A stretch of DNA of 64,000 bases from a virus, in IMG/VR virus record IMGVR_UViG_3300044971_003665, positions 1 through 64,000 of that record; one strand, given 5' to 3'. Below the pieces are notes generated by a model. The model was not told the origin of the DNA and ran no database searches. It saw only the letters and a list, made by a program, of their open reading frames with translations. Of this stretch, positions 1 to 64,000 are shown in pieces. Position numbers and translations under genes: made by a program. How positions within the stretch are numbered: position 1 is the first letter of the stretch; every line of letters begins with the position of its first letter.

Positions 1-2
1 TT

Positions 3-494
3 CGCAAAGTCCTCTACGCACCCGTTGCCCCTACCGTCACCGACGACGAAACGCTCGGCTACACCACGGACACGACGTGGGAAATGGCGGACGGCACTCC
101 ATATTACTGCTTGGATGCTTCCACCGGTGCTGCGGTGTGGTCTCGTGGGCAGAAGCCGGTCGGAGCGTATTCGATTGGTGCGCTCACCGGAAATGTCACC
201 CTGAGCCTCGCCAACGGCGGGACGCAATACGGCAACATGAGCGGGAACACCACGTTTCAGGTGCCGACCGGAACCCCGGCGGAATGCGTCTCTGAAATCA
301 CGGTGATCGTAAGGTGGGCAGACGGAGCGCACACATTGGACTTCCATGCGGACATCCAGCGGGCCAGCGACAGTGCGGCAACCTTCCCCAAGACACTCAC
401 GGCTTGGAAGTCCTACATTTTCAAACTCAAATACATGGGCGGGGAATGGTGCCTCGTTTCCCTTACTGGAGGATTCACGGAGTCCGTGGATTAA
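3..494 (+). CDS. Tail fibre or baseplate protein, C-terminal part (5' end outside window)
   Basis: The reading frame is open from the left edge of the window, so the gene starts upstream and only about 163 C-terminal residues are seen. The visible part begins with a sequence around TDDETLGYTTDTTWEM followed by PYYCLDASTGAAVW. This resembles the 'd..GY.vGt.W......Y.C.d.t.gaAvW' pattern often found in phage tail-fibre modules, followed by a beta-rich end with TLTAWKSYIFKLKYMGGEW. The next gene, a repeat-built fibre, starts 4 bases after the stop, which supports a tail-fibre operon. An internal ATG exists at position 84, but I see no reason to place the start there. Confidence 0.6.
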   Translation, partial: RKVLYAPVAPTVTDDETLGYTTDTTWEMADGTPYYCLDASTGAAVWSRGQKPVGAYSIGALTGNVTLSLANGGTQYGNMSGNTTFQVPTGTPAECVSEITVIVRWADGAHTLDFHADIQRASDSAATFPKTLTAWKSYIFKLKYMGGEWCLVSLTGGFTESVD

Positions 495-497
495 TTT

Positions 498-3400
498 ATG
501 CCGACACGCTACTTCGCAGCCTCAGTTGACCAAAACTGGGACACCCTCGGGAACTGGTGGGCAGACGCCGCCTGCACTGAGGGCTTTTCCGGCACCCTGA
601 CCGGCGTGAATGTCATTGACACGGACACGGAAGTGACCTGCGACAGCACGGCGGGCCTTGTGGTGGGGCGGCCTATCACTGGCGACGGCATTGATACCGG
701 AACCACCGTGGCGAGCATCACGGATGGCACGACCTTTGAGTTGAGTCAGGCCGCAATCTCCACTGAGACGAGCGACCTCACTTGTGAATTGCATGTGATT
801 CCCGTGACCGCCGATGATGTCGTCATCGCGACTGGCAACGGCACGGTGGTTGCCCTCCCTTCGGCGGACGTGCTCGGGTTGGTGACGGTGAATGGGGACA
901 GCGTGCTGGATGTAGGTATGTGGCCGTCTGTGGGGCTATCAGCCGCTAGCTTCGAGTTCAACGACACCAGTTACAATTCAGGCTACATCGCCGGAAACTG
1001 CACCTTCAACGACTCTAGTGCCAACTTTGAAGGCAACATCGACGGCAACTGCACCTTCAACGACAGCAGCTACAGCTACGGCTCCATCACCGGAGACTGT
1101 ACCTTCAACGATACCAGTAGCACCACCCTCTATGTCGCCGGAGACTGCACGTTCAACGATTCCAGCTACAACAACTGGGGTAGCATCGCCGGAGACTGCA
1201 CCTTCAATGGCTCCAGCTACAACGGTTCTTCTTCCGCCTCCATCACCGGAGACTGTACCTTCAACGACAGCAGCTACAACGACGGCACCATCACCGGTGA
1301 GGTCGCCTTCAACGGCAACAGTCGTAACGGCAACAATTCTCCTGTGGTAAACGGCATCGTCAACGGGGACTTTGAGTGGTATAGTTCCAATTACAACTAC
1401 GGAACCATCAATGGTGACTGCGTAGGCGGAGTGGTCAACAATGGCTACCCTGGCGTTATCAACGGAAACTGCACGGTAGCCTCAGGCGGGACGGTCTATT
1501 TCAACGAAGGCACTATCAACGGCGACTGTGACTTCCTTGATGGAGGTTACTCCTTTGGCAGCAGTGCGGTTATTACCGGCAACGTCACGTTCTCTGGTAG
1601 TAGCTATGGCGGTATGGATGGCGGAACCATCAACGGAGATGTTACCTTCAACGACTCTACCGTAATGGAAAACAATAGCACCATTACCGGAACGGTCACC
1701 TTCAACAACAGCACCCAAAAAACAGGGGGCTACATATATGGTAATCCAACCTTCAACGATTACAGTGTTTACGTATGGGGCGGCTCAGGCTCAGGCACAA
1801 TCTTTGGTGATCCAACTTTTAATGACAACACGTCGTGTAGCGGCGACATTACCGGAAATGTTACCTTAAACGATAATGCCTATTACTCGGGTGACACAAC
1901 GGGTAATGTTTCGTTCACAATGACGACGTTCACGAGTGACCCTCTGCACAGCATATACGGCGGATACGTGAGCGGGACGGTAGATTTTCCAAATGGGGCT
2001 ACATTCACGGTGGCTTACTCTTCGGTATGGACTACGGACGCCTCCTACTGGACTGGCACCTTGGCGTGGGAGTTCAACGACACCAGCTACAATGCCACCG
2101 GAGGCAATCTCAGTGGCGTAGCCACATTCAACGACAGCAGCTACTCCTCCGGCACCATCACAGGCAACTGCACCTTTAACGATTCCAGCTACAGCAACGG
2201 CAACATCACCAGCAATCCAACTTTCAACGACACCAGCTACCACGCCGGAACCATCACTGGCAACGCAACCTTCAACGATACTAGCTACGTCGATGACAAC
2301 GGAATCATCACCGGCAACGCCTCGTTCACCAACACAGCTTTCTCCTACGCAACCACTGGATTCTCCAACCCACAGCAAGGCTCCGTCTCAGGCACCGTGG
2401 ACTTCCCGAATGGGGCTACCTTTACGCTGGCATACAACCATTCGTGGTGGACGAACACCTCCACATGGACTGGCACCTTGGCATGGGTGTTCACCGAGTA
2501 CAGCAACACCGCCCCCTACGGAAGTGTCAGTGGTACTATCACCTTCAATGACAGTAGCTACCACGGTGGCGGTGGCATCAGCGGCAACGTCACCTTCAAT
2601 GACAGTAGCCACAGCAGCAGCAACTTCAATCCCGGCGGCAGCGTCACATTCAATGACGGTAGCTATAACAACTACAGCTGCGAGATCCAAGGCAACTGCA
2701 CGTTTAACGATTCTAGCTACAACACCGGAACCATCACCGGCAACGCATCGTTCACCAACACCTCTTTCTCCACCGCACAGAATTATTTCCTCAACCCACA
2801 ACAAGGCTACGTTTCAGGCACCGTGGATTTCCCGAATGGAGCCACCTTCACGCTGGCAAACTCAGAACAATGGACAGTGGACGCCTCCTACTGGACAGGC
2901 ACGCTGGCGTGGGTGTTCAACGACTATAGCACCCACAACTACAACGGCACCATCACCGGAAACGCAACCTTCAACGATTCCAGTTTCTCCCACGGCACCA
3001 TCACCGGCGACCCTACTTTCAACGACACCAGCGGCAGCACCAGCTCCATCACGGGAAACGTGACGTTCAACGATGCTAGCTACAACGCTGGTAATGTTAC
3101 CGGTACCGTCACGTTCAACAACACAGTATTCCCTCCCGCGCAGCCTAATGGCTACAACTCGTATCCATTCAACCCACAGCAAGGCACGGTCTCAGGCACG
3201 GTGAGTTTTCCAAATGGTGCTACATTCACGCTGGCGGGGTCAGAATCATGGACTACGGACGCCTCCTACTGGACTGGCACCTTGGCGTGGGTGTTCAACG
3301 ACACCAGCACCAACAACAGCACTATCACCGGAGACTGTATCTTTAATGGTAGTGGCCCCGGCACAGCATCCGGTTCCGTCATCGTCGGCAACTGCACCTT

Positions 3401-3668
3401 CAACGGCTCCAAATACCACGGTAATGGCACCATCACTGGTAATGTCTCATTCCGTGAATCTTCCTACAACGGAGCCAGCGGCATCACAGGAAACGTGACA
3501 TTCTACGATTCCAGCTACAACGGCTACACCATCACCGGCAACGGCATCATCCGCCAGCACGCCGCTGCATTCGTCGCATGGCGGGACTATGCGACCTCCA
3601 CCTACATCACCGGCACGCTCACCCTACAATTCCCCGAGATGGACATCCTCGGCACCGGCCTGCTATAA
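498..3668 (+). CDS. Long repetitive fibre protein, probable beta-solenoid
   Basis: A 1056-residue protein built almost entirely of short repeats of the form TFNDSSYNxGxITGN, about 15-20 residues each, rich in N, T, S, G and D. About 80 N-terminal residues (MPTRYFAASVDQNW onward) are non-repetitive. A larger module containing DFPNGATFTLA and DASYWTGTLAWVFND recurs four times (near bases 1980, 2398, 2823 and 3201), so repeats are nested. Such composition fits a right-handed beta-solenoid adhesin or fibre shaft. The place next to a tail-fibre gene supports a receptor-binding or shaft role. The C-terminal 50 residues are again non-repetitive (YATSTYITGTLTLQF). No catalytic motif is seen. The repeats may vary in number between relatives. 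Confidence 0.6.
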   Translation: MPTRYFAASVDQNWDTLGNWWADAACTEGFSGTLTGVNVIDTDTEVTCDSTAGLVVGRPITGDGIDTGTTVASITDGTTFELSQAAISTETSDLTCELHVIPVTADDVVIATGNGTVVALPSADVLGLVTVNGDSVLDVGMWPSVGLSAASFEFNDTSYNSGYIAGNCTFNDSSANFEGNIDGNCTFNDSSYSYGSITGDCTFNDTSSTTLYVAGDCTFNDSSYNNWGSIAGDCTFNGSSYNGSSSASITGDCTFNDSSYNDGTITGEVAFNGNSRNGNNSPVVNGIVNGDFEWYSSNYNYGTINGDCVGGVVNNGYPGVINGNCTVASGGTVYFNEGTINGDCDFLDGGYSFGSSAVITGNVTFSGSSYGGMDGGTINGDVTFNDSTVMENNSTITGTVTFNNSTQKTGGYIYGNPTFNDYSVYVWGGSGSGTIFGDPTFNDNTSCSGDITGNVTLNDNAYYSGDTTGNVSFTMTTFTSDPLHSIYGGYVSGTVDFPNGATFTVAYSSVWTTDASYWTGTLAWEFNDTSYNATGGNLSGVATFNDSSYSSGTITGNCTFNDSSYSNGNITSNPTFNDTSYHAGTITGNATFNDTSYVDDNGIITGNASFTNTAFSYATTGFSNPQQGSVSGTVDFPNGATFTLAYNHSWWTNTSTWTGTLAWVFTEYSNTAPYGSVSGTITFNDSSYHGGGGISGNVTFNDSSHSSSNFNPGGSVTFNDGSYNNYSCEIQGNCTFNDSSYNTGTITGNASFTNTSFSTAQNYFLNPQQGYVSGTVDFPNGATFTLANSEQWTVDASYWTGTLAWVFNDYSTHNYNGTITGNATFNDSSFSHGTITGDPTFNDTSGSTSSITGNVTFNDASYNAGNVTGTVTFNNTVFPPAQPNGYNSYPFNPQQGTVSGTVSFPNGATFTLAGSESWTTDASYWTGTLAWVFNDTSTNNSTITGDCIFNGSGPGTASGSVIVGNCTFNGSKYHGNGTITGNVSFRESSYNGASGITGNVTFYDSSYNGYTITGNGIIRQHAAAFVAWRDYATSTYITGTLTLQFPEMDILGTGLL

Positions 3669-3669
3669 T
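3640..3669 (+). promoter_or_regulatory. Sigma70-like promoter for the 3.7 kb gene
   Basis: TGGACA at 3640-3645 and a perfect TATAAT at 3664-3669 are 18 bases apart, and the -10 box overlaps the stop codon of the fibre gene. A leader of 27 bases, rich in A and C and without a Shine-Dalgarno sequence, separates it from the ATG at 3697. Expression of the lysis region may start here. Confidence 0.45.
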
Positions 3670-3696
3670 TTTCAGTAAACCCAAACCAAAACAACC

Positions 3697-4017
3697 ATGA
3701 AACTACAGACACCCGTCACCATTCAGCCACCCACAATCTATCGCCCCGCCCGCGACGGCCAGCCCGCTCAGGAGCGAGTTCAGAAGCCGATCACGCTGTC
3801 CAAGCTGGACGTGACGACCATTGACAATTCCGAGCGCAGGTCTTGCGTCGCCCGCATCGCACCTTGCCCGTTCCAGCTCACGCTTTGGGAAGGTGAGGAC
3901 TACGACAAGGCTGGCGACTACACTCAGGCCGACGTTGAAGCCCGAGTGCTGTCCTTGCTCGGCGCGGACATTAAAGCGGGTCTGGAAGCCCTGTTCGTTC
4001 CGCCTGTGCGCCGGTAG
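3697..4017 (+). CDS. Hypothetical protein, small tail-region protein
   Basis: A 106-residue protein that I do not recognise. The N-terminus is proline-rich (VTIQPPTIYRPARDG) and the middle has a beta-strand-like SCVARIAPCPFQLTLW, followed by an acidic YTQADVEARVLSLLG helix. The ATG follows an A/C-rich leader (AACAACC just before the start) without a Shine-Dalgarno sequence. It lies between the fibre gene and the PAS-like gene, 5 bases before the latter. A role as a small structural accessory of the fibre is possible but not shown. Confidence 0.55.
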   Translation: MKLQTPVTIQPPTIYRPARDGQPAQERVQKPITLSKLDVTTIDNSERRSCVARIAPCPFQLTLWEGEDYDKAGDYTQADVEARVLSLLGADIKAGLEALFVPPVRR

Positions 4018-4022
4018 TTCCC

Positions 4023-4553
4023 ATGCTCACACCCGCCAAACTCCTACCTTGGCCTTGGTGGAGGCGATGGCTCATGCGACTGAAAATCGCGTGGGGTTAC
4101 GCCATTGGGCGCGGCTACTGGTGGTGGGATTTGGAGACCGGCGAACTCTACGGCAACACGGCGATCTGTCGGGTGTATGGACTGCCTGCTGGAAAATACC
4201 CCACGACCTACGAGGGCTTCGACGCGATGCTGTGGGCGGACGATGACCGTGTGACGGTGCGTAGATCAATGGACAAATCGAAGGAGTTGCGCGCCGTGTT
4301 CCACGACACGTTCTGCGCGAAGGATCAGACGACCGGCGCGATGATTTTGATCAAAGCAAAGGGCTGGTGGCTCTACCGTGACGGAGAACCCGTCGCGATG
4401 CTCGGCTGGAACGAGCGAATGCCTTACTCCCGCACAAAGGAAAACGTGATCCGATTCTCGCAGAGCATGGAACGCAAGTTCGTCGAGGGTGATCGAACGG
4501 AGTGCATCGTCATGCTGAAAGCCTGCTTGCCTAGACAATATGCCCGGAAATGA
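4023..4553 (+). CDS. PAS-domain-like protein
   Basis: A 176-residue protein with a tryptophan-rich, basic N-terminus (PWPWWRRWLMRLK) that could contact a membrane. From about residue 33 it looks like a PAS fold: GYWWWDLETGELYGN, then CRVYGLPAGKYPTTYEGF, then MLWADDDRVTV, matching the usual 'wdw....g......n......g........f....hpdDr..v' layout, and later strands around MILIKAKGWWLYRDGEPVAMLGW. No histidine kinase, cyclase or HTH domain is attached, so it would be a stand-alone sensor or an adaptor. It overlaps the next gene by 14 bases, which suggests coupled translation with the lysis genes. The family assignment is by pattern only. Confidence 0.5.
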   Translation: MLTPAKLLPWPWWRRWLMRLKIAWGYAIGRGYWWWDLETGELYGNTAICRVYGLPAGKYPTTYEGFDAMLWADDDRVTVRRSMDKSKELRAVFHDTFCAKDQTTGAMILIKAKGWWLYRDGEPVAMLGWNERMPYSRTKENVIRFSQSMERKFVEGDRTECIVMLKACLPRQYARK

Positions 4554-4863
4554 AGAAATCCTCCAGCTCCTGCGGGAGATGCGGACGAACGCCAACGGCA
4601 AAAAAGAAACCGTTGCGTATCTCGGCATCGCCGTCGGCATCCTCTCCGGGTTCCTGTCGTTCTGGGCCGGGAATGCAGTCACGGGGGAACGAGTCTCCCG
4701 GTTGCAGCACGATTTCATCGAAGCGAAAAGGGTGCAAATCGAACTGCACTCCCGGATTGAGAAAGTCGACCGTGAAAACGATAAGGCCATCTCGGCATTG
4801 CGCACGTTGACCCAGGCGCAGCAGGAGGATCTGAAGGAGCTGCAACGTGCGGTGAAGCGGTGA
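4540..4863 (+). CDS. Membrane protein with coiled coil, i-spanin or holin candidate
   Basis: 107 residues. A short N-terminal cytoplasmic part with a Lys pair (GKKETVAYLG) is followed by one membrane segment at about residues 25-45 (LGIAVGILSGFLSFWAGNAV), then a long charged helix to the end (RLQHDFIEAKRVQIELHSRI and beyond) that should form a coiled coil in the periplasm. That topology, N-in with a helical ectodomain, is the one expected of an inner-membrane spanin. A lipoprotein of o-spanin type follows 66 bases later. A hole-forming or antiholin role cannot be excluded. Confidence 0.5.
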   Translation: MPGNEEILQLLREMRTNANGKKETVAYLGIAVGILSGFLSFWAGNAVTGERVSRLQHDFIEAKRVQIELHSRIEKVDRENDKAISALRTLTQAQQEDLKELQRAVKR

Positions 4864-4929
4864 AACCCTGAGCGGCGGCAAGGCAATTCCAGGCTGGACA
4901 GTCCTCCGATAATACGGCAGCGTCACCCA

Positions 4930-5187
4930 ATGCAACTGCGCCTTCTCTCCATGTTGGTTGGCCTGGCGTTCGCCGGCTGCGCCACGGCGCCCGTGGGCTC
5001 CAACCGCGCTATCACCGCGACAGGCCAGCACATCGGCGAGGCCCGAGGCAGCGGCAAGGAGATCCTGAGAATCGGCGGCACCCTTGAGCGCAGCAATGCG
5101 AAACTCAAAGCCAGCTCCGACAAGCTGGGCGACGACATCGATATTCTGCAGTCCATCCTGAACAGCCTGCGCCCCAAATCCAAATGA
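4930..5187 (+). CDS. Small outer-membrane lipoprotein, o-spanin candidate
   Basis: 85 residues. The N-terminus is a lipoprotein signal, MQLRLLSMLVGLAFAGC, with the lipid-accepting Cys at residue 17; Phe at -3 is a mild deviation from the usual Leu. The mature part has a helix suited to coiled-coil pairing (ERSNAKLKASSDKLGDDI). Size, signal and placement next to membrane proteins and an amidase fit an outer-membrane spanin subunit. This would imply a host with an outer membrane. The stop overlaps the next start by 4 bases (ATGA). Confidence 0.6.
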   Translation: MQLRLLSMLVGLAFAGCATAPVGSNRAITATGQHIGEARGSGKEILRIGGTLERSNAKLKASSDKLGDDIDILQSILNSLRPKSK

Positions 5188-5708
5188 ACTCCGTTCGCGC
5201 ATTCCTCTGGCCCATCCTCGCATGGGGGCTCCTGCAGGCTGCCTACTGCCAGGACGAGCCGCCCAAGCCGCGGTTCATCATGGTGCCCATCGAGCAGTTC
5301 GAGCAGCTCCAGCAGGTGACGGAGGCAATCAGCGCGGGCCGGGAAGCATTGAATGCGACGATCATCGACCAGGCCGGGACGATCCTGAGCCTGCAAGGGA
5401 AGTCAGGTCTCCTCGCTGCGCAATTGAAGGCGGCCGGCGACGCTGCCGTAATTGCCGCGGAGAATTTCAAGGTGATGCAGGATTTGAATGAGAAGCTGGA
5501 GAAGCAATTGCGCAATTGGAAGGTCTTCGGCAACACAGTCCTCACCGTCCTGTTTGGGCTGGCATTCCTCGGCGCCTTCCTCACCACCAAGAACATCACC
5601 AAGGACAAGCCATCGTGGATGCTGTGGGCGGTGCGCATTGCAATCTGCCTGGCCGCCGGCGTGGCGGCATCGAGCGGACTTTTTTATATCATCACCCGAC
5701 TCATCTAA
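5184..5708 (+). CDS. Membrane protein of the lysis cassette, two C-terminal membrane segments
   Basis: 174 residues. An N-terminal signal-like segment (MNSVRAFLWPILAWGLLQAAYC) is followed by a helical, Gln/Glu/Ala-rich region that should form a coiled coil to about residue 112, then two hydrophobic segments: VFGNTVLTVLFGLAFLGAFL and MLWAVRIAICLAAGVAASSG, the second continuing to the C-terminus. The layout puts a periplasmic coiled coil between the signal and a membrane hairpin. It is translated from an ATGA overlap with the lipoprotein gene and followed directly by a holin-like gene, so it very likely takes part in lysis or its timing. No named family is recognised. Confidence 0.5.
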   Translation: MNSVRAFLWPILAWGLLQAAYCQDEPPKPRFIMVPIEQFEQLQQVTEAISAGREALNATIIDQAGTILSLQGKSGLLAAQLKAAGDAAVIAAENFKVMQDLNEKLEKQLRNWKVFGNTVLTVLFGLAFLGAFLTTKNITKDKPSWMLWAVRIAICLAAGVAASSGLFYIITRLI

Positions 5709-5710
5709 TT

Positions 5711-5926
5711 ATGAAAAAATTCATCCTCTCAATGCTGTCCGAGGACGGCGCCGTCTCAGCCATGCGCTTCTGCATGGTCCTGTGGTTCGCCGCACTGATC
5801 TTTGCCTGGTTGATCGTCTGCCTCGCGCAGCCGGGCCTGCCTGAGATTCCAAACAGCCTGCTCACCTTCTCCGGCCTGATGCTCGGCGGAAAGGTCGCTC
5901 AAAAAGTCACCGAAAAAAAATCATGA
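5711..5926 (+). CDS. Holin-like protein
   Basis: 71 residues with two hydrophobic segments: FCMVLWFAALIFAWLIVCLA at about 20-39, and a weaker one around SLLTFSGLMLGGKV at about 50-63, ending in a charged tail TEKKS. I chose the ATG at 5711, directly after the previous stop; the longer frame upstream overlaps that gene completely. The stop overlaps the amidase start by 4 bases (ATGA). A small two-span membrane protein placed immediately before an amidase is the expected holin position. No experimental support is visible. Confidence 0.55.
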   Translation: MKKFILSMLSEDGAVSAMRFCMVLWFAALIFAWLIVCLAQPGLPEIPNSLLTFSGLMLGGKVAQKVTEKKS

Positions 5927-6855
5927 CCAAGATCGAACGCATCCAACAGACCCTGAAGGACGCGGGTTTTTACGCATTCAAAATCGACAACGACTTCGGA
6001 CGGAAGTCACGCACGGCCCTCACCCAGGCGGACGGGGCGACAATCAAGCTCGTGCAGGCCGTCCTCGGATTCGAGGGTGACGATGTGGACGGACGCTGGG
6101 GCGTGAAGTCCGAGGGTCGCCTTCAGGCTGCAATTGCAGGGAAGGAAGCCCCCAAGATCGACGTCCTGATTCCCGGTGGGCTGAACATGGGGTCGGATCA
6201 CTGGCTCGTTGGTGTGTGGCGGCAGCCGCTTTCCAGTGGAGGCCCTCTCAAGCCGCGCTACCTTGTCGAGCACTTCACCGGAGGTGCGGATGGGGACGGG
6301 GATCTGAACGGCGACTGCATCAAGGACGTTGACGGTGCTGTGGACGTTATGAAGGCGCGAGGCGTCTCGGCGCACTTCACGATCGATCGGGACGGAACAA
6401 TCGTGCAGCACGTTCCCTGCAATCAAAAAGCATTTCACGCAGGCAGGAGCCAGTGGGTCGATCCCGCAACCGGCATACTTTACAGTTCCGCCAATGGTAA
6501 AGGCGGAAACGACGAAGCCATCGGAATTGAGATTGCGAACTTGGGCGACTCGAAAGGCGCGTTCGGATGGGGACGCAAAAACGTCCCCGGATTCGCCACC
6601 GTGCTCGCACCGCACTGGTCGGGAAAACAAAACGGCGGAGATGAGTGGGAGATTTTCTACCCGGCACAGATCGCCTCGGTGCTGGCGCTCAGCAAGCTGC
6701 TGGTCGCCCGCTACGAACTGCATGACGTGACCGGCCACGACCGAATCACACAGCGCAAGAACGACCCTGGTCCGGCATTTGAGGAGCATCTGCTCGCCAT
6801 CCGTGAGGCGTGTGGATTTGTCGGCATGCCCGCCGTCCACCGCTCACCGTTGTAA
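5923..6855 (+). CDS. Endolysin: N-acetylmuramoyl-L-alanine amidase with N-terminal peptidoglycan-binding repeats
   Basis: 310 residues. Residues 1-85 hold two peptidoglycan-binding-like helical repeats (IQQTLKDAGFYAFKIDNDFG and VQAVLGFEGDDVDGRWG). Residues about 105-300 are an Amidase_2/PGRP-type domain. The probable zinc ligands are His117 (in VEHFTGG), His272 (in TGHDRI) and Asp281 (in NDPGP), with Lys278 between the last two. Typical family stretches VSAHFTIDRDGTIVQHVP and IGIEIANLG are present. It should cut the amide bond between muramic acid and the stem peptide at the end of infection. There is no signal peptide, so export depends on the holin. Confidence 0.85.
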   Translation: MTKIERIQQTLKDAGFYAFKIDNDFGRKSRTALTQADGATIKLVQAVLGFEGDDVDGRWGVKSEGRLQAAIAGKEAPKIDVLIPGGLNMGSDHWLVGVWRQPLSSGGPLKPRYLVEHFTGGADGDGDLNGDCIKDVDGAVDVMKARGVSAHFTIDRDGTIVQHVPCNQKAFHAGRSQWVDPATGILYSSANGKGGNDEAIGIEIANLGDSKGAFGWGRKNVPGFATVLAPHWSGKQNGGDEWEIFYPAQIASVLALSKLLVARYELHDVTGHDRITQRKNDPGPAFEEHLLAIREACGFVGMPAVHRSPL

Positions 6856-6861
6856 ATCCAA

Positions 6862-7206
6862 ATGCCCGAGGAGACGTCGCAATTCCGCTTCACCGTCACC
6901 GACAAAACCTTCAAGGTGGTCTCGACCATTGCGGCCGCCGTGGTCATCGGATACAAGACCTGGAATTGGACCATCGACAATGCCGTGGCGAAGCGCGACT
7001 GGCAGAATGAGCACCGGCAGTTCAAGGAGATGCTGCTCGGCACTGACAAGGAGCCCGGCATGGTCAACCTGATGAAGGAGAGTCGGACAGCGCTGGTGCG
7101 GCTCGACGCGGATTACGGGAAGCTCTGGCTGGACATGGAGGCACTGAAGAAATGGCGCGACGCGATGACGTTGCCGCCCGCCGCCCCAACCCCCGCCCCC
7201 AAATAA
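6862..7206 (+). CDS. Single-span membrane protein with coiled coil
   Basis: 114 residues. After about 17 polar residues comes a membrane segment (VVSTIAAAVVIGYKTWNW, about 20-37) and then a charged helical region (NEHRQFKEMLLGTDKEPG and on to MEALKKWRDAM). It ends with a Pro/Ala tail (PPAAPTPAPK). It starts 6 bases after the amidase stop. The topology again resembles an inner-membrane spanin, so the cassette holds two candidates for that role (this and the gene at 4.5 kb). A function as lysis accessory or as a phage envelope protein is equally open. Confidence 0.45.
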   Translation: MPEETSQFRFTVTDKTFKVVSTIAAAVVIGYKTWNWTIDNAVAKRDWQNEHRQFKEMLLGTDKEPGMVNLMKESRTALVRLDADYGKLWLDMEALKKWRDAMTLPPAAPTPAPK

Positions 7207-7213
7207 ACCACTC

Positions 7214-7312
7214 ATGATCGCGAGCGTGCAAGCGGCGTGCCTGATCATTGCGTGTGTTTCAGGTGTGGCAATCATCGGCATTGTCTGTTACACGTTCGGC
7301 AAATGGGACTGA
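7214..7312 (+). CDS. Very small membrane peptide
   Basis: A 32-residue open frame starting with ATG, sequence beginning MIASVQAACLIIACVSG and ending TFGKWD. Nearly the whole length is hydrophobic with three Cys, so it is one membrane span. It fills the gap between the lysis cassette and the first giant protein and overlaps that gene's ATG by 10 bases. The tight fit supports a real gene, but codon evidence for so short a frame is weak. Confidence 0.35.
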   Translation: MIASVQAACLIIACVSGVAIIGIVCYTFGKWD

Positions 7313-9225
7313 CACGAAACTCACACGCTTACAGCACAGCGCTCGCGCAGGCGATGCCGCGAGATTTGCGGGTGTTCGGTGCGTCGCCTGAGATGGAGAA
7401 GGAGGCGCAGAAGAAATGGCGGATGCTGAGTCATTTGCCTGAGCTTCTCGGACGCATGGGAATTGAAGCTAAGCCGCATTGGACGAATCTGTCCGCGCTC
7501 AAGCAAGCCGTGGGTACCACGCTGCGCGAGCCGGGCCGGGATTTGATCAGTAGGCGGGTGGCCAACATCGCAGCAGACGCGAAGCAGACTCGCCTCGCTC
7601 CGTTCAAGGCACAGGGCGACAGTGCCTGGCTGGCAGAGCTCGACCGTATGCACGTGCCGTCCACACACGAAAAGCTGTTCCGGCGCCACGGGCAGCCGGT
7701 GCCTGCAGCGGATGGGCGACTCTTTCGCGGCACCGTCGGCGGCGACCCCTGGGGAGGTGGATCTTTTGGCGGCGCGTTCCATTACGCAGCGCCTGACAAA
7801 GCAACAGCGAGCTTGTATGGGCGGCTGCACACGCCGTTTCTGGAGCCCGAGAAGCGGTTAGCGCGGTCGCCGCTGTATTCCGCCAACACGATGGAGGCGA
7901 TCCACCACTACGGGTCGGCGCCAGGACAGAAGGTCTGGAGACCCTGGGGTCCCGAGGAAGCGGTCACAGGGACTGCCCGCAACCGCGCGCGCAACGCCAG
8001 TCAAAACTACTCGCAGATGCTCGGTAATGCGGAGACGACTGTCATGCCGCGGCACAATCCGTTTCTCGGTACCGAGTTGCGTGCGTCCGGCTTCGATCGT
8101 GAACCGCTTTGGCTGTCCAAGCAGCACGGATACTTCCCTGCCGGTCGCGCCTCACGCGCCGCGCAGAACTACAGGAACCAGACAGCTCAGTCGGTGCGGT
8201 GGACGCAGGGCGGTCCGGCTGCAACACAGTTCGAGCAGGTATCGGGACTGAACACGACGCCGTGGACGGACTCGATCAGGCGGAATCCTCGCATGATGCG
8301 CATGCATGCTGAGAACCCGGAGGCTCTCCGGGAACTGATGTCGCGCCGTGCCGATCGTATCCTCGGACCGGATCCCGCGTTGATGTTCAAGTCCGGCAGC
8401 ACGATCGAACGGCTCGGCGGAATCGCGGCGCCGATGGAGAAGTCCGCGACCGCCCTTCTGCGGGCTGCAGGCAGTGGCCTGCGAGCTGCCGGGGCTGGTT
8501 TGGCGCGCGCGACATCCAGACTTCCCAAGAACCACGGTATCCCAAACCAGTTCGTAGGCGCCGTCGAGGATGCGCTTGCGACGAACAGCCGCCTCATCGG
8601 GCGCCGAGGGCTTGGGATGATCAACAGCGTGGATGACGTCACGCGTCGCAATCCGAACCTGCGCTACATGGGGTCTGCCGAAGCCAGGCTGCCCGGTGCC
8701 AAGCAGCACGGCGTCGGTTTGGTCGATTACTTTCAAGCTGGGGTCGACGACGTGGGAACCGCTGGCGGGCGTCAGATGTCCCCGATGGTAATGCGGCAGC
8801 GCTACCGCACCGGGTATGACCCGAGCGGCAAAGCGATATACGACAAAGCCAACGTGGATGTCATGAAGCAGCCGATGTATGTGTCCAGCGGCACTGGCAG
8901 CGGCGCCGAATCAGCGGGTCGCTGGGTGCCGTTCAGTAAGGTGCACGCACCAGCCAACGCAGCGACGGCTGTCAGACGCCTGCACGCGTCCGACCCGCGT
9001 CTTGCCGCCCGGTTGCCGGTCGCTCCGGCGATTCCAGGCGCCTCGAACGATGCGTCGTGGCTAGGAAAACATGTGAACATGGTGGACGCGCAGGGCAATC
9101 TGATCCGTGAGAATCTTGCACACACTCGCGCCGTCGCGGCTGGACATGGAAAATGGTCGAAGAATGCGCTGCCGTCGCACCTGGAGGCTGCACAAGAAGT
9201 CCTGAATCGTTTTTACGGACTGTGA
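7303..9225 (+). CDS. Large virion-type protein A with ADP-ribosyltransferase-like domain
   Basis: 640 residues from the ATG at 7303, whose frame overlaps the small membrane gene. Residues about 139-230 resemble an ADP-ribosyltransferase-like fold: LFRGT (Arg142) followed by GGAFHYAAPDKATASLYG (159 on), the pattern 'lyRGt....g.fhf..d...A..Yg' of phage and toxin families. Peptides of the recurrent hydrophobic-x-K-x-A type occur at Lys33 (MEKEA) and Lys380 (MEKSA); the second separates the ART-like half from a Gly/Ala/Arg-rich C-terminal half. First of four very large genes in a row. The stop overlaps the next start (GTGA). The catalytic Glu of the ART domain is not placed with confidence. Confidence 0.6.
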   Translation: MGLTRNSHAYSTALAQAMPRDLRVFGASPEMEKEAQKKWRMLSHLPELLGRMGIEAKPHWTNLSALKQAVGTTLREPGRDLISRRVANIAADAKQTRLAPFKAQGDSAWLAELDRMHVPSTHEKLFRRHGQPVPAADGRLFRGTVGGDPWGGGSFGGAFHYAAPDKATASLYGRLHTPFLEPEKRLARSPLYSANTMEAIHHYGSAPGQKVWRPWGPEEAVTGTARNRARNASQNYSQMLGNAETTVMPRHNPFLGTELRASGFDREPLWLSKQHGYFPAGRASRAAQNYRNQTAQSVRWTQGGPAATQFEQVSGLNTTPWTDSIRRNPRMMRMHAENPEALRELMSRRADRILGPDPALMFKSGSTIERLGGIAAPMEKSATALLRAAGSGLRAAGAGLARATSRLPKNHGIPNQFVGAVEDALATNSRLIGRRGLGMINSVDDVTRRNPNLRYMGSAEARLPGAKQHGVGLVDYFQAGVDDVGTAGGRQMSPMVMRQRYRTGYDPSGKAIYDKANVDVMKQPMYVSSGTGSGAESAGRWVPFSKVHAPANAATAVRRLHASDPRLAARLPVAPAIPGASNDASWLGKHVNMVDAQGNLIRENLAHTRAVAAGHGKWSKNALPSHLEAAQEVLNRFYGL

Positions 9226-12200
9226 ACAAAACGGCGCATACCAAGTCGGCCAACGTATTTTTGGCGGTGGGCGATCTTCTGCGCACTATGCGCTCTCTGC
9301 GCGGCGTCGGCCTGGGCAAAGTCGAGCATGCCCTAACCAATCCTGTCGCGATGGGGCGCCGAAGCGCCGTTGAAAATATTGGCAAGGCAGTGGCCGCCCC
9401 AGTGCTCGCGCCGGCCCTTGGCGTGATGGGCGTGGCGTCCAAAGTCGATCACGCAGCGAAGGCGCACGACCCGCTGCGTCTGCTGCAGATGCGTTCCCGC
9501 GAGGCGGCGGTCAAAGGCATGAGCAATAGACCCGTGGACCGCCGGCAGTTTGTAACGGACATGATGCGCGGCTTGCTCAACCCAGATGTCCGCCAGGCGG
9601 TCGGAACACTGGGAACCGCAGCTGTGCGCGGCGCGGCGACGCTTGCGGAAAAAATAGCGTCTATGGAGAAGCAGTCCGCTGCGGAACACGATGGTCTCTC
9701 CGTATCTGAGGGCGTCGTCAATCCGCTGCGCATCGGCGCAGACTCGTTCGTCGGCTACAAGGCTTTGAAGGGCGCGGCGCGCACACTGTTGAATCCATCG
9801 GAGATGTATCACGGCACGTCGACCGAACATCTGCCTGGCATCATACGGGACGGTCTAAAGCCGCACAACAACGTAGACAAGTGGGTCGCTTTGAAGGCTG
9901 AAGAAATCGGCAGGCTTCAGGATGCCTCAAAGAGAAACGGCGTCCCTGAAAACCTTATTCAGCGCGACGTGGCGGAAGAGCTGACGAGACTGGAAAAGAT
10001 TAAGCAAAACCTATCAACACCGAAGACATTTCTCTCAAAAGGATTTTTTGGGGGGAAGACAGAGGCGAAGAGCTACGCAGAATCAGCGGCTCATGCTACT
10101 CCCGGAAGTCAAGGTGTCGTTTTGTCAACTACGCTGACACCCGACGAGTTACGGCGCGCAGTCCCGGATGTAATAACGTCACGGCCTGGAGCCTGGAACA
10201 AACCGGACATACATAATTTTTCCGTGGATTGGACGATTCCCAGTCGTCGTGTTTACAAAGGCACACCCAGTTTGTGGGCGCTGATCCGCGGTCGCAGTCC
10301 TGAGATACTGAAGAATTTGAAGGCCAACGGCGCATTCAGAGCAGCATTCGGCCTCGGAGCCCTGGGCGTCGCCGGCCTGGCAGGACTGGATGCCGTCCGC
10401 ACGGGGAAGCGAACGGCGGACAAACTGACACAGGAGAAGTCCGCCGCCAGCCTCGACAGTGAGATTGCGGCTCTACCAGGATTCGACGCCCGCTACGATA
10501 CCGTGGATAAATGGGCAGACGACATCGCCGATTCGGTGAGGACCAAAAGCGCAGCAGCCAAATGCCCAGGATGCGGCAATGAATTGCCCAAGGGCGAGCC
10601 GTTACCAGACGTCGAGATGTGCGAGGTCTGCGAGCGTTACGGACCGCCGAGGACGAAGTCGGCCAACCGTCTGACTGATCTGCTGCGCGCCGGAAAGCTC
10701 GGCAAGGACTCGCTACAAAGACTCGGAATGCCCGAACTTGCTCTGCCTTCGGTTGTGCAGACTTCGCACAACCTGCGTGCGGCTGTGCATCAGAATCTGT
10801 CCCCAGTGATGCAGGATGCGTTCAGTCCGCAAGCGCCGGGACTGTGGAGACTTTACAATGGGGCGCGGAAATACGAACCAGGAATCGGAATTTCTCCTGC
10901 GCAGTTGTTTAAGCTGCAGGAGACGGCAGGCGTCGCGCCCTTGCAAGAGCTTCGGTTTAAGCTGCAAGGAACGCCGCCACATCCTCTGCTGCGCGTAGCA
11001 AACAAGTCGACAAAAGATCTGCGAGATGTGCAGCTTTTACCGCCGAAGATCAAGCTGCTGGCGTCCCGGAAATACGACCAGAGTGGAGGGTGGGCAAGCC
11101 GCGGCAATTTCGACTCTGCGCATTCTTATTTTGAAGGACTTGGACCGCGGCGCATCCATCGCGGTCGGGTGTCTTACAGGGTCGCCGGACCCCGCGCCCG
11201 CGTGGTCGTAAGCGGAGGAGCCATAGACCCTGGAGCGCCGGCGAGACCTGGAATCATGGGAGTTCTCGCGCACGAGCTGGGGCATCAAAAAGAAAATCTG
11301 GAGCCGCAGTTTTCAAACTATCTTCGCCGGCGCCTGTCGGCCATGTTGAGTCCTACTATGGGCCCGGTAATTGGCTCGTTGGATGAAGTCCCTGGAGAAC
11401 TGGTTGGACATCTGAGAGCTACGGGGTTGCCTGCTTCGCTCGGCGGTATGCAGGCTAAGAGGTTACCGATTGCCTACATGCTGGAAAAAGATCGCGAAGG
11501 ATTGACGGCGACGCGTGACTTTCTGCGGCAGCAGTATCCTGGCATGTCGAACGGGTTGCTTGGTCGCGTATTGTCTGCGCGGGCACATGCGGCGGCGAAT
11601 TATGCGGTGCCATTTCAACGTCCGGGGAGTATGCTCAAGTCTGCGGCCATCGCCGCAATCACACCGTTCGAGAAGCTGGCCCGGTATCGTCGGATCGACC
11701 ACGCGCGCCCGAATCCCAGCCAGGCTCAAATCGAGTCTCAAAATTTCAAGATGGGCCACGTGGACTTCCATGGTATCGACATCACGATCGAGAACGAGAA
11801 AGGCAGCATTCGCCGTGGCACCACCAAGGAAGGTAAAAAATGGGAGTCGGTGCTGACGTGCCCCTACGGATACATTCGCTCCGCGGCCGGCGGGAAGTCG
11901 GGCGAGCGCGTGCGACCGAAAGCCATCGACGGGGATCACCTCGACGTGTTCGTCGGTCCCAACAAGGCGAGCGAGCTGGTGGTCGTGATCGATCAGCATC
12001 TCGGGGGTAAATACGACGAGTCGAAATTTTTACTCGGGTGCGACAGCCAGGACGAGGGTGTCCGGTTGTATCGCAGCAACTACCAGCGGGGATGGCCGGA
12101 GATGCCGGCGAGCACGTGCACCTTTGCGCAGTTCAAGGAGTGGCTGAAGGACGGGGACCACAAGAAGCCGTTTGCGGGGCAGATGGTGAAGGCGGCGGCA

Positions 12201-12995
12201 GTCGGCGAGTTTCTGAAGGGGGACAACGAGGGACTGGATTGGCGTTGGGGATTACTCGGCGGTTCGATGGTGCAGGTGCCAGCGGCTGCGGCGAGCCTCG
12301 CCTACGCGACGCGCGTAGCGCCGTGGATTCACGGAGCGGAGAACACACGGGCGGAGCAGAAAATTTTTAATCGTCTGTCCAATCAAGCCGTCAGCAGCGG
12401 AGTCAGGCTGGGGCGTGTCGAACAGCCTCGTTATTCCGCGGCGAATTTCTTTAAGCCAGCGGCGCCAGAGGCATTTTACCACGAACCAAACGGCAGACCA
12501 CAAATTGGCCTGTCCGAACGAATGATGCGCCCGGGTGCGCTGGCGCATGAGCTCGGGCACGCACAAGGTGGGCGCGCGCTATTTCGTGCCAACTTAATCG
12601 GCGCGCGCGGAATGCTGGGACTGGGACAGGCAGGGCTGTTTGCGAAGGACGAGACAACTGGGCGCAACATCGCGCTGGCAGGCACTGCTTTCGGTGGTGC
12701 GACACTGGCGAGTGAGCTGGACGCTGGTCGTCGCGGATACAAGAGTCTTCGCGCGCTCGGCAGTAAGCGCCTCCCGGCGCTGAAATCTTTCGCGGGTCTG
12801 CCTACCTATCTGATGGCTGCTGCGATGCCGCTGGTTGGTCACTACGCCAAAAAATGGATGGGCGGCTACGACAAACCCGCAGCGCCAGCTGGGTCAGCCG
12901 CGACGCCACTTCCTGCTGACCCAGCTGGGTCAGCCGCGACGCCACTTCCTGCTGCGCCGAGCCAGACGGGACAAGCGGCGAGCCGTTTCGGCTGA
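9222..12995 (+). CDS. Giant polyvalent protein B: ART-like, zinc ribbon, two zincins, pyrophosphatase-like
   Basis: 1257 residues from the GTG at 9222, which overlaps the previous stop by 4 bases. In order: N-terminal region; ART-like domain at about 195-400 starting with MYHGTS (His197); zinc ribbon C448-x2-C451 and C467-x2-C470; zincin motif HELGH at 684-688; an inorganic-pyrophosphatase-like domain of the polyvalent-protein type at about 841-980 with DGDHLDVFVG (903 on); second HELGH at 1109-1113; C-terminal Pro/Ala repeat. Hydrophobic or polar-x-K-[SQA]-A peptides lie at Lys8, 150, 406, 442, 479, 806 and 990, mostly between these domains. I infer a packaged polyprotein. Polyvalent proteins are known from phages and conjugative elements as proteins delivered with DNA. 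Confidence 0.65.
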   Translation: MNKTAHTKSANVFLAVGDLLRTMRSLRGVGLGKVEHALTNPVAMGRRSAVENIGKAVAAPVLAPALGVMGVASKVDHAAKAHDPLRLLQMRSREAAVKGMSNRPVDRRQFVTDMMRGLLNPDVRQAVGTLGTAAVRGAATLAEKIASMEKQSAAEHDGLSVSEGVVNPLRIGADSFVGYKALKGAARTLLNPSEMYHGTSTEHLPGIIRDGLKPHNNVDKWVALKAEEIGRLQDASKRNGVPENLIQRDVAEELTRLEKIKQNLSTPKTFLSKGFFGGKTEAKSYAESAAHATPGSQGVVLSTTLTPDELRRAVPDVITSRPGAWNKPDIHNFSVDWTIPSRRVYKGTPSLWALIRGRSPEILKNLKANGAFRAAFGLGALGVAGLAGLDAVRTGKRTADKLTQEKSAASLDSEIAALPGFDARYDTVDKWADDIADSVRTKSAAAKCPGCGNELPKGEPLPDVEMCEVCERYGPPRTKSANRLTDLLRAGKLGKDSLQRLGMPELALPSVVQTSHNLRAAVHQNLSPVMQDAFSPQAPGLWRLYNGARKYEPGIGISPAQLFKLQETAGVAPLQELRFKLQGTPPHPLLRVANKSTKDLRDVQLLPPKIKLLASRKYDQSGGWASRGNFDSAHSYFEGLGPRRIHRGRVSYRVAGPRARVVVSGGAIDPGAPARPGIMGVLAHELGHQKENLEPQFSNYLRRRLSAMLSPTMGPVIGSLDEVPGELVGHLRATGLPASLGGMQAKRLPIAYMLEKDREGLTATRDFLRQQYPGMSNGLLGRVLSARAHAAANYAVPFQRPGSMLKSAAIAAITPFEKLARYRRIDHARPNPSQAQIESQNFKMGHVDFHGIDITIENEKGSIRRGTTKEGKKWESVLTCPYGYIRSAAGGKSGERVRPKAIDGDHLDVFVGPNKASELVVVIDQHLGGKYDESKFLLGCDSQDEGVRLYRSNYQRGWPEMPASTCTFAQFKEWLKDGDHKKPFAGQMVKAAAVGEFLKGDNEGLDWRWGLLGGSMVQVPAAAASLAYATRVAPWIHGAENTRAEQKIFNRLSNQAVSSGVRLGRVEQPRYSAANFFKPAAPEAFYHEPNGRPQIGLSERMMRPGALAHELGHAQGGRALFRANLIGARGMLGLGQAGLFAKDETTGRNIALAGTAFGGATLASELDAGRRGYKSLRALGSKRLPALKSFAGLPTYLMAAAMPLVGHYAKKWMGGYDKPAAPAGSAATPLPADPAGSAATPLPAAPSQTGQAASRFG
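12885..12954 (+). repeat. 36-base tandem repeat in giant protein B
   Basis: Two copies of a 34-base identical segment start at 12885 and 12921, a period of 36 bases that encodes PAGSAATPLPAD twice in the C-terminal tail. The repeat keeps the frame, so copy number can vary without breaking the protein. Confidence 0.85.
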
Positions 12996-13000
12996 TCCGG

Positions 13001-13029
13001 TGCAATTCCGAGGCGTGGTGCGTCATAAG
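13001..13029 (+). promoter_or_regulatory. Promoter-like element, copy 1 (TGCAATTC-N14-TCATAA)
   Basis: TGCAATTC at 13001-13008, then 14 bases, then TCATAAG. The same arrangement, with the same 14-base spacing, recurs at 20480-20508. Both follow the end of a giant-protein gene and precede a small gene. TGCAAT and CATAAG would serve as -35 and -10, leaving about 5 bases to the GTG start at 13035. Confidence 0.4.
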
Positions 13030-13034
13030 AAATT

Positions 13035-13658
13035 GTGAACACGTCCACTACTCACAAATCCAAAAAGCCGGGGGTCATGAACCCGCCGGTCCACCCTGAA
13101 GATAACGACTTCGACCCGGACGAACGTCCGGGCGAAGACAACCCGCCGCGCGACGGCGCCGACCCGTCGACGCCGTCGCCACTCGGCGGCGGCGTGCGCG
13201 AGCTGGACGACATCCAGCTCGAAGCGCTGCGCGGCCGCGTCGAAGAAGAGCTGCTCCGGCGCACCCCCGAGGAACGCGGCGCCGTCGCATTCGCCGAGGT
13301 CTACACCGCGGCGGATCTCGACGTTCGCCGCCGAGTGTCGAAGGCGCGCGAGGCCGTGCGGTTCGTCACGGCCGGCCTGACGACATTCGTCGACCGGCGC
13401 GACCGGAAGGCGGACATCCGCCAGGACGGCGAACCGGTCGTCAACCACGCGCGCGAGCGGGTGGAGATGACCACACGCGTGCGGCGCGGAGTCTTCGCCG
13501 GCACCTACACGGTGTGGGCAGAGGTCTGCCCCGGCGGGCGCTTCGGCGTCAACCGGCGCACTGGTTTCTTCCGCCCCGCATTCGACCAATTCAGTGGCGG
13601 CAGCGTCACTGTGGCGATGGAAGAGATGGCCTACCATCTCAGTCTCATCGAGAGGTAA
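13035..13658 (+). CDS. Hypothetical charged protein
   Basis: 207 residues from a GTG at 13035; an in-frame ATG at 13077 is an alternative start. The first 60 residues are polar and Pro/Asp-rich (PEDNDFDPDERPGEDNPPRD), probably disordered. Then comes a helical stretch (DDIQLEALRGRVEEELLRR) and a compact beta-rich C-terminal part (GTYTVWAEVCPGGRFGVN to MEEMAYHLSLIE). I do not recognise the family. It sits alone between a promoter-like element and a strong hairpin, so it looks like a separate transcription unit between the two giant operons. It could be a regulator or a small virion protein. Confidence 0.55.
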   Translation: MNTSTTHKSKKPGVMNPPVHPEDNDFDPDERPGEDNPPRDGADPSTPSPLGGGVRELDDIQLEALRGRVEEELLRRTPEERGAVAFAEVYTAADLDVRRRVSKAREAVRFVTAGLTTFVDRRDRKADIRQDGEPVVNHARERVEMTTRVRRGVFAGTYTVWAEVCPGGRFGVNRRTGFFRPAFDQFSGGSVTVAMEEMAYHLSLIER

Positions 13659-13664
13659 TCAACG

Positions 13665-13698
13665 CAGCGGGGCCGGTGGTGACATCGGCCCCGCTGCA
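13665..13698 (+). terminator. Hairpin, probable terminator
   Basis: GCAGCGGGGCCG at 13665-13676 and CGGCCCCGCTGC at 13687-13698 are perfect 12-base inverted arms with a 10-base loop. The following AACCCTCATTTTA is only weakly T-rich, so termination may be partial. It directly follows the stop of the 13.0 kb gene. Confidence 0.65.
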
Positions 13699-13712
13699 AC
13701 CCTCATTTTATG

Positions 13713-13740
13713 TTTCCAACGCCGAGCATCGGCCTACAAT
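13713..13740 (+). promoter_or_regulatory. Promoter with leaderless start for the 13.7 kb gene
   Basis: TACAAT at 13735-13740 lies 6 bases before the ATG at 13747. TTTCCA at 13713-13718 with a 16-base spacer is a poor -35. The distance puts the expected transcription start at or beside the start codon. Confidence 0.5.
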
Positions 13741-13746
13741 TACCAC

Positions 13747-14256
13747 ATGATCAACATCATCGCCAAATACGTCAGTCCATCGCCCCCTGACGCGCTGCGC
13801 CCGTTCGACGCCGCGCGAGACATCACCCGTGTCGAGGACCACATGACCGCGCTGCGCCCGCTCCAGTTTGTGGACGGCCCGTCGCCGGATCACGCCGAGT
13901 TCTGCACGCTCGAGTATGACATCACGGCGACGAGGCACTTGACCGATCCGGAGCAGCCGGAGCAGGTGTTCCTGCACCTGGTGGTCACGACGCCGCAAGG
14001 CCGTATGGCGTTTGGATCGACCCACGTCGTCGGCGTGGACGTCGCCGGGGCACTGTGGTTCGCCTCTTACGGCGGCTACATCTCCGACACGCAGGAGATC
14101 GCGCTCAAGAAGGAGGCGCGGACAGCATACGACGAGATCGCGAAGAACCACCCGGAAATGCTGCAGGACGGCATGCGCGACATGCGCGACATGGACCCAA
14201 CAGACGAGGATTGGTGGAAGCGCGGGGAGCCGCCGCCTCATCCGCGTGGCTATTGA
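13747..14256 (+). CDS. Hypothetical acidic protein
   Basis: 169 residues. I set the start at the ATG directly after a good -10 box; longer upstream frames run through the hairpin and promoter. The protein starts MINIIAKYVSPSPPDALRPF, has a mixed alpha/beta middle (QVFLHLVVTTPQGRMAFG, VAGALWFASYGGYISDTQEI) and ends in a negatively charged tail with repeated MRDM (DGMRDMRDMDPTDEDWWKRG). No family is recognised. It is flanked by hairpins on both sides and is thus a one-gene unit between giant proteins B and C. Confidence 0.6.
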   Translation: MINIIAKYVSPSPPDALRPFDAARDITRVEDHMTALRPLQFVDGPSPDHAEFCTLEYDITATRHLTDPEQPEQVFLHLVVTTPQGRMAFGSTHVVGVDVAGALWFASYGGYISDTQEIALKKEARTAYDEIAKNHPEMLQDGMRDMRDMDPTDEDWWKRGEPPPHPRGY

Positions 14257-14273
14257 GCCGCTTCCGCCGCGCC

Positions 14274-14310
14274 CGCCGGCTCCCGCCCTGGGAGCCGGCG
14301 GTGGTCGCTC
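14274..14310 (+). terminator. Rho-independent-type hairpin
   Basis: CGCCGGCTCCC at 14274-14284 pairs with GGGAGCCGGCG at 14290-14300 around a 5-base loop, followed by a pyrimidine-rich stretch ending CTTCTTT. It lies 18 bases after the stop of the preceding gene. Confidence 0.7.
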
Positions 14311-14322
14311 TTCTTTACGTGG

Positions 14323-14351
14323 TTGAACTCGTTGCACAATCCCGCTACTCT
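14323..14351 (+). promoter_or_regulatory. Promoter with leaderless start for giant protein C
   Basis: TTGAAC at 14323-14328, 17-base spacer, TACTCT at 14346-14351, then 6 bases to a GTG at 14358. It defines the start of the giant gene: frames that extend upstream run through this promoter and the hairpin before it. Confidence 0.65.
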
Positions 14352-14357
14352 CCCGGA

Positions 14358-17300
14358 GTGTCGCAAACTCCCGAATCGCTAGGAACAGGAATCGGCCCGT
14401 TGCTCGCGGACTTTATTCCGCTGATGCCTTCGGGGGCCCGTCGTGCCGGCGCAGCCCAGGTGATGGCTGCGCGGGTGGGTCGCGATCCCTCGGTGCTTGT
14501 CGACAATCCTCGGGTCACGCAGCTGCTGGCCATGGGCCTCGGTGCCGTCGGCGGGGCCTACACGGCAGACCAGTCCAAACCGGTGCGCGCCGCGGCAATG
14601 CTCGGCCCGCTCGCGATCGTGCAGTTGCTGCGACACCTGGAGCTGCGGAGCATCCAGAAGTCCTACGACACGGAGAAGCGCAAGCGGCTGCGCGAGCTGG
14701 ACGACAAGGCGCTGCTGGACAACCCGGGCTGGTTCGGCGGCAGCAACCGGCTCGGCGCGGTCAACGCCTACGAGACGATGCGGGACCGCAAATACAAGGG
14801 CTACAGTTCGATCGCCGAAGCGGGCGACGCGTTTCATCTCGCCGCGTCCGGACTGCACCCGCTCCTGGGCGTGTCGATGTCAGGGATTGTGAGCGCACTG
14901 GACAACGAGGAGGCACAGGCCCGCCGCCAGATGCACAAGAAGGCGGTGCTTGGATTCAAGGCGCTCACCGGACACACCGGACCGATCAAGGCATTCCTTC
15001 GGCAGTTGCGAAACGAAGGCGCAGCGGTGCGGCGGGTGATTCCGGAAACGGTCGGAGCGCGACTGCCGAACACCGGCGCGAAGCTTCCGGTTGGAACGTC
15101 CGGCTATTCGCGAGGATCCTGGGACCCCACGCAGCAGGCGTTCCGGGACACTGTTCTCGACGTCGGAAAAGGTCGACCAAGAAACACGATGACCATGCAG
15201 CCAGACGCCGGCGCCTTCCGCTTCACATACGGGCAAGGGACGCCTGGCGGCACCAACCCGTCGCCAATCGCTTCGCTCCTCCATGAGGGCGGACACCACA
15301 TGAACCACCGGGCGATGCGCCGCGCTGGAATCGGTGACAGCATGGGCGGACACGAAGTGCCGGGGCTGCCGCACATGGACAAGGTGATGAACGAACTGGG
15401 GGCCAACAACTCAGCCCTGCAATTTCTGCAGCAAGCAGGAGCGAGGCCGGAAGCGATGGCATACTTCAAGGGAGCCAGAGCGCCATCGTTTTCGTCATAC
15501 GTCCGCAATCTTCCGCAGACTGGCAACCCGGTGCAGCAGCGTATCCTGGCCGCCGGACCGCACGGCTTCACGCCGGGATACAAGGGGCTGCCGGATTTGT
15601 ACAAGCAGGCCGAATTCGCCGAACAGCGCAACTCCCCGGTCATCCCGCTCACTATCGCTGCTGCGCTGCTTGGATCGCTCGGACGCAGCGCCTCGCAGAA
15701 CTGGGCGGTGCGCGAGGTGTCGAATACTCCGCCGCTTGGTGTCGACAAGTGGCCAGGCACGATCGCAAGCATCTCAGGTACCGAGCCGCTGATGCTGGCG
15801 TCGAACGCCGATGGGACGGCCAACGCATTTTTTTACAAGCCCAACACCGAGAAGGAAGGGCTGCAGTTCATGCGGCAATTCTCCGGGTTGCGGGATGTCA
15901 CGCCGCGCACCCCGACGACGAAGGGGGAATACGGACGCACCATGGAGAAGCTGCAGCGGCTGATGCGCAGCGGAGTCATGGTGGCGAACGAGCGCGCCGG
16001 AGCGCCGGTCATCGGACACGAGGCAGGGCATGCGAAGATCGAGGAGACCCCGGGCATGCTGCGCTTCCTACAGCGGCACATCTACCCTCACCAGGGATGG
16101 GTGGCGCCGATGGCGGCCGCTGGTTCGATGGCGGCCGGCCTGGCGAGCGGCAGCACGCTGAAGGGCGGGTTGTATGGCACCGGCATCGGCCTGCTGTCCA
16201 GTCTGGGAACGGTCGGCCCCGAAGCGGGCGCCAGCTACCACGCGCTGCGGCACCTGAAGGGTCTTGGCGACGGGTCGCTGAGCGCCGAGGGGAAGAAGGA
16301 CCTGCTGAGTGCGCTGTCGACCTACCTTGCGGGCGGGGTGTTGCCCAGCGTGCTGTCGGGCATGGCAGGCGGCTGGATCTCCGGCCGGCGACGCCAGAAA
16401 GATGAGGAGGAAGGCGTCGAGAAATCCGCCGCTTACGTCCCCGTGGAAAACGCATTCGAAAAAGCCGCGACAGCGTGGCAGGAGATGCACAAGGCAGGAA
16501 CTGTCGGAATGCTGGAGCCGGTAAGGCGTCCGCGGACTGTTACGGGTAAAATTCCCATGAACTGGAACGCCAAGCCACGGCCTACCGCGCCGGGAAAGCC
16601 GCCAGGTGCCGAGGTAAACCTGATGGATTCAAAATCGACTGTAAATCCAGCCGATTTCAAAACGCCATATTACGGGGATCAATTTCCGGCGCAGCTGGAA
16701 CAGGCAGCGCAATACAATCTGAAGAACAAGCTGCCGAACACGACGGACGGCTGGCAGCGTCCGGTGACCGTGGTCACTAGCAATCCGACATCAAACAGTC
16801 AATACGCTCCGTTTGTGCAGCAAGGCATACACGGCAGCGCTGTTTTCATGCCTGCGGATGCGGGTAAATTTTTACGCGACGAGTCGCCAGAGATGGCGGC
16901 AGCAGGGGCCAAGCCGGCGGACGTGCTGGCCCACGAAGTCAACCACGCTGCGGGTGATAACTGGGCGGTTGGTGAGCATGACGACGCTTATTTTGTAGGA
17001 CCAGCCAAAGACCCGGGATACGTGGAGCGTCAGAACTTTATGGACAAGCTTCCGCACGATTTGAAGCCCGGTGAGCATCGCGGTTACATGTCGACGATCC
17101 AGGCGCAGCAGTTCAAGGATACAGGTAGTCGAATCACCAGTCCGGAGGCTTACGACAAATGGTTGGAATCCATGAATGTGCATCACGCAGACCCGGCGGT
17201 GTTCGAGAATTCGATTAAATCGGTGCCGGTAGATGCGCAGCGTATGCTGCGCGGGATGCGTGATCCAGCCGCCGATCCTGCCTACCTGAAGTCGCTGAAG

Positions 17301-17939
17301 CAGTGGCAGCGTCGCGTCATTCCAGGCATCGTGCAGCAGGCTGCCCCCGTGCAGGAGAAGTTCGCCAAGCAGGCGAGCGCCAAGCGTCTGCAGAGCATCG
17401 CACAGGCGTTGGAGAATATCCGGAATGTTCGGAAGTCAGGCGTGGGCGGCGCAGAGTCGTTCGCTGCGGCATTCGACTCCACGCCCGAAGTTCTGCGTCG
17501 ATACTTCTTTAAGCATCCAGATGTCATGCGGCTGGGAATAAAGTCGCGCATGCCGTCGCAGAAGATCCAGGACATGCTCAAAGGGCTGGTCACGCCACCG
17601 GCAATCCCGGCGCTGCCTCCGCCTCCGCCTCCCGCGGCGCCGATACAGGGAATGCTGGACCTGTTCAAGCAGGGCCAGGCGCATCCGGCGCTCCCGGCGC
17701 TGAGAGCCGCCAAGGAGCACTCGGACGCCGGCGACTACTCGATGAAGCACAAGCTGATTCGGCAGAACATGCGTCGGCACGCGGAGGACTGGTCGATCGA
17801 CTCGGACGACGGCAAAGGCATCGTGGGTGTGACGCACATCCCGACCGGCTTCCGGCTGCACATGCCGAAAGGAGTTGTCGATCCCGACGTGCTCAGGTAT
17901 CATAATGCCGCGCAGATGCCGCACAACCGAAACCGATGA
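14358..17939 (+). CDS. Giant polyvalent protein C with three zincin motifs
   Basis: 1193 residues from the GTG at 14358, chosen because a promoter ends 6 bases before it. Three separate HExxH motifs are visible: HEGGH at 309-313, HEAGH at 554-558 and HEVNH at 859-863. Peptides of the recurrent K-x-A type fall between them: MHKKA (Lys194/195), LYKQA (Lys416), VEKSA (Lys689), FEKAA (Lys702) and FAKQA (Lys1004). Each zincin therefore sits in its own segment of 220-300 residues. The N-terminal 190 residues include a Gly/Ala stretch that may touch membranes; a C-terminal part has PPPPPPAAP and a final charged domain. I infer a polyprotein of three metallopeptidase-like units. Additional zinc ligands were not identified. 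Confidence 0.6.
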   Translation: MSQTPESLGTGIGPLLADFIPLMPSGARRAGAAQVMAARVGRDPSVLVDNPRVTQLLAMGLGAVGGAYTADQSKPVRAAAMLGPLAIVQLLRHLELRSIQKSYDTEKRKRLRELDDKALLDNPGWFGGSNRLGAVNAYETMRDRKYKGYSSIAEAGDAFHLAASGLHPLLGVSMSGIVSALDNEEAQARRQMHKKAVLGFKALTGHTGPIKAFLRQLRNEGAAVRRVIPETVGARLPNTGAKLPVGTSGYSRGSWDPTQQAFRDTVLDVGKGRPRNTMTMQPDAGAFRFTYGQGTPGGTNPSPIASLLHEGGHHMNHRAMRRAGIGDSMGGHEVPGLPHMDKVMNELGANNSALQFLQQAGARPEAMAYFKGARAPSFSSYVRNLPQTGNPVQQRILAAGPHGFTPGYKGLPDLYKQAEFAEQRNSPVIPLTIAAALLGSLGRSASQNWAVREVSNTPPLGVDKWPGTIASISGTEPLMLASNADGTANAFFYKPNTEKEGLQFMRQFSGLRDVTPRTPTTKGEYGRTMEKLQRLMRSGVMVANERAGAPVIGHEAGHAKIEETPGMLRFLQRHIYPHQGWVAPMAAAGSMAAGLASGSTLKGGLYGTGIGLLSSLGTVGPEAGASYHALRHLKGLGDGSLSAEGKKDLLSALSTYLAGGVLPSVLSGMAGGWISGRRRQKDEEEGVEKSAAYVPVENAFEKAATAWQEMHKAGTVGMLEPVRRPRTVTGKIPMNWNAKPRPTAPGKPPGAEVNLMDSKSTVNPADFKTPYYGDQFPAQLEQAAQYNLKNKLPNTTDGWQRPVTVVTSNPTSNSQYAPFVQQGIHGSAVFMPADAGKFLRDESPEMAAAGAKPADVLAHEVNHAAGDNWAVGEHDDAYFVGPAKDPGYVERQNFMDKLPHDLKPGEHRGYMSTIQAQQFKDTGSRITSPEAYDKWLESMNVHHADPAVFENSIKSVPVDAQRMLRGMRDPAADPAYLKSLKQWQRRVIPGIVQQAAPVQEKFAKQASAKRLQSIAQALENIRNVRKSGVGGAESFAAAFDSTPEVLRRYFFKHPDVMRLGIKSRMPSQKIQDMLKGLVTPPAIPALPPPPPPAAPIQGMLDLFKQGQAHPALPALRAAKEHSDAGDYSMKHKLIRQNMRRHAEDWSIDSDDGKGIVGVTHIPTGFRLHMPKGVVDPDVLRYHNAAQMPHNRNR

Positions 17940-20473
17940 GCAAGCAAGCTTCAACCTCCGAGAATCCATGGCCGTCCGGAATCGCTGGCGCTGGCATGCT
18001 CGGGCTCGGTGGCGCGCTGGGTCGTTCTGGATTGGCGGACCTGAACAACCGCAACGTGCTGCTGACTTACGGCGCCGCAGCTCCTATGGGAGGCGGGCAC
18101 AAAGAGCCGGCGGCGCAGATCCGCCGCATCCTGGAGGAACTGAAGGCGCAAAATCGCGACAACTTTTTGGGACGAATGAACGTCAACGACGCCCCGGTGA
18201 TTTCCTACGAGGGCAAGATATCAGACGAGGCGGCGAAGGCCATGAAAGGGAAGCGGTTCTTGACTGGCGTCGACACGGGATGGGGGCTGCTGGATCCGGA
18301 ACGCGCACACGATGTCACGCCGACGCGCGCGAGCTGGATGGATCGCATGCGCGGGGAGAATGTGCGACAGCAGGATCCTCATTTTCGGCAGCGGTTCGAA
18401 AACTTTCTGCAATTCCAACCGGATGGACGCAACGACGCGACGGGCTACATGGCGACTGGGGATGCGCGCCGGATTTCCGGGCTGCGCGACACGCACGCGG
18501 CGACTTACGGCAACTTCGACCCAGGGCCGTCGCATGTGCTGTCCGGCGGCAAGCTGCACTACATGGGGCGCGCACACCCGCTGGTGGAGACGAAAAATCT
18601 CAGCCCGCTCATGGACCGCGACGCCTACTCGAAATTTCTGGCGCAGCACATGACGCAACACGGCGGGTTCCAGGGGATCACGCCCGACACCTTCCGCGGC
18701 AAGAAGATCATCACAGTCTCCGGCGCGACCCGCGGCGATACTGTCGGCGCCCGCGCGCGGTGGGTTGCCGAAGCGCTGAAGGCCAAAGGTCACAACCTCG
18801 ACGATTACGTCATTCTCGGAGTCGGAGGCCAGGGTCCAAATCTGGCGCGCGAAACGGCGATCGCACACGCAGGCGGACCGCAGAAGAACATTTTCATCGT
18901 TCCAGGTACGACTGCAAAGACTGGAGGGCCGTCCGGGTTCAACTCGCTGATCGGTAACTCCGACTTGCACGTCATGGGGATGGGCGGGTCTAGTCCGTTC
19001 GAAGCTCTGGCTCACGGCGGCGCACCGATCGCGCTGATCGACGATGAGCAGGTTTTCAAGGCCCGCCAAAATGTTCCGTGGTCGGAGTCGGATCTGATCG
19101 CAGACCGAGGCATTCATGGGTTCGAGAATAAACTGCGGGCGACGATCAACCAGGGACTTCCCGCGGACCAGCATCTGGCTGAATCGGCGGCAAGGAACTG
19201 GATGAACCCTTCGGTGTTCCAGGACGCAAAAGGGGAGAGCGTCGTCCGCCGCGGACTGGATGGTATTCGTGACTATCTCGAACTGCGCGGTGTAAAGACG
19301 CTGCAGTCTGGCGATTACGACGGGTTCGCCAATCTGCTGAAAGAACTGCCGCAGCTCCAAGGCGGACGCGCGCAGCAGGCCGCGCTGACGCTGCAGGACA
19401 TTCAAGGCGGTCGCGGCATGTTCAAGTCGCTGCTGGAGGGCCAGCTGCGCGCCGGCCGGAGCGCGGCGCTGCGGCATGGCGCCGGTAAACTGGCACTCGG
19501 CGCCGGCGCGCTGGCAGGTGGTGGAGCATTGCTGTCGAAACTGTTCGGAGGCAACCAGACGGCGCAGGCGCCCATTGACTTGCGGCTGAACAAGGCGGCT
19601 GCGACGAATACTCGAGACAACGTCGCCATCGGCGCAGGTGGCGGCGCCGCCGTGCTCGGCGCAGGCATCTACGACACTGGACGTTCTTTTGCGAAAATTC
19701 GACCGCTGGCTCGTGACTACGTCAACGCGACGCGACGTTACGCGCAGAAATATCCGGATCATCTTTGGACTGCCGACGCGCCCAGAATCCGGGAATACCT
19801 GGGCATCGTGGACAAGTATGCTGACGCCGCGAAGGCCATGTCGAACTTGCGGATCATGGGCGTCCCGGCGCACGTGCTTACTTCCAGGTTTCCGCTGACG
19901 TCGTTGTCGGATGACTGGAAGACTACGCTGAAGGTTGGACTCGGTATGGGAGACATAGTGGATCAGAAGAAGCGCTGGGCAATCATGGACAACCAGACGC
20001 ACTACGCTGAAGGGGCAAAGACGCCTCGTGCGCTGCTGTCGCGCGAGATGTTGTCGCACGCCGCAGATCCGCAACTGCGCCTGACTCCGGAAGTATCGAG
20101 AGTCATGGGGGCCGACGAGGCGCTGCGTATTGCCCGCGCGCCGGAAGACGTGTCTATGCTTCAGCGGTTCGAGCCTTATCTCAAGCGACTGGAAGAGGGT
20201 AAAGTCCAAGGGAGCACTTTCGATAAGCTGGCTCCGTTTTTCTACCGCGAGCGGCGGATGATGCGCGGCGTCAATGCCGACGATGCTCCGTTTATGGCGG
20301 GCAAAGGGCTGCGGAAATTTCTGCAGGCAAACAGCGTCAGAGGTTACGGCTCGCTGCTTTCGGCGGTCAGCACGAAGCTGTCGCCCAAACTGAAAACAGT
20401 CGGGGCCCTGCTTGGACTCGCCGGCTTGGGGACTGCCGGCGCTGGTATCTCCAGCAAGCTGAACAAGGACTGA
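17936..20473 (+). CDS. Giant protein D with GT-B glycosyltransferase-like domain
   Basis: 845 residues, ATGA overlap with protein C. The start carries MSKQAS, another K-x-A peptide (Lys3). Residues about 35-420 look like a GT-B glycosyltransferase of the MurG/diacylglycerol-glucosyltransferase type: MGGGHKEPAAQIRRIL (51 on) matches the 'GGGH..aA..i...L' loop, and MGMGGSSPFEALAHGGAP (347 on, with Glu356) matches the nucleotide-sugar site 'GG.s..EAl..G.P'. NLKxA-type LNKAA (Lys553) separates this from a second segment, 554-845, of unknown function that contains a Gly/Ala hydrophobic patch (VAIGAGGGAAVLGAGI) and ends with a hydrophobic Gly/Leu-rich helix. Sugar donor and target are unknown. Confidence 0.55.
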   Translation: MSKQASTSENPWPSGIAGAGMLGLGGALGRSGLADLNNRNVLLTYGAAAPMGGGHKEPAAQIRRILEELKAQNRDNFLGRMNVNDAPVISYEGKISDEAAKAMKGKRFLTGVDTGWGLLDPERAHDVTPTRASWMDRMRGENVRQQDPHFRQRFENFLQFQPDGRNDATGYMATGDARRISGLRDTHAATYGNFDPGPSHVLSGGKLHYMGRAHPLVETKNLSPLMDRDAYSKFLAQHMTQHGGFQGITPDTFRGKKIITVSGATRGDTVGARARWVAEALKAKGHNLDDYVILGVGGQGPNLARETAIAHAGGPQKNIFIVPGTTAKTGGPSGFNSLIGNSDLHVMGMGGSSPFEALAHGGAPIALIDDEQVFKARQNVPWSESDLIADRGIHGFENKLRATINQGLPADQHLAESAARNWMNPSVFQDAKGESVVRRGLDGIRDYLELRGVKTLQSGDYDGFANLLKELPQLQGGRAQQAALTLQDIQGGRGMFKSLLEGQLRAGRSAALRHGAGKLALGAGALAGGGALLSKLFGGNQTAQAPIDLRLNKAAATNTRDNVAIGAGGGAAVLGAGIYDTGRSFAKIRPLARDYVNATRRYAQKYPDHLWTADAPRIREYLGIVDKYADAAKAMSNLRIMGVPAHVLTSRFPLTSLSDDWKTTLKVGLGMGDIVDQKKRWAIMDNQTHYAEGAKTPRALLSREMLSHAADPQLRLTPEVSRVMGADEALRIARAPEDVSMLQRFEPYLKRLEEGKVQGSTFDKLAPFFYRERRMMRGVNADDAPFMAGKGLRKFLQANSVRGYGSLLSAVSTKLSPKLKTVGALLGLAGLGTAGAGISSKLNKD

Positions 20474-20478
20474 GCAGT

Positions 20479-20508
20479 CTGCAATTCGGGGTGTTGCGGT
20501 GTCATAAT
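20479..20508 (+). promoter_or_regulatory. Promoter-like element, copy 2 (TGCAATTC-N14-TCATAA)
   Basis: CTGCAA at 20479-20484 and CATAAT at 20503-20508 with an 18-base spacer. TGCAATTC and TCATAA match the element at 13001 with identical spacing. A leader of about 50 bases follows, ending in a long A/C-rich run before the ATG at 20566. Confidence 0.55.
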
Positions 20509-20565
20509 ATGTTGCTGAGGGCATACCGCCCAACGCACGAACACCAACAACAACACCAATACTAA

Positions 20566-20892
20566 ATGATTAGTTCCATCATACGCGCCGGAGGTCTGCT
20601 CCTCGGCGCTCCCATCGCTGCTGCCGGTCACGCTCTTGAAGCGGTCGGGGTCCTGAACTTCACAGGATGGCAAAAGCAAATGAAGGACTTCGGCGCGGAG
20701 ATGATCTCCGGCGCCGATCACATCGCGAAGCAACGCGACGAGCGCGAGGCGCTCGTCGACGCCATCGGAGATCTGCAGCAAGCGGACCCCGACGCGGTGG
20801 CGGCTGCAGCGCTCGCGCTCGTCGCGATCAAGGGGCAGATGCAGACGAACGCGGAGGCAGCCGCTGCCCCCGATCCGGCAGTGGTCCCGTAA
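20566..20892 (+). CDS. Hypothetical small protein with hydrophobic N-terminus
   Basis: 108 residues. The start MISSIIRAGGLLLGAPIAAAG is amphipathic to hydrophobic and could insert in a membrane; the rest is helical and acidic (DFGAEMISGADHIAKQRDER, then ADPDAVAAAALALVAIKG). The leader is long, A/C-rich and lacks a Shine-Dalgarno sequence. A strong terminator follows 11 bases after the stop, so this gene appears to be a monocistronic, possibly abundant product. No family is recognised. Confidence 0.6.
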   Translation: MISSIIRAGGLLLGAPIAAAGHALEAVGVLNFTGWQKQMKDFGAEMISGADHIAKQRDEREALVDAIGDLQQADPDAVAAAALALVAIKGQMQTNAEAAAAPDPAVVP

Positions 20893-20902
20893 AAATCATC
20901 GA

Positions 20903-20945
20903 CACCGGCGCGGGGGCAACTCCGCGCCGGTGCTCCGATTTTTTA
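20903..20945 (+). terminator. Rho-independent terminator
   Basis: CACCGGCGCGG (20903-20913) and CCGCGCCGGTG (20922-20932) form a perfect 11-base stem with an 8-base loop. A run of T (GATTTTTTAC) follows within 6 bases. Confidence 0.85.
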
Positions 20946-20951
20946 CTTCGA

Positions 20952-20980
20952 TTGACGAGCGCCGCTGATTCTGCCAAACT
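20952..20980 (+). promoter_or_regulatory. Promoter with leaderless start for the Met/Pro/Gly-rich protein
   Basis: TTGACG at 20952-20957, 17-base spacer, CAAACT at 20975-20980, then 7 bases to the ATG at 20988. The -10 is weak but its place matches the other leaderless starts in this phage. Confidence 0.5.
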
Positions 20981-20987
20981 CCCACTC

Positions 20988-21629
20988 ATGTCCGCAGATC
21001 TCGCCAGCATGAAACAAAGCCTCGCCCGTTTGCGCCAGGAGCGGGCCGACCTCGAAACCATTCGCAAAGAAGCATTCATGGCCGCGCCGCCGATGCCTGG
21101 CGGCGGCATGCCTCCAGGCATGGACCCGTCAATGATGCAGGGCGGCATGCCTCCGCAGGGTATGCCAGTCGATCCGAACACCGGCATGCCGATGTACCCG
21201 TCGATGATGCAAGGTGGTATGCCTCCGCAGGGGATGCCTCCAGGAATGGACCCATCGATGATGCAAGGTGGTATGCCTCCGCAGGGTATGCCTCCGCAGG
21301 GGATGCCTCCAGGAATGGACCCGTCAATGATGCAGGGCGGCATGCCTCCGCAGGGTATGCCAGTCGATCCGAACACCGGCATGCCGATGGACCCTTCGAT
21401 GATGCAGGGCGGGATGCCTCCGCAGCAGCAGCCTCCTCCGGCGTCTCCGATTACGCCCGAGATGCTCGAAGAGATCATCGGCGTGATCGAGCAACTGGCG
21501 GCCGGCAGCGAGCAACACGAGAAAGAGATGCAGGGAATGAAGCAGCAGCTGGAAGATGTCATGGCGAACTTCGACGAACTCGAGCAGCGCCTCGCGCAGA
21601 TGTTCAGCGGCCCGCAGCAGGGAATGTAA
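20988..21629 (+). CDS. Met/Pro/Gly-rich repeat protein with flanking coiled coils
   Basis: 213 residues from the ATG at 20988. An N-terminal charged helix (MKQSLARLRQERADLETI) ends in RKEAF, a K-x-A peptide (Lys27). Residues about 32-150 are a low-complexity repeat of GGMPPQGMP and GMDPSMMQ units. The C-terminal part (ITPEMLEEIIGVIEQLAAGS to QRLAQMFSG) is again a coiled coil. Met-rich disordered regions flanked by coils suit a scaffold- or adaptor-like virion protein. The longer upstream frame overlaps the preceding gene and the terminator and is rejected. Confidence 0.6.
   Translation: MSADLASMKQSLARLRQERADLETIRKEAFMAAPPMPGGGMPPGMDPSMMQGGMPPQGMPVDPNTGMPMYPSMMQGGMPPQGMPPGMDPSMMQGGMPPQGMPPQGMPPGMDPSMMQGGMPPQGMPVDPNTGMPMDPSMMQGGMPPQQQPPPASPITPEMLEEIIGVIEQLAAGSEQHEKEMQGMKQQLEDVMANFDELEQRLAQMFSGPQQGM
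21140..21420 (+). repeat. Coding tandem repeat (GMPP units)
   Basis: Repeated segments such as ATGATGCAGGGCGGCATG and CCTCCGCAGGGTATGCC recur with small changes. They include a near-identical pair of longer blocks that both run into a VDPNTGMPM-coding sequence (from about 21141 and 21333). The frame is kept throughout. Confidence 0.8.
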
Positions 21630-21630
21630 C

Positions 21631-21879
21631 ATGGTGCGCATCCGCAACCGGGACGGGACGTCGCAGGCTGTGCCCGCGACGGCAGCAGTCGAGGTTCTGG
21701 ACGGTGACGGTCGTCTCGCGATGGTCGTGTTCACCGATCATCGCAACCTCATCCGCGCCATGATTCCGGGCGACCCGGTTTTCACCGCCTATTGTCACGC
21801 TCACGGCCTGGGCGCCGCGCGCGTCCAACGACACGACGAACTCGAGGTGCAGCACAGCCTGGGCTCGGAGGGTCGGTGA
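21631..21879 (+). CDS. Hypothetical small protein
   Basis: 82 residues from an ATG one base after the previous stop. A small beta-rich protein: MVRIRNRDGTSQAVPATAAV, then VLDGDGRLAMVVFTDHR and IPGDPVFTAYCHAHGL. The close spacing suggests joint translation with the Met-rich protein. No family is recognised; the pattern DGDGRLAMVVF suggests a single beta-sheet domain. Confidence 0.5.
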   Translation: MVRIRNRDGTSQAVPATAAVEVLDGDGRLAMVVFTDHRNLIRAMIPGDPVFTAYCHAHGLGAARVQRHDELEVQHSLGSEGR

Positions 21880-21887
21880 ATCTGCGG

Positions 21888-21916
21888 TTGCATATTTTAC
21901 CGGTTGTCCCTACACT
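21888..21916 (+). promoter_or_regulatory. Promoter with short leader for the 21.9 kb gene
   Basis: TTGCAT at 21888-21893, 17-base spacer, TACACT at 21911-21916, then 9 bases to the ATG at 21926. A good sigma70-type match. Confidence 0.65.
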
Positions 21917-21925
21917 TTCAAAGCC

Positions 21926-22207
21926 ATGATGCAATACACCGGCCAGCTGCAGCAGATCAACCTCACCTACCTGGAGCAGGGTCATCTCATGACCATCGTG
22001 CTGACGAACGTGGCCGATATTCCGAAGCTGGAATTCAAACACGCGGGCGACACGACTTGGCGCGAGCATCCAGGCTTCAGCGGGACGATCACCAATGGCG
22101 TGGTGATTCAGGAATTGCGCTGCATCTCAGGCACGATGCGGTTGAACTTCGCCGGCGCTCCTGCGTCTCCTTACTTTCTCTCGGTCATTGACGGGGAGGA
22201 TTTCTAA
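21926..22207 (+). CDS. Hypothetical small beta-rich protein
   Basis: 93 residues, mostly predicted strands: YTGQLQQINLTYLEQGHLM, then TIVLTNVADIPKLEFKH and RLNFAGAPASPYFLSVIDG. It has its own promoter. Its end overlaps the end of the opposite-strand MarR-like gene by 23 bases, so the two are convergent. No family is recognised. Confidence 0.5.
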   Translation: MMQYTGQLQQINLTYLEQGHLMTIVLTNVADIPKLEFKHAGDTTWREHPGFSGTITNGVVIQELRCISGTMRLNFAGAPASPYFLSVIDGEDF

Positions 22208-22595
22208 GAACGCAACAGGCTTTGGGCAGCGTAGATTGCAGGTCGCGCAGATTGCGCCGTAGCCCGCCGAGTGCGGGTCGAATGATCTCTTCGGCGTCGA
22301 CCAGGTCGCGCAGAGCCTTCCACATGAATCTGGTCGAATATCGCCCAGCGTCTGTGAGGTAGACTTTCGTTCTTCGCCGGTCTCGATGCGGAACATGCTC
22401 GATGATCAGCGCGTCGCGGATCAGCTTGTTCTTGGCCATCGTGATCACGGACGGCTTGGCTCCGGTGGCGTCAGCGATGTCTGCCACGTTCCAGCCAGTC
22501 TTGTCCTTGCTGGCCATGAGCAGCAACATCAACTGCGGCATTTTGATGAGTTTGCAGGCTGTGATCTTACGCAGGATGGCGGTGATGGTTTTCAT
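22185..22595 (-). CDS. MarR-like winged-helix regulator
   Basis: The only likely minus-strand gene. 136 residues if started at the ATG whose first base is 22595; the frame stays open 47 codons further upstream, but that would overlap the promoter and start of the divergent gene. The core matches a MarR-type winged helix: WNVADIADATGAKPSVITMA (helix-turn-helix with recognition helix), then NKLIRDALIIEHVPHRDRR and TKVYLTDAG (wing). It is divergent from the RNA polymerase-like gene, which it could control. A Lys/Ile-rich N-terminal helix (KTITAILRKITACKLIKM) may dimerise. The start is uncertain and no good promoter was found. Confidence 0.6.
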   Translation of the reverse strand: MKTITAILRKITACKLIKMPQLMLLLMASKDKTGWNVADIADATGAKPSVITMAKNKLIRDALIIEHVPHRDRRRTKVYLTDAGRYSTRFMWKALRDLVDAEEIIRPALGGLRRNLRDLQSTLPKACCVLRNPPRQ

Positions 22596-22673
22596 GTTTC
22601 GACGGAGCAGCTTGTCAGATGCAATACCGCCCAGCAAGGTTTTTCGTTCAATTGATTGAATAGCGTTCTGAGC

Positions 22674-22702
22674 TTGCCGCTTGCGACATTCGCGGGTATC
22701 GT
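22674..22702 (+). promoter_or_regulatory. Promoter with leaderless start for the RNAP beta-prime-like gene
   Basis: TTGCCG at 22674-22679, 17-base spacer, TATCGT at 22697-22702, then 6 bases to the ATG at 22709. The region between this start and the divergent regulator is about 110 bases and could hold an operator. Confidence 0.55.
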
Positions 22703-22708
22703 TCCGGG

Positions 22709-24562
22709 ATGCGCGCTGTCGATTTCGCCGTTTCACGAATCCTACCTCCGGAGATGCAGAAGGACACCTACGACCTGGGGAAGCGCGGCATGTCGGAGAT
22801 CATGGCCGAGGTCGCCGCGCACCACCCGTATGAATTCCCGCGCATCGTAAAACAACTGGGCGACCTTGGACGTCGCGCGAGCTGGCGGCAGGGCTACACC
22901 ACCGGCCCCTCTGATACGCGGCAGGTCATCGACACCTCATCCTACTACGCCAAGATGGACGCGGAGCTTGCTGGACTGCGCAAGCAGAAGCTGCCGACCG
23001 AGGACTTCGAAGCGCAGCGCGGCGAGATCCTCACCCGCTATTCTGACCTGATCGAGAAGGACACAATGACGGCGGCGATGAAGAGTCGCAACGCGTTCGC
23101 GCTGGCCGTGGCCTCCGGCGCGCGCGGCAAGGCCAGCAATCTCAAGGCAATCCTTTCCACGCCGGGTGTGTTCCAGGACGCCAAAGGACGCGTCATCCCG
23201 CTGTTCGTGCGCAGCAGTTACGGCGACGGCGTCCGGCCCGCGGAGACGCTGGCCGGCACCTACGGCGCGCGCGCATCGGTCGTATCGACGAAAAAAGCGA
23301 CCGCAAAGGGCGGCGACCTGCTCAAGATTACCACACAGGCAGGTCTGGATTTTAACATCACCACGCAGGACTGCGGCGTGACGAACGGACTGGCCGCCGA
23401 GGCTACCGACGACGACCTGACAGGACGCGTGCTGGCTCGCGGCGTCGGTGACATCCCGGGCGGCACTGTCATCGACAAGCACCTGCTCGCGCAGCTGCGG
23501 CGGCAGAAGAAACCGATCATGGTGCGCAGCGCGCTGACTTGCCGCGCGCCGCACGGGCTGTGCGCCAAGTGTGCCGGCGTCAAAGCCGACGGACAGTTCC
23601 CGTCCATCGGTGAGTCTGCTGTCGTCACCGCCTCCGCCGCAATCAACGAGCCCATCGTACAGGGGGCCTTAAATGTAAAACACGAAGCGGGCGTAGCCAA
23701 GGGAAGGAAGTCATTCTCCGGCCTCAACTACATCACGCAGTTCCTGTCGATCCCGGAGGAGTTCAAAGACCGCGCGACCGTTGCGGAGAACGAGGGGACC
23801 GTGGACAAGATCGAAGACGCTCCGCAGGGCGGCACGTTTATCAACGTGAACGGCACGCAGCATTTTGCCCTGCCTGGATTTCAGCCGACTGTGAAAGTGG
23901 GACAGCGCGTGGAGGCCGGCGACACCCTGTCTGACGGGCTGGTGAATCCTGCCGACATCGTCCGGCTGCGCGGGCTCGGCGAAGGGCGCAAGTATTACGC
24001 GACGCGCCTATCCCAAATGCTGCGTGATTCCGGACAGAGTCCAGATGCCAGGAATGTGGAGATGATCACACGCGCCGCGTTGGACAACTATCTCATCGAG
24101 GACCCCGACGAGGACTCGCCGTGGCTGCCGGACGACCTGGTGCACGAGAGCGAGTTCCTCGCCAAGTATCGTCCGCCGGAGGACACCGCGGAGATGCCGG
24201 CGGCGAAGGCGGTCGGCAAATTTCTGCAGGCGCCGGCGCTGCACTACACGGTGGGCACAAAGCTGACGCCGAGCATGGCCAAGAACCTGGAGAGCGCCGG
24301 CGTGACCAAGGTGCCGGTGTCGTCGCAACAGCCGTGGTTCCGCCCGGAGATGCAGCGGCTGCGCGTCGCCTCGCACGCGTCCGATGACTGGCTCGCGTCG
24401 CTGGGCACGTCTTACCTGTCCAGTCAGCTGCGCGGCTCGCTGGAGCGCGGCGATGAGACGAACGTGGCCGAGAACTATCACTTCGGGCCCAGACTTGCGT
24501 TCGGAGCAGACGCAGGCAAGGGCGGCTTCGGCGAACACGTGCAGACGACTGGCAAATTCTGA
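22709..24562 (+). CDS. RNA polymerase beta-prime-like protein, C-terminal half only
   Basis: 617 residues. The central part aligns by eye with bacterial beta-prime: SNLKAILSTPGVFQDAKG and GTYGARASV (rim-helix region), then QDCGVTNGL with Cys222, then LTCRAPHGLCAKC with Cys278, Cys285 and Cys288. The C-x6-C-x2-C spacing equals that of E. coli Cys888/895/898, with Cys814 matched by Cys222. The trigger-loop segment is altered: INEPIVQGALNVKHEAG against GEPGTQLTMRTFHIGG, keeping the His but not the Arg. The NADFDGD catalytic motif is absent because the N-terminal half is missing, and no beta subunit is in the window. It may be one piece of a split virion polymerase or a structural relic. Confidence 0.75.
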   Translation: MRAVDFAVSRILPPEMQKDTYDLGKRGMSEIMAEVAAHHPYEFPRIVKQLGDLGRRASWRQGYTTGPSDTRQVIDTSSYYAKMDAELAGLRKQKLPTEDFEAQRGEILTRYSDLIEKDTMTAAMKSRNAFALAVASGARGKASNLKAILSTPGVFQDAKGRVIPLFVRSSYGDGVRPAETLAGTYGARASVVSTKKATAKGGDLLKITTQAGLDFNITTQDCGVTNGLAAEATDDDLTGRVLARGVGDIPGGTVIDKHLLAQLRRQKKPIMVRSALTCRAPHGLCAKCAGVKADGQFPSIGESAVVTASAAINEPIVQGALNVKHEAGVAKGRKSFSGLNYITQFLSIPEEFKDRATVAENEGTVDKIEDAPQGGTFINVNGTQHFALPGFQPTVKVGQRVEAGDTLSDGLVNPADIVRLRGLGEGRKYYATRLSQMLRDSGQSPDARNVEMITRAALDNYLIEDPDEDSPWLPDDLVHESEFLAKYRPPEDTAEMPAAKAVGKFLQAPALHYTVGTKLTPSMAKNLESAGVTKVPVSSQQPWFRPEMQRLRVASHASDDWLASLGTSYLSSQLRGSLERGDETNVAENYHFGPRLAFGADAGKGGFGEHVQTTGKF

Positions 24563-24574
24563 GCGTAATTGATA

Positions 24575-24603
24575 TTGCCTGCGTGTTTGGTTTCGCGTAG
24601 AAT
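24575..24603 (+). promoter_or_regulatory. Promoter with leaderless start for the 24.6 kb gene
   Basis: TTGCCT at 24575-24580, 17-base spacer, TAGAAT at 24598-24603, then 7 bases to the ATG at 24611. One of the best examples of the leaderless arrangement here. Confidence 0.65.
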
Positions 24604-24610
24604 GCCCGGC

Positions 24611-26272
24611 ATGAATCGCTACATCACGCCGTTTGCTAAGCTCGAACTCATGCCAAAAAGTGCCGGCAGACGGCACGCACGACATCTGAATCCGCTCGTG
24701 AAACAGGCGGGACCGGCGTTCGACAATTTTTGGAACAACAATATCAAACCGATCGGTAACGCGATCGGTAACACCGTATCAGGCGTGGGTAATGCGGCGT
24801 CAGGCGCTCTAGGTGCCGCCGCTCAAGGGATAGCGACTCCTTTTCGCGCTGCTGGCGGTATGATATCGGGCGGCGCGAACGCGCTGAAGCGGCAATTTCA
24901 ACAACCTGGTGACATCGACTGGGGAGCGGTCGGGCAGGGCGCGGCGGATGGTGCATGGAATGGCGGCAGGGATGGCCTGCAGGCTGTCGGTCGCAACGTG
25001 GGACAGGCTGTGGGTGGGGGATTACAAGCGGCTGGCGGCGTAGTCGGGGCAGTTGGACACACTGCTGGACTGATTCCCGGGGCCGTCGGTGCATTGGGTG
25101 ATGGGGCTGCGAATATGGGGAAAGGCCTCATCGATGCCACCTCTGGAAAAGCGGCACCAGCTGCCGCCCCTGCTGCCGCCCCTATGACCAGCGGCGGCAG
25201 TGCAGGCGGCTTCGATGAGCCGACCGGAACTGGGGGTGGCGCAACCAGTGAACCTAGTTCGCCGCAGCTGATAACTCTTGGAGGCGGTTCACCGCCGCTT
25301 TCGCCGTCGCCGATTTCGCCGAGTTCGTCGCCGCTTGGAGGCGATTCCGGAGCCAAGCCGTCGTGGGCCTACGGAACTCCGGATACGTATGGTAAGCCGC
25401 AGTGGCAAGGTAAGCTGAACCAGCCCCCGGCAGCCGGACCGAGTGACACACCTGCACCCCCGGCAATGGCGGCCCTTGGAGCGGGCAGTCCCCCAGCAGC
25501 CGCACCGGCGTGGGCGGGAACGACAGCGGCCCGGCCGGGCGCTGCGCCAGCACCTAGTGGCGCTCCAGATCCTGCAATGTGGGCCAAATATCACGGCAAA
25601 GGCAAAGCGAACGCTTATAATCCAAATAGTAAAATGGACGTCGCCAAGTGGACGAACATGCAAAATGCTCAGCGTAGCGGCGGCAGCGTGCTGGCGGCTG
25701 CGAATGCTCCCTGGCAAACGAAGCGCGCCAGCCTGACGCCCTTCGCGTGCTTCGACATGCAGAAGGAAGCAGGCGGGCTGGAGGTGTTGAAACGGGTGGG
25801 GTCGGCAGTTGCGAAACGTGGGCAACCCGCCGTAAGCGCCGCGACGAGACGTGCAGGACCCGAGATTAAGATGACGATGCTTCCGAATCCTGTGACGAAG
25901 GCGCTGCCAGGGACTGCTACTGCGAAGGCGTCGCCGGAAGCTCGTGAAATTCTGAACAAGATAGAGAGGGAAGGCCTTTCGCCGGGTGTTAAACTGGGAC
26001 TCGGCGCCGGCGCAGGCGGCGTCGCGCTCTACGGCAGCAACCGCATGGGCCGCAACAGCGGGCTGACCGAAGGTCTCGATAAAGGCTACAACACCGGCGT
26101 CGACTACGGCATTCAGGCAGCGCTGCAGAACGCGCCGCAAGATCCCGGCATCCTGGGAAGGATCTTGAATGTGTTCAGGGGACAGGGCGAGCAGCCGTCG
26201 GCCGCAGCGCTGCAGGCGATGCTCGAGCAGAACAAGGCATCCATCTTGGCCCGACTGCGCCAGACCATCTGA
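24611..26272 (+). CDS. Gly/Ala/Pro-rich internal virion protein candidate
   Basis: 553 residues from the ATG at 24611. The start MNRYITPFAKLELMPKSAG combines the T-P-F-A tag with a K-x-A peptide at Lys16; a second follows at Lys31 (LVKQAG). Residues 45-175 are glycine-zipper-like (GNAIGNTVSGVGNAASGALG), suited to membrane insertion. Residues about 185-330 are Pro/Ser/Gly/Ala-rich and disordered. The tag recurs internally as LTPFACFDMQKEAG (375-388), as if two proteins were joined. The C-terminal 170 residues form another helical, Gly-rich unit. I infer a packaged, processed and perhaps injected protein. No enzyme motif is seen. Confidence 0.55.
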   Translation: MNRYITPFAKLELMPKSAGRRHARHLNPLVKQAGPAFDNFWNNNIKPIGNAIGNTVSGVGNAASGALGAAAQGIATPFRAAGGMISGGANALKRQFQQPGDIDWGAVGQGAADGAWNGGRDGLQAVGRNVGQAVGGGLQAAGGVVGAVGHTAGLIPGAVGALGDGAANMGKGLIDATSGKAAPAAAPAAAPMTSGGSAGGFDEPTGTGGGATSEPSSPQLITLGGGSPPLSPSPISPSSSPLGGDSGAKPSWAYGTPDTYGKPQWQGKLNQPPAAGPSDTPAPPAMAALGAGSPPAAAPAWAGTTAARPGAAPAPSGAPDPAMWAKYHGKGKANAYNPNSKMDVAKWTNMQNAQRSGGSVLAAANAPWQTKRASLTPFACFDMQKEAGGLEVLKRVGSAVAKRGQPAVSAATRRAGPEIKMTMLPNPVTKALPGTATAKASPEAREILNKIEREGLSPGVKLGLGAGAGGVALYGSNRMGRNSGLTEGLDKGYNTGVDYGIQAALQNAPQDPGILGRILNVFRGQGEQPSAAALQAMLEQNKASILARLRQTI

Positions 26273-26283
26273 GCCATCCGGGT

Positions 26284-27327
26284 ATGACTGCTTTCGCCCA
26301 ACTCGCGAGCGAGGCTGACATGACCAAGTCGTCCTCCGGCGGAACAATTCTGCGAGGCCTGCACAGTCTGGTGCGCGACGGTCTCTGGAAGCGCGTAGCG
26401 ACGAAGACACAACCAGGCAGCTTCTGGGGGAAAGCGTCGCGCCTGTTTCACGACCCGGTCACGGACAAGATGACCACGCTCAACAAGGGGCTGATGGGCT
26501 ACGGCCTTGGCGGGATGGCGGCGGGACTCGCCGGATACGACGTGCCGGGATCGAACCTTGCGATGAATGCCTCCATGCCAGTGCTGGGGGCACTGATGAC
26601 GGCGCCGAGCCTGATCAGCGCGTATCGCGCGAACCGCCCGGGAAACCGGGCTAGGTTGCAGGAGGACGTGCTCATCGGCGCGCGCGGGGCCGGGGCCGAC
26701 ATGATGTCCCTTGGGCAGATGGATTCTAACTATCTCACTCGCCCCGGACTGGCGCGGCAGTATCTTCGCCAGAACGACGCGGCGACTGCGGACCTGGCGG
26801 ATCAATACTCCAGCAAGCCCTACAAGCCGCTGTCCAAATTGAAGTATATCCAGTCGCTGTTCGAGGATCCTGACACGCTGATCAACGACCGCGTGGACCG
26901 GCGCATGCACGGACTGATGCTGCCGCAAGCGATGCTGAAGTCCGGCAGTTTCGGCAAGGTTTTCTCCAACGTGTTTCCGTGGCTGTTTCCAACGATTGGA
27001 GCAGGAATGCTGGGGCACTCCATTTTACGCGACAAGCCCTACGACGAGCAGAGCGTCCGCACGCGCGGCTACGCCGGCGCCCAGGCCAAGATACAGCAGG
27101 GGCTGGACAAGATGACGGGACTCGAGCGCATGGCGCTGAAGATGGACCCAACGCTGCTGGCTGACCGAATCGAGAAACAACTGCCCGGCACCATCGGAAC
27201 GTGGGAGCAACAGAACAGCCGCCGGTTTCAGCCTGGGTTCCTCAGTGGGATCGCACGCAGTTGGAAAAAAGGCGGCGACACCAACTACTACGAGTATGAC
27301 GCGAACGAGAACCGTCACTACATTTGA
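26284..27327 (+). CDS. Virion-type protein with TxFAxL tag
   Basis: 347 residues. The N-terminus MTAFAQLASEADMTKSSSGG is a variant of the tag-plus-K site seen in neighbours (Lys15). A Gly/Ala/Leu-rich hydrophobic region follows at about 60-120 (MGYGLGGMAAGLAGYDVPG). Later parts are helical with many Arg and Leu, and a second hydrophobic stretch (VFPWLFPTIGAGMLGHSI) lies at about 225-243. The end YYEYDANENRHYI is acidic and aromatic. It starts 11 bases after the preceding stop. Not recognised; probably an internal head or ejection protein by company and composition. Confidence 0.5.
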   Translation: MTAFAQLASEADMTKSSSGGTILRGLHSLVRDGLWKRVATKTQPGSFWGKASRLFHDPVTDKMTTLNKGLMGYGLGGMAAGLAGYDVPGSNLAMNASMPVLGALMTAPSLISAYRANRPGNRARLQEDVLIGARGAGADMMSLGQMDSNYLTRPGLARQYLRQNDAATADLADQYSSKPYKPLSKLKYIQSLFEDPDTLINDRVDRRMHGLMLPQAMLKSGSFGKVFSNVFPWLFPTIGAGMLGHSILRDKPYDEQSVRTRGYAGAQAKIQQGLDKMTGLERMALKMDPTLLADRIEKQLPGTIGTWEQQNSRRFQPGFLSGIARSWKKGGDTNYYEYDANENRHYI

Positions 27328-27375
27328 TCAACGTCAACCTTCCCTTCGCCGCAAAACCGACTACCATCCATGATC

Positions 27376-28050
27376 ATGACACCTTTCGCACTGCTCGAAA
27401 AATCAGCATCCGCACGCTCCTACGACGAAGTAAGGCAGCGAAGGAAAAACCTAAAACTCGCGGCGGGTGGACTGGCCGGCGCGATACCAGGCGCGATGTT
27501 GGGTGCGGCTTCAGCTGTTGGAGCGCCTTCTGCGCTGGGCGGCAAGGATCAGAAGTCCGTCCTGCTGCGCGCACTGGTCGGCGCGCTGATCGGCGGCGGG
27601 GTCGGTGTTGGCGGCGCGGCCGTAAGCAACGCGATCTCGGATTACGCGGACCTGGATCCGCTGGTGCCGACCGTCGGCATGGAGCATCGGCGAATGGGTA
27701 AAAGTGCAGGCGCAGGAAGCAACATCCTCAAGGCGCTTCTCAACTTTGGACGCGGCGCTTTGCGCGCTCCTAGGGATATGATAGAAAGCGGTTCCCATCT
27801 GCTGCACGGAACGCAAATGACACCGTTGCCGACGGCGCTTGGTCGCGCAGGACAGGCTGGTAATCTGGCCGGTATGGGCGCGATTGGCGTCGGCGGGGTC
27901 ACCGGATTGGAGCAGTTGAGAAGCAAATTATTCAAACAGCAGGAACAGCAAGGAAACGGAGGTGCTCAGATGTCCGACAAGCAGCACGCAATAATCGAGG
28001 CAGCAAGGAAGCATCGAGAGAAGCACCCCGGGAGCACCAATTTGTTCTGA
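27376..28050 (+). CDS. Glycine-zipper virion-type protein with TPFALL tag
   Basis: 224 residues from the second of two close ATGs (27370 is the other). The N-terminus MTPFALLEKSASARSYDEV is the clearest case of the T-P-F-A tag followed by K-S-A (Lys9). A hydrophobic Gly/Ala segment follows (LAAGGLAGAIPGAMLGAAS), then a second (ALIGGGVGVGGAAVSNAI). Another K-S-A (RMGKSAGAG) occurs in the middle. The C-terminal tail is polar (EAARKHREKHPG). A weak -10-like TACCAT lies 8 bases upstream. I infer an internal protein that inserts in a membrane on injection. Confidence 0.5.
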   Translation: MTPFALLEKSASARSYDEVRQRRKNLKLAAGGLAGAIPGAMLGAASAVGAPSALGGKDQKSVLLRALVGALIGGGVGVGGAAVSNAISDYADLDPLVPTVGMEHRRMGKSAGAGSNILKALLNFGRGALRAPRDMIESGSHLLHGTQMTPLPTALGRAGQAGNLAGMGAIGVGGVTGLEQLRSKLFKQQEQQGNGGAQMSDKQHAIIEAARKHREKHPGSTNLF

Positions 28051-28067
28051 CCCGCCAATTACACACC

Positions 28068-30638
28068 ATGACCACCGAAATCATCGACCCCAACTACCAG
28101 TGGAAGCAGGCGGCCTCGCAGGAGGGCGTCGACTACGGCGCTGTCCAGAAGTCCTTCATGGACCAGAGCTACGCAATCGTCGCCAACAAGGCCAAGATTC
28201 TGTTCCAGGATCCGTTCCGGCTCGGCTTCGAGATCGTGCATCGCAACGAGAAGGCGACCAAGATGGTCGGCATCTTCGCGTTCCGGGTGAACAGCAACCT
28301 GCTCTACGCCCCGGTGTTTTTCGTCAACGGCGAGATCAAGGCGGCCGACATGCTCTACCGCACGGACGTCAAACGCTTCGTCCCACTCACCGAGGACTGG
28401 TGCGCATACCTGGTGCGCGGCAATCACGAGAGCGCCGGCGAGCCCGTCGACCGCAACCGGTATCGACAGGCGGATGCCTACATGGACCGGCTGGCCTATC
28501 CGCAGCGCGTCAAGTATGCGGCTGATCGTCTGACATTAGCCGATATCAATGAGAAGGCGGACGCTGAGACGCGCGAGTATCTCGCCGAGAAGTATGCTGG
28601 GGACAAACAGAGCAAGAAGCCCGGCGCGGAGGATGTCGAGACGCATGCTGACGCGGAAATTTACGAGTCTGATGACGAGGTGCATGAAGCAATCGCAAGC
28701 GGCAAGCAGAACCGCCATCTCATGTCGGACGAATTGGCCGACAAAGCCATCACTGGCCTGAAGCTGGATCACATCGAAGAGAAAAATCTACTTACTCGCG
28801 AACAGCTGCGCGATTTGATGCGCCACCACGCTCTTCGCGTTACGACGCAGAAGAAAGAGAACGCGCCGCACGCGGAAGCTTTCAAGAAGGCCGCGGCCGA
28901 CGGTTCGATCTGGAGGGAGCTCATGCTGCACAGCGCGGACGACGCGCCGATGCGCAAGCTGCTGCCGCTGGTGATCGACGCGCACGGCCCCGAGGCACTG
29001 GAGAAGCTCGCCGCATTCATCGGCAACAGTCCGGGCGTCGCCGCGGCCGTCGCATCCAATTACACGAAGGAGGATCTCGAGACGGTGAACGGCTGGCTGG
29101 CCAAAGAGGCGTCCGGCCCGCGTCCTGCGATCTCCATCATCCTGTCGCCGGAGCTGGCCAAATCCGCGGCCCAGCGCGAGCGCATCTTCGACAAAGGCTA
29201 CGACCTGGTCGACCACCGGCTCGCCGACAGCGTCAACACCGTCATCGAGGAAGTCGGCGCCGGCACCATCAAGGAACTGTCGTCCCCGGGCAAGGTGCAA
29301 CTGCTCATGGCAAATGGTGACACGGAGGAAGCACTCCTGCTGCGCGAGAGCGACCACCTGCTTTTCGACAACAGCGGACCGTCGCCCTGCGGCGGCAGCG
29401 GCTCGCCCAGCAAAATCGAGTATGCCTACTTCCCGAGCGACAAGCAGTTGTTCAGGCTGCCCTCGGGCGAGGATGTGTTCGGCGATGAAACGATCGACCA
29501 GGACACAAATGCCAAGGCAGTGACTGGCGACGCCATTTCGACCGGGAAGTGCTACGTCGCGCTCGACACCCGGGACCTCAGCATCTCGCGCCCATTTCAC
29601 GTGGCCGACATTGCGAAGGACGGTGAGTGCTCCGTGATCACGATCTCCATCGGCTACGGCGACCAGACCAAGCTGTTCTACGCGCCTGGTCGCGGTGAGA
29701 CGTCCGGTCGATACCTCAGCGATGAGACGTTCTTCCTGGAAGTGGACTGTGACGTGAAGCGTGACGACGACGACGGAGTCCGCAAGGTCGAGCCCAAGTG
29801 CACACGGTTCCCGATGTCGTCAGCCGGCGTCGAGCAGTGGATGCGCACGGCCGGCGGCATCACGACCGCCAACGAGGTGACGGTGCGTCCGAAGGCCGGG
29901 CCCACATTCGACGTGGAGCATCGCGAGGACGGCACGCTGCTCAAGGCGGCTCGCAACCTCGGGTGGCTGGAGGCGCATCTCGCACTGGCGGAAGACTTCT
30001 CGCTGCGCACCGATGTCGCAGGCAAGATTCTCAACAAGGCTGTCGACGGCGACGTGACCTACCGCATCTTCGACTCCGTCACCAAGCAGGCATACCTGAC
30101 CAGGCCGGAGGGCATGGAGCAGTGGGTGCAGAGCTTTGATCCCGAGCTGAACGTCCGGCTGGACGCGCCTCAGCAGCAGATTCTCTCCACGCACACACCG
30201 CGACGCCCGGACCAGCAGTCACGCTACGGCGACACCTATCAGGGACCGCGCGGTAGGAATTCTGAGACCGCCGAGTCGCTGCTGCCGATGGACATGATCA
30301 TGAACAGTTCGCCCGAGGAACTGGCGCAGATGTCGAGTCAGTATGGTATGCCGCACATCCTGGACCACGGCGCTGTGTCGCAGATGGCCACCACCAGTCA
30401 CGGCATTGTCGATCAGATCAAGCTCTACATCCCGGACTTCGAGGCCGGCGTGGACCGCTACTTCCGCACTCTGTTTCTGCTGCGCTACCGGCCGGCGGAC
30501 TTCGAGGAGATCTACGGCAAGGAAGACCTGATCGACTTCGAGCAGGAACTCGCGGAACTCGCGACCCGCGCTGGCGAAAATCTGCTGCGCATGCTGCAGC
30601 AGTTCAAACCGGATCAGTATTCGGCGCAGGAAAACTGA
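28068..30638 (+). CDS. Large virion structural protein of unknown role
   Basis: 856 residues. The N-terminal domain (SYAIVANKAKILFQDPFRLG, KMVGIFAFRVNSNLLYAPVF) resembles by memory a large conserved structural protein found near the capsid genes of several marine and jumbo phages, but I cannot name its function. The middle is acidic and helical with several K-x-A peptides (LAKEA at Lys346, LAKSA at Lys365). The C-terminal half has beta-rich stretches and an end rich in Phe/Tyr/Leu helices (YFRTLFLLRYRPADFEE). It is translated from an A/C-rich leader. It could be a head vertex or internal protein; a portal is unlikely since no portal-like stem pattern is evident. Confidence 0.5.
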   Translation: MTTEIIDPNYQWKQAASQEGVDYGAVQKSFMDQSYAIVANKAKILFQDPFRLGFEIVHRNEKATKMVGIFAFRVNSNLLYAPVFFVNGEIKAADMLYRTDVKRFVPLTEDWCAYLVRGNHESAGEPVDRNRYRQADAYMDRLAYPQRVKYAADRLTLADINEKADAETREYLAEKYAGDKQSKKPGAEDVETHADAEIYESDDEVHEAIASGKQNRHLMSDELADKAITGLKLDHIEEKNLLTREQLRDLMRHHALRVTTQKKENAPHAEAFKKAAADGSIWRELMLHSADDAPMRKLLPLVIDAHGPEALEKLAAFIGNSPGVAAAVASNYTKEDLETVNGWLAKEASGPRPAISIILSPELAKSAAQRERIFDKGYDLVDHRLADSVNTVIEEVGAGTIKELSSPGKVQLLMANGDTEEALLLRESDHLLFDNSGPSPCGGSGSPSKIEYAYFPSDKQLFRLPSGEDVFGDETIDQDTNAKAVTGDAISTGKCYVALDTRDLSISRPFHVADIAKDGECSVITISIGYGDQTKLFYAPGRGETSGRYLSDETFFLEVDCDVKRDDDDGVRKVEPKCTRFPMSSAGVEQWMRTAGGITTANEVTVRPKAGPTFDVEHREDGTLLKAARNLGWLEAHLALAEDFSLRTDVAGKILNKAVDGDVTYRIFDSVTKQAYLTRPEGMEQWVQSFDPELNVRLDAPQQQILSTHTPRRPDQQSRYGDTYQGPRGRNSETAESLLPMDMIMNSSPEELAQMSSQYGMPHILDHGAVSQMATTSHGIVDQIKLYIPDFEAGVDRYFRTLFLLRYRPADFEEIYGKEDLIDFEQELAELATRAGENLLRMLQQFKPDQYSAQEN

Positions 30639-30642
30639 CACC

Positions 30643-31590
30643 GTGAACGCCTACACGATTGATTTGCTTGCGTCGATGAGTCCGGAGTGGACGACGAAGA
30701 TCGAGCGGGCTGGGCTGCTGGGACAACAGCGGCGCTTCTCTCCGCTGCACGATACCGCGCGAGATCGGTTCCTGGCGAAATACATCCAGACCAACTACGG
30801 CTGGTATATCGCGCTGCAGTTCGCGAACCGGGGCATGGAGTTTCCGCTCATGCTGCAAGGGCGCGATCTTTGGGTGCACAAGGCGTATCTGCTGCGCATG
30901 GATCCGTGGAAAAACTACGACCAACACGTCGTCGAAGCCTACCATCTCGCACAGTTCGTGAACGGTGCCCCAAACCTGCGCCAGCACCTCAAGGCGATGC
31001 TGCTGGCGTTCCGCCCGGATGGCAACGCCGAAACACATCTCAGGGAGGTCTCGCTGAAGACCGGGGTGTCGGTGGGCACGCTGGACGCGTTTGAGGTCCT
31101 GTTTTTCAACGTCATCGATCGCAGGTCTGACGCGCTGTATCTCGCCCAGGAGGTGTATCCCAACACGCGCCTGGTTGAGTTCGACGAGCACTACCTGCGC
31201 AACTCGACTCACGAGGACCTCATCAAGCGGGTGGCTTACAACCACCGCGACATGGACCTGACGGCCTATCTGTCCGGGATCGGCGACCACACGTATCTGC
31301 GGAAGCTGGCGGCCAGCAACGATCGCGAATCCGAGCTGACCCGGTTCCTGATGGGTAACGGTCTCATCTTGGCGCACACGAGTCTGCTGAATCAGCGCAA
31401 CGTCGGCGTGAGCCGCGCGCTGACGTTGCTCGCGGCGTCCCGCCAAAGCGGCGCGGACAAGGAGGAGCCGACACTCACAGGCATCGTCCCGATCTACAGC
31501 GAGGCGTTCCGCCAGGCGCTGTCGATGAACAAGGAGATGGTATTGGACCAGCTGGTCGCGGACAGCGGCGGCGGTTACGTGGATGTCTAG
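30643..31590 (+). CDS. Hypothetical protein, head-gene region
   Basis: 315 residues from a GTG 4 bases after the previous stop. Mostly helical: FLAKYIQTNYGWYIALQFAN, then LREVSLKTGVSVGTLDAFEV, which looks like a helix-turn-helix, and a C-terminal helical bundle. It lacks K-x-A peptides at its ends apart from YLRKLAASND. Tight coupling with the large structural gene before it suggests they act together. Not recognised; it could be a head-assembly factor with a DNA-binding motif. Confidence 0.5.
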   Translation: MNAYTIDLLASMSPEWTTKIERAGLLGQQRRFSPLHDTARDRFLAKYIQTNYGWYIALQFANRGMEFPLMLQGRDLWVHKAYLLRMDPWKNYDQHVVEAYHLAQFVNGAPNLRQHLKAMLLAFRPDGNAETHLREVSLKTGVSVGTLDAFEVLFFNVIDRRSDALYLAQEVYPNTRLVEFDEHYLRNSTHEDLIKRVAYNHRDMDLTAYLSGIGDHTYLRKLAASNDRESELTRFLMGNGLILAHTSLLNQRNVGVSRALTLLAASRQSGADKEEPTLTGIVPIYSEAFRQALSMNKEMVLDQLVADSGGGYVDV

Positions 31591-31602
31591 CCCTCCATTG
31601 TG

Positions 31603-33168
31603 ATGGACACGCAGCAAGAGAACGGATATGGTTACAGCATGACGCATGATTCCGCTGTTCGAACCGTGGTGAATCTCGTGCCCGACATCGAGAAGCGCGG
31701 GGCCGAGGTTGTCCTCACAGAGTATGCCGCTCGCGAGGATCTGCCGCCTGCGCAGCTCGAGAAGCTCGCCCAGGTTTACAACACTCTCCGCACCGTCAGT
31801 TACATCGATCACGCTGCGGACGACGCGCGCGGTCAGACGGTGCCGCTGGTGGATGTTCCGACGCTTGTGGTCGGCTACGCCACCGGACTCAATCACGAGA
31901 AGGCAGCGGCCGGTCCGCATTCTTTTTCGACGCACGATCCGCGCACCGTCGACTTGGCCGCCGCAATGAGGCGTGAGGCGAATCTGGAAAAGGCAGCCGC
32001 GCAGGTGACTGACCAGCCGGCGAAGGTGCACGAAACATTCAAGCAGGCGGTGTCGCGCGAGCAGTTGCAGGATGCGCTGCTGACGCTCGAAGTTGATCTC
32101 GAAGACGAGATGTCCAAACTCGCCAGTGAGATTTTTACAGCGGCGCCGCGTGTTGGCGACTGGCATTTCCAGCGCGACATTTCCGAGTTCGAACAAGAGG
32201 CGCTGCAGTATCAGCCGCCCGCCGCGGTCAAAGCGGCCGGCGCGTTCATGGAGAAGTTCGCAGCGCCGCATCGCACGAAGCTGCTGCGGTTTGCTTATGA
32301 CGTCCGCGTGCCGCAGCGGGCCTACGACATCGGACACGCGCTCGGGCAGAAATTTGCAGAACTGGCGAAGGCCGCCAGCACGCTGGAAGTGCTGATCAAG
32401 ATGGCCGCCAAGGCCAGCGACGGCACCGCGGTCGAGGTCCACCAGGTGGACAATGATGCAGACGTCAGCGATATATTCAACGTCCCTAAACCTGAGAAGG
32501 CGGACAAGGCCAAGGTGGACGACGCGCAGAAGTCGCTGGATAATGTCGATTCGATCTCGACAACAGCACAGCCCGCCGCTGGATCTGGTGGTCCGCCGCG
32601 CGCCAGCGGACCGCCCGTGGGCGGCGGCGGCGACAAGTCGACTGGAGACAAGCGCAGCACCAGCGATCCCGAGAACAAGCAGGAGTCCATCAGCCTGATG
32701 GATCTGCTCGGAAAGCCAGTCGCCGCAGTAGCCGGAGCAACGCAGGCTGCCGCGGACAAAGCCGAAGGAGTGATCACCGGCATCACGTCCAAGCCGCGGC
32801 TGAACAAGGCGCAGATTTCCGCTGATGTGTCCGTGGAGGACATCAAGCGCGCAATGGCCATTCGCCGACTGATCGGCACAGATCCCGTGCTGAAGGAAGC
32901 GGACCCGAAAGTCGTGCTGGAGATCTACAACTCGGTCACCGCCAGGAACCCGCAACTCGCGGGCGACATGGCTGCTTTGCGCTTGATCCTGCGCGAGGCA
33001 GTGAGTTACGAAGGGCTCACCTTGGACTCGCAGAAGCTGCTTTCTGAAATCCGCCGCAACAGCGAACAGGCGGACGAACTTTCCGACATCAACGAGAAAT
33101 CGCGCTACACTGTCGGCGGCGCCGGTCCGCTGTCGCTGGTGCGTTCCGACAGCAACAAGCGAGCGTAA
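31603..33168 (+). CDS. Head-associated protein with several K-x-A sites
   Basis: 521 residues from the ATG at 31603 (a GTG at 31600 is in frame). Predominantly helical with an internal disordered region rich in Gly, Pro and Ser (about 325-365, GSGGPPRASGPPVGGGG). K-x-A peptides occur as LEKAAA, MEKFAA and LAKAAS in the first half. The C-terminal 150 residues are a charged helical domain (VEDIKRAMAIRRLIGTDP). Immediately upstream of the membrane and protease genes, it may be an internal core protein of the prohead. No enzyme motif is recognised. Confidence 0.5.
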   Translation: MDTQQENGYGYSMTHDSAVRTVVNLVPDIEKRGAEVVLTEYAAREDLPPAQLEKLAQVYNTLRTVSYIDHAADDARGQTVPLVDVPTLVVGYATGLNHEKAAAGPHSFSTHDPRTVDLAAAMRREANLEKAAAQVTDQPAKVHETFKQAVSREQLQDALLTLEVDLEDEMSKLASEIFTAAPRVGDWHFQRDISEFEQEALQYQPPAAVKAAGAFMEKFAAPHRTKLLRFAYDVRVPQRAYDIGHALGQKFAELAKAASTLEVLIKMAAKASDGTAVEVHQVDNDADVSDIFNVPKPEKADKAKVDDAQKSLDNVDSISTTAQPAAGSGGPPRASGPPVGGGGDKSTGDKRSTSDPENKQESISLMDLLGKPVAAVAGATQAAADKAEGVITGITSKPRLNKAQISADVSVEDIKRAMAIRRLIGTDPVLKEADPKVVLEIYNSVTARNPQLAGDMAALRLILREAVSYEGLTLDSQKLLSEIRRNSEQADELSDINEKSRYTVGGAGPLSLVRSDSNKRA

Positions 33169-33175
33169 CATTTCA

Positions 33176-33985
33176 ATGACTGACAAACCTACCAATCTGC
33201 GCGATCAGGCTGCGAGCTACCTGAACTCGGACGCCTTCAAATCGCTGGTTCCCTACCTCATGTCCGGCGGCGTCGGCGCGATCGCGGGCGGTGCGCTGTC
33301 GGGCCGGCGGCGCGCTGATTCGGGCGAGAGCCGCGTGGGCTACTTGGGCCGCATCCTGCGCAACGCGCTGATCGCGGGAGGCCTGGCCGGCGGCGCGCAT
33401 TACCTGGGAGCGAAAGGGCTGGAGAAAACCGTGGGCAACATGTCCGACAGTTCCAAGGTTTTGTCAGGAGCACCCAACGACGAAGGGCCGCTGTCCACCA
33501 CAGTGAAGAACGTGGCGTTCTCGCCGATCACCGCCGCTTCGTCTGGCCTGGGCGCACTGGCGGCGACGCGCGGTCGCTCTGTCATCGGGGCCGGCTCGAC
33601 GGATGACTACAGCAAGCGTCTGCTTCCGCTGCTGAACAAGGACACTGCTTGGGCGAACACCGCGAGCGCGGACGAAATCGCGGATGCCATCCGCGCTCTC
33701 CCGACCGCGCAGCAACCGCAAGCTGACCAGCTTCGCCGCATGGCCGGTCTTCCATCCTCCAACGTCGCGGAGGGCAGCGTGGGCAAACTACTGGAGCGCG
33801 CCGGACTCTCGTCTGAGAAGGCGCAGAGTGCGCAAGGCGCTCTGTCGACCGTGCGACGCCGTGGACTGGGCATCCTGGGCCAGTCGACGCCGCGCGCGAT
33901 CGGACGCGGCGCGATAGGACTGGCGGCCGCCGGCATTCCGGCGATCATCGGCGCGCTGATCACCAACAAGACTTCCGAAGCCTGA
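33176..33985 (+). CDS. Glycine-zipper membrane-type protein
   Basis: 269 residues. After a polar start (MTDKPTNLRDQAASYLNS) come two Gly/Ala-rich hydrophobic stretches: LMSGGVGAIAGGALSG at about 22-37 and ALIAGGLAGGAHYLGAKG at about 63-80, and another near FSPITAASSGLGALAAT. The C-terminus (GRGAIGLAAAGIPAIIGALI) is also hydrophobic. The protein ends 2 bases before the prohead protease gene. Composition matches the other glycine-zipper virion candidates here and suggests a membrane-inserting internal protein. Confidence 0.5.
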   Translation: MTDKPTNLRDQAASYLNSDAFKSLVPYLMSGGVGAIAGGALSGRRRADSGESRVGYLGRILRNALIAGGLAGGAHYLGAKGLEKTVGNMSDSSKVLSGAPNDEGPLSTTVKNVAFSPITAASSGLGALAATRGRSVIGAGSTDDYSKRLLPLLNKDTAWANTASADEIADAIRALPTAQQPQADQLRRMAGLPSSNVAEGSVGKLLERAGLSSEKAQSAQGALSTVRRRGLGILGQSTPRAIGRGAIGLAAAGIPAIIGALITNKTSEA

Positions 33986-33987
33986 CC

Positions 33988-35454
33988 ATGCACATCGAAC
34001 GCGAACTCGAAAAATCATTCGCCACGGACGACCACGCGGAGCTGCTGCGGGCGGCTGACGGCAAGGCTTTCACATTCTTCGAGCGCGACCGGGGCCGCAG
34101 TGGATTTACGAAGTCGGCATCGGACGTCATCTCGCGCCTGGATCTGCAGGAGCACATGCCTCCGGATGATCAGTTTGGCGTGCATCTGATCACGATGGGC
34201 GAGGAAGAAACTTTTGGGCCGAACCGCAACGGCGACTCAGCCAGCCGGCGATCGCTGGACCGTCACCACGGCACGTTCGAAAAATTTGGATGCGTATTCC
34301 GCGAACACAAAAATCGCAACCCCGTGACTCAGGGCATCGGCACCGTCCGACTGGCCCGGGTGAATCCGAAGATGCACCGCGGCGAGTTGATCGCCTGGGT
34401 GGAAAAGGACAAGGCGCCGGACATGTATAAGAAGGCGAAGGCCGGCGAGGAGCTGTCTTGGTCGATGTCCATGCGCCTCCCGCATGACGAGTGCTCGTGC
34501 TGCAAGAAAAAGAGCAAGCGCACAACGGACTACTGCAGCCATCTGAAGAACAACATGCTGCGGTTCGTGGATGGGTTTGAGAAGTATGCCTACGCCCGCA
34601 ACGAGGACGACGTGAAGTTCTTCGACATCAGCGAAGTCAAACGACGCGCTGACCGCATCGCCACTTTCCTGAGCTACACATTTCCGGAGGGCGAGATGGC
34701 GAAGGCTGCGTCGGGCGACGCGATCATTACCGGCGCACAATGGGCCGCGTTTCAGTTCGGCAATGCGCGCGTCGTGCCGTTCAGCGAGTGGGAAAATCTC
34801 ACACTGCAGAAGCTCGCCGCGGCTGATGAATTCGTGAAGCGTGCTGACGCGGTGACGCGGGAAGTGCTGTGCAAGCTGGCGCCGCAAGATCTTTCAGCCG
34901 ACCAGATAGACACACTGGCCGAGGTGGACTTCCGCAACGCCGGAGGCGAGCTGGCCAAGCGCGCCATGGTCATCAATTTTTACACGTTCGCTTCGCTCGT
35001 GACCGGACAGAAGATAGCCGACATCGAGAAGAACGCGGCACTGTGCGACGCTGCTGAAATCAAGCTGCCTTCGCTGCTGGCGGGGATGATGCACAGCGGC
35101 GGCTGCGCGTGCGGCGAGGATGTCGCTGACGCTGTGGCGCCGGACGAAACAGGCTGCTCCTTCTCGCCCGGCAAGGACAACATCGATCGTCTCATGGACG
35201 AGGTTGGCGGCGACCTTGGAATGGGCACAGGTCAGGCGTCTGATCGTGCGATGCGCGTGGTGATCATCAAGAGCGGCAGCATCGCTGCGCGTCCGGGCCT
35301 CAAAAAAAATATCGACGACTACTACGGCGGTCTGATAGAAGCTTACGGACACTACTTAGTGAAAGCCGCACACCAGATCAAAGACCTGCCGGACGTCAAC
35401 GCCGGCACACTGTTTCGAGGGCTCGCCGCGAGTTTGATGATTCGTCGCGCATAA
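33988..35454 (+). CDS. Prohead maturation protease (serine, herpesvirus-protease-like fold)
   Basis: 488 residues. Residues about 45-200 match the phage prohead protease pattern: GPNRNGDSASR, then GTFEKFGCVFREHKN with candidate catalytic His107, then LSWSMSMRLP with candidate Ser159 or Ser161. The His-Ser distance of about 52 residues is like T4 gp21. A Cys-rich insertion follows (DECSCCKKKSK and DYCSHL), probably binding zinc, as in some phage relatives. The C-terminal 280 residues are an additional region, with K-x-A sites (FTKSA Lys42, MAKAA, FVKRA, LVKAA) that may be self-cleavage points. It lies directly before scaffold and capsid genes. It should cut scaffold, capsid and packaged proteins during head maturation. 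Confidence 0.75.
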   Translation: MHIERELEKSFATDDHAELLRAADGKAFTFFERDRGRSGFTKSASDVISRLDLQEHMPPDDQFGVHLITMGEEETFGPNRNGDSASRRSLDRHHGTFEKFGCVFREHKNRNPVTQGIGTVRLARVNPKMHRGELIAWVEKDKAPDMYKKAKAGEELSWSMSMRLPHDECSCCKKKSKRTTDYCSHLKNNMLRFVDGFEKYAYARNEDDVKFFDISEVKRRADRIATFLSYTFPEGEMAKAASGDAIITGAQWAAFQFGNARVVPFSEWENLTLQKLAAADEFVKRADAVTREVLCKLAPQDLSADQIDTLAEVDFRNAGGELAKRAMVINFYTFASLVTGQKIADIEKNAALCDAAEIKLPSLLAGMMHSGGCACGEDVADAVAPDETGCSFSPGKDNIDRLMDEVGGDLGMGTGQASDRAMRVVIIKSGSIAARPGLKKNIDDYYGGLIEAYGHYLVKAAHQIKDLPDVNAGTLFRGLAASLMIRRA

Positions 35455-35463
35455 AGATTGCCA

Positions 35464-35492
35464 TCCGCCCATTTTTGATACATACTCACCAC
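35464..35492 (+). promoter_or_regulatory. Promoter before the scaffold gene
   Basis: TTGCCA starts just after the protease stop, and CATACT follows about 17 bases later near 35481-35486. The leader of about 55 bases to the ATG at 35544 is A/C-rich (ACACCAACAAACCCACG) and has no Shine-Dalgarno sequence. Position makes sense for strong expression of scaffold and capsid. Confidence 0.5.
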
Positions 35493-35543
35493 AAGATCAC
35501 ATCCACTGGCGAAAGCCTCCACACCAACAAACCCACGACTAAC

Positions 35544-36665
35544 ATGTCCAAACCCAATCAACACCGAGTGGCTGCCGCGCTTCGCCAGTATGCGGAAAAG
35601 ATCGCAGCCGAGAAATCCGCAGCCGGAGAAGGCGCACCAGACCGTATGACCGTCGCCGACGGCCAGGGCGGTATCACCGCGAGCAAGGCCAGCATTCCCA
35701 AGGATGTCGGCGAAGCTGAACTGAAGCGCCTGCAGCCGGCAGACGGCACGGCGCGCAAAGGGGCCCAGGTTCCGGCCGGCAGACCCGATCGTATGACCGT
35801 CGCCGACGGCCAGGGCGGTATCACCGCGAGCAAGGCCAGCATTCCCAAGGATCCGGGTGAAGCGGAGTTGAAGGCGGACCAGCCCGCAGACGGCACGACG
35901 CTGAAAGCCGCAAACCTTTCCAAACGCGCCGCGAGTATCCGCGCAGCGCTGGTGCAGTCGAATCCCGCGCTCGCTCAGCGCTTCGCTGCGTCCGCTCCCG
36001 CAAGACAGCCCGCACGGCAGACTGAGAAGCAGGCCGGCACCGGGGCTTCCACGCTGGACCTCAGCACGGAAGTGCTGTGCAAAATCGCCCGCGTGTTCGT
36101 GAGCACTGACGAGGGCATCCGCATGGCGCATGACCTCCTAGAGAAGCAGGCAGGCGAGGACGCAGCCCGCGCGCAGATTCTCGAGGCCATCGACGCCTCG
36201 CACGTCTTCGGCGAGGGTGAACAGATCAAGCAGGCCGCTTACGACGATCTCGGACGCAAGGTGCACGAAATTCATGAGAGCCTGCTGGAAGCTGGCGTGA
36301 CCGAGGCGCACGCGGACGCCATCATCAAGCAGGCCGCGCTGCATCAGGAGACGCTCGCGTCACTCGATCATCCGCTGCTCAAGGCAGCCTACGCGCAGGG
36401 CATGGACGATGCGGCGCTCATGGCCGCGGCCGACGAAGCCGGAGCCCCGGAAGGTGCTGAGCCGCCAGCCGATGGCGCCTCGCCAGCCGACGAAGCATTG
36501 CCGATGGGCGGCGAATCCCTCAGCGAGGAAGAGATCATGGCGCTGCTGCAGGAAATGCTCGCCAGCGGTCAGATCACCGAGGAGGACATCCTCGAAGCTG
36601 TTCAAGCGACGTCCGGCGGCGAAGGTGCCGCGCCCGAAGGCATGCCGGAGGAAGCAGCAGTCTAA
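35544..36665 (+). CDS. Scaffold or prohead core protein
   Basis: 373 residues from the ATG at 35544 (a TTG at 35475 is in frame but lies in the promoter). The N-terminal 130 residues contain a duplicated segment with DRMTVADGQGGITASKASIP. The middle and C-terminal parts are helical, Ala/Glu/Gln-rich and acidic, with many K-x-A peptides (AEKSAA, LSKRAA, TEKQAG, LEKQAG, IKQAA twice). The acidic end (GESLSEEEIMALLQEMLASG) is typical of core proteins. The place between protease and capsid genes, the composition and the many potential cleavage sites fit a scaffold that is degraded during maturation. Confidence 0.7.
   Translation: MSKPNQHRVAAALRQYAEKIAAEKSAAGEGAPDRMTVADGQGGITASKASIPKDVGEAELKRLQPADGTARKGAQVPAGRPDRMTVADGQGGITASKASIPKDPGEAELKADQPADGTTLKAANLSKRAASIRAALVQSNPALAQRFAASAPARQPARQTEKQAGTGASTLDLSTEVLCKIARVFVSTDEGIRMAHDLLEKQAGEDAARAQILEAIDASHVFGEGEQIKQAAYDDLGRKVHEIHESLLEAGVTEAHADAIIKQAALHQETLASLDHPLLKAAYAQGMDDAALMAAADEAGAPEGAEPPADGASPADEALPMGGESLSEEEIMALLQEMLASGQITEEDILEAVQATSGGEGAAPEGMPEEAAV
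35643..35852 (+). repeat. 63-base direct repeat within the scaffold gene
   Basis: A 63-base segment at 35643-35705 is repeated without change at 35790-35852, period 147 bases (49 codons). It codes for RMTVADGQGGITASKASIPK. Perfect identity suggests a recent duplication or gene conversion. Confidence 0.9.
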
Positions 36666-36689
36666 ACCCATTCGCAACTCATTTACGAC

Positions 36690-37103
36690 ATGAACAACAA
36701 GGCGTTCACGGAGATGCTCAGTGTGATCGATGATGCCATCGACCTCGCTGAAACAGCCGTGAAATCTGCAGAACTCGCGCACCGCCGCCCCGAGCCAGTG
36801 ACCCTGGTGAAAGTGGCGTCCGTTCGCTGCGCTGCAGTCGCCAAGGAACTCATGAAGACAGGCGCCTTCCAGGACAACACTGGAAAGGACCTCGCAAAAT
36901 CTCTCGAGCAGGCCGGCCCTGCTGAACTGCTCGAGTTTCTGGAGAAGCTGGCCTCCAGGGCCGTGTTTCCGCTCTACGTCGACTTGTTCGGCAAGGACGG
37001 GGACCTGGTCGATAAGCCAGCCGCAACCCGGACTGAAGCCGGATCATCCGAAAGCAGAACCGACCTTTGGGAACGGTGCTGCACTGAGGCTGGTCTTGGC
37101 TAA
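36690..37103 (+). CDS. Hypothetical head protein
   Basis: 137 residues. Helical with a hydrophobic centre: MNNKAFTEMLSVIDDAIDLA, then VTLVKVASVRCAAVAKELM and AELLEFLEKLASRAVFPLYV. The segment LVKVAS resembles the K-x-A peptide. It lies between scaffold and decoration genes and follows an A/C-rich leader. Probably a small capsid accessory or second scaffold component. Not recognised. Confidence 0.5.
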   Translation: MNNKAFTEMLSVIDDAIDLAETAVKSAELAHRRPEPVTLVKVASVRCAAVAKELMKTGAFQDNTGKDLAKSLEQAGPAELLEFLEKLASRAVFPLYVDLFGKDGDLVDKPAATRTEAGSSESRTDLWERCCTEAGLG

Positions 37104-37142
37104 GGTGCCGGATCAAAAACACCACATACCTGAAACAACAAC

Positions 37143-37712
37143 ATGTTATACGGAACTAATCGGCGCTATTCGCGCGATCGAGTGCCCCTACAGATCATCC
37201 GCGGGAATCAACCCACGGAACCTGTCAAGTTGTCGTCTCTCGCCCCGCCTATCGACGGTGAAGCGATCCGGTCTGGAATGGTGATAGTGAAGGACACAGG
37301 ACTCGTCAACGCGGTTTCGACCGCCGGCGCGTTCCGTAAGGGAGTCGACGCTGATGCAGTCGTCGAAGCCCTGTCCGTCTTTATCGCCACCCACGACCAG
37401 GATTCTCACGACGTGCAGGCGGCCGGCGGAATCGTTGGGCTTGATTGCTCCGACGATTACGAAGTCCAAACTGGATATTTCGACAAGAGCGGCGGCGCTT
37501 ACGTGTTGAACGAGCCCCTCGCCATCAAGGTCGGCGGCCTCGTGACGCACGCGACCGAGGGCGACTACATCATCGGCTACGTGACCAAGATCGGCACGGG
37601 CTCGGATGCTTCGCTCCCGTATGTGGGCAAGACTTTGCCTACGGCGACAGCAGCAGACGCCGAAGTGCTCCAGTTCAAGACGGCCCGCCATGGACAGATC
37701 AAAGCAGCCTAA
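37143..37712 (+). CDS. Head decoration protein candidate
   Basis: 189 residues, mostly beta structure: PTEPVKLSSLAPPIDGEAIR, GMVIVKDTGLVNAV, then a long loop-rich domain (DDYEVQTGYFDKSGGAYVLN, LAIKVGGLVTHATEGDYIIG). Position directly before the major capsid gene, with an A/C-rich leader (AACAACAAC before ATG) for strong expression, fits a head-stabilising decoration protein. Sequence family not proven. Confidence 0.6.
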   Translation: MLYGTNRRYSRDRVPLQIIRGNQPTEPVKLSSLAPPIDGEAIRSGMVIVKDTGLVNAVSTAGAFRKGVDADAVVEALSVFIATHDQDSHDVQAAGGIVGLDCSDDYEVQTGYFDKSGGAYVLNEPLAIKVGGLVTHATEGDYIIGYVTKIGTGSDASLPYVGKTLPTATAADAEVLQFKTARHGQIKAA

Positions 37713-37734
37713 CTCTAACCGGTAACAAACGACC

Positions 37735-38703
37735 ATGAACGAACAAGCTGCAAAAGACCTGCTCATCAAGAAGCAACTCATCGACGACGTCCTCTCATCG
37801 GACGACGGCGTTGTGAAGAAAGCATCCACCGCGACCTCGAAGGCCACCCGGACACAAATCCGGGAGGAGGGCTTCCAGCGCGCGATTCTGTCATTCGACA
37901 TGATTACCAACGAGGACCTCGATTATTTCGGGGACTCGGAACTCCCCGGAGTTTGGTACGAACTCGAACCGGACTCGCCGCCTGCTCGCGTCATCCCCTA
38001 CAACGACACCCCGAACTCCTTCTCGTATCGCGCGGAGAAGTATGTGGTGCTCCTGTCGGTGATCACGACCGAGGAAGCGACGAAGAACATCAACCAGCTC
38101 CGGACCTACAAGACGGACCTTCGGCAGATCGTCAACGACAACATGCTGCGTGACATCCACACGGCGGAAGACACTTCGTTCCTTACGGAGATCGACCGCA
38201 TCGTGGGTGGTGCCACGGCCTACGCGACGGTGGAAAGTGCCTCTCCGGGCGCCTACCAGAACGTCACGATGACCAGCGCTACCTTCTCCCGCAAGGGCCT
38301 GAAGCGCGCCGTCAGCTACCTCATTGAGCGCCAGCTGCCGATCGGTGTCGTCCTCGTCAATCAACGCACTGCCAACGAGTTTCTCGGTTGGGAGCGTTTG
38401 GAGATGGGCGGCGACTTGTCGCAGGACGTGGCCCGCAAGGGTCTCAAGGCCCTCGAGAAGTTCGAGATGTTCGGCGTCCCGTTCGTCAGCACCATCAAGA
38501 ACGGACTCGTCGCAAACGGCGTCATGTATCAGTTCGCGCCCAAGGAATTCCTTGGCAACGCGCTGATGCTCGAAGACATCACCGTCACCATCAAGAAGGA
38601 GTACGACATCATCCGCATGCGTGCCCAGGAGCAGGTCGGTCTCACGATCGGCAACACCCTCGGCGTGCAGAAGCTGACCTACACGATGACTGGCATCGCG
38701 TAA
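37735..38703 (+). CDS. Major capsid protein, HK97-fold type
   Basis: 322 residues. Features of an HK97-fold capsid protein: an N-terminal helical arm, YNDTPNSFSYRAEKYVVLLS with surrounding strands (E-loop/P-domain region), a long helix INQLRTYKTDLRQIVNDNML, then VVLVNQRTANEFLGWERLEM and the C-terminal QEQVGLTIGNTLGVQKLTYT. Near the start VVKKAST (Lys28/29) is a K-x-A peptide where the prohead protease could remove an N-terminal arm of about 29 residues. A/C-rich leader before the ATG and a strong terminator after the stop suit an abundant protein. Confidence 0.75.
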   Translation: MNEQAAKDLLIKKQLIDDVLSSDDGVVKKASTATSKATRTQIREEGFQRAILSFDMITNEDLDYFGDSELPGVWYELEPDSPPARVIPYNDTPNSFSYRAEKYVVLLSVITTEEATKNINQLRTYKTDLRQIVNDNMLRDIHTAEDTSFLTEIDRIVGGATAYATVESASPGAYQNVTMTSATFSRKGLKRAVSYLIERQLPIGVVLVNQRTANEFLGWERLEMGGDLSQDVARKGLKALEKFEMFGVPFVSTIKNGLVANGVMYQFAPKEFLGNALMLEDITVTIKKEYDIIRMRAQEQVGLTIGNTLGVQKLTYTMTGIA

Positions 38704-38728
38704 GGATCGCCTCCACCATTCAACAAGG

Positions 38729-38763
38729 AGCGCCGGCTGGAAACAGCCGGCGCTTTCTTTTTG
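38729..38763 (+). terminator. Rho-independent terminator after the capsid gene
   Basis: AGCGCCGGCTG (38729-38739), loop GAAA, CAGCCGGCGCT (38744-38754), followed by TTCTTTTT. A perfect 11-base stem with a stable GAAA tetraloop. Confidence 0.9.
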
Positions 38764-38784
38764 TGCGTCGAAGTTCCTTTCGCA

Positions 38785-38813
38785 TTGCCACGCGCCGATT
38801 TTCAAAGTAGCCT
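38785..38813 (+). promoter_or_regulatory. Promoter with leaderless start for the 38.8 kb gene
   Basis: TTGCCA at 38785-38790, 17-base spacer, TAGCCT at 38808-38813, then 6 bases to the ATG at 38820. It lies between the capsid terminator and the gene. Confidence 0.6.
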
Positions 38814-38819
38814 TCCCAC

Positions 38820-39914
38820 ATGAGAGAGCCCATGACTCAGCGATTTGTTACTGCATTTTTGACGACTTGCTTCGAGAACGGACTAAGCAAGGAGGCCGCC
38901 GCGCAGCTGTTGCAGCGCGAGTCGCTCGACCAGGAGCTAGATGCCCGGCCTGCATTCGCCGTCGGATATCTGGCGAAGGTTGCCTCGTTCCCCGGGCAGA
39001 TGCGTGCGATGCTGATTCCGCACGCGGATATGGAGAAGGCGGCAGGTCCATTTTGGGGCGGTCTGGGACGCCTGGGTAAAGCGGTGCTTTGGGATGCGCC
39101 ACGGGCAGCCGCCACAGCCGGCTGGGGCGCCCTGAGCGGCGTGGGTCGGGCGACTGCGGCGGCGGTCGGCCCGTCAAAAGTCAAACCTTCGTTCCTGACC
39201 AAGCATCCGTTCATCGGCGGTATGGGCCTCCTCGCGGGAGGTATTGGCGGCACATACGCAGGCACCAAGTGGTGGAACAAGGACGACATGCTGACGGGCG
39301 GATATGGCGGATATGGCGCAGACTCGTTCCTGCCCCCCGGCGGTCTCAGCTCGAGCGAATACGAGAAGATGTATGCGAACCGCCTTGGCGAGCACGAGCC
39401 TAGCATTTTCGACATGAACAAGAATCGCGACAGTTCTGTCGCTCGCATGGCAAAACTGCGCGAGGCGCTCGACGGAGGAACGATCCGGGCCGGCTCAAAC
39501 GACTACTACGACTTGAAGGAACTTGAGCGGTCTCACGAAGGTTACGATAAAAAATTCAACAAGACCGTGGACCGCCTGGACATGCAGGAGGATCACAGCC
39601 GAAGCATGATGGATCAGATCGCCAAGCGTAAGGCGGATCTGGAGAACCAACGCACGGCGTGGTGGGCCGCGCCGAGGCGGTGGGCCGCGGCCGCGAGCGA
39701 AGGTGATTGGCGTGGTCCTTTCGCCGATTCAGGCGCTGTGCAGCGCGGAATGGACCGCCGGATCGGGCCGCTCCAGGAAAGTCTCGCACGTCACGAGTTA
39801 AACTCCAGGCTGGCGCGAGACAGAGCCAAGCTGCTGCGCGGTGGCGCCACCGGGCGAACTCACCCGCCGCGCTCCGGTGAGCAACTGACCAGGGACTTCT
39901 TCCCGACCTACTGA
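38820..39914 (+). CDS. Virion-type protein with glycine-rich membrane segment and coiled coil
   Basis: 364 residues; start chosen by the promoter 6 bases upstream. Three K-x-A peptides lie near the N-terminus: Lys24 (LSKEA), Lys53 (LAKVA) and Lys73 (MEKAA). A Gly-rich hydrophobic segment follows (FIGGMGLLAGGIGGTYAG, about 127-144). The rest is charged and helical (YDLKELERSHEGYDKKFNKT). Layout: processed leader, membrane segment, coiled coil. It resembles other suspected internal proteins. No known family is recognised. Confidence 0.5.
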   Translation: MREPMTQRFVTAFLTTCFENGLSKEAAAQLLQRESLDQELDARPAFAVGYLAKVASFPGQMRAMLIPHADMEKAAGPFWGGLGRLGKAVLWDAPRAAATAGWGALSGVGRATAAAVGPSKVKPSFLTKHPFIGGMGLLAGGIGGTYAGTKWWNKDDMLTGGYGGYGADSFLPPGGLSSSEYEKMYANRLGEHEPSIFDMNKNRDSSVARMAKLREALDGGTIRAGSNDYYDLKELERSHEGYDKKFNKTVDRLDMQEDHSRSMMDQIAKRKADLENQRTAWWAAPRRWAAAASEGDWRGPFADSGAVQRGMDRRIGPLQESLARHELNSRLARDRAKLLRGGATGRTHPPRSGEQLTRDFFPTY

Positions 39915-39917
39915 CGC

Positions 39918-40340
39918 ATGGCTAGCTACATCGCTATCGCTGACGTCCGAGAGGACATGATGGATCGCCAGGCGGAGGACCACCTGGTGCTCGCAGACTT
40001 GGCGTTCACTGATCCTGACATCGAGTGGGCGATGAGCAAGTGTGCGCGAAAATTTAACTCCATCCGACCGCTGGGCTTCGAGGTGACGTCGGACAAACTG
40101 CCGATCAACTCCTCGGTGTTCTTCGACGGTATCGCGTGGGCGCTCTACCGCCGGTGGCACGGCAACGTGAGCATCAACGATTTCGATTACGCTGCCGGCG
40201 GCGTCAACGCCAGCGTGCAGGGATCGCTGCTCAGGAACCTCGAACGCCTGCGCGACAAACTGGAGGCGGAATTTATGGAAGCTGCAACGAACTTGAAGGT
40301 CACCGCCAACCTCGAAGGCGCATGGGGGGCCGTAGGATGA
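39918..40340 (+). CDS. Head-tail connector (neck) protein candidate
   Basis: 140 residues. The stretch LVLADLAFTDPDIEWAMSKC followed by ARKFNSIRPLGFEV and a C-terminal helix (SLLRNLERLRDKLEAEFMEA) is similar to small connector proteins that start with an alpha-helical 'f.d.di..am' motif. It precedes neck and tail-terminator candidates and the sheath, which is the expected place for a head-completion protein. It overlaps the next gene by 4 bases. Confidence 0.5.
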   Translation: MASYIAIADVREDMMDRQAEDHLVLADLAFTDPDIEWAMSKCARKFNSIRPLGFEVTSDKLPINSSVFFDGIAWALYRRWHGNVSINDFDYAAGGVNASVQGSLLRNLERLRDKLEAEFMEAATNLKVTANLEGAWGAVG

Positions 40341-40939
40341 CACCGACGCCATTTGCTCTATTGGATCCGATGGTGAAAGCCGCAAACACGGAGCCGTTTC
40401 CGTTCGCGCCGATGTATCAGCCTGGCCGCGCGCCGCAGCCCGTCGCGCCGGGCGCACCCAGCAAAGGGTGGACATGGGGTGACACTGGCGAGTTGGCGCT
40501 GGATATAGCCGCCGGTTCGAATCCTGTCACCGGCGTCCCTTACTACGGCTACAAGGCGGTCAAGGATTTTTCGAACGGCAACTTCTGGTCGGGCGTCAGC
40601 AACCTCGGATGGGGGGCGCTGTCGTTTCTGCCAGGCGTCGCGTCAACCGCCAAAGGCTTCTTCGGAGGAGCTTCTCGTCTTGCGGCCAATGCAACTCCCC
40701 GCGTGATCAAAGCCATGCAAACCGGAAAAGCCGTGGAGCGAGCCGGGGTAGGCGGTAAACTCCTTGCCGGCGGTATGACTGCCGGGTTCGGAGGTATGGC
40801 TGGCGGCTATCTAACGGGAGAGGGTGAGAAGCCAGCTCCGACAGGGGCGCCTGCCGCGACCGCAGCGCAGACGTCATCTGACCCATACGAACAGGCCGCG
40901 CAACACATCGACAGCCTCGGCTTGCCTAAGTCGCAATGA
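40337..40939 (+). CDS. Small virion-type protein with TPFALL tag
   Basis: 200 residues from the ATG at 40337 (ATGA overlap). The N-terminus MTPTPFALLDPMVKAANTEP has the T-P-F-A tag followed by a K-A-A peptide at Lys14. Then come Pro-rich residues, a Gly/Ser/Leu-rich region (NLGWGALSFLPGVASTAKGF) and a glycine-zipper (LLAGGMTAGFGGMAGGYLTG). The tail is polar. It is the second clear example of the shared tag, 13 kb away from the first (27.4 kb), in an unrelated position between neck genes. Confidence 0.55.
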   Translation: MTPTPFALLDPMVKAANTEPFPFAPMYQPGRAPQPVAPGAPSKGWTWGDTGELALDIAAGSNPVTGVPYYGYKAVKDFSNGNFWSGVSNLGWGALSFLPGVASTAKGFFGGASRLAANATPRVIKAMQTGKAVERAGVGGKLLAGGMTAGFGGMAGGYLTGEGEKPAPTGAPAATAAQTSSDPYEQAAQHIDSLGLPKSQ

Positions 40940-41796
40940 GCGTATTCCGCAACGTCCGCATTTATCCGAACCACGGAACGCGTAACGCTGCGATCACCTG
41001 GGAGATGGCGTCCGACGCGCCCGCGGGGAACGTGTATGCCGCGTTCTCGACCACCGGCACGCAGGGGACATGGAAAGAACTCAATCCGGACGCGCCCGTT
41101 GCCTCCGGCGTGGGAGTGTATCAGGACGCGACGCTGTTCATGAACAAAGGCTCGGCCGAGGGATTTTACCGGCTGCTGCTGATCGCGTCGGTCGGCGATT
41201 TTTTGTCCGAGCCGTTCCAGATCATGGGCGACATCACGCGGCGCGAATACGGCATCATCCGCGCCATGATCCACCAGGAATTCACGCAGATGAGAGTCGT
41301 GAACGGGTTCCCTGTGTGGCACTGCATCCCGCGCGAGTTCGGCACGCCGTCCTTGGCGACAGACCCGGACACCGGCAAGAAGGAGGGAGGCGAGTGCGCG
41401 GTCGAGGACCCCGCGCTGCGTTCCTACGGCATGGCATTTCAGGGCGGCTTTTACCGGCCGGTGCTCACGTGGATGAGCATCACGGCGCACGGCGAGGGGC
41501 TGAAGGATGATCCGGAGGAATTCTCGCCGGCAGACACGCTCAGGGTCTCTGCCCGGCTCATGGCATTTCCGCATCCGGCCCGCGGGCACATGCTCGTGGA
41601 TCCCACGACAGACGTGCGTTACTTGATCAGCGACGAGATCAAGCCGTATCGCTTCCGCAGTGTGCTGCCGGTCGCTTACGACGCGACGCTCGAGCACCTG
41701 AATCAGTCGGACGAGCGATACCAGTTTCCGCTGCCGGTCATCGACACCAAGGCATATCGCCGCATTGCTCACTGGACGCCGGACACACTCCCATGA
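40936..41796 (+). CDS. Neck or head-closure protein candidate
   Basis: 286 residues, ATGA overlap with the preceding gene. The N-terminal domain is an immunoglobulin- or fibronectin-like beta sandwich (NHGTRNAAITWEMASDAPAG, GNVYAAFSTTGTQG, FYRLLLIASVG). The C-terminal domain includes HGEGLKDDPEEFSPADTLRV and a conserved-looking end LVDPTTDVRYLISDEIKPYR. Such a two-domain protein between connector and tail-terminator genes fits a head-closure or neck protein of contractile phages. Family by context only. Confidence 0.5.
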   Translation: MSVFRNVRIYPNHGTRNAAITWEMASDAPAGNVYAAFSTTGTQGTWKELNPDAPVASGVGVYQDATLFMNKGSAEGFYRLLLIASVGDFLSEPFQIMGDITRREYGIIRAMIHQEFTQMRVVNGFPVWHCIPREFGTPSLATDPDTGKKEGGECAVEDPALRSYGMAFQGGFYRPVLTWMSITAHGEGLKDDPEEFSPADTLRVSARLMAFPHPARGHMLVDPTTDVRYLISDEIKPYRFRSVLPVAYDATLEHLNQSDERYQFPLPVIDTKAYRRIAHWTPDTLP

Positions 41797-42461
41797 ACGA
41801 TCGCCAATCCGAATTGCTCAGCTCATTCTCAGGGCACGAAGTCGAGACGACGGAGTCGCTGCTGCACTGCCTGTCGGGACCTCCCACTGCGGATGCGTTC
41901 CGGCGTATGCTGCTGCTGTTCCTGCGTGGACACTACGCGTCGTCCGCCAACTACATGGGCTTCGATCATCTGCAGTGCTTCGTGTGGCATCCGGACGAAA
42001 AGCAGTCCAAGCTGGCGGTGGAGTTCACGCACAGCGCGGACGATCGCAAAGCCGACAATTATCCCGGTGTGTTCATCGGCTTCGCCGAGGCAACTTTCAA
42101 CAAGGTCGGCATCGGCAATCACGCAGGCAATACGCAGGACCTGGCCGGGTCGCATGTGACGAAGGAAGCCGTTGCTGACTACGAGGTGCATCACATGGCC
42201 AAGAACGCGTCGGACGCTTACGACTTGGCCGATCTGACTGCACGCGTGCTGCTGGCCATGGGGTCGGTGATGGCGCGCAACGGAGGCGCCACCGGATTCG
42301 AAGTCGTGAGTATGCAGCGACCGAAGGAGAAGAAACCTGCGCCGAAAGACCATTACACAGTTGCCATCGCCGTGCGGATCACCTACAGTATGGCCGTCAC
42401 TCGCACTTTGGAATCGCATCGCATTCGAATGATTTCGCAAATTTTAACCGCCGAGAAATAA
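41793..42461 (+). CDS. Tail terminator or completion protein candidate
   Basis: 222 residues, ATGA overlap. Helical N-terminus (TTESLLHCLSGPPTADAFRR), then beta structure (MGFDHLQCFVWHPDEKQSKL) and a strand-rich end (YTVAIAVRITYSMAVTRTLE). It is the last gene before the tail sheath, where the protein that caps the tail normally lies. Sequence alone does not prove this. Confidence 0.45.
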   Translation: MNDRQSELLSSFSGHEVETTESLLHCLSGPPTADAFRRMLLLFLRGHYASSANYMGFDHLQCFVWHPDEKQSKLAVEFTHSADDRKADNYPGVFIGFAEATFNKVGIGNHAGNTQDLAGSHVTKEAVADYEVHHMAKNASDAYDLADLTARVLLAMGSVMARNGGATGFEVVSMQRPKEKKPAPKDHYTVAIAVRITYSMAVTRTLESHRIRMISQILTAEK

Positions 42462-42479
42462 CCACCAAGCCGACAATCC

Positions 42480-45323
42480 ATGATCACTCCATACGTTCGT
42501 CCTCAAGACACCATCACTCAGATCCTGAGGCAGACTGCTGTGCGCACCACGTCACGCAGGAATCCAATCGTCATCGGTCCGCAGTTCAACCTTTACCTCA
42601 ACGACGGGCGCGATCTCTCCGGTGCGTATCTCGACTTCGATTCTGCCGGCGCGACAGACAACCTCTACACTGACACGAAAGGTGTGGCGCTGGATTTGAC
42701 TGAGCTCAAGCCGCAGAACGCCACAGCGGCGTTGTATGGCTCCGGGCTGCAGGCTCTGGTGGCCACGTTCACCGGCGCACCGAACGGTTGGACGCTGGAC
42801 GAGAACGACACCACTTTCCGCACCCTGCGCAGTCCGGCTGACGATCTCGCTGGCGCTGGCACGCTGAACACCGGGCTGGACGGGCGCCCGATCAGCATCG
42901 GCGACATCATCTCCAGCGATTGGGATGGTGGCACACCCACCGGTACGACACGCCGCAAGGTGGTCGGCCTTCTTGGCAAAGTGACGGCGTCCTCGTATGA
43001 CGACACGGCTGTCGGCTTGCTGAACCCGGTCGCCCTCGCCACCGCGGCGGCGGTCAAAGTCAGCGCGAACACCACATCCGGGCTGGACGTGGTGACACCG
43101 CCGACGATTCACGCCACCGACGTCGCGATGCTCAAGGGCGCCGGCAAGGTGTATCTCGTGGGCAGCGATTACCAGCTCTGCGATGTGCTGGACTTCACCT
43201 GTGTCGTAGGCGGCGCCAACACCGTCGCTACGTTCAATGTCACCTCCCTGGCGACCGGCATCACCACGCCGAGTCCGGTGACGTCTGCGGCGGGCGGCGG
43301 CGGGACTGAATTTTCCATCGACCTGACCACCGCTGGCTACGCAGGCGCGACTGACGTGATTCTCACGAAGGCATCCGCCATGGTCGCCGGCAATAAAATC
43401 CGCGTGATCCTGCAGCCAGTGTTCGCACCAAACACCGACACACAACTCGCTGTCACCGGCACCTACACGGGCACCGTGGACCGCCGATACGCGATCGAGG
43501 TGACGGAGCGCGGCGCCACGGATATCGACGTGGAAGTCTACGACGTGACCGGCGGAGACCCGACAGTGGCATACACGGACGCCATCGCGGGCTCGGCTTT
43601 GGACATCGGGACCTCGGGGTTGATTTTTAACCCGACAACGATCGGCGGCTTCGCGAAGGGTCAGATTTTCTACATCGACTGCGTCGCAGCCGCGGCGTCC
43701 ACCACGGAATTCGACGGCCTGCTGCTGGACGGACCCGCGGTGCCGTCTGCGGAAGTCGCAGCGGCCGGCGGCGCGAGTAGCATCACGTTCACCTCCACTA
43801 CGGTGTTCCAACCCTACAGCGGGCTGCTGGACGACACCAACACAGCGGGCGTTGACGCTGCGCTCGTTGCGAACGCGGCAGACTGGGACTATGCCGCAGA
43901 CTTGGGACTGCCGAGCACCGCGACAGGACGCAACGGCTCAGACTTCAGCCTGTTTGCCGGCGGCTACGGATCCGTCTACCTGTCCTTCAAGGCACTGGTG
44001 ATCCCGCTCGCCGGGGAGACAATGATCGAGATCAACCGCGACGTGGATATCGTCACGAAGGTCGGCGAGACAAGCATCGAGAACTGGCTCGGACGCGGCA
44101 CGCTCGAAGCGTTTACCGGAAATCAGAATCGCGTGGTCTACGCGCTGCGCACCGGTGGCGACACCGTGGCGGATTTCACGACAGCGCTGCGCAAGATCCA
44201 GACTACGGACCGCGTCTACGCACTCGCCGGCATGACCGACAGCGAAGCCGTCATGGAGTTGCTGCGCGACCACTGCACGACCATGTCGAACAAGTTCAAC
44301 AAGAACTTCCGGCGTGCCTACATCGGCACCGACTCACCCGGCACTTACGTCCAGTGGGGCGCACTCACCGGCGGCGGTTACCGCACCGGCGACCTAGCAT
44401 CCTCGGTAGTGACTCTGGATGCGGCATTCCGCAGCGCGTGGAAGTTTGCAGCGACGGACGTGGGCTCCACGATCACGCTGCAATCCGTGGGGCAGACTTA
44501 CACAATTCTGGAAGTGCTGTCCGACTTCGAAGTGCTGACTGATGCCGCGGATGTGCTGACGGTGTCGAACTCGAACCTCATCCTGACGCGCGCGGACACG
44601 CCGGCTAACACTGCGCTTTACGTGCAGGCGCGCAGTGTGAAACTCGGCTCGCGCCGCATCAGCAACGTCTGGTGCGACAATCCGACTGTCACCGAGAACG
44701 GCGTCACCGTTGTTCTTCCTGCCAAATTCCTGGCGGCCGAAATCGCCGGCCTCCGCTGCGCGCTGTTGCCGCAGCAGGGCCTGACGATGACCGAAGTGAC
44801 CTCCGTGGAAGCCGCGCCGTCCATGTTCACGTCATTCGACCCCGCGGATCTCGACGGAGTCGCATCGGCTGGCACCTTCATCGTCACGCAGGAATCCGAA
44901 GGCGGCGACGTCTTCATCCGCCATCAGCTCACCACCGGCACCGAAGAGGGCGCGCTGGCATACGAGGACAACGTCGGCGTCATCGTGGACGAGTTCGGCT
45001 ACGCTGAGAAGGACGCCTTCAAGCGCTATGTCGGACGCCGCAATGCCACTCCGGACACCATCGCGGAAATCGACGACAAGCTCAAGGCACTGGCCACCGA
45101 CTTCACGCAGGTCGAGCTCGCCAACGTCGACATCGGACCGCCCGTGATGACATTTTTCGACGAGAAGGGCAACGAAGGCGAAGTGACCGTGCGCCAGGAC
45201 GGCGACTTGGCCGACACGCTGATGACCTACGTCAAGCTGCGCGTGCCGCTGCCGCTCAACGGCATCAACCACTACATCGACGTGGGCGTGGCCGAGGTGC
45301 TCGCCAGCGCCGACAATACCTAA
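42480..45323 (+). CDS. Tail sheath protein
   Basis: 947 residues, longer than T4 gp18 (about 660). The N-terminus PYVRPQDTITQILRQTAVRT is followed by a long variable beta-rich part and a conserved C-terminal sheath domain: LGRGTLEAFTGNQNRVVYAL, then GTEEGALAYEDNVGVIVDEF, FKRYVGRRNATPDTIAEIDD and KLRVPLPLNGINHYIDVGVA. Sheath and tube genes lie next to each other as in other myoviruses. The additional 250-300 residues probably form surface domains of the sheath. It contracts to drive the tube through the cell envelope. Confidence 0.75.
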   Translation: MITPYVRPQDTITQILRQTAVRTTSRRNPIVIGPQFNLYLNDGRDLSGAYLDFDSAGATDNLYTDTKGVALDLTELKPQNATAALYGSGLQALVATFTGAPNGWTLDENDTTFRTLRSPADDLAGAGTLNTGLDGRPISIGDIISSDWDGGTPTGTTRRKVVGLLGKVTASSYDDTAVGLLNPVALATAAAVKVSANTTSGLDVVTPPTIHATDVAMLKGAGKVYLVGSDYQLCDVLDFTCVVGGANTVATFNVTSLATGITTPSPVTSAAGGGGTEFSIDLTTAGYAGATDVILTKASAMVAGNKIRVILQPVFAPNTDTQLAVTGTYTGTVDRRYAIEVTERGATDIDVEVYDVTGGDPTVAYTDAIAGSALDIGTSGLIFNPTTIGGFAKGQIFYIDCVAAAASTTEFDGLLLDGPAVPSAEVAAAGGASSITFTSTTVFQPYSGLLDDTNTAGVDAALVANAADWDYAADLGLPSTATGRNGSDFSLFAGGYGSVYLSFKALVIPLAGETMIEINRDVDIVTKVGETSIENWLGRGTLEAFTGNQNRVVYALRTGGDTVADFTTALRKIQTTDRVYALAGMTDSEAVMELLRDHCTTMSNKFNKNFRRAYIGTDSPGTYVQWGALTGGGYRTGDLASSVVTLDAAFRSAWKFAATDVGSTITLQSVGQTYTILEVLSDFEVLTDAADVLTVSNSNLILTRADTPANTALYVQARSVKLGSRRISNVWCDNPTVTENGVTVVLPAKFLAAEIAGLRCALLPQQGLTMTEVTSVEAAPSMFTSFDPADLDGVASAGTFIVTQESEGGDVFIRHQLTTGTEEGALAYEDNVGVIVDEFGYAEKDAFKRYVGRRNATPDTIAEIDDKLKALATDFTQVELANVDIGPPVMTFFDEKGNEGEVTVRQDGDLADTLMTYVKLRVPLPLNGINHYIDVGVAEVLASADNT

Positions 45324-45356
45324 ACCCAGCCAGCAACTCAACCACCACACCATACC

Positions 45357-45800
45357 ATGAAGGATGTCTTCAGCTACGACAACAACATCAAAACCAGCGG
45401 ACAGATCGCGTCCTCCGACTTCGCCCGAATCTCCGTAAAGGCGGGCGGCGGCAAGAACTCGCTCGTTCAGTCGGTGGACGTCTCATACAGGCAGCAGATC
45501 GAGGAGATCACCCAGGTGGGATCAACGCAGATCTTCTGGCTGCCGGGTCGCCCGCAAGGCAGCATCACCATGGGCTCGCTCGTCGGCTCCGAAGGATTCT
45601 TCCGCGACTGGCAAGCCGCGTGCGGCAAGATCGACACAGCCAGCATCCAGATTCAAGGCGGGCAGTGCCAGTTCGAGGGCAAGGGCTCGCTGTTCTTCAG
45701 CGGCGCCATCGTCGAGCAGCTCACTGCAAACCTCTCCACAGGACGACAGACAATCACGCAGGGCGCGACCATCAGGACCGCCAGCATGCGCACGGCCTGA
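45357..45800 (+). CDS. Tail tube protein
   Basis: 147 residues directly after the sheath gene. Beta-sandwich composition with RISVKAGGGKNSLVQSVDVS, EITQVGSTQIFWLPGRPQGS and a final strand pair (SIQIQGGQCQFEGKGSLFFS), matching small contractile-tail tube proteins. A very A/C-rich leader precedes the ATG and a strong terminator follows the stop, as expected for an abundant structural protein. Confidence 0.7.
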   Translation: MKDVFSYDNNIKTSGQIASSDFARISVKAGGGKNSLVQSVDVSYRQQIEEITQVGSTQIFWLPGRPQGSITMGSLVGSEGFFRDWQAACGKIDTASIQIQGGQCQFEGKGSLFFSGAIVEQLTANLSTGRQTITQGATIRTASMRTA

Positions 45801-45823
45801 TCAATCTAGGCTGGAAGCAAGGG

Positions 45824-45854
45824 AAAAGCGCGCGGTCGGGGGCCGCGCGCTTTT
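45824..45854 (+). terminator. Rho-independent terminator after the tube gene
   Basis: AAAAGCGCGCGG (45824-45835) pairs with CCGCGCGCTTTT (45843-45854), a 12-base stem with a 7-base loop. The symmetric A and T ends make it potentially bidirectional. Confidence 0.85.
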
Positions 45855-45860
45855 GCGTGC

Positions 45861-45890
45861 TTGCACAAAAGCGCGCGGCACGCGTAGATT
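45861..45890 (+). promoter_or_regulatory. Promoter with leaderless start for the spike gene
   Basis: TTGCAC at 45861-45866, 18-base spacer, TAGATT at 45885-45890, then 6 bases to the ATG at 45897. Confidence 0.6.
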
Positions 45891-45896
45891 CGCAGC

Positions 45897-48494
45897 ATGG
45901 CCATAAGCACAGAAAAACCGGGGGACGGGTTTCCAGACGTAGATCCTTCGAGGACCGCGCAGGCCACTGGCGCCATCATGTCCGAGCGTCTCACCCCCGG
46001 CGCGCTTTACACGGCCACGGTGCGGGCTAGGGAGATCGACGGTACGTATCACGTCACGACAGAGGATCCAAGACAGGAGATCAGCGGCGTGCGCTTGGCG
46101 CTGCCAGTGCTGGGAGGGTTGTTCGGCCTTCAGCTCCGGTGCAACCTGCCGCCGCTGACTCGCGTGAAGATCGCTTACGGCGCCCCGACGTTCATCACGC
46201 AAGTGCTGCCGGAGCACAGCGTCGACTGGTTGAATGCACGCAGCCGCTCGCTGCTGTGGGGGCCGGCGACAGACGCAGCGGAGGGAGTCACCGGGAACGT
46301 CGTGTCCGATCACGCGGAGGACATGATCGAGGGCGAGGTTGAGATTTCCAACATGTTCGGCATCGCGCTGGAATTCCTGACCACGCTGATCCGCATGAAG
46401 GCGAGCGACAGAGCGGTCGTCGAGTGTCATCTGATCAACGACATGGTACGCGTCATCTCCGCGCAGTATCGCCACATCAGCGGGCTCGGCGAGGATCTGA
46501 TTTACGATCACGGACGCCCCACCATGGAACGGTCCTGGTCATCCTACAGGCACGAGGTGCTCGGGATCGAAAAAGAGAAGGAACCGTTCGCGGAGATGAA
46601 CGGCGACGAGGTTGACCGGACGAAGCTGGAAGAGCGTCGCGTCACCGGACTCGGGCGCATGCGCTTCAAGGAATTTCTGGGGTTCGCCGGTGACTTCATT
46701 CACAGCTTCGTGTCTGACCCGCCGCGGGCGATTGTGTCGCTCGGTGCAAGCACAGCCAAATCCGGCGCAGGCAAAAACTGGATACACCGGAACAGCGACG
46801 GATCGCTCATCATCCAGTCGGTCGCAGACATCCGCATCGAGCGCACCACGCGCATCCCGGTGCCTGTCAGAATCGCCCACCACGAAGACCCTGCGATTAC
46901 CAAGGAGCGCGAGTATGACAAACTGACGGCGGCATTTTTGAAGCTGCCGTCCGCCATTCAGCCTGTCGACGAGAAGGACATGTACCAGGCTGCCTACCAC
47001 ATCCGCAGCTATTCGAGGTGGCTGAGTCGGTATCACGCGTTCGCGCGGATGCTGCAGCAGGACACTGAGTATGCGATCCCCTCGGAGGCTGCGTCGCCCA
47101 CGCCCGACTGGCGAAATCTCGAGAGCGATCGCGACGAGGCGAACGGACGTGCCAATTACACGCCGGAGGGCGAGGGCGAAGACCCGGAGCAGAAGGTTCT
47201 CTACTACGATGCCTACGCCTGCTTCACGATCATGCGCGACGGCTCCATTGTGATGCACGACGGCTACGGGTCGTCTGTCGTGATGAGCAACGGCAACGTG
47301 CAGATCAGCGCGGCGAAGCACATCGACCTCGAAGCGGCCGGCGACATTCGCATGGTGAGCGGCGGCAGCATCTACATGAAAGCCCGCCGCTGCATCGAGA
47401 TTTCTGCGACGTTTGGAGGACTCATTTTGCACAGCTACGCCTGGCTGAAGATGCTCTGCGAGAAAGGGACGCTGTGGCTCCGCTCGAATGCGGTCACCGA
47501 CAAGGATGGGGACGCGCCAGAGCCGGCGTCGCTCGGCATGCCTGCGCCGGAAGTAGCTGGGAGGGTGCAGGGCGAGAAGCACGGGTTCGCCATCCTGAGC
47601 GAAGCGGCGGCCGGCCGTTCCGCGTATCGCTCGGAACTGGGGATGGCTGTCGTCGTGGACGGCTCGGACGGCTTGGTGGTCTCCACGAACGGCGCTCTCG
47701 ATTTGCGGGGCAAGACGGGCGCTGACTTACGGTCTTCGTCGACAGTGAGGGTGGCAGGCGGCAGTCAGGTGGTCATCGCAACGCAGACGCTCCTGGCGAG
47801 TTCCAGCGAGGTCATCGTGGGACCGAACCCGACCATCCCGGACCTGGTGCTGCGCAATGGACTGGTGTGGTGCAATAATCTGCAAGCGGACGACATCAAA
47901 GGCAATCGCATCACTGGACCCAAGCGCGGACCCATCATTCCGATCCCGGATTCGCAGCCCACGCTGCAGCTCAAGAACCATCTGAATCACATTGACGCGT
48001 TCGTGGACGACACGCCGCCGGCGACGCCTGCTGGAGCGTCGGCGGCGCAGCGGATACTGCTGGCTGAGGCTGCTGCCCTTTCATCCGCAGCGCCGGACTT
48101 GGCGTGGACTAGCTCCGCAGGCGGCCCGCTGTGGGGCTTCCCGTCTCGGGATGAGTATGTCTGGAACAACCGCGAGAAAACCGCCGCAGGGGTGCCTGAG
48201 ACGCTGACGCAACAGTATCTGCGCCTCGATGCCGACATGGGACCGCCTGACCGATGGGGAGGTCCTGGCTACGCGGACTGGAGATTGCGCCTGTCTGTGA
48301 CCGGAACGCGCATCCGCGAGTCGGGCGGGTTCGGGTATCACGAGATTCTTTACCGCGCATCGGACACGGGCGAGAATCTGCACGTGCCGTCCTCCAGCGC
48401 GGCGTCATCGTTCGACGACGTCAACATTGAGTGGCGCCCCACGACGAATGCTGTCATGAAGGCTCTCAAGCGTCAGGAAGAAGTCCAACCCTAA
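45897..48494 (+). CDS. Baseplate central spike protein (gp5/VgrG-like)
   Basis: 865 residues. An N-terminal OB-fold-like part (GALYTATVRAREIDGTYHVT, RCNLPPLTRVKIAYG) is followed by a long alpha/beta middle. Residues about 440-530 form a repetitive beta-helix: SIVMHDGYGSSVVMSNGNVQ, HIDLEAAGDIRMVSGGSIYM. A second beta-helical part lies at about 585-640 (LVVSTNGALDLRGKTGADLR). This alternation is typical of phage spike and VgrG needles. It should sit at the tip of the tube and pierce the outer membrane. The end (ENLHVPSSSAASSF) is not needle-like, so the tip may be carried by another protein. Confidence 0.65.
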   Translation: MAISTEKPGDGFPDVDPSRTAQATGAIMSERLTPGALYTATVRAREIDGTYHVTTEDPRQEISGVRLALPVLGGLFGLQLRCNLPPLTRVKIAYGAPTFITQVLPEHSVDWLNARSRSLLWGPATDAAEGVTGNVVSDHAEDMIEGEVEISNMFGIALEFLTTLIRMKASDRAVVECHLINDMVRVISAQYRHISGLGEDLIYDHGRPTMERSWSSYRHEVLGIEKEKEPFAEMNGDEVDRTKLEERRVTGLGRMRFKEFLGFAGDFIHSFVSDPPRAIVSLGASTAKSGAGKNWIHRNSDGSLIIQSVADIRIERTTRIPVPVRIAHHEDPAITKEREYDKLTAAFLKLPSAIQPVDEKDMYQAAYHIRSYSRWLSRYHAFARMLQQDTEYAIPSEAASPTPDWRNLESDRDEANGRANYTPEGEGEDPEQKVLYYDAYACFTIMRDGSIVMHDGYGSSVVMSNGNVQISAAKHIDLEAAGDIRMVSGGSIYMKARRCIEISATFGGLILHSYAWLKMLCEKGTLWLRSNAVTDKDGDAPEPASLGMPAPEVAGRVQGEKHGFAILSEAAAGRSAYRSELGMAVVVDGSDGLVVSTNGALDLRGKTGADLRSSSTVRVAGGSQVVIATQTLLASSSEVIVGPNPTIPDLVLRNGLVWCNNLQADDIKGNRITGPKRGPIIPIPDSQPTLQLKNHLNHIDAFVDDTPPATPAGASAAQRILLAEAAALSSAAPDLAWTSSAGGPLWGFPSRDEYVWNNREKTAAGVPETLTQQYLRLDADMGPPDRWGGPGYADWRLRLSVTGTRIRESGGFGYHEILYRASDTGENLHVPSSSAASSFDDVNIEWRPTTNAVMKALKRQEEVQP

Positions 48495-48506
48495 ACACAA
48501 AACCGC

Positions 48507-49364
48507 ATGTCCGACAAACCAGCAGACACCAAACCAGCAGATCCTAAATCGCCACCATTTCAGAGTATCTTCGGAACCGTCGTAGAGGATCCGGCTCCGG
48601 ACGCTCAGCGCGTCGACGAGGCAGAAGATCCGACCGCGCCCAAAGTGGTCGTCGACGGAGGGCAACTGAAGGCAACCCTCCCGCTCGGCGGTGTGGATCC
48701 GTTCGATCACAAGCCAGAACAGGACGCGATCGACGCGAAGAAGAAAGAGGACGGCGTGGCGCCGCCTCCGATGCCGACAGACGATGTCACGCAGTTGCGG
48801 AATCCGAACATGATGATGAGCGCGACGGACCGGCTGCAGGATGAGATGGAGCGCAGGTTCCAGCTGGAAGTGGGGGACATGAAGGTGCAGGTCACGGGCG
48901 CAGACCGGGATGCGTTCGTCCGCGCAGCCATGCACGACACCGAGTTGATTTTCGACATCCAACTGGACGGCTTGCAGGCGACGGTGCAGATCGCCATGGC
49001 GCCGGACGAATTCACCACCAGCGCATCAGCCGCGGTCAACCAGTGGGGCCGCGACGGGCACATTGACAAGGACAGCGACCTGCAATGGCTGCTGGCGTTC
49101 CAGCAGATGCACGCGTGGTACCAAGTGCGGGCGATCAATGGGGAGCCCACTGCGTGGTCGGATTTCTGGGTGGATGGCATGCCTCCACTGAGCGCGATAC
49201 GGAAGCGGATGCGCGAGCACGACTCGTTTGAGCCTTTCTTTCGCATGAGCGCGGCGCGCTGGCGCATGCTGCTGGATGCGGTCCGCACGGCGGAATTCAA
49301 ATACAAGGTCTGCCTGCAGAACTGGAAAAACCGATCTTTTTTTACTGGGGCCGCTACCGACTGA
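48507..49364 (+). CDS. Tail assembly chaperone, frame-0 product (gpG-like)
   Basis: 285 residues. A polar, Pro/Asp-rich start is followed by a beta-rich domain (RRFQLEVGDMKVQVTGADRD, DIQLDGLQATVQIAMAPDEF) and a helical end (LLAFQQMHAWYQVRAINGEP). It lies in the classic place before the tape-measure gene. Near its end, codons TCT TTT TTT ACT contain the homopolymer heptamer T-TTT-TTT at 49337-49343, a -1 frameshift site. The last 6 codons after it are used only by ribosomes that do not shift. Chaperone role inferred from position and frameshift arrangement. Confidence 0.6.
   Translation: MSDKPADTKPADPKSPPFQSIFGTVVEDPAPDAQRVDEAEDPTAPKVVVDGGQLKATLPLGGVDPFDHKPEQDAIDAKKKEDGVAPPPMPTDDVTQLRNPNMMMSATDRLQDEMERRFQLEVGDMKVQVTGADRDAFVRAAMHDTELIFDIQLDGLQATVQIAMAPDEFTTSASAAVNQWGRDGHIDKDSDLQWLLAFQQMHAWYQVRAINGEPTAWSDFWVDGMPPLSAIRKRMREHDSFEPFFRMSAARWRMLLDAVRTAEFKYKVCLQNWKNRSFFTGAATD
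49337..49343 (+). other. Programmed -1 ribosomal frameshift site (T-TTT-TTT)
   Basis: Seven T in phase with codons T|TTT|TTT near the 3' end of the 48.5 kb gene. After a -1 slip, reading continues as TAC TGG GGC CGC TAC CGA CTG ATG and runs without stop into the 49.4 kb frame. The fusion would have 417 residues. The downstream sequence GGGGCCGC could form part of a stimulatory structure. Confidence 0.75.
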
Positions 49365-49759
49365 TGGTAGTCGCGTATCTGCGCGGCCTTCTTCGTCCTG
49401 CTCATAAATTCGGTCAGCGTTCCGTCGTCACGGAAGACATCGTGATCGAGGTGCTCACGTCCGAGATGATCGCCAGCAACATGCAGGCGTCCATCGCGGC
49501 GGACCTGGCACTGATCCCGGTGCTCAACCAGAAGGGGCTGAACGATGCGATCAACAAGTCGAACACGCGGCTGGTGCGCGCGAGCGAATTGCGGATGTTC
49601 GACATCTACAAAGTGGCTGATCAAATCGCCGGAAAACTCAAGCGCAGCACGAAAGACGAGGTGTCCCTTTATCAGCTCTACCAAATTGCAGAGAAGTCTG
49701 GTATCTTCTCCGCGCTCGACGCTCACTACACCGAGGAGAAATCCAAACCGCTATTTTGA
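49364..49759 (+). CDS. Tail assembly chaperone, frameshifted extension (gpT-like)
   Basis: 131 residues if started at its own ATG, which overlaps the previous stop by one base. The frame is open upstream to the slippery site at 49337, so it is probably expressed as the C-terminal part of a G-T fusion. Content: MVVAYLRGLLRPAHKFGQRS, then VTEDIVIEVLTSEMIASNM and a helical end (DEVSLYQLYQIAEKSGIFSA). Its stop overlaps the TTG start of the tape-measure gene by 4 bases (TTGA). The arrangement matches the lambda gpG/gpT scheme of tape-measure chaperones. Confidence 0.6.
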   Translation: MVVAYLRGLLRPAHKFGQRSVVTEDIVIEVLTSEMIASNMQASIAADLALIPVLNQKGLNDAINKSNTRLVRASELRMFDIYKVADQIAGKLKRSTKDEVSLYQLYQIAEKSGIFSALDAHYTEEKSKPLF

Positions 49760-52700
49760 ACCCTTACGACCGCAACCCAATAGACTGGACTGGTTACGGA
49801 CCTACCGGCACCGGCGGAGCGCCGACGGCCGCGGAGCATCAGCAGCGGCAGCGCAACCTGCACATGACCGCGCAGATGGCGCGCGCCGCGGCGCTCACCG
49901 ACCCAGTCGCGCTGGCCGCAGCCGAGAGGATCGTGCGCCTCCAGCATGGCATGTCCGGCGCCGGCCCCGACCAGGTGCGTCGCGCAATGTTCCAGTCCAC
50001 ATCTGGGCAGATGGCGATGGATGCTGCCATGCTGATGCGCACCACCGGCATGATTGGCCAAGGGGATCCGATCACCGCAGCGGCCAACATTGCGCAAGGC
50101 GTGGCTGGCGGCGGCTTTGGTATGTCGATCGGCGGCACCGGACGATCCGGGGGCAGAGAATACGGGATCGGGCGCGTAGGCGGTTCCGGGGCCGTCGCTG
50201 AGCATGTCTCGGCGACGTTCATGAAGAAGATCATGAGCGACATGTATGGCGGCACCGGGGACACCAGCCGCATGCACGGCTTCAACTCGCAGGAAGTTTC
50301 CGGCGTGTTCAAGACGCTCGCACAGCGCGGCGGCATCGGACACGTCGCGCACCTGCAGCAGAACGCCGACCTGCAGACCCGGTTGTCTGCCGCGGCCGAC
50401 AACGCCGTGAGTCCCGACCTGCGGGCTGGGCTGGCCAAGCTCAGCGTCAACAAGGACCTCTCACCGGAAAAGCAGGCCGAAGAACTGCAGGCGATGGCAG
50501 ACGCCACAGGGGACAAAAAGCTGCAGAAAGAAGTCAAGGCGGTGATCAAGTCGCCCGACGCGCTCATCGGGAACAAGGACGAGGTCAGACGCGTCGGACA
50601 AGTCGTGAAGGACATCACTGCCGGACTGGCGGGACTCGCGGACGTCTACCAGGAGATGTCGGCGCCGGAGCTGCAGCAGAAGTTGGAGTCCATCTCCGGC
50701 ATGAAAATTACCAACCGAGAGCAGGCGGCGCAAGCATCCGCCCAGGTGGCGCAACTGCGCGGCGCAGCAGTGATCAGCGGCATGGATCCTCGTGCGTTCA
50801 TGGACTGGTCTAGCGACATGCAGGCGTCCATGCGCGGGCAAGTGGCTGGCGTCATCGGAGCGGACGGGCGGCACAGCTCGTTGGTCACCGGAATAAACGC
50901 GAACATCCACAACCAGATCATGGGCGACTCGGCCATCGCCTACCAGCAGTCCAACCGTGCTGTGATGCTGGGCAGATCGCTCGGCGTGGATATGGCCGAC
51001 TCGCAGACCTTCGAGGAAATTTACGAAGACAAGAAGGAGGGCCGCTTGCAATACCTGGACAAGTATCAGGGGATGACTATGGCCAGGGGCGGGATGGACA
51101 ATCTGTCTGGAGCGAGACGCAAGGACGCCGAGGATCTGCTGCAGCAATTCGACAGCGAAAAGGACCCAGGGACGCGCTACAATCTGGAGCAGCAGATGCG
51201 AAGCCTGCTGGCATCAGCCGCCGGACGTCCCGGGAATGAAGCGGGCTTCGATGAGCTGACATCCTCGCTCACCGGGAAACGCATGCTGGCGAAGGCATAC
51301 AAGGACCCTGCGAAAGCTCGCGCCATGGAAAAACAGGCAGCCGCGGAACGGTTGGATGCCATCGACACAGATATGCTGACCAATTACCTGGAGGGCAGCG
51401 GAGTAAAAGACGCGGACGCCGTCAGCGAGACCATGTTGAAGAACCTGGGGACCGGCGGGTTGGGGCAGATGCTGAACCTGTCCAAGCAGACCGCCAGAAT
51501 CGGCCCGGACGGAAAGCCGTCCAAAACGGATCTGATCACCGGGGCGGACCGTGCGAGTATGCAGCGCGACGTCCTGAAGAAGGCCGGCGTGACTGGCGCC
51601 GCGGCGGATAAGTTCATGAGCCAGTTCTTCGACAAGAACGGGCAGGTGAAGGACGAGAAGGCATTCGGCCAGGCCGTGAGCATGCTGAACGACGCCAACT
51701 ACGAGCCCGGCATGTCCGTATTTGAGCAGGCCGAGTCGGGACAGAACAGACTCGAAATGCTTGGAGCGGCGTCCTCCCGTCGGCGGCTCTCTGCTGCAGA
51801 TGGCGGCATCTCGTTCAACAGCATCGCGACGGCGCTTGCGACTGGGGGCATGAAGGGCGGCGTCAGCGATCCCGAATCGATGGTGCTGATGCTCGAAGCC
51901 ATGAAAAAAGAAGGCATAAAGATGCCGCAAGTGCTGGACAAGGACGGCAAGCTCGTCGCTGCGGATTCGCAATACGAGACCGGCATTGATTTCAGCAATG
52001 GACTGACCGAAAAAGGAATGGCGCAGCTGTCCAAGGTGCACGGCAAGGAGATCGATATTTCCAAGGCGATGGGGTTTGAGAATATGAAGGATCTGATGGC
52101 TGCCACCGTGACGGATAAGAATCTGCGGGCCGACGCCATCAAGCTGATGCAGACAGACAAAAAATACCTGGGGATGAATCTGACTGGTGATCCTACGCTG
52201 GGGCTCGACGCGGACGGCAGGGGCGGAATGACAGCCATAACGGATTCTGCCAAGGAGTCCGGCGCCGCAGAGCTCAACAAGATTGGGCAGCGTCAGGGCG
52301 CCGCAAAAATGCTCGCTCAGGCCATGGGTCTGGACGACGACTTGCAGACTTCCCTCATGACATCAATCGCGAAAGGCGAAGCGCCGAATTTGTCAGCGTT
52401 TGAGGCGGTCAACTTCAAACCGGGCGGGTGGTTCAGCGGGAAGAAGGCCGAGTTTGAAGGCGGCGGACTCCACAATATGATGACGATGACCAAGCGGATC
52501 GGTATGGCCACCAAAGATGAAATGAAAGCACTTGGACATCTGAACGAGGGCGGGGAGATGGTCAACAAGATCGACGCGCAGCTGAAGCAACTCCAGAAGG
52601 CAGAAGATGCCGGGAAGACGACCTTCGATCTCAAGGATGATAAAGGTAAGCCTCACGACGTGCTCATCGCTGACGCAAAAAGGCAGCTGGAGGCTGCCAA

Positions 52701-52812
52701 GCGCAAATTCATGAATCAGGCTGTCGAGGAAAACGGCGGCACAACCACGACGCAGATTGTCGTAAACGGCAACATCTTGGTAACCGGCAACGTCGAAAAA
52801 AGTCCCAAATAA
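49756..52812 (+). CDS. Tail tape measure protein
   Basis: 1018 residues from a TTG at 49756 (TTGA overlap). Long, almost fully helical, with Ala, Gln, Met, Lys, Asp and Gly enriched. Segments such as EKQAEELQAMADATGDKKLQ and ANIAQGVAGGGFGMSIGGTG alternate between coils and Gly-rich loops. It follows the frameshifted chaperone pair, the usual place of the tape measure. The C-terminus (TTTTQIVVNGNILVTGNVEK) is beta-like. Length should set the tail length; 1018 residues suggests a tail of roughly 150 nm by the usual 1.5 Angstrom per residue rule. Confidence 0.7.
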   Translation: MNPYDRNPIDWTGYGPTGTGGAPTAAEHQQRQRNLHMTAQMARAAALTDPVALAAAERIVRLQHGMSGAGPDQVRRAMFQSTSGQMAMDAAMLMRTTGMIGQGDPITAAANIAQGVAGGGFGMSIGGTGRSGGREYGIGRVGGSGAVAEHVSATFMKKIMSDMYGGTGDTSRMHGFNSQEVSGVFKTLAQRGGIGHVAHLQQNADLQTRLSAAADNAVSPDLRAGLAKLSVNKDLSPEKQAEELQAMADATGDKKLQKEVKAVIKSPDALIGNKDEVRRVGQVVKDITAGLAGLADVYQEMSAPELQQKLESISGMKITNREQAAQASAQVAQLRGAAVISGMDPRAFMDWSSDMQASMRGQVAGVIGADGRHSSLVTGINANIHNQIMGDSAIAYQQSNRAVMLGRSLGVDMADSQTFEEIYEDKKEGRLQYLDKYQGMTMARGGMDNLSGARRKDAEDLLQQFDSEKDPGTRYNLEQQMRSLLASAAGRPGNEAGFDELTSSLTGKRMLAKAYKDPAKARAMEKQAAAERLDAIDTDMLTNYLEGSGVKDADAVSETMLKNLGTGGLGQMLNLSKQTARIGPDGKPSKTDLITGADRASMQRDVLKKAGVTGAAADKFMSQFFDKNGQVKDEKAFGQAVSMLNDANYEPGMSVFEQAESGQNRLEMLGAASSRRRLSAADGGISFNSIATALATGGMKGGVSDPESMVLMLEAMKKEGIKMPQVLDKDGKLVAADSQYETGIDFSNGLTEKGMAQLSKVHGKEIDISKAMGFENMKDLMAATVTDKNLRADAIKLMQTDKKYLGMNLTGDPTLGLDADGRGGMTAITDSAKESGAAELNKIGQRQGAAKMLAQAMGLDDDLQTSLMTSIAKGEAPNLSAFEAVNFKPGGWFSGKKAEFEGGGLHNMMTMTKRIGMATKDEMKALGHLNEGGEMVNKIDAQLKQLQKAEDAGKTTFDLKDDKGKPHDVLIADAKRQLEAAKRKFMNQAVEENGGTTTTQIVVNGNILVTGNVEKSPK

Positions 52813-52816
52813 AATC

Positions 52817-53350
52817 ATGGCACTACTCACCGGATCTCTTCAAATCGGAAGTCTGCAAGGCGCGTCGTTGCTCACCGGGAACGCGTTCACGGGAGGTTCA
52901 TCCTCGACGACGCTGGCAGACTGCAAGGGGTGGGTCCACGCGTTCGATGGACCGTCCAACGGGTTCTACAGGCTGGACCCGAAGATCGACGACGCCCCCG
53001 GTTCCAGGGCTCTGGTGCTGGGAGTACCGCTGAACTTCGTGGAGATCGTGCAGCCGACGACCACGCTGGACGACAAGCGCGTGCTCTATCTCTTCGGGAC
53101 GGCCTGGAACGACGTTTCCGTGGCTGGTATCCTGCTGCTCGGTAACACCAGCACCCGCGGCCTGCAGCTGACGAAACTGCTGCAGTGGTATGATAAGAAT
53201 CGAGTCAGCAAGAAGCGGGGGCCGGTGAGAGTTTCGCTTGGAACCTCGGCCATCGACGCCTATGTAGTCGGTCTGCGTCTGGAGACGGCCGAACCAAGGG
53301 TCAACACTCAGATGTTTTCCATCCAGATGGTCACCGCCGACGTCGCATGA
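52817..53350 (+). CDS. Baseplate or tube-related protein
   Basis: 177 residues directly after the tape measure. A Ser/Thr/Gly-rich start (ALLTGSLQIGSLQGASLLTG) is followed by a compact beta domain: FYRLDPKIDDAPGSRALVLG, DDKRVLYLFGTAWNDVSVAG, KRGPVRVSLGTSAIDAYVVG. The last parts resemble tube-like baseplate initiator proteins. ATGA-type overlap with the next gene. The function is inferred from position. Confidence 0.45.
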   Translation: MALLTGSLQIGSLQGASLLTGNAFTGGSSSTTLADCKGWVHAFDGPSNGFYRLDPKIDDAPGSRALVLGVPLNFVEIVQPTTTLDDKRVLYLFGTAWNDVSVAGILLLGNTSTRGLQLTKLLQWYDKNRVSKKRGPVRVSLGTSAIDAYVVGLRLETAEPRVNTQMFSIQMVTADVA

Positions 53351-54252
53351 GCGCGCTACCCAACATCAACATTCGTTCCAATTTTTTCCTGTGGTTGCTC
53401 ACCGGACGCTCGACCGGCTTTGCCAATTCGGCGCTGAACACGTCGATCAACTACGTCGTGAACTCGACGCCGGCTGAGGTGACCTACGCGCGCCGCTTCC
53501 TGAAGCTGGACACGCTGGGTGACGACTTCAACGCGCTGTCGGTTTACGCCGCGTCGCTGATGTCCAAGGCCATGCTGCGCGAGATGCCGCGCGACGTCGC
53601 CGCGGTATTCGTGCCGGGACTGCTCGCGCTGCGCAAGATCGTTACCTCGGCCCCGATGCTCGGACGTTCGGACCGCGCGGATGGCTACGTCGACGGCTCG
53701 GTCGCCGGCGCGCGCGGATTCAACAGCCTCTCCATCACCCGGACGTCAGACACTGCTGTGGATATCCAGACCAGCAACGGCATCCGTGCGACATCTTCGG
53801 CGACGCTGACCAGCTTGGACGGCGGCGACTTCCGCTTGAGCGTCGCCGCCGCGCCGCTATACGGAATTTTCGCAGACTTCCAGGTGACGCAGTGGACATC
53901 GGACGACTCCGTGTCGGTGAGCCTGGCGCCGACCCGCTATCCGTTTGTCGACACCGCGGAGCGACTTCGCAAGGACCGCGCCATGGTGTTGCTGATGAAC
54001 AGCGAAGGCACGCTGGCCGCTTTTGAATCTTCGCCTGCAAATCCAGCCATGAGGGTAGGGATGGCTGGCCTGGCGATTATCCGCCGGATGCTCAAGTGGA
54101 CTGCCGAAGAACAGGCGGGATACAGCGTGTCTGCGAACGACAGCGTCGACGCGCGCGAGCCGTTGGACACGTTCTACACGATCGCTCCGGGGCTCGTCGG
54201 GATGACCGAGGCGCCAGTCGATCCTGATTCACCCATCGGATTCCATGTCTAA
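53347..54252 (+). CDS. Baseplate protein, unknown
   Basis: 301 residues with 4-base overlap. Beta-rich with an N-terminal hydrophobic patch (NIRSNFFLWLLTGRSTGFAN), and an extended middle (LTSLDGGDFRLSVAAAPLYG, DDSVSVSLAPTRYPFVDTA). The end (FYTIAPGLVGMTEAPVDPDS) is Pro-rich. It lies between two presumed baseplate genes. Not recognised. Confidence 0.45.
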   Translation: MSALPNINIRSNFFLWLLTGRSTGFANSALNTSINYVVNSTPAEVTYARRFLKLDTLGDDFNALSVYAASLMSKAMLREMPRDVAAVFVPGLLALRKIVTSAPMLGRSDRADGYVDGSVAGARGFNSLSITRTSDTAVDIQTSNGIRATSSATLTSLDGGDFRLSVAAAPLYGIFADFQVTQWTSDDSVSVSLAPTRYPFVDTAERLRKDRAMVLLMNSEGTLAAFESSPANPAMRVGMAGLAIIRRMLKWTAEEQAGYSVSANDSVDAREPLDTFYTIAPGLVGMTEAPVDPDSPIGFHV

Positions 54253-55726
54253 GGCGACCACGGCGAAAATTTCGGCAAGCATCAACGGGGACAACGTGTC
54301 CCCCGAGGGACTACTTTTCGAGATCGACGTGAACAGCTTTCCGATGGTCAGCGCGAACGTCGCCGAGACCTCCGGAAAGGTATCCGTCAAGACGCCGATA
54401 GCGCCGGAGGTCATCGCGCGCATCGGCAAGCTGCAGACAGCACGTCTGGCTGGTCGGACCACGCCGGACTTCGAGGTGTTCGCCGAAGACGGCATCGGCG
54501 GCTCCGTCAACTACTCGGGCTTTATTTCGTCCCCGATCTTGGAGCTGACGAAAGTCAGCACGTCTGAAAAGCTCGCGACTGTCGGACAGGCGGCGCTGCT
54601 GGATGCCATGGACCTGAGCATCTACGGAACCGGGCTGTATGCCGCCCAGACGCCGGGCGCTCCGCGTGTAGAATCCGGACCATTGCTGAAGCCTGTTCCG
54701 GCAGCGAGAAATGGGGACGCGCCGGGGACCATACTGGCGATCACGGACCTTCTCGTCTCGAACTACGCGGCGACCATCGCCAGCATTCAGCATCGCGCGA
54801 TGGAGAGGCAGCAGATCGTCAGGCAGCACAGCATCAACACGAACGGACCGCTCAGGATGTGGCGGCAGATGCTCACAGACAGCGACGTCAAGTTCCAGAG
54901 CTGGGAGGCCGCTTTCAAGGCGCACGGCGAAATTGCCAAGCATCTCTCGAAGAGCGTGCATGACGTGCTGATCGCCCTCATGCCCGGGTTCTGGAACAAG
55001 GTCCGCGCGCTCATGTCCAGCTTTCAGATGTATTACGTGCCGTCGTTCGCAGGCTTCGGGCACTTCGAACGCGTGGACAAAAAAGTGGCTGACACGACCG
55101 ACGTCATGGAAGTCAGCGTGTCGGGTTTCAGCGTGTCGGACGGCAGCGCACGCATCCTCCAACCTGGCGGGGTGGTCATGTATGCCATGGCGCCGGAGTG
55201 GGCGCGAAAAGAGAAAGGAGGCCGGACTCCGTCTGCGGTCGCTTTTGCGCCTGATCCTCTTCTCCAGGGCTTCATCCAGCACGAAGCAGTTCCGTTCTGG
55301 TTGTTGCGCGGCGGCGGCGTCCCTATCTTCGGTAGCGAAATGGACGGCAAGAAAGATCCAGGCGCCAAGGTGAATCTGAGCCTCGCACAGCGCGCGAAGG
55401 CCGCGGTCGCCGCCGCGGCGCAGAAGAACAAAGTCGATGCGGCGTCGTCTCGCGTCATGACTGAGATGTGCGAGCTCATGTTCAAGGAACTGCAGCTTGC
55501 ACACTCATCTGTCGGTATGACGATTCCGCTGGATTTCAACCTGACCAAGTATCTAGGTAAGCGCGTGATACTTCGAATTCGAGGAGCTGACGACGAAAAG
55601 CCGGGAGCAAAGAAAACCGAATTCACGGCGTTCGTGCAGGGCTTTACGCACAGCGTGGACTTGCGCGCCGGCAAGCAAATGAACTCGTTCACGCAGGTGC
55701 GTCTGAGCCACGCAAAGTTCAGCTGA
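54245..55726 (+). CDS. Baseplate hub protein candidate (gp27/gpD-like)
   Basis: 493 residues, starting 8 bases before the previous stop. The N-terminus has hub-like beta structure (NGDNVSPEGLLFEIDVNSFP, SGKVSVKTPIAPEVI), the middle is helical (AAFKAHGEIAKHLSKSVHDV) and the C-terminus is a strand-rich domain ending HSVDLRAGKQMNSFTQVRLS, as in late-control D/gp27-type hubs. The tape measure, spike and this gene are all in one tail block, which supports a hub role. Confidence 0.5.
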   Translation: MSKATTAKISASINGDNVSPEGLLFEIDVNSFPMVSANVAETSGKVSVKTPIAPEVIARIGKLQTARLAGRTTPDFEVFAEDGIGGSVNYSGFISSPILELTKVSTSEKLATVGQAALLDAMDLSIYGTGLYAAQTPGAPRVESGPLLKPVPAARNGDAPGTILAITDLLVSNYAATIASIQHRAMERQQIVRQHSINTNGPLRMWRQMLTDSDVKFQSWEAAFKAHGEIAKHLSKSVHDVLIALMPGFWNKVRALMSSFQMYYVPSFAGFGHFERVDKKVADTTDVMEVSVSGFSVSDGSARILQPGGVVMYAMAPEWARKEKGGRTPSAVAFAPDPLLQGFIQHEAVPFWLLRGGGVPIFGSEMDGKKDPGAKVNLSLAQRAKAAVAAAAQKNKVDAASSRVMTEMCELMFKELQLAHSSVGMTIPLDFNLTKYLGKRVILRIRGADDEKPGAKKTEFTAFVQGFTHSVDLRAGKQMNSFTQVRLSHAKFS

Positions 55727-55727
55727 T

Positions 55728-58700
55728 ATGCCACTGGAACCCGAGGACACTTCAGCATCGAGCGCCGCCCGTCTGTTCGCAGAGCGGGCACGGGTCCGCG
55801 GCGCGACGCCTTGCGCAGCGGACGTCGTCACACTCACCCCGGACACGACTCCGGCGGCGCCAGCCGGCAAGTGCGACGAGCCGGAGGCGACGCCGAAGGC
55901 TGTATTCAGCCCGCCGAACCTGCCGCCTGCTGTGCCTGCAGATCCTGATCTGCTGCCGGATGCGATTATTATCTACAGCCAGGAAGCCACAGCGCTGTGC
56001 GCAGAGGGACAGGTCGAGCTGAGCGGGGCCGCGTATCCGTTTGTCGTGGACGCCGGCGCTGCGGTTCAGGAGGTGTTCCTGGATGACATCATGCTGCCGC
56101 CGCCCGACGATCTCGTGCCTGCGATCGCGCAGTCCGAATTGTTCCGGCTGGCAACATACAGCGAGGCTCTGCAGGCCTACGTGACGGCAAATCTGATCGA
56201 CTCGATCAACGGCACCGGCGGCGCGACCCTCGGGGATTTCGACGACGGACTGGTCGCCCTCGTCGGAGTGCCGCTGCTGCTCGCCACGAAAATCCGGGAG
56301 GCGCTGGTAATTGCGCAAGGCGTGGCTGACGACATCGCCCAGGCGACTGCTGAAGCAAGCATCGTGTGCGGATGGAGGAACCGTGAGATGTGGGTCGTGT
56401 GCGACACCGAGGATCCCGGCTACGCGATTCTCTACGCCGAGCCGGGCGATGAGTTTGAGTATGTGGCTGCGGGAGTGCATCAGTCCACGGTCAGCCAGGT
56501 AGACGCGGACAATCTGGCTGCCATTTACGCTGCCTTTGATCTGCAATGTCTGGTCGGCAACACGGAGCAGACGGCGACCTGCGGCACCGAGGAGATACTC
56601 GACGAGACGACGCTGATCGACTGGCCGACCGAGTGGCCACTTCCGAACATCGATCCAACAACGAGCGACATGCAGACGCTGGCCGGGGCCATCGGCACCG
56701 CGGGTGGCGAGAACAGTCCGGACGCGTGGCAGTCGTTCGAGTTCGACTTGGTATCGATCGCGTTGAACGACCTGAACGGGCAGGAGTTCAAATTGCGGTC
56801 TCAGGTCGGGAGTAACCTGCTGCGCGTCCTGCGCACGACCGCCGTCACGCCGGCGAACACGCCGACCGCCGCGGCGCGCACGCAGGACGAAGCGAATGCC
56901 ATCGCCTACAACTTGGCCGCGGCGCGACTCGACTGCTTTTTTCCGAACCGTCCGCGGGTCATCTCGTGCATGACGGAGACTTACGGCAACGCGGCCGTGG
57001 CGCTGCGTGCCGCTGCAGTGATACCCGAGCGCGAGAACGACGAAGACGGAAGGCAGGCGATGTATGAGGAGCTGCGCGGCGGAGACCCGGTCGACTTCGG
57101 CGGGCCGGCCTACGAGCGCTGCAACAAAGGATTGCAGGATCTGGGGGATGCGACGGAATCGCTCGACGTGAACCCCGCGTTCGAGGTGTGGGTTTGGCCT
57201 GGTCTTTTCGTAGGCAGCACCGAGGCGGAGGCCGACGCGCAGGCCGCGCTGCATGGCGCTGGTTTTCTGGCGTGCAGCTGGATTTCGCCGAAGCACCAGT
57301 GCGCGTGCTCCGTGGATGAACAGGGCGACGCCGAGCAGACTTACGGGCTGCTGTCCCAGCAGGGCGGCGCCGTGTCGGATGTCGACATCTCCGGCAAATA
57401 CCAAACGGACCCCGATGACGCGCAGTCGATTCTGGATGCGCCTGGCGGAAGTCCGCTGGCCGTCAAGCTGGACCTGACGCGGTCCGTCCACACGAACGTG
57501 CTTCCGCGCGGACTCATCAGCAGCCTGGAGTATCCGAACGTCGCGAACGGTTACGAGGGAGATTTTCAGTGGCCGGATCTCGCAACGCTGTGTCAGTCCG
57601 CGCTGTCGTGCATGTTCGTCGCGTGCAAGATGGCCTGCTGCGAGCCGCGTCCGGATGATCGTCCGAACCTGATCAACGAGGCGCCGAACTTCGCTTCCAC
57701 GACCGCCTCTTATCTGGCCGGCACGCAATCGAATCAGACGCAGCACGAACTGTTCATGGATCAGTGGTTCCTCGAATTGAGCACGCGGTCCATCGACGCG
57801 TGCGCGCTGTCAGGCGGCACCATCGTGTTCTCGCCGGATCAGTTTGATGACTGCGAGCTGACGGTGCTCGGTGACAACGTGATCGACCCTGACGGAGACA
57901 TGGGCACAGCTGCGGCCATCGTGCATCCAGGTCCGAACGACGGGCACGGCCCAGGCATGCCCGCCAGGTTCAAATACGGCGGACTGTTGAAGTGGGGGCA
58001 GCAGTGGGCGGAACCCGCTTCGGACGGCGTCCAGGAAGATCCGGACACGCTCTGGCTGCCTGGGACAGTGAAGGCCTGCCACAAAGCGGCGGAGGGCGAC
58101 ACTGTGGCTGCGCCTGACCCGTGGGGATTCTATCACTGCGCGGAGGGAGTCGCGGAATCCTTCGATCCGCACGGACTGGCGGAGCAGGCCAGGAACGCCG
58201 CGGTAGGCCAGCTGGACTGCACACACATCGCGTGGCCGCGTCACATCGTAACCTGCGCGCAGCCCAACCAGAAACCGTGGGGAGGCAGCGCCGCTCTGGA
58301 TGTCATCACGGAAGGTGCGACGACTGGGGATGCCGATCAGACGCTGGAGACGATGCTGCTGACGCTGCTGGAATGCCGCGACACGCACAACTTCATGCTG
58401 ACGTTCACGGACAACCTCCTCTCGTTGCCGGGGCCAGCGATGGCTGTCGTCGGCAAGTCGGAGACGGAGTGTCATCCGCTGGGGCTCAGCCAGGCCACGC
58501 TCTACGATCCCGATGGCATCACACCGGCGAAAGTCACGGACCGGGCGATTGCGGCCGGCGGTGGCCACGTCGTCGTTTACGCGGTGTGCACTCCCGACGG
58601 ATCGTTTACCAGCGGCTCAGGCGGGTCCGGCGCGAAGAAATTGATCCTGACCGTCTCCGCAGATCCCGGCGTGACTTACGAGAGCATTCGCGGCGCCAAC

Positions 58701-59561
58701 CAGAAGGGACGCCTCGGCATCGAAAAGGGCACTGATTTCGTGGGAACGCTGCGGCAAACCGGCGTGGCAGAGGTGTATTACATCGGGTCGTATCATGTCA
58801 CGGACATGGGCGCTGGAAAATGGCGCAGCATCACAAGCCAGGCTCACTCTGGTCCGATCATCCTGCACGACACATGCTGCCCTGATGGCAGCAGCAGCGA
58901 CTCCGGCAGCGGCGACTCTGGTAGCGACTCCGGCAGCGGCGACTCTGGTAGCGGCGTGGGCAGCGGCGACTCTGGCAGCGACTCCGGCGGCGGCGACTCT
59001 GGCAGCGACTCCGGCGGCGGCGACTCTGGTAGCGGCGGAGGGAGCGGCGTCGGCTCTGGTGGTGGTGGCAGCACTGGCGGCAGCGGCAGCGGCTCTGGTG
59101 GTGGTGGCAGCACTGGCGGCAGCGGCTCGGACAAATCCACCGCCATCGTGCCGATGCCGTGGCACGCCAAGAAGTTTGGTGCGCTGTTCACCATGGAGAG
59201 TAACGAGGTGCTCTTCGAGTTCGTGCTGCGGGACATCCCCCTGACTGGTCGCCGCACGAGATACGAACTGGACCACCGGTATCGTTTCGTGTGCGAGCCG
59301 AACAGCCTCGTAGTCGCTGGACAGCCCAATCCTGATGTCCCGGCGAACATGTCTGCGAGAATCGAAGGAGCTTATCTGGTGATTGAGGCGGAGCCGACTG
59401 CGTGCTGGTGGAAGCCGTGGCACAAAAAGTTACCCAGCAAAGTGACATTGAAGCTGACAGGCGTTCGCCGCGGATTCGCCGGGATGAACATGCCCGAGCG
59501 CAGCGTGGCTCAGTTTAACGCCAACGAAAACTTCCTGAACTCCATCTACCCTCCTGAATGA
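55728..59561 (+). CDS. Large tail or baseplate protein with repeated Cys-pair modules
   Basis: 1277 residues. At least five modules share a pattern of two Cys about 10-13 residues apart: ASIVCGWRNREMWVVC, LQCLVGNTEQTATC, RLDCFFPNRPRVISC, LACSWISPKHQCAC and QLDCTHIAWPRHIVTC. They are separated by 45-260 residues. Residues about 1055-1135 are a Ser/Gly/Asp low-complexity linker (SGSGDSGSD units), followed by a C-terminal domain (WHAKKFGALFTMESNEVLFE). Probably a baseplate wedge or fibre-attachment protein. The Cys pairs suggest disulphides or metal sites on an external protein. It overlaps the next gene by 4 bases. Confidence 0.5.
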   Translation: MPLEPEDTSASSAARLFAERARVRGATPCAADVVTLTPDTTPAAPAGKCDEPEATPKAVFSPPNLPPAVPADPDLLPDAIIIYSQEATALCAEGQVELSGAAYPFVVDAGAAVQEVFLDDIMLPPPDDLVPAIAQSELFRLATYSEALQAYVTANLIDSINGTGGATLGDFDDGLVALVGVPLLLATKIREALVIAQGVADDIAQATAEASIVCGWRNREMWVVCDTEDPGYAILYAEPGDEFEYVAAGVHQSTVSQVDADNLAAIYAAFDLQCLVGNTEQTATCGTEEILDETTLIDWPTEWPLPNIDPTTSDMQTLAGAIGTAGGENSPDAWQSFEFDLVSIALNDLNGQEFKLRSQVGSNLLRVLRTTAVTPANTPTAAARTQDEANAIAYNLAAARLDCFFPNRPRVISCMTETYGNAAVALRAAAVIPERENDEDGRQAMYEELRGGDPVDFGGPAYERCNKGLQDLGDATESLDVNPAFEVWVWPGLFVGSTEAEADAQAALHGAGFLACSWISPKHQCACSVDEQGDAEQTYGLLSQQGGAVSDVDISGKYQTDPDDAQSILDAPGGSPLAVKLDLTRSVHTNVLPRGLISSLEYPNVANGYEGDFQWPDLATLCQSALSCMFVACKMACCEPRPDDRPNLINEAPNFASTTASYLAGTQSNQTQHELFMDQWFLELSTRSIDACALSGGTIVFSPDQFDDCELTVLGDNVIDPDGDMGTAAAIVHPGPNDGHGPGMPARFKYGGLLKWGQQWAEPASDGVQEDPDTLWLPGTVKACHKAAEGDTVAAPDPWGFYHCAEGVAESFDPHGLAEQARNAAVGQLDCTHIAWPRHIVTCAQPNQKPWGGSAALDVITEGATTGDADQTLETMLLTLLECRDTHNFMLTFTDNLLSLPGPAMAVVGKSETECHPLGLSQATLYDPDGITPAKVTDRAIAAGGGHVVVYAVCTPDGSFTSGSGGSGAKKLILTVSADPGVTYESIRGANQKGRLGIEKGTDFVGTLRQTGVAEVYYIGSYHVTDMGAGKWRSITSQAHSGPIILHDTCCPDGSSSDSGSGDSGSDSGSGDSGSGVGSGDSGSDSGGGDSGSDSGGGDSGSGGGSGVGSGGGGSTGGSGSGSGGGGSTGGSGSDKSTAIVPMPWHAKKFGALFTMESNEVLFEFVLRDIPLTGRRTRYELDHRYRFVCEPNSLVVAGQPNPDVPANMSARIEGAYLVIEAEPTACWWKPWHKKLPSKVTLKLTGVRRGFAGMNMPERSVAQFNANENFLNSIYPPE
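58890..59130 (+). repeat. Low-complexity Ser/Gly/Asp coding repeat
   Basis: Units coding for SGSGDSGSD, later SGGGSTGGS, repeat about 240 bases inside the large tail gene, with GGCAGCGGCGACTCT-type DNA. The sequence is likely to vary in length by slippage. Confidence 0.85.
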
Positions 59562-60736
59562 GCTACGGCAGCTCCAAGTCATCCGGTTCAGTCAGCTCAA
59601 GTAGCGGCTCCGGCTCTGGTAGCGGCTCTGGTTCCGGCAGCTCCGGCTGTTGCTGCTGCGGTCCTGCGATCCTGCTTCCGATCGATGTGTATATCACTGG
59701 CGGATACACCGGAACCCCCGGCTACTTACCAGCCAACCTCAGCGACCCTGTTACGGGCGATGGCTGTGAGCCAGTGCTAGCGCCAGTAGGCGCACCAGAG
59801 CAAATCACCACAGTGTTAGGTGCCGGTTCAACGGTAGACGTATACGGCGCGGCGGTCGCCGGAGGAACGGTCACAATGACCATCGCATCTCCATGCGTGG
59901 TATCAAAGGCCAGTCACGGCTACGCCAATAACCGGCGCGTCTCCTTCGAGACCACGGGTTCTTTGCCAACGGGTTTGGCCGCAAATGTAGGGTACTATGT
60001 AAAGAACAAGACGGCAAATACCTTTGAATTATCCGCGACGTTGGGAGGCGCTGCCATAAATACAAGCGGTACACAGTCCGGGACTCACACCATCTTCGAC
60101 CGGCTTTACACGTCGCTTGAAGTGCAGGCCGTAGATGCGTGCGGGATGCTGGTGTTTTCGGGCAACATCGCCGTCACTGCATCAGATCCAGGCCCTTCGG
60201 TAACATCTCTAGCGCACATCGAGGTGACGTACGACGACTGTCGAGCATGGTTGGACGCAGGTTCAGTCTTCGCAGGCGGCGGCATCTGGTGTGACAATGA
60301 GATGGGCTGCACTCCCTGCACGGACTGCGGCGAAGTCATGGTGATTAAATACGAATGGACCGGCGGGTACGACCTGATCACCAGCACTGCGTTTCTGGGT
60401 AACACACTAGGCTGGTATGCTAACGGTATTTCTGCCGCGTATATGCTCTGGCAGGACTTCTCTGTACCATGGACCGGCGGGCACGAGGACTATTACATCA
60501 GCGCCGAGGACGCCCTTACGGCCGGAGCGTGGACCACGTCAACCGTGCTGGACCTCAAGGCGGACTGGTGGTTCAGGAGGGGTTCGACCGCAACCGTGAC
60601 CGTCACATATAACGGCGTCACATCGCCTCCGCTGACCATCACTCCCGGCTTCAACCCGAACATCACGGCCGTGCCTGCCGCAAAGACTGTCGCTACCGTT
60701 ACCGTGTTCGACAACGGGACGTTCACACTGATCTGA
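59558..60736 (+). CDS. Tail fibre or receptor-binding protein candidate
   Basis: 392 residues, ATGA overlap. It starts with a Ser/Gly linker like the one in the preceding protein (SSGSVSSSSGSGSGSG) and four Cys in a row (GCCCCGP at about 30). The rest is beta-rich: PIDVYITGGYTGTPGYLPAN, then LPTGLAANVGYYVKNKTANT, and a C-terminal CTDCGEVMVIKYEWTGGYDL with Ig-like strands (ATVTVTYNGVTSPPLTITPG). Last structural gene before the glycosyltransferases, a usual place for a receptor-binding protein. Confidence 0.5.
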   Translation: MSYGSSKSSGSVSSSSGSGSGSGSGSGSSGCCCCGPAILLPIDVYITGGYTGTPGYLPANLSDPVTGDGCEPVLAPVGAPEQITTVLGAGSTVDVYGAAVAGGTVTMTIASPCVVSKASHGYANNRRVSFETTGSLPTGLAANVGYYVKNKTANTFELSATLGGAAINTSGTQSGTHTIFDRLYTSLEVQAVDACGMLVFSGNIAVTASDPGPSVTSLAHIEVTYDDCRAWLDAGSVFAGGGIWCDNEMGCTPCTDCGEVMVIKYEWTGGYDLITSTAFLGNTLGWYANGISAAYMLWQDFSVPWTGGHEDYYISAEDALTAGAWTTSTVLDLKADWWFRRGSTATVTVTYNGVTSPPLTITPGFNPNITAVPAAKTVATVTVFDNGTFTLI

Positions 60737-60896
60737 TGCTGCGTGCTGCGGACCAACCGGAAGCCGGGAGAGGACTGCGAAATCGCTTGCGCTGTCGCCC
60801 GAATTGCAAAAGCATCCACGGCGCTGAATGACGTTCGCGTTGACGACACCCGCGGCACGCAGCAGTGTAAATCAACAGCAGACACCCATACAGAGC
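60737..60896 (+). other. Intergenic gap between fibre and glycosyltransferase genes
   Basis: About 160 bases. No convincing hairpin or promoter is seen. The frame of the following gene extends back to an ATG at 60828 inside this gap. The DNA from 60737 reads as GC-rich with no repeat. Confidence 0.4.
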
Positions 60897-61664
60897 ATGA
60901 GCCTAAAACCTAGCACAAAGGGCAGACCGCACAGCAAGAACGGCGCGACGGTCAGCCTCGCGGAGGCGCCGCAGCCGGTGATCGCCGCGCCCGCGAAGCT
61001 GACCGACTGGTTCGACCGCGTGTTCGTAATCAACTGCCAGCACCGGCCCGACCGCCTGGCGGAATTCAAGGAAGAGATCACGAGCAAGGGGCTCGCGGAT
61101 ATCGACAAGATCACCGTCTACCCGGCGATCATCGGAGACTACACGTCGCACCCTGCCGGGTGGGGCGGCGGCCGCGGAGCTTGGGGTTGCCTGCAGAGCC
61201 ACAGGCGCATATGCGAGGACCTGATGCACATCCGGGACGAGCGCGAGGCGCTGACCTGGGGCAGCGCCCTGATCCTGGAGGACGACGTGTTCTTCCTGGA
61301 CAACGCGCTGGAGGATCTCAAACGCTTCATGACGAGCGTGCCTGCCGATTGGGGCCAGATCTACCTGGGCGGGCAGCACAGGAGACCGATCGGCAAGACG
61401 CCAAACCCGGATGTCATCGTCGGCAAGTCGGTGAACAGGACGCACGCTTATGCAGTCAGCGCCGCCTACATCCAGAAGATCTACAACCACGTGTCCTACA
61501 TGCCGGATTACGTCGGCACGAACAAGCACATCGACCACCAGCTGGAGTTGGCGCATCAGCGCGCGGACTGGCCAGTCTACTGCCCTGCGAAATGGATTTG
61601 CGGGCAACGTGCCAACACCTCCAACGTGAGTGGAAAAAAACTGGAGGCGATGACATGGCAGTAG
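60897..61664 (+). CDS. Glycosyltransferase family 25-like (LPS-type)
   Basis: 255 residues from the ATG at 60897; an ATG at 60828 would add 23 residues of low similarity. Pattern of family 25: DRVFVINCQHRPDRLAEFKE at the start, GAWGCLQSHRRICEDLM (the 'gclgcalSH' motif), ALILEDDVFFLD (DxD-like acid motif) and AYAVSAAYIQKIYNHV near the end. Such enzymes add hexoses to lipooligosaccharide; in phages they may modify host surface sugars or virion proteins. It overlaps the next gene's start by 10 bases. Confidence 0.75.
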   Translation: MSLKPSTKGRPHSKNGATVSLAEAPQPVIAAPAKLTDWFDRVFVINCQHRPDRLAEFKEEITSKGLADIDKITVYPAIIGDYTSHPAGWGGGRGAWGCLQSHRRICEDLMHIRDEREALTWGSALILEDDVFFLDNALEDLKRFMTSVPADWGQIYLGGQHRRPIGKTPNPDVIVGKSVNRTHAYAVSAAYIQKIYNHVSYMPDYVGTNKHIDHQLELAHQRADWPVYCPAKWICGQRANTSNVSGKKLEAMTWQ

Positions 61665-62983
61665 ATCAATTCGCTACGACTACACTGATCGATTATCACA
61701 GCAAAGCAGGTTACGATCTCAGGCGCGGCGTGCGAGAATCTGCTGTGTCATATACCTTGGAAGATTTGCAGGTGTTCTATCACATAGCGTGTATGGGTAA
61801 CTGGAAAGAAGTTGTAACGGAACAGATGGCGCACTTGACAGCCGCCGGGTTAGGCAGGCCGAAGTCTTTCGTGCTGGGGACGTCTGATGATGTTGCGTGG
61901 CTTCGTCAATTCGATCTCGATATCGTTGGTAGCGCTCCCGACTTCCATAATTACGAAACTCCTACATTGGCTGCGCTGGATGTGTGGTGCGAAGAGCATC
62001 CGTCCGGTGTCGTGATGTATCTACACACGAAAGGTGTTAGTGCGCCGCACGATTCCTGCAAAGGCGCTTGGCGTCGCGTGATGATGCATTACATCGTTAC
62101 CGGATGGCAGCACAACCTACAGCTTCTCCAATCGGCGGATATGGTCGGCGTGAACTGGCAGCACAATCCACAGCATCCGCACTACAGTGGTAATTTCTGG
62201 ATGGCGAGAGCGGACTGGATTAACAGCCTTGATTCTGTGTCGAGTTACAGAGAGCGCGGAGGACCTCACATAGCCGGCAATCCATGGGCGCGCATGCACG
62301 CAGAACTGTGGTTAGGTAGCAAGCCGTGGCATCACATGGTCAGTCTACTGTGTGAAAACGAAAATTTCTGGAGCGGTTCACGCGTGCACACGCATTGGAA
62401 CAACATCAAAGGCGAGTTGGCACCTCATATCAAACAACCCGCAGACACCACCCTGCGCGTGACACTTCTGACCTTCTGTAGTCGTCCGCAGTTGCTACCT
62501 TGCGTAGCTGCTTCAGTTACTAGCGCGCAGGTTCCGGACGGTGTGGATCTGCGGTGGCTGGTCAAAATGAACAGACCCGAGAGAATGCAGTTTTGCGACC
62601 ACCTTCGTATATGGGACGACACACTCCGCAGCCTCAGTAAGACCTGGGTGCTGATACTGTCAGACGACAATCTGCTTCACCCGGAATTTGTGTCTAGCCT
62701 CGTTGCTCACGTAAGAGAGAATCCCGTGGTCAAGATGATTCACTTTCGACAGGAAGTGAATCATGGTCACTTTCGCGCGGCTGGGTTAAGCCATCTTACA
62801 GGAGGGCACGTCGACGGAGGACAAATTGCATTTGATGCGGACTACTACAATTCTTTCGGATGGTCCTACTCTGAGTTTGGTGAGGAGGGAAATCTTTTTC
62901 GACGCATACACGATGCAGATCCGACAGTGTGCTCTTTTGTTGACAAGGCGCTCACGTATCATGATCGTATTAGGTGGTTGTGA
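61655..62983 (+). CDS. Two-domain glycosyltransferase
   Basis: 442 residues from an ATG at 61655 (an upstream frame through the previous gene is a shadow). The first domain (about 30-250) has MYLHTKGVSAPHDSCKGAWR and HYIVTGWQHNLQLL, resembling surface-polysaccharide sugar transferases with the 'yiHtKg' motif. The second (about 265-442) starts RVTLLTFCSRPQLLPCVAAS and has LILSDDNLLHPEFVSSL, a GT-A-like DD motif with a family 2 layout. GC content is lower than in the structural genes. Probably builds or modifies a glycan with the neighbouring family 25 enzyme. Confidence 0.6.
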   Translation: MAVDQFATTTLIDYHSKAGYDLRRGVRESAVSYTLEDLQVFYHIACMGNWKEVVTEQMAHLTAAGLGRPKSFVLGTSDDVAWLRQFDLDIVGSAPDFHNYETPTLAALDVWCEEHPSGVVMYLHTKGVSAPHDSCKGAWRRVMMHYIVTGWQHNLQLLQSADMVGVNWQHNPQHPHYSGNFWMARADWINSLDSVSSYRERGGPHIAGNPWARMHAELWLGSKPWHHMVSLLCENENFWSGSRVHTHWNNIKGELAPHIKQPADTTLRVTLLTFCSRPQLLPCVAASVTSAQVPDGVDLRWLVKMNRPERMQFCDHLRIWDDTLRSLSKTWVLILSDDNLLHPEFVSSLVAHVRENPVVKMIHFRQEVNHGHFRAAGLSHLTGGHVDGGQIAFDADYYNSFGWSYSEFGEEGNLFRRIHDADPTVCSFVDKALTYHDRIRWL

Positions 62984-63026
62984 CTGCTCCTTTACCAATA
63001 ATGCGTAATATAAAGACCTGAACACG

Positions 63027-63635
63027 ATGGACAAAGCAAACTACATACACCCGACCGCTGTGATCGGCGATGGTGTGAAATTGGGTCACGGTAATTACGT
63101 TGGCGCTTTTTGTTATATCACCGGAGATACCTTGATTGGTCACAACAACAGATTTGAAGCCTTTTGTTCTGTCGGCACCGAGCCAGAACACAAGGCTTAT
63201 TTTGGCAAGCCCAACAAAGGGGTCATCATAGGAGATGACAACATCTTTAGAGAGTATGTGACTATAAACGCGGGTTGTGAAAAACCAACAAAGCTGATGG
63301 ATCACATACTCATGCTTAAAGCCAGCCACGTAGGGCATGACTCAACAATAATGAGTAATGCCATACTGTCGTGTAATGTCATAATAGCCGGGCACTCCAT
63401 GATCGGGCGTTACGTTAATATGGGAATTGGTAGCATGTGTCACCAATACTCAAGGATAGGCAGCGGGAGTATGATAGGAATGGGTACTGTCATCACCAAA
63501 AAGGTGAACCCAAAATGCTTCGGTTTGTATGTTGGGACACCGCCGCGATGCCTGAAGGAGAACACGCATTTGAAAAAGCAATTCACAGAAGAAGACATAA
63601 GAAGAATATGTGAGGAATTTGAAAGTTTAACATAA
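63027..63635 (+). CDS. LpxA-like left-handed beta-helix acyltransferase
   Basis: 202 residues. Hexapeptide repeats of the left-handed beta-helix run from IHPTAVIGDGVKLGHGNYVG to GSGSMIGMGTVITKKV. The order of segments follows LpxA: AFCYITGDTLIG, FCSVGTEPEHKAYFGKP, IIGDDNIFREYVTINAG, then ASHVGHDSTIMSN. His101 and His104 correspond to LpxA His122 and the catalytic His125. It is shorter than LpxA (about 262 residues) and lacks most of the C-terminal helical domain. The gene is clearly AT-richer than its neighbours, which suggests recent gain. It may acylate a nucleotide-sugar for surface glycan change. Confidence 0.75.
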   Translation: MDKANYIHPTAVIGDGVKLGHGNYVGAFCYITGDTLIGHNNRFEAFCSVGTEPEHKAYFGKPNKGVIIGDDNIFREYVTINAGCEKPTKLMDHILMLKASHVGHDSTIMSNAILSCNVIIAGHSMIGRYVNMGIGSMCHQYSRIGSGSMIGMGTVITKKVNPKCFGLYVGTPPRCLKENTHLKKQFTEEDIRRICEEFESLT

Positions 63636-63664
63636 AGAGCTCTAGTCGCTGGTCATAATCGTGC

Positions 63665-63692
63665 TTGCGTCGCTCCGCGCATCCGGTAAATC
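63665..63692 (+). promoter_or_regulatory. Promoter with leaderless start for the last gene
   Basis: TTGCGT at 63665-63670, 16-base spacer, TAAATC at 63687-63692, then 7 bases to the ATG at 63700. Confidence 0.45.
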
Positions 63693-63699
63693 TTTCCCC

Positions 63700-64000
63700 A
63701 TGCTCACCATCGTCTTCATTCTGTTCCTCGTCGCCGGCTGGACCGCCGCCTGGCTCCACTGGTTCTTCAAGGGCGAGCTGCGTCACGCGCTGTTCGCCTA
63801 CGTGTTTCCGAAATCGTGGCGCGCGGACCGGACGCGCGAGGACATCCTGACGCTCAACACGGAGGACTTCGAGATGTTCCTGGCGGCCGAGTCCAACGCC
63901 CCCGGGTTCATTCGTGGCGTCCTCGGATGTCCAGGCTGCCTGTCCGCGCATGTCGCCGCGGTCGGGACGCTGTTCGGCGTCGCCGGTTTCTTCTTGCCAA
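63700..64000 (+). CDS. Membrane protein, DUF1360-like, 3' end outside window
   Basis: At least 100 residues, open to the right edge. The N-terminus MLTIVFILFLVAGWTAAWLH is a membrane segment, then a charged loop (YVFPKSWRADRTREDILTLN), then GCPGCLSAHVAAVGTLFGVA with a C-x2-C pair at the start of a second membrane segment, a pattern seen in small phage membrane proteins of the DUF1360 type. It has its own promoter-like element. Role unknown. Confidence 0.5.
   Translation, partial: MLTIVFILFLVAGWTAAWLHWFFKGELRHALFAYVFPKSWRADRTREDILTLNTEDFEMFLAAESNAPGFIRGVLGCPGCLSAHVAAVGTLFGVAGFFLP

Follow-up and report, generated by a model that had tools for sequence, protein, structure and literature searches.

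The open reading frame at 14358-17939 of the window, the 64,000-nucleotide stretch analysed here as part of an IMG/VR viral record of 184,016 bases, probably encodes a polyprotein (P0001) that is packaged in the capsid of a large myovirus-like phage and cut there by the head protease at K-x-A sites, the pieces probably being ejected. The stronger finding is the K-x-A linker rather than the three zincins. The initial annotation saw the K-x-A peptides but missed their recurrence in the capsid protein, the head protease and many head proteins.

14358..17939, + strand: polyprotein P0001, 1193 aa, with three HExxH modules (ORF translation, motif scan, homologue L014:14936-17845)
15282..15296, + strand: HEGGH motif, residues 309-313 (motif scan)
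16017..16031, + strand: HEAGH motif, residues 554-558 (motif scan)
16932..16946, + strand: HEVNH motif, residues 859-863 (motif scan)

The frame translates without a stop into 1193 residues, and the motif spacings of 245 and 305 given in the initial annotation are exact. Residue-shuffled versions of P0001 contain a mean of 0.048 HExxH, and three motifs occur in 0/100,000 shuffles; a chance origin of the three is excluded. The homologue in the nearest relative, L014:14936-17845, starts 13 residues farther upstream, and because these extra residues match a GTG at 14319, the true start of P0001 may be 14319 and not 14358. No direct relatives of P0001 were found by a single-sequence query against phages and viral contigs, and a scan of genome contigs returned a single MAG contig, without a clue to the host.

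K-x-A occurs in P0001 at residues 194, 371, 416, 689, 702, 852, 1001 and 1004, and the sites at 194, 416, 689/702 and 1001/1004 bracket the three HExxH motifs, in keeping with the earlier description of these peptides as separators. Sites were scored with a position matrix (PSSM) trained on distant relatives only and then run on the window proteins. Posteriors are 0.00 at residues 371 and 852, which lie inside zincin 1 and zincin 3 respectively, and at the remaining sites are as follows.

14937..14945, + strand: K-x-A junction KKA, residues 194-196; posterior 0.24, weak, at an exact module boundary in the relative
15603..15611, + strand: K-x-A junction KQA, residues 416-418; posterior 0.99
16422..16430, + strand: K-x-A junction EKSA, residues 689-691; posterior 0.98
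16461..16469, + strand: K-x-A junction FEKAA, residues 702-704; posterior 0.73
17358..17375, + strand: double K-x-A junction KFA/KQA, residues 1001-1006; posteriors 0.45 (1001) and 0.98 (1004)

The predicted pieces are residues 1-196, 197-418, 419-691, 692-704, 705-1006 and 1007-1193, with one HExxH in each of the three large middle pieces. The head module contains 2.5 sites with a score above 2 per 1000 aa; shuffles contain 0.12 and the rest of the genome 0.3-0.6. Counted against a packaged polyprotein are the low score of site 194, although it is an exact module boundary, a C-terminal module border at 1097 that carries no K-x-A (the nearest is 92 aa off), and the lack of an obvious N-terminal tag of P0001's own before residue 194.

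The modules delimited by these sites can be compared with those of G003 (IMGVR_UViG_3300042888_002988), the nearest relative with the region, whose capsid protein is 83% identical.

14358..14945, + strand: N-terminal module, residues 1-196, without zincin; 77% identical in G003 (blastp), there fused directly to zincin 2
14946..15611, + strand: zincin-1 module, residues 197-418, with HEGGH 309-313; candidate third ligand E346 (NELGANN); located in a different polyprotein in G003
15612..16430, + strand: zincin-2 module, residues 419-691, with HEAGH 554-558; candidate third ligand E622 (PEAGASYHA); hydrophobic stretches
16470..17375, + strand: zincin-3 candidate module, residues 705-1006, with HEVNH 859-863; no relatives found
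17376..17936, + strand: C-terminal module, residues 1007-1193; residues 1097-1184 are 74% identical in G003 (blastp)

Three metallopeptidases had been proposed, with a third zinc ligand to be sought downstream of each motif, and this holds in part. In zincin 1 the H, E and H together with the downstream E346 are kept at ~43% identity (two sequences, G003 included). Zincin 2 belongs to a family of four sequences, two of which, from other contigs, are stand-alone proteins beginning with NKYLEKIA; HExGHAK and the later E...A.YHA signature are kept down to ~21% identity, and E622 is invariant in all four. Because H, E, H and the downstream E are conserved in relatives, zincins 1 and 2 are likely separate metallopeptidase modules, probably of the HExxH+E type. 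For zincin 3 no relatives were found, and its status as a metallopeptidase module is doubtful. A metzincin assignment for zincin 3 (HEVNHAAGDNW) was rejected by eye, the third His/Asp being absent at the expected place. Structure predictions are of low confidence (mean pLDDT 34 for zincins 1 and 2, 41 for zincin 3), and in the poor zincin 3 model the motif sits in a helix. Zincin 1, compared as a profile with the zincin 2 family, shows no significant similarity to it (probability 0.9%), and common descent of the zincin modules is thus not shown.

A reading in which the HExxH motifs arose by chance or are inactive, the modules being structural filler, is very improbable. In its favour, no Pfam or NCBIfam metallopeptidase family matches the zincin modules above the curated cut-off, and zincin 3 stands without relatives. 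The only matches, all sub-threshold, are M48 (0.19) on zincin 2 and, for the zincin 2 family, Zn_peptidase_2 (0.088) and M57 (0.14). Profiles built from the alignments of zincins 1 and 2 gave nothing useful against PDB sequences. Such a reading is opposed both by the shuffling result and by the retention of H, E, H and a downstream E at the identities given above.

The K-x-A tripeptide is found in the capsid protein and in the predicted head protease of the same genome.

37735..38703, + strand: major capsid protein (phrog_2522, 4.3e-6)
37816..37824, + strand: K-x-A of the major capsid protein, KKA, residues 28-30; invariant in 59/59 sequences
33988..35454, + strand: predicted head maturation protease (phrog_18299, 1.6e-4); H107 and S159 invariant
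34111..34119, + strand: N-terminal K-x-A of the protease, KSA, residues 42-44; nearly invariant
34702..34710, + strand: C-terminal K-x-A of the protease, KAA, residues 239-241; nearly invariant

With the capsid protein as query, an alignment-based scan yielded 57 loci; Salmonella phage Arash and Vibrio phage D69 are among the cultured relatives. The 59 capsid proteins that reach the region come from the window, Arash, D69 and IMG/VR contigs; all of them, at identities down to 22%, have K28 and A30, with a variable residue in between. A homologue of the protease is present in 50 loci, the window included; H107 and S159, invariant in 48/48, are the putative catalytic His and Ser of a serine protease. 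The profile match to phrog_18299 is weak for the window protein and better for homologues (6e-7). When the protease is compared with Vibrio phage D69 by tblastn, the aligned residues, 38-245, are just the core flanked by K-x-A.

Enrichment extends over the head-module genes at 7237-42600, where EK-x-A is seen 21 times against 3.3 expected (6.3x over shuffles) and K[SQ]A 25 times against 6.9 (3.6x); no comparable excess of either is present in the other genome stretches tested (L002-L004, outside the head module). Across relatives K-x-A and EK-x-A are enriched and the reversed A-x-K is not. The site consensus is (L/M)-(E/V)-K-(Q/E/S)-A-(S/A). By this distribution and conservation, the K-x-A sites of the capsid protein, the head protease and many head proteins look like maturation cleavage sites.

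Prohead proteases of T4, phiKZ and SPN3US cut C-terminal to Glu (A-x-E in SPN3US) and also cut themselves (PMC5694885, PMC10052503). The sites described here resemble theirs in the P3-x-P1 tripeptide with a variable middle and in the protease's own motif lying beside the catalytic core, and, as in T4, short N-terminal tags occur on internal proteins (PMC5694885, PMC10052503). The difference lies in the residues, since the conserved motif here is Lys plus Ala (K-x-A) and not a Glu-specific site (PMC5694885). Nearly all reported cuts in SPN3US remove N-terminal propeptides, whereas here the sites also part enzyme modules (PMC5694885, PMC10052503). No K-x-A prohead motif was found in the literature searched, a coverage outside which many subscription papers fall. 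K-x-A could instead be a mere capsid-targeting or linker peptide, P0001 working as one long chain in the manner of the N4 virion RNA polymerase, which has a zincin and is packaged without cleavage (PMC5512222). This is distinctly unlikely, as the invariant capsid K28 and A30 around a variable middle, and the near-invariant pairs flanking the protease core, fit cleavage better.

Tags ending in K-x-A are also seen on small proteins of the relatives. Stand-alone zincins in two other loci, L035 and L083, begin MQNKYLEKIAS and MNKYLEKIAE, a tag that several further head proteins there carry as well; the four small head proteins at L035:3703-8794, which include a zincin, have NKYLEK(I/V)AS as their common N-terminus. 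This sequence is likely a tag that targets proteins to the capsid and ends in the cut site. Within 24569-42600 the window counterparts of the NKYLEK tag read TPFAxL...K-x-A, e.g. MIMTPFALLEKSA at 27370 and ITPFAKLELMPKSA at 24569, and are sometimes repeated within a protein.

Additional enzyme modules between K-x-A sites lie upstream of P0001, making the picture larger than that of the initial annotation.

9153..12995, + strand: neighbour polyprotein, 1280 aa; HELGH at 707 and 1132, InPase at 857-999, K-x-A junctions between
11721..12149, + strand: PF18823 InPase domain (3.7e-35), between K-x-A 829/841 and 1013
7237..9225, + strand: third polyprotein, 662 aa; in G003 its residues 53-391 follow zincin 2 of the P0001 homologue

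The neighbour adds two HELGH motifs around an InPase, a domain typical of polyvalent proteins, and this context supports the earlier comparison of P0001 with that class. Several unrelated catalytic domains in one polypeptide are found in 9153-12995 (InPase and two HELGH) and in the G003 protein g7441 (zincin 1 and InPase); P0001 alone shows only zincin motifs. Its three zincins had been called unusual, which overstates the case: polyvalent proteins carry one to five zincin-like MPTase domains per protein, several of them in one phage polypeptide (Iyer et al. 2017, PMC5512222), so several zincins in one chain are not new by themselves. P0001 is like those proteins in joining several enzyme modules, several HExxH included, in one chain with an InPase nearby, and unlike their model, where zincins do the cutting, in that the linkers match predicted head-maturation sites and modules swap there (PMC5512222). 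Autoproteolysis, with the embedded zincins cutting at the K-x-A linkers, is the published model for polyvalent MPTases (PMC5512222), and the zincins of P0001 do adjoin such linkers. It is nevertheless quite improbable here, because relatives such as Arash, for which no HExxH zincin turned up near the head genes, still have an invariant K-x-A in both capsid protein and protease. In most relatives the alignments of zincins 1 and 2 matched nothing, and a stand-alone zincin bears the tag itself, both of which likewise speak against autoproteolysis.

Comparison of the window with G003 shows that modules have been swapped between polyproteins almost exactly at K-x-A sites. The G003 homologue of P0001 runs from the N-terminal module to zincin 2, then to a module from the window's 7237-9225 ORF, which replaces zincin 3, and then to the C-terminal module; zincin 1 is in another polyprotein (g7441), together with InPase. 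On the window side 7/8 module junctions fall within 15 aa of a K-x-A (1.6 expected, p=6e-5) and on the G003 side 6/8 (p=0.002), the two sides not being independent.

The zincins could alternatively stay in the head and serve there as auxiliary peptidases for maturation or scaffold clearing, instead of being ejected as effectors. The stand-alone zincin of L035 lies directly upstream of the head protease, and for some jumbo phages a role in maturation has been suggested for a conserved phage zincin (PMC7824862). This alternative is nonetheless rather unlikely, in view of the high variability of the zincins, unlike an essential maturation enzyme (in the nearest large relative no match was found to the two of 9153-12995 or to zincin 3), and of their travelling with InPase, a conflict-type domain.

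Other genes of the window offer further observations. Residues 214-250 of the 9153-12995 protein (YHGTSTEHLPGIIRDGLKPH) weakly match RNA 2'-phosphotransferase (0.018) and are possibly an ADP-ribosyltransferase-like module. An RNA polymerase beta-prime C-terminal part (PF04998, 2.2e-6; phrog_25354, 1.2e-36) is encoded at 22709-24562, inside the head module, and is possibly a split or virion RNA polymerase; RNA polymerase subunit genes likewise adjoin the head genes in Arash. The 845 aa protein at 17936-20473 starts MSKQAS, a high-scoring K-x-A site, and by eye is like a GT-B glycosyltransferase, without a Pfam or PHROG match. TFNDSSY-like repeats and a Bactofilin match (1.3e-13) are present in the 1056 aa protein at 498-3668, and MPPQGMPPGMDPSMMQGG repeats in that at 20667-21629, the protein and its repeats being retained in G003 (L015:1138-1695). 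The window end, 60828-63635, has lower G+C and by eye encodes glycosyltransferase-like proteins and a left-handed beta-helix acyltransferase-like protein.

The mechanism favoured for P0001 would begin with its entry into the prohead as a single chain. The head maturation protease (33988-35454), rather than P0001's own zincins, would then cut it after K-x-A, freeing inside the capsid the N-terminal module, two or three separate zincin metallopeptidases and the C-terminal module. The freed modules would probably be ejected into the host with the DNA, along with InPase and other modules of the neighbour polyproteins. The predicted packaging, cutting (with the cut placed after the Ala) and ejection lean on what the sequences show (the motifs, the conservation and enrichment of K-x-A, the placement of sites between modules and the module exchange) and also on the biology of T4 and P1. 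In P1, DarB is packaged via an N-terminal signal and DarA is trimmed by the prohead protease Pro and ejected with the DNA (PMC9024508, PMC12810830). DarA and DarB are likewise large internal proteins, in P1 anti-defence, head-packaged and DNA-ejected; unlike P0001, neither a three-zincin chain nor serial inter-module sites are reported for them in the accessible portions of these sources (PMC9024508, PMC12810830). If the chain is cut after packaging, its modules would be delivered in equal amounts, as the initial annotation suggested. The least supported step is the last, in which the zincins may act on host proteins.

Slightly favoured is a wider reading, in which the head protease of a family of large phages cuts after K-x-A and not after Glu, and the same signal serves as a cassette border between ready-made effector modules, several zincins included. 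Strung together in polyproteins, these modules would be exchanged between genes at the cut sites, enter the head as part of such chains and be set free in the capsid for ejection. If true, the specificity of capsid proteases would extend beyond Glu, and an alternative to autoproteolysis would be available for how polyvalent proteins are cut. Short tags such as NKYLEKIA-S would become candidates for loading proteins into capsids. The cargo of these phages would then be readable from sequence, each stretch between K-x-A sites corresponding to one product that enters the head.
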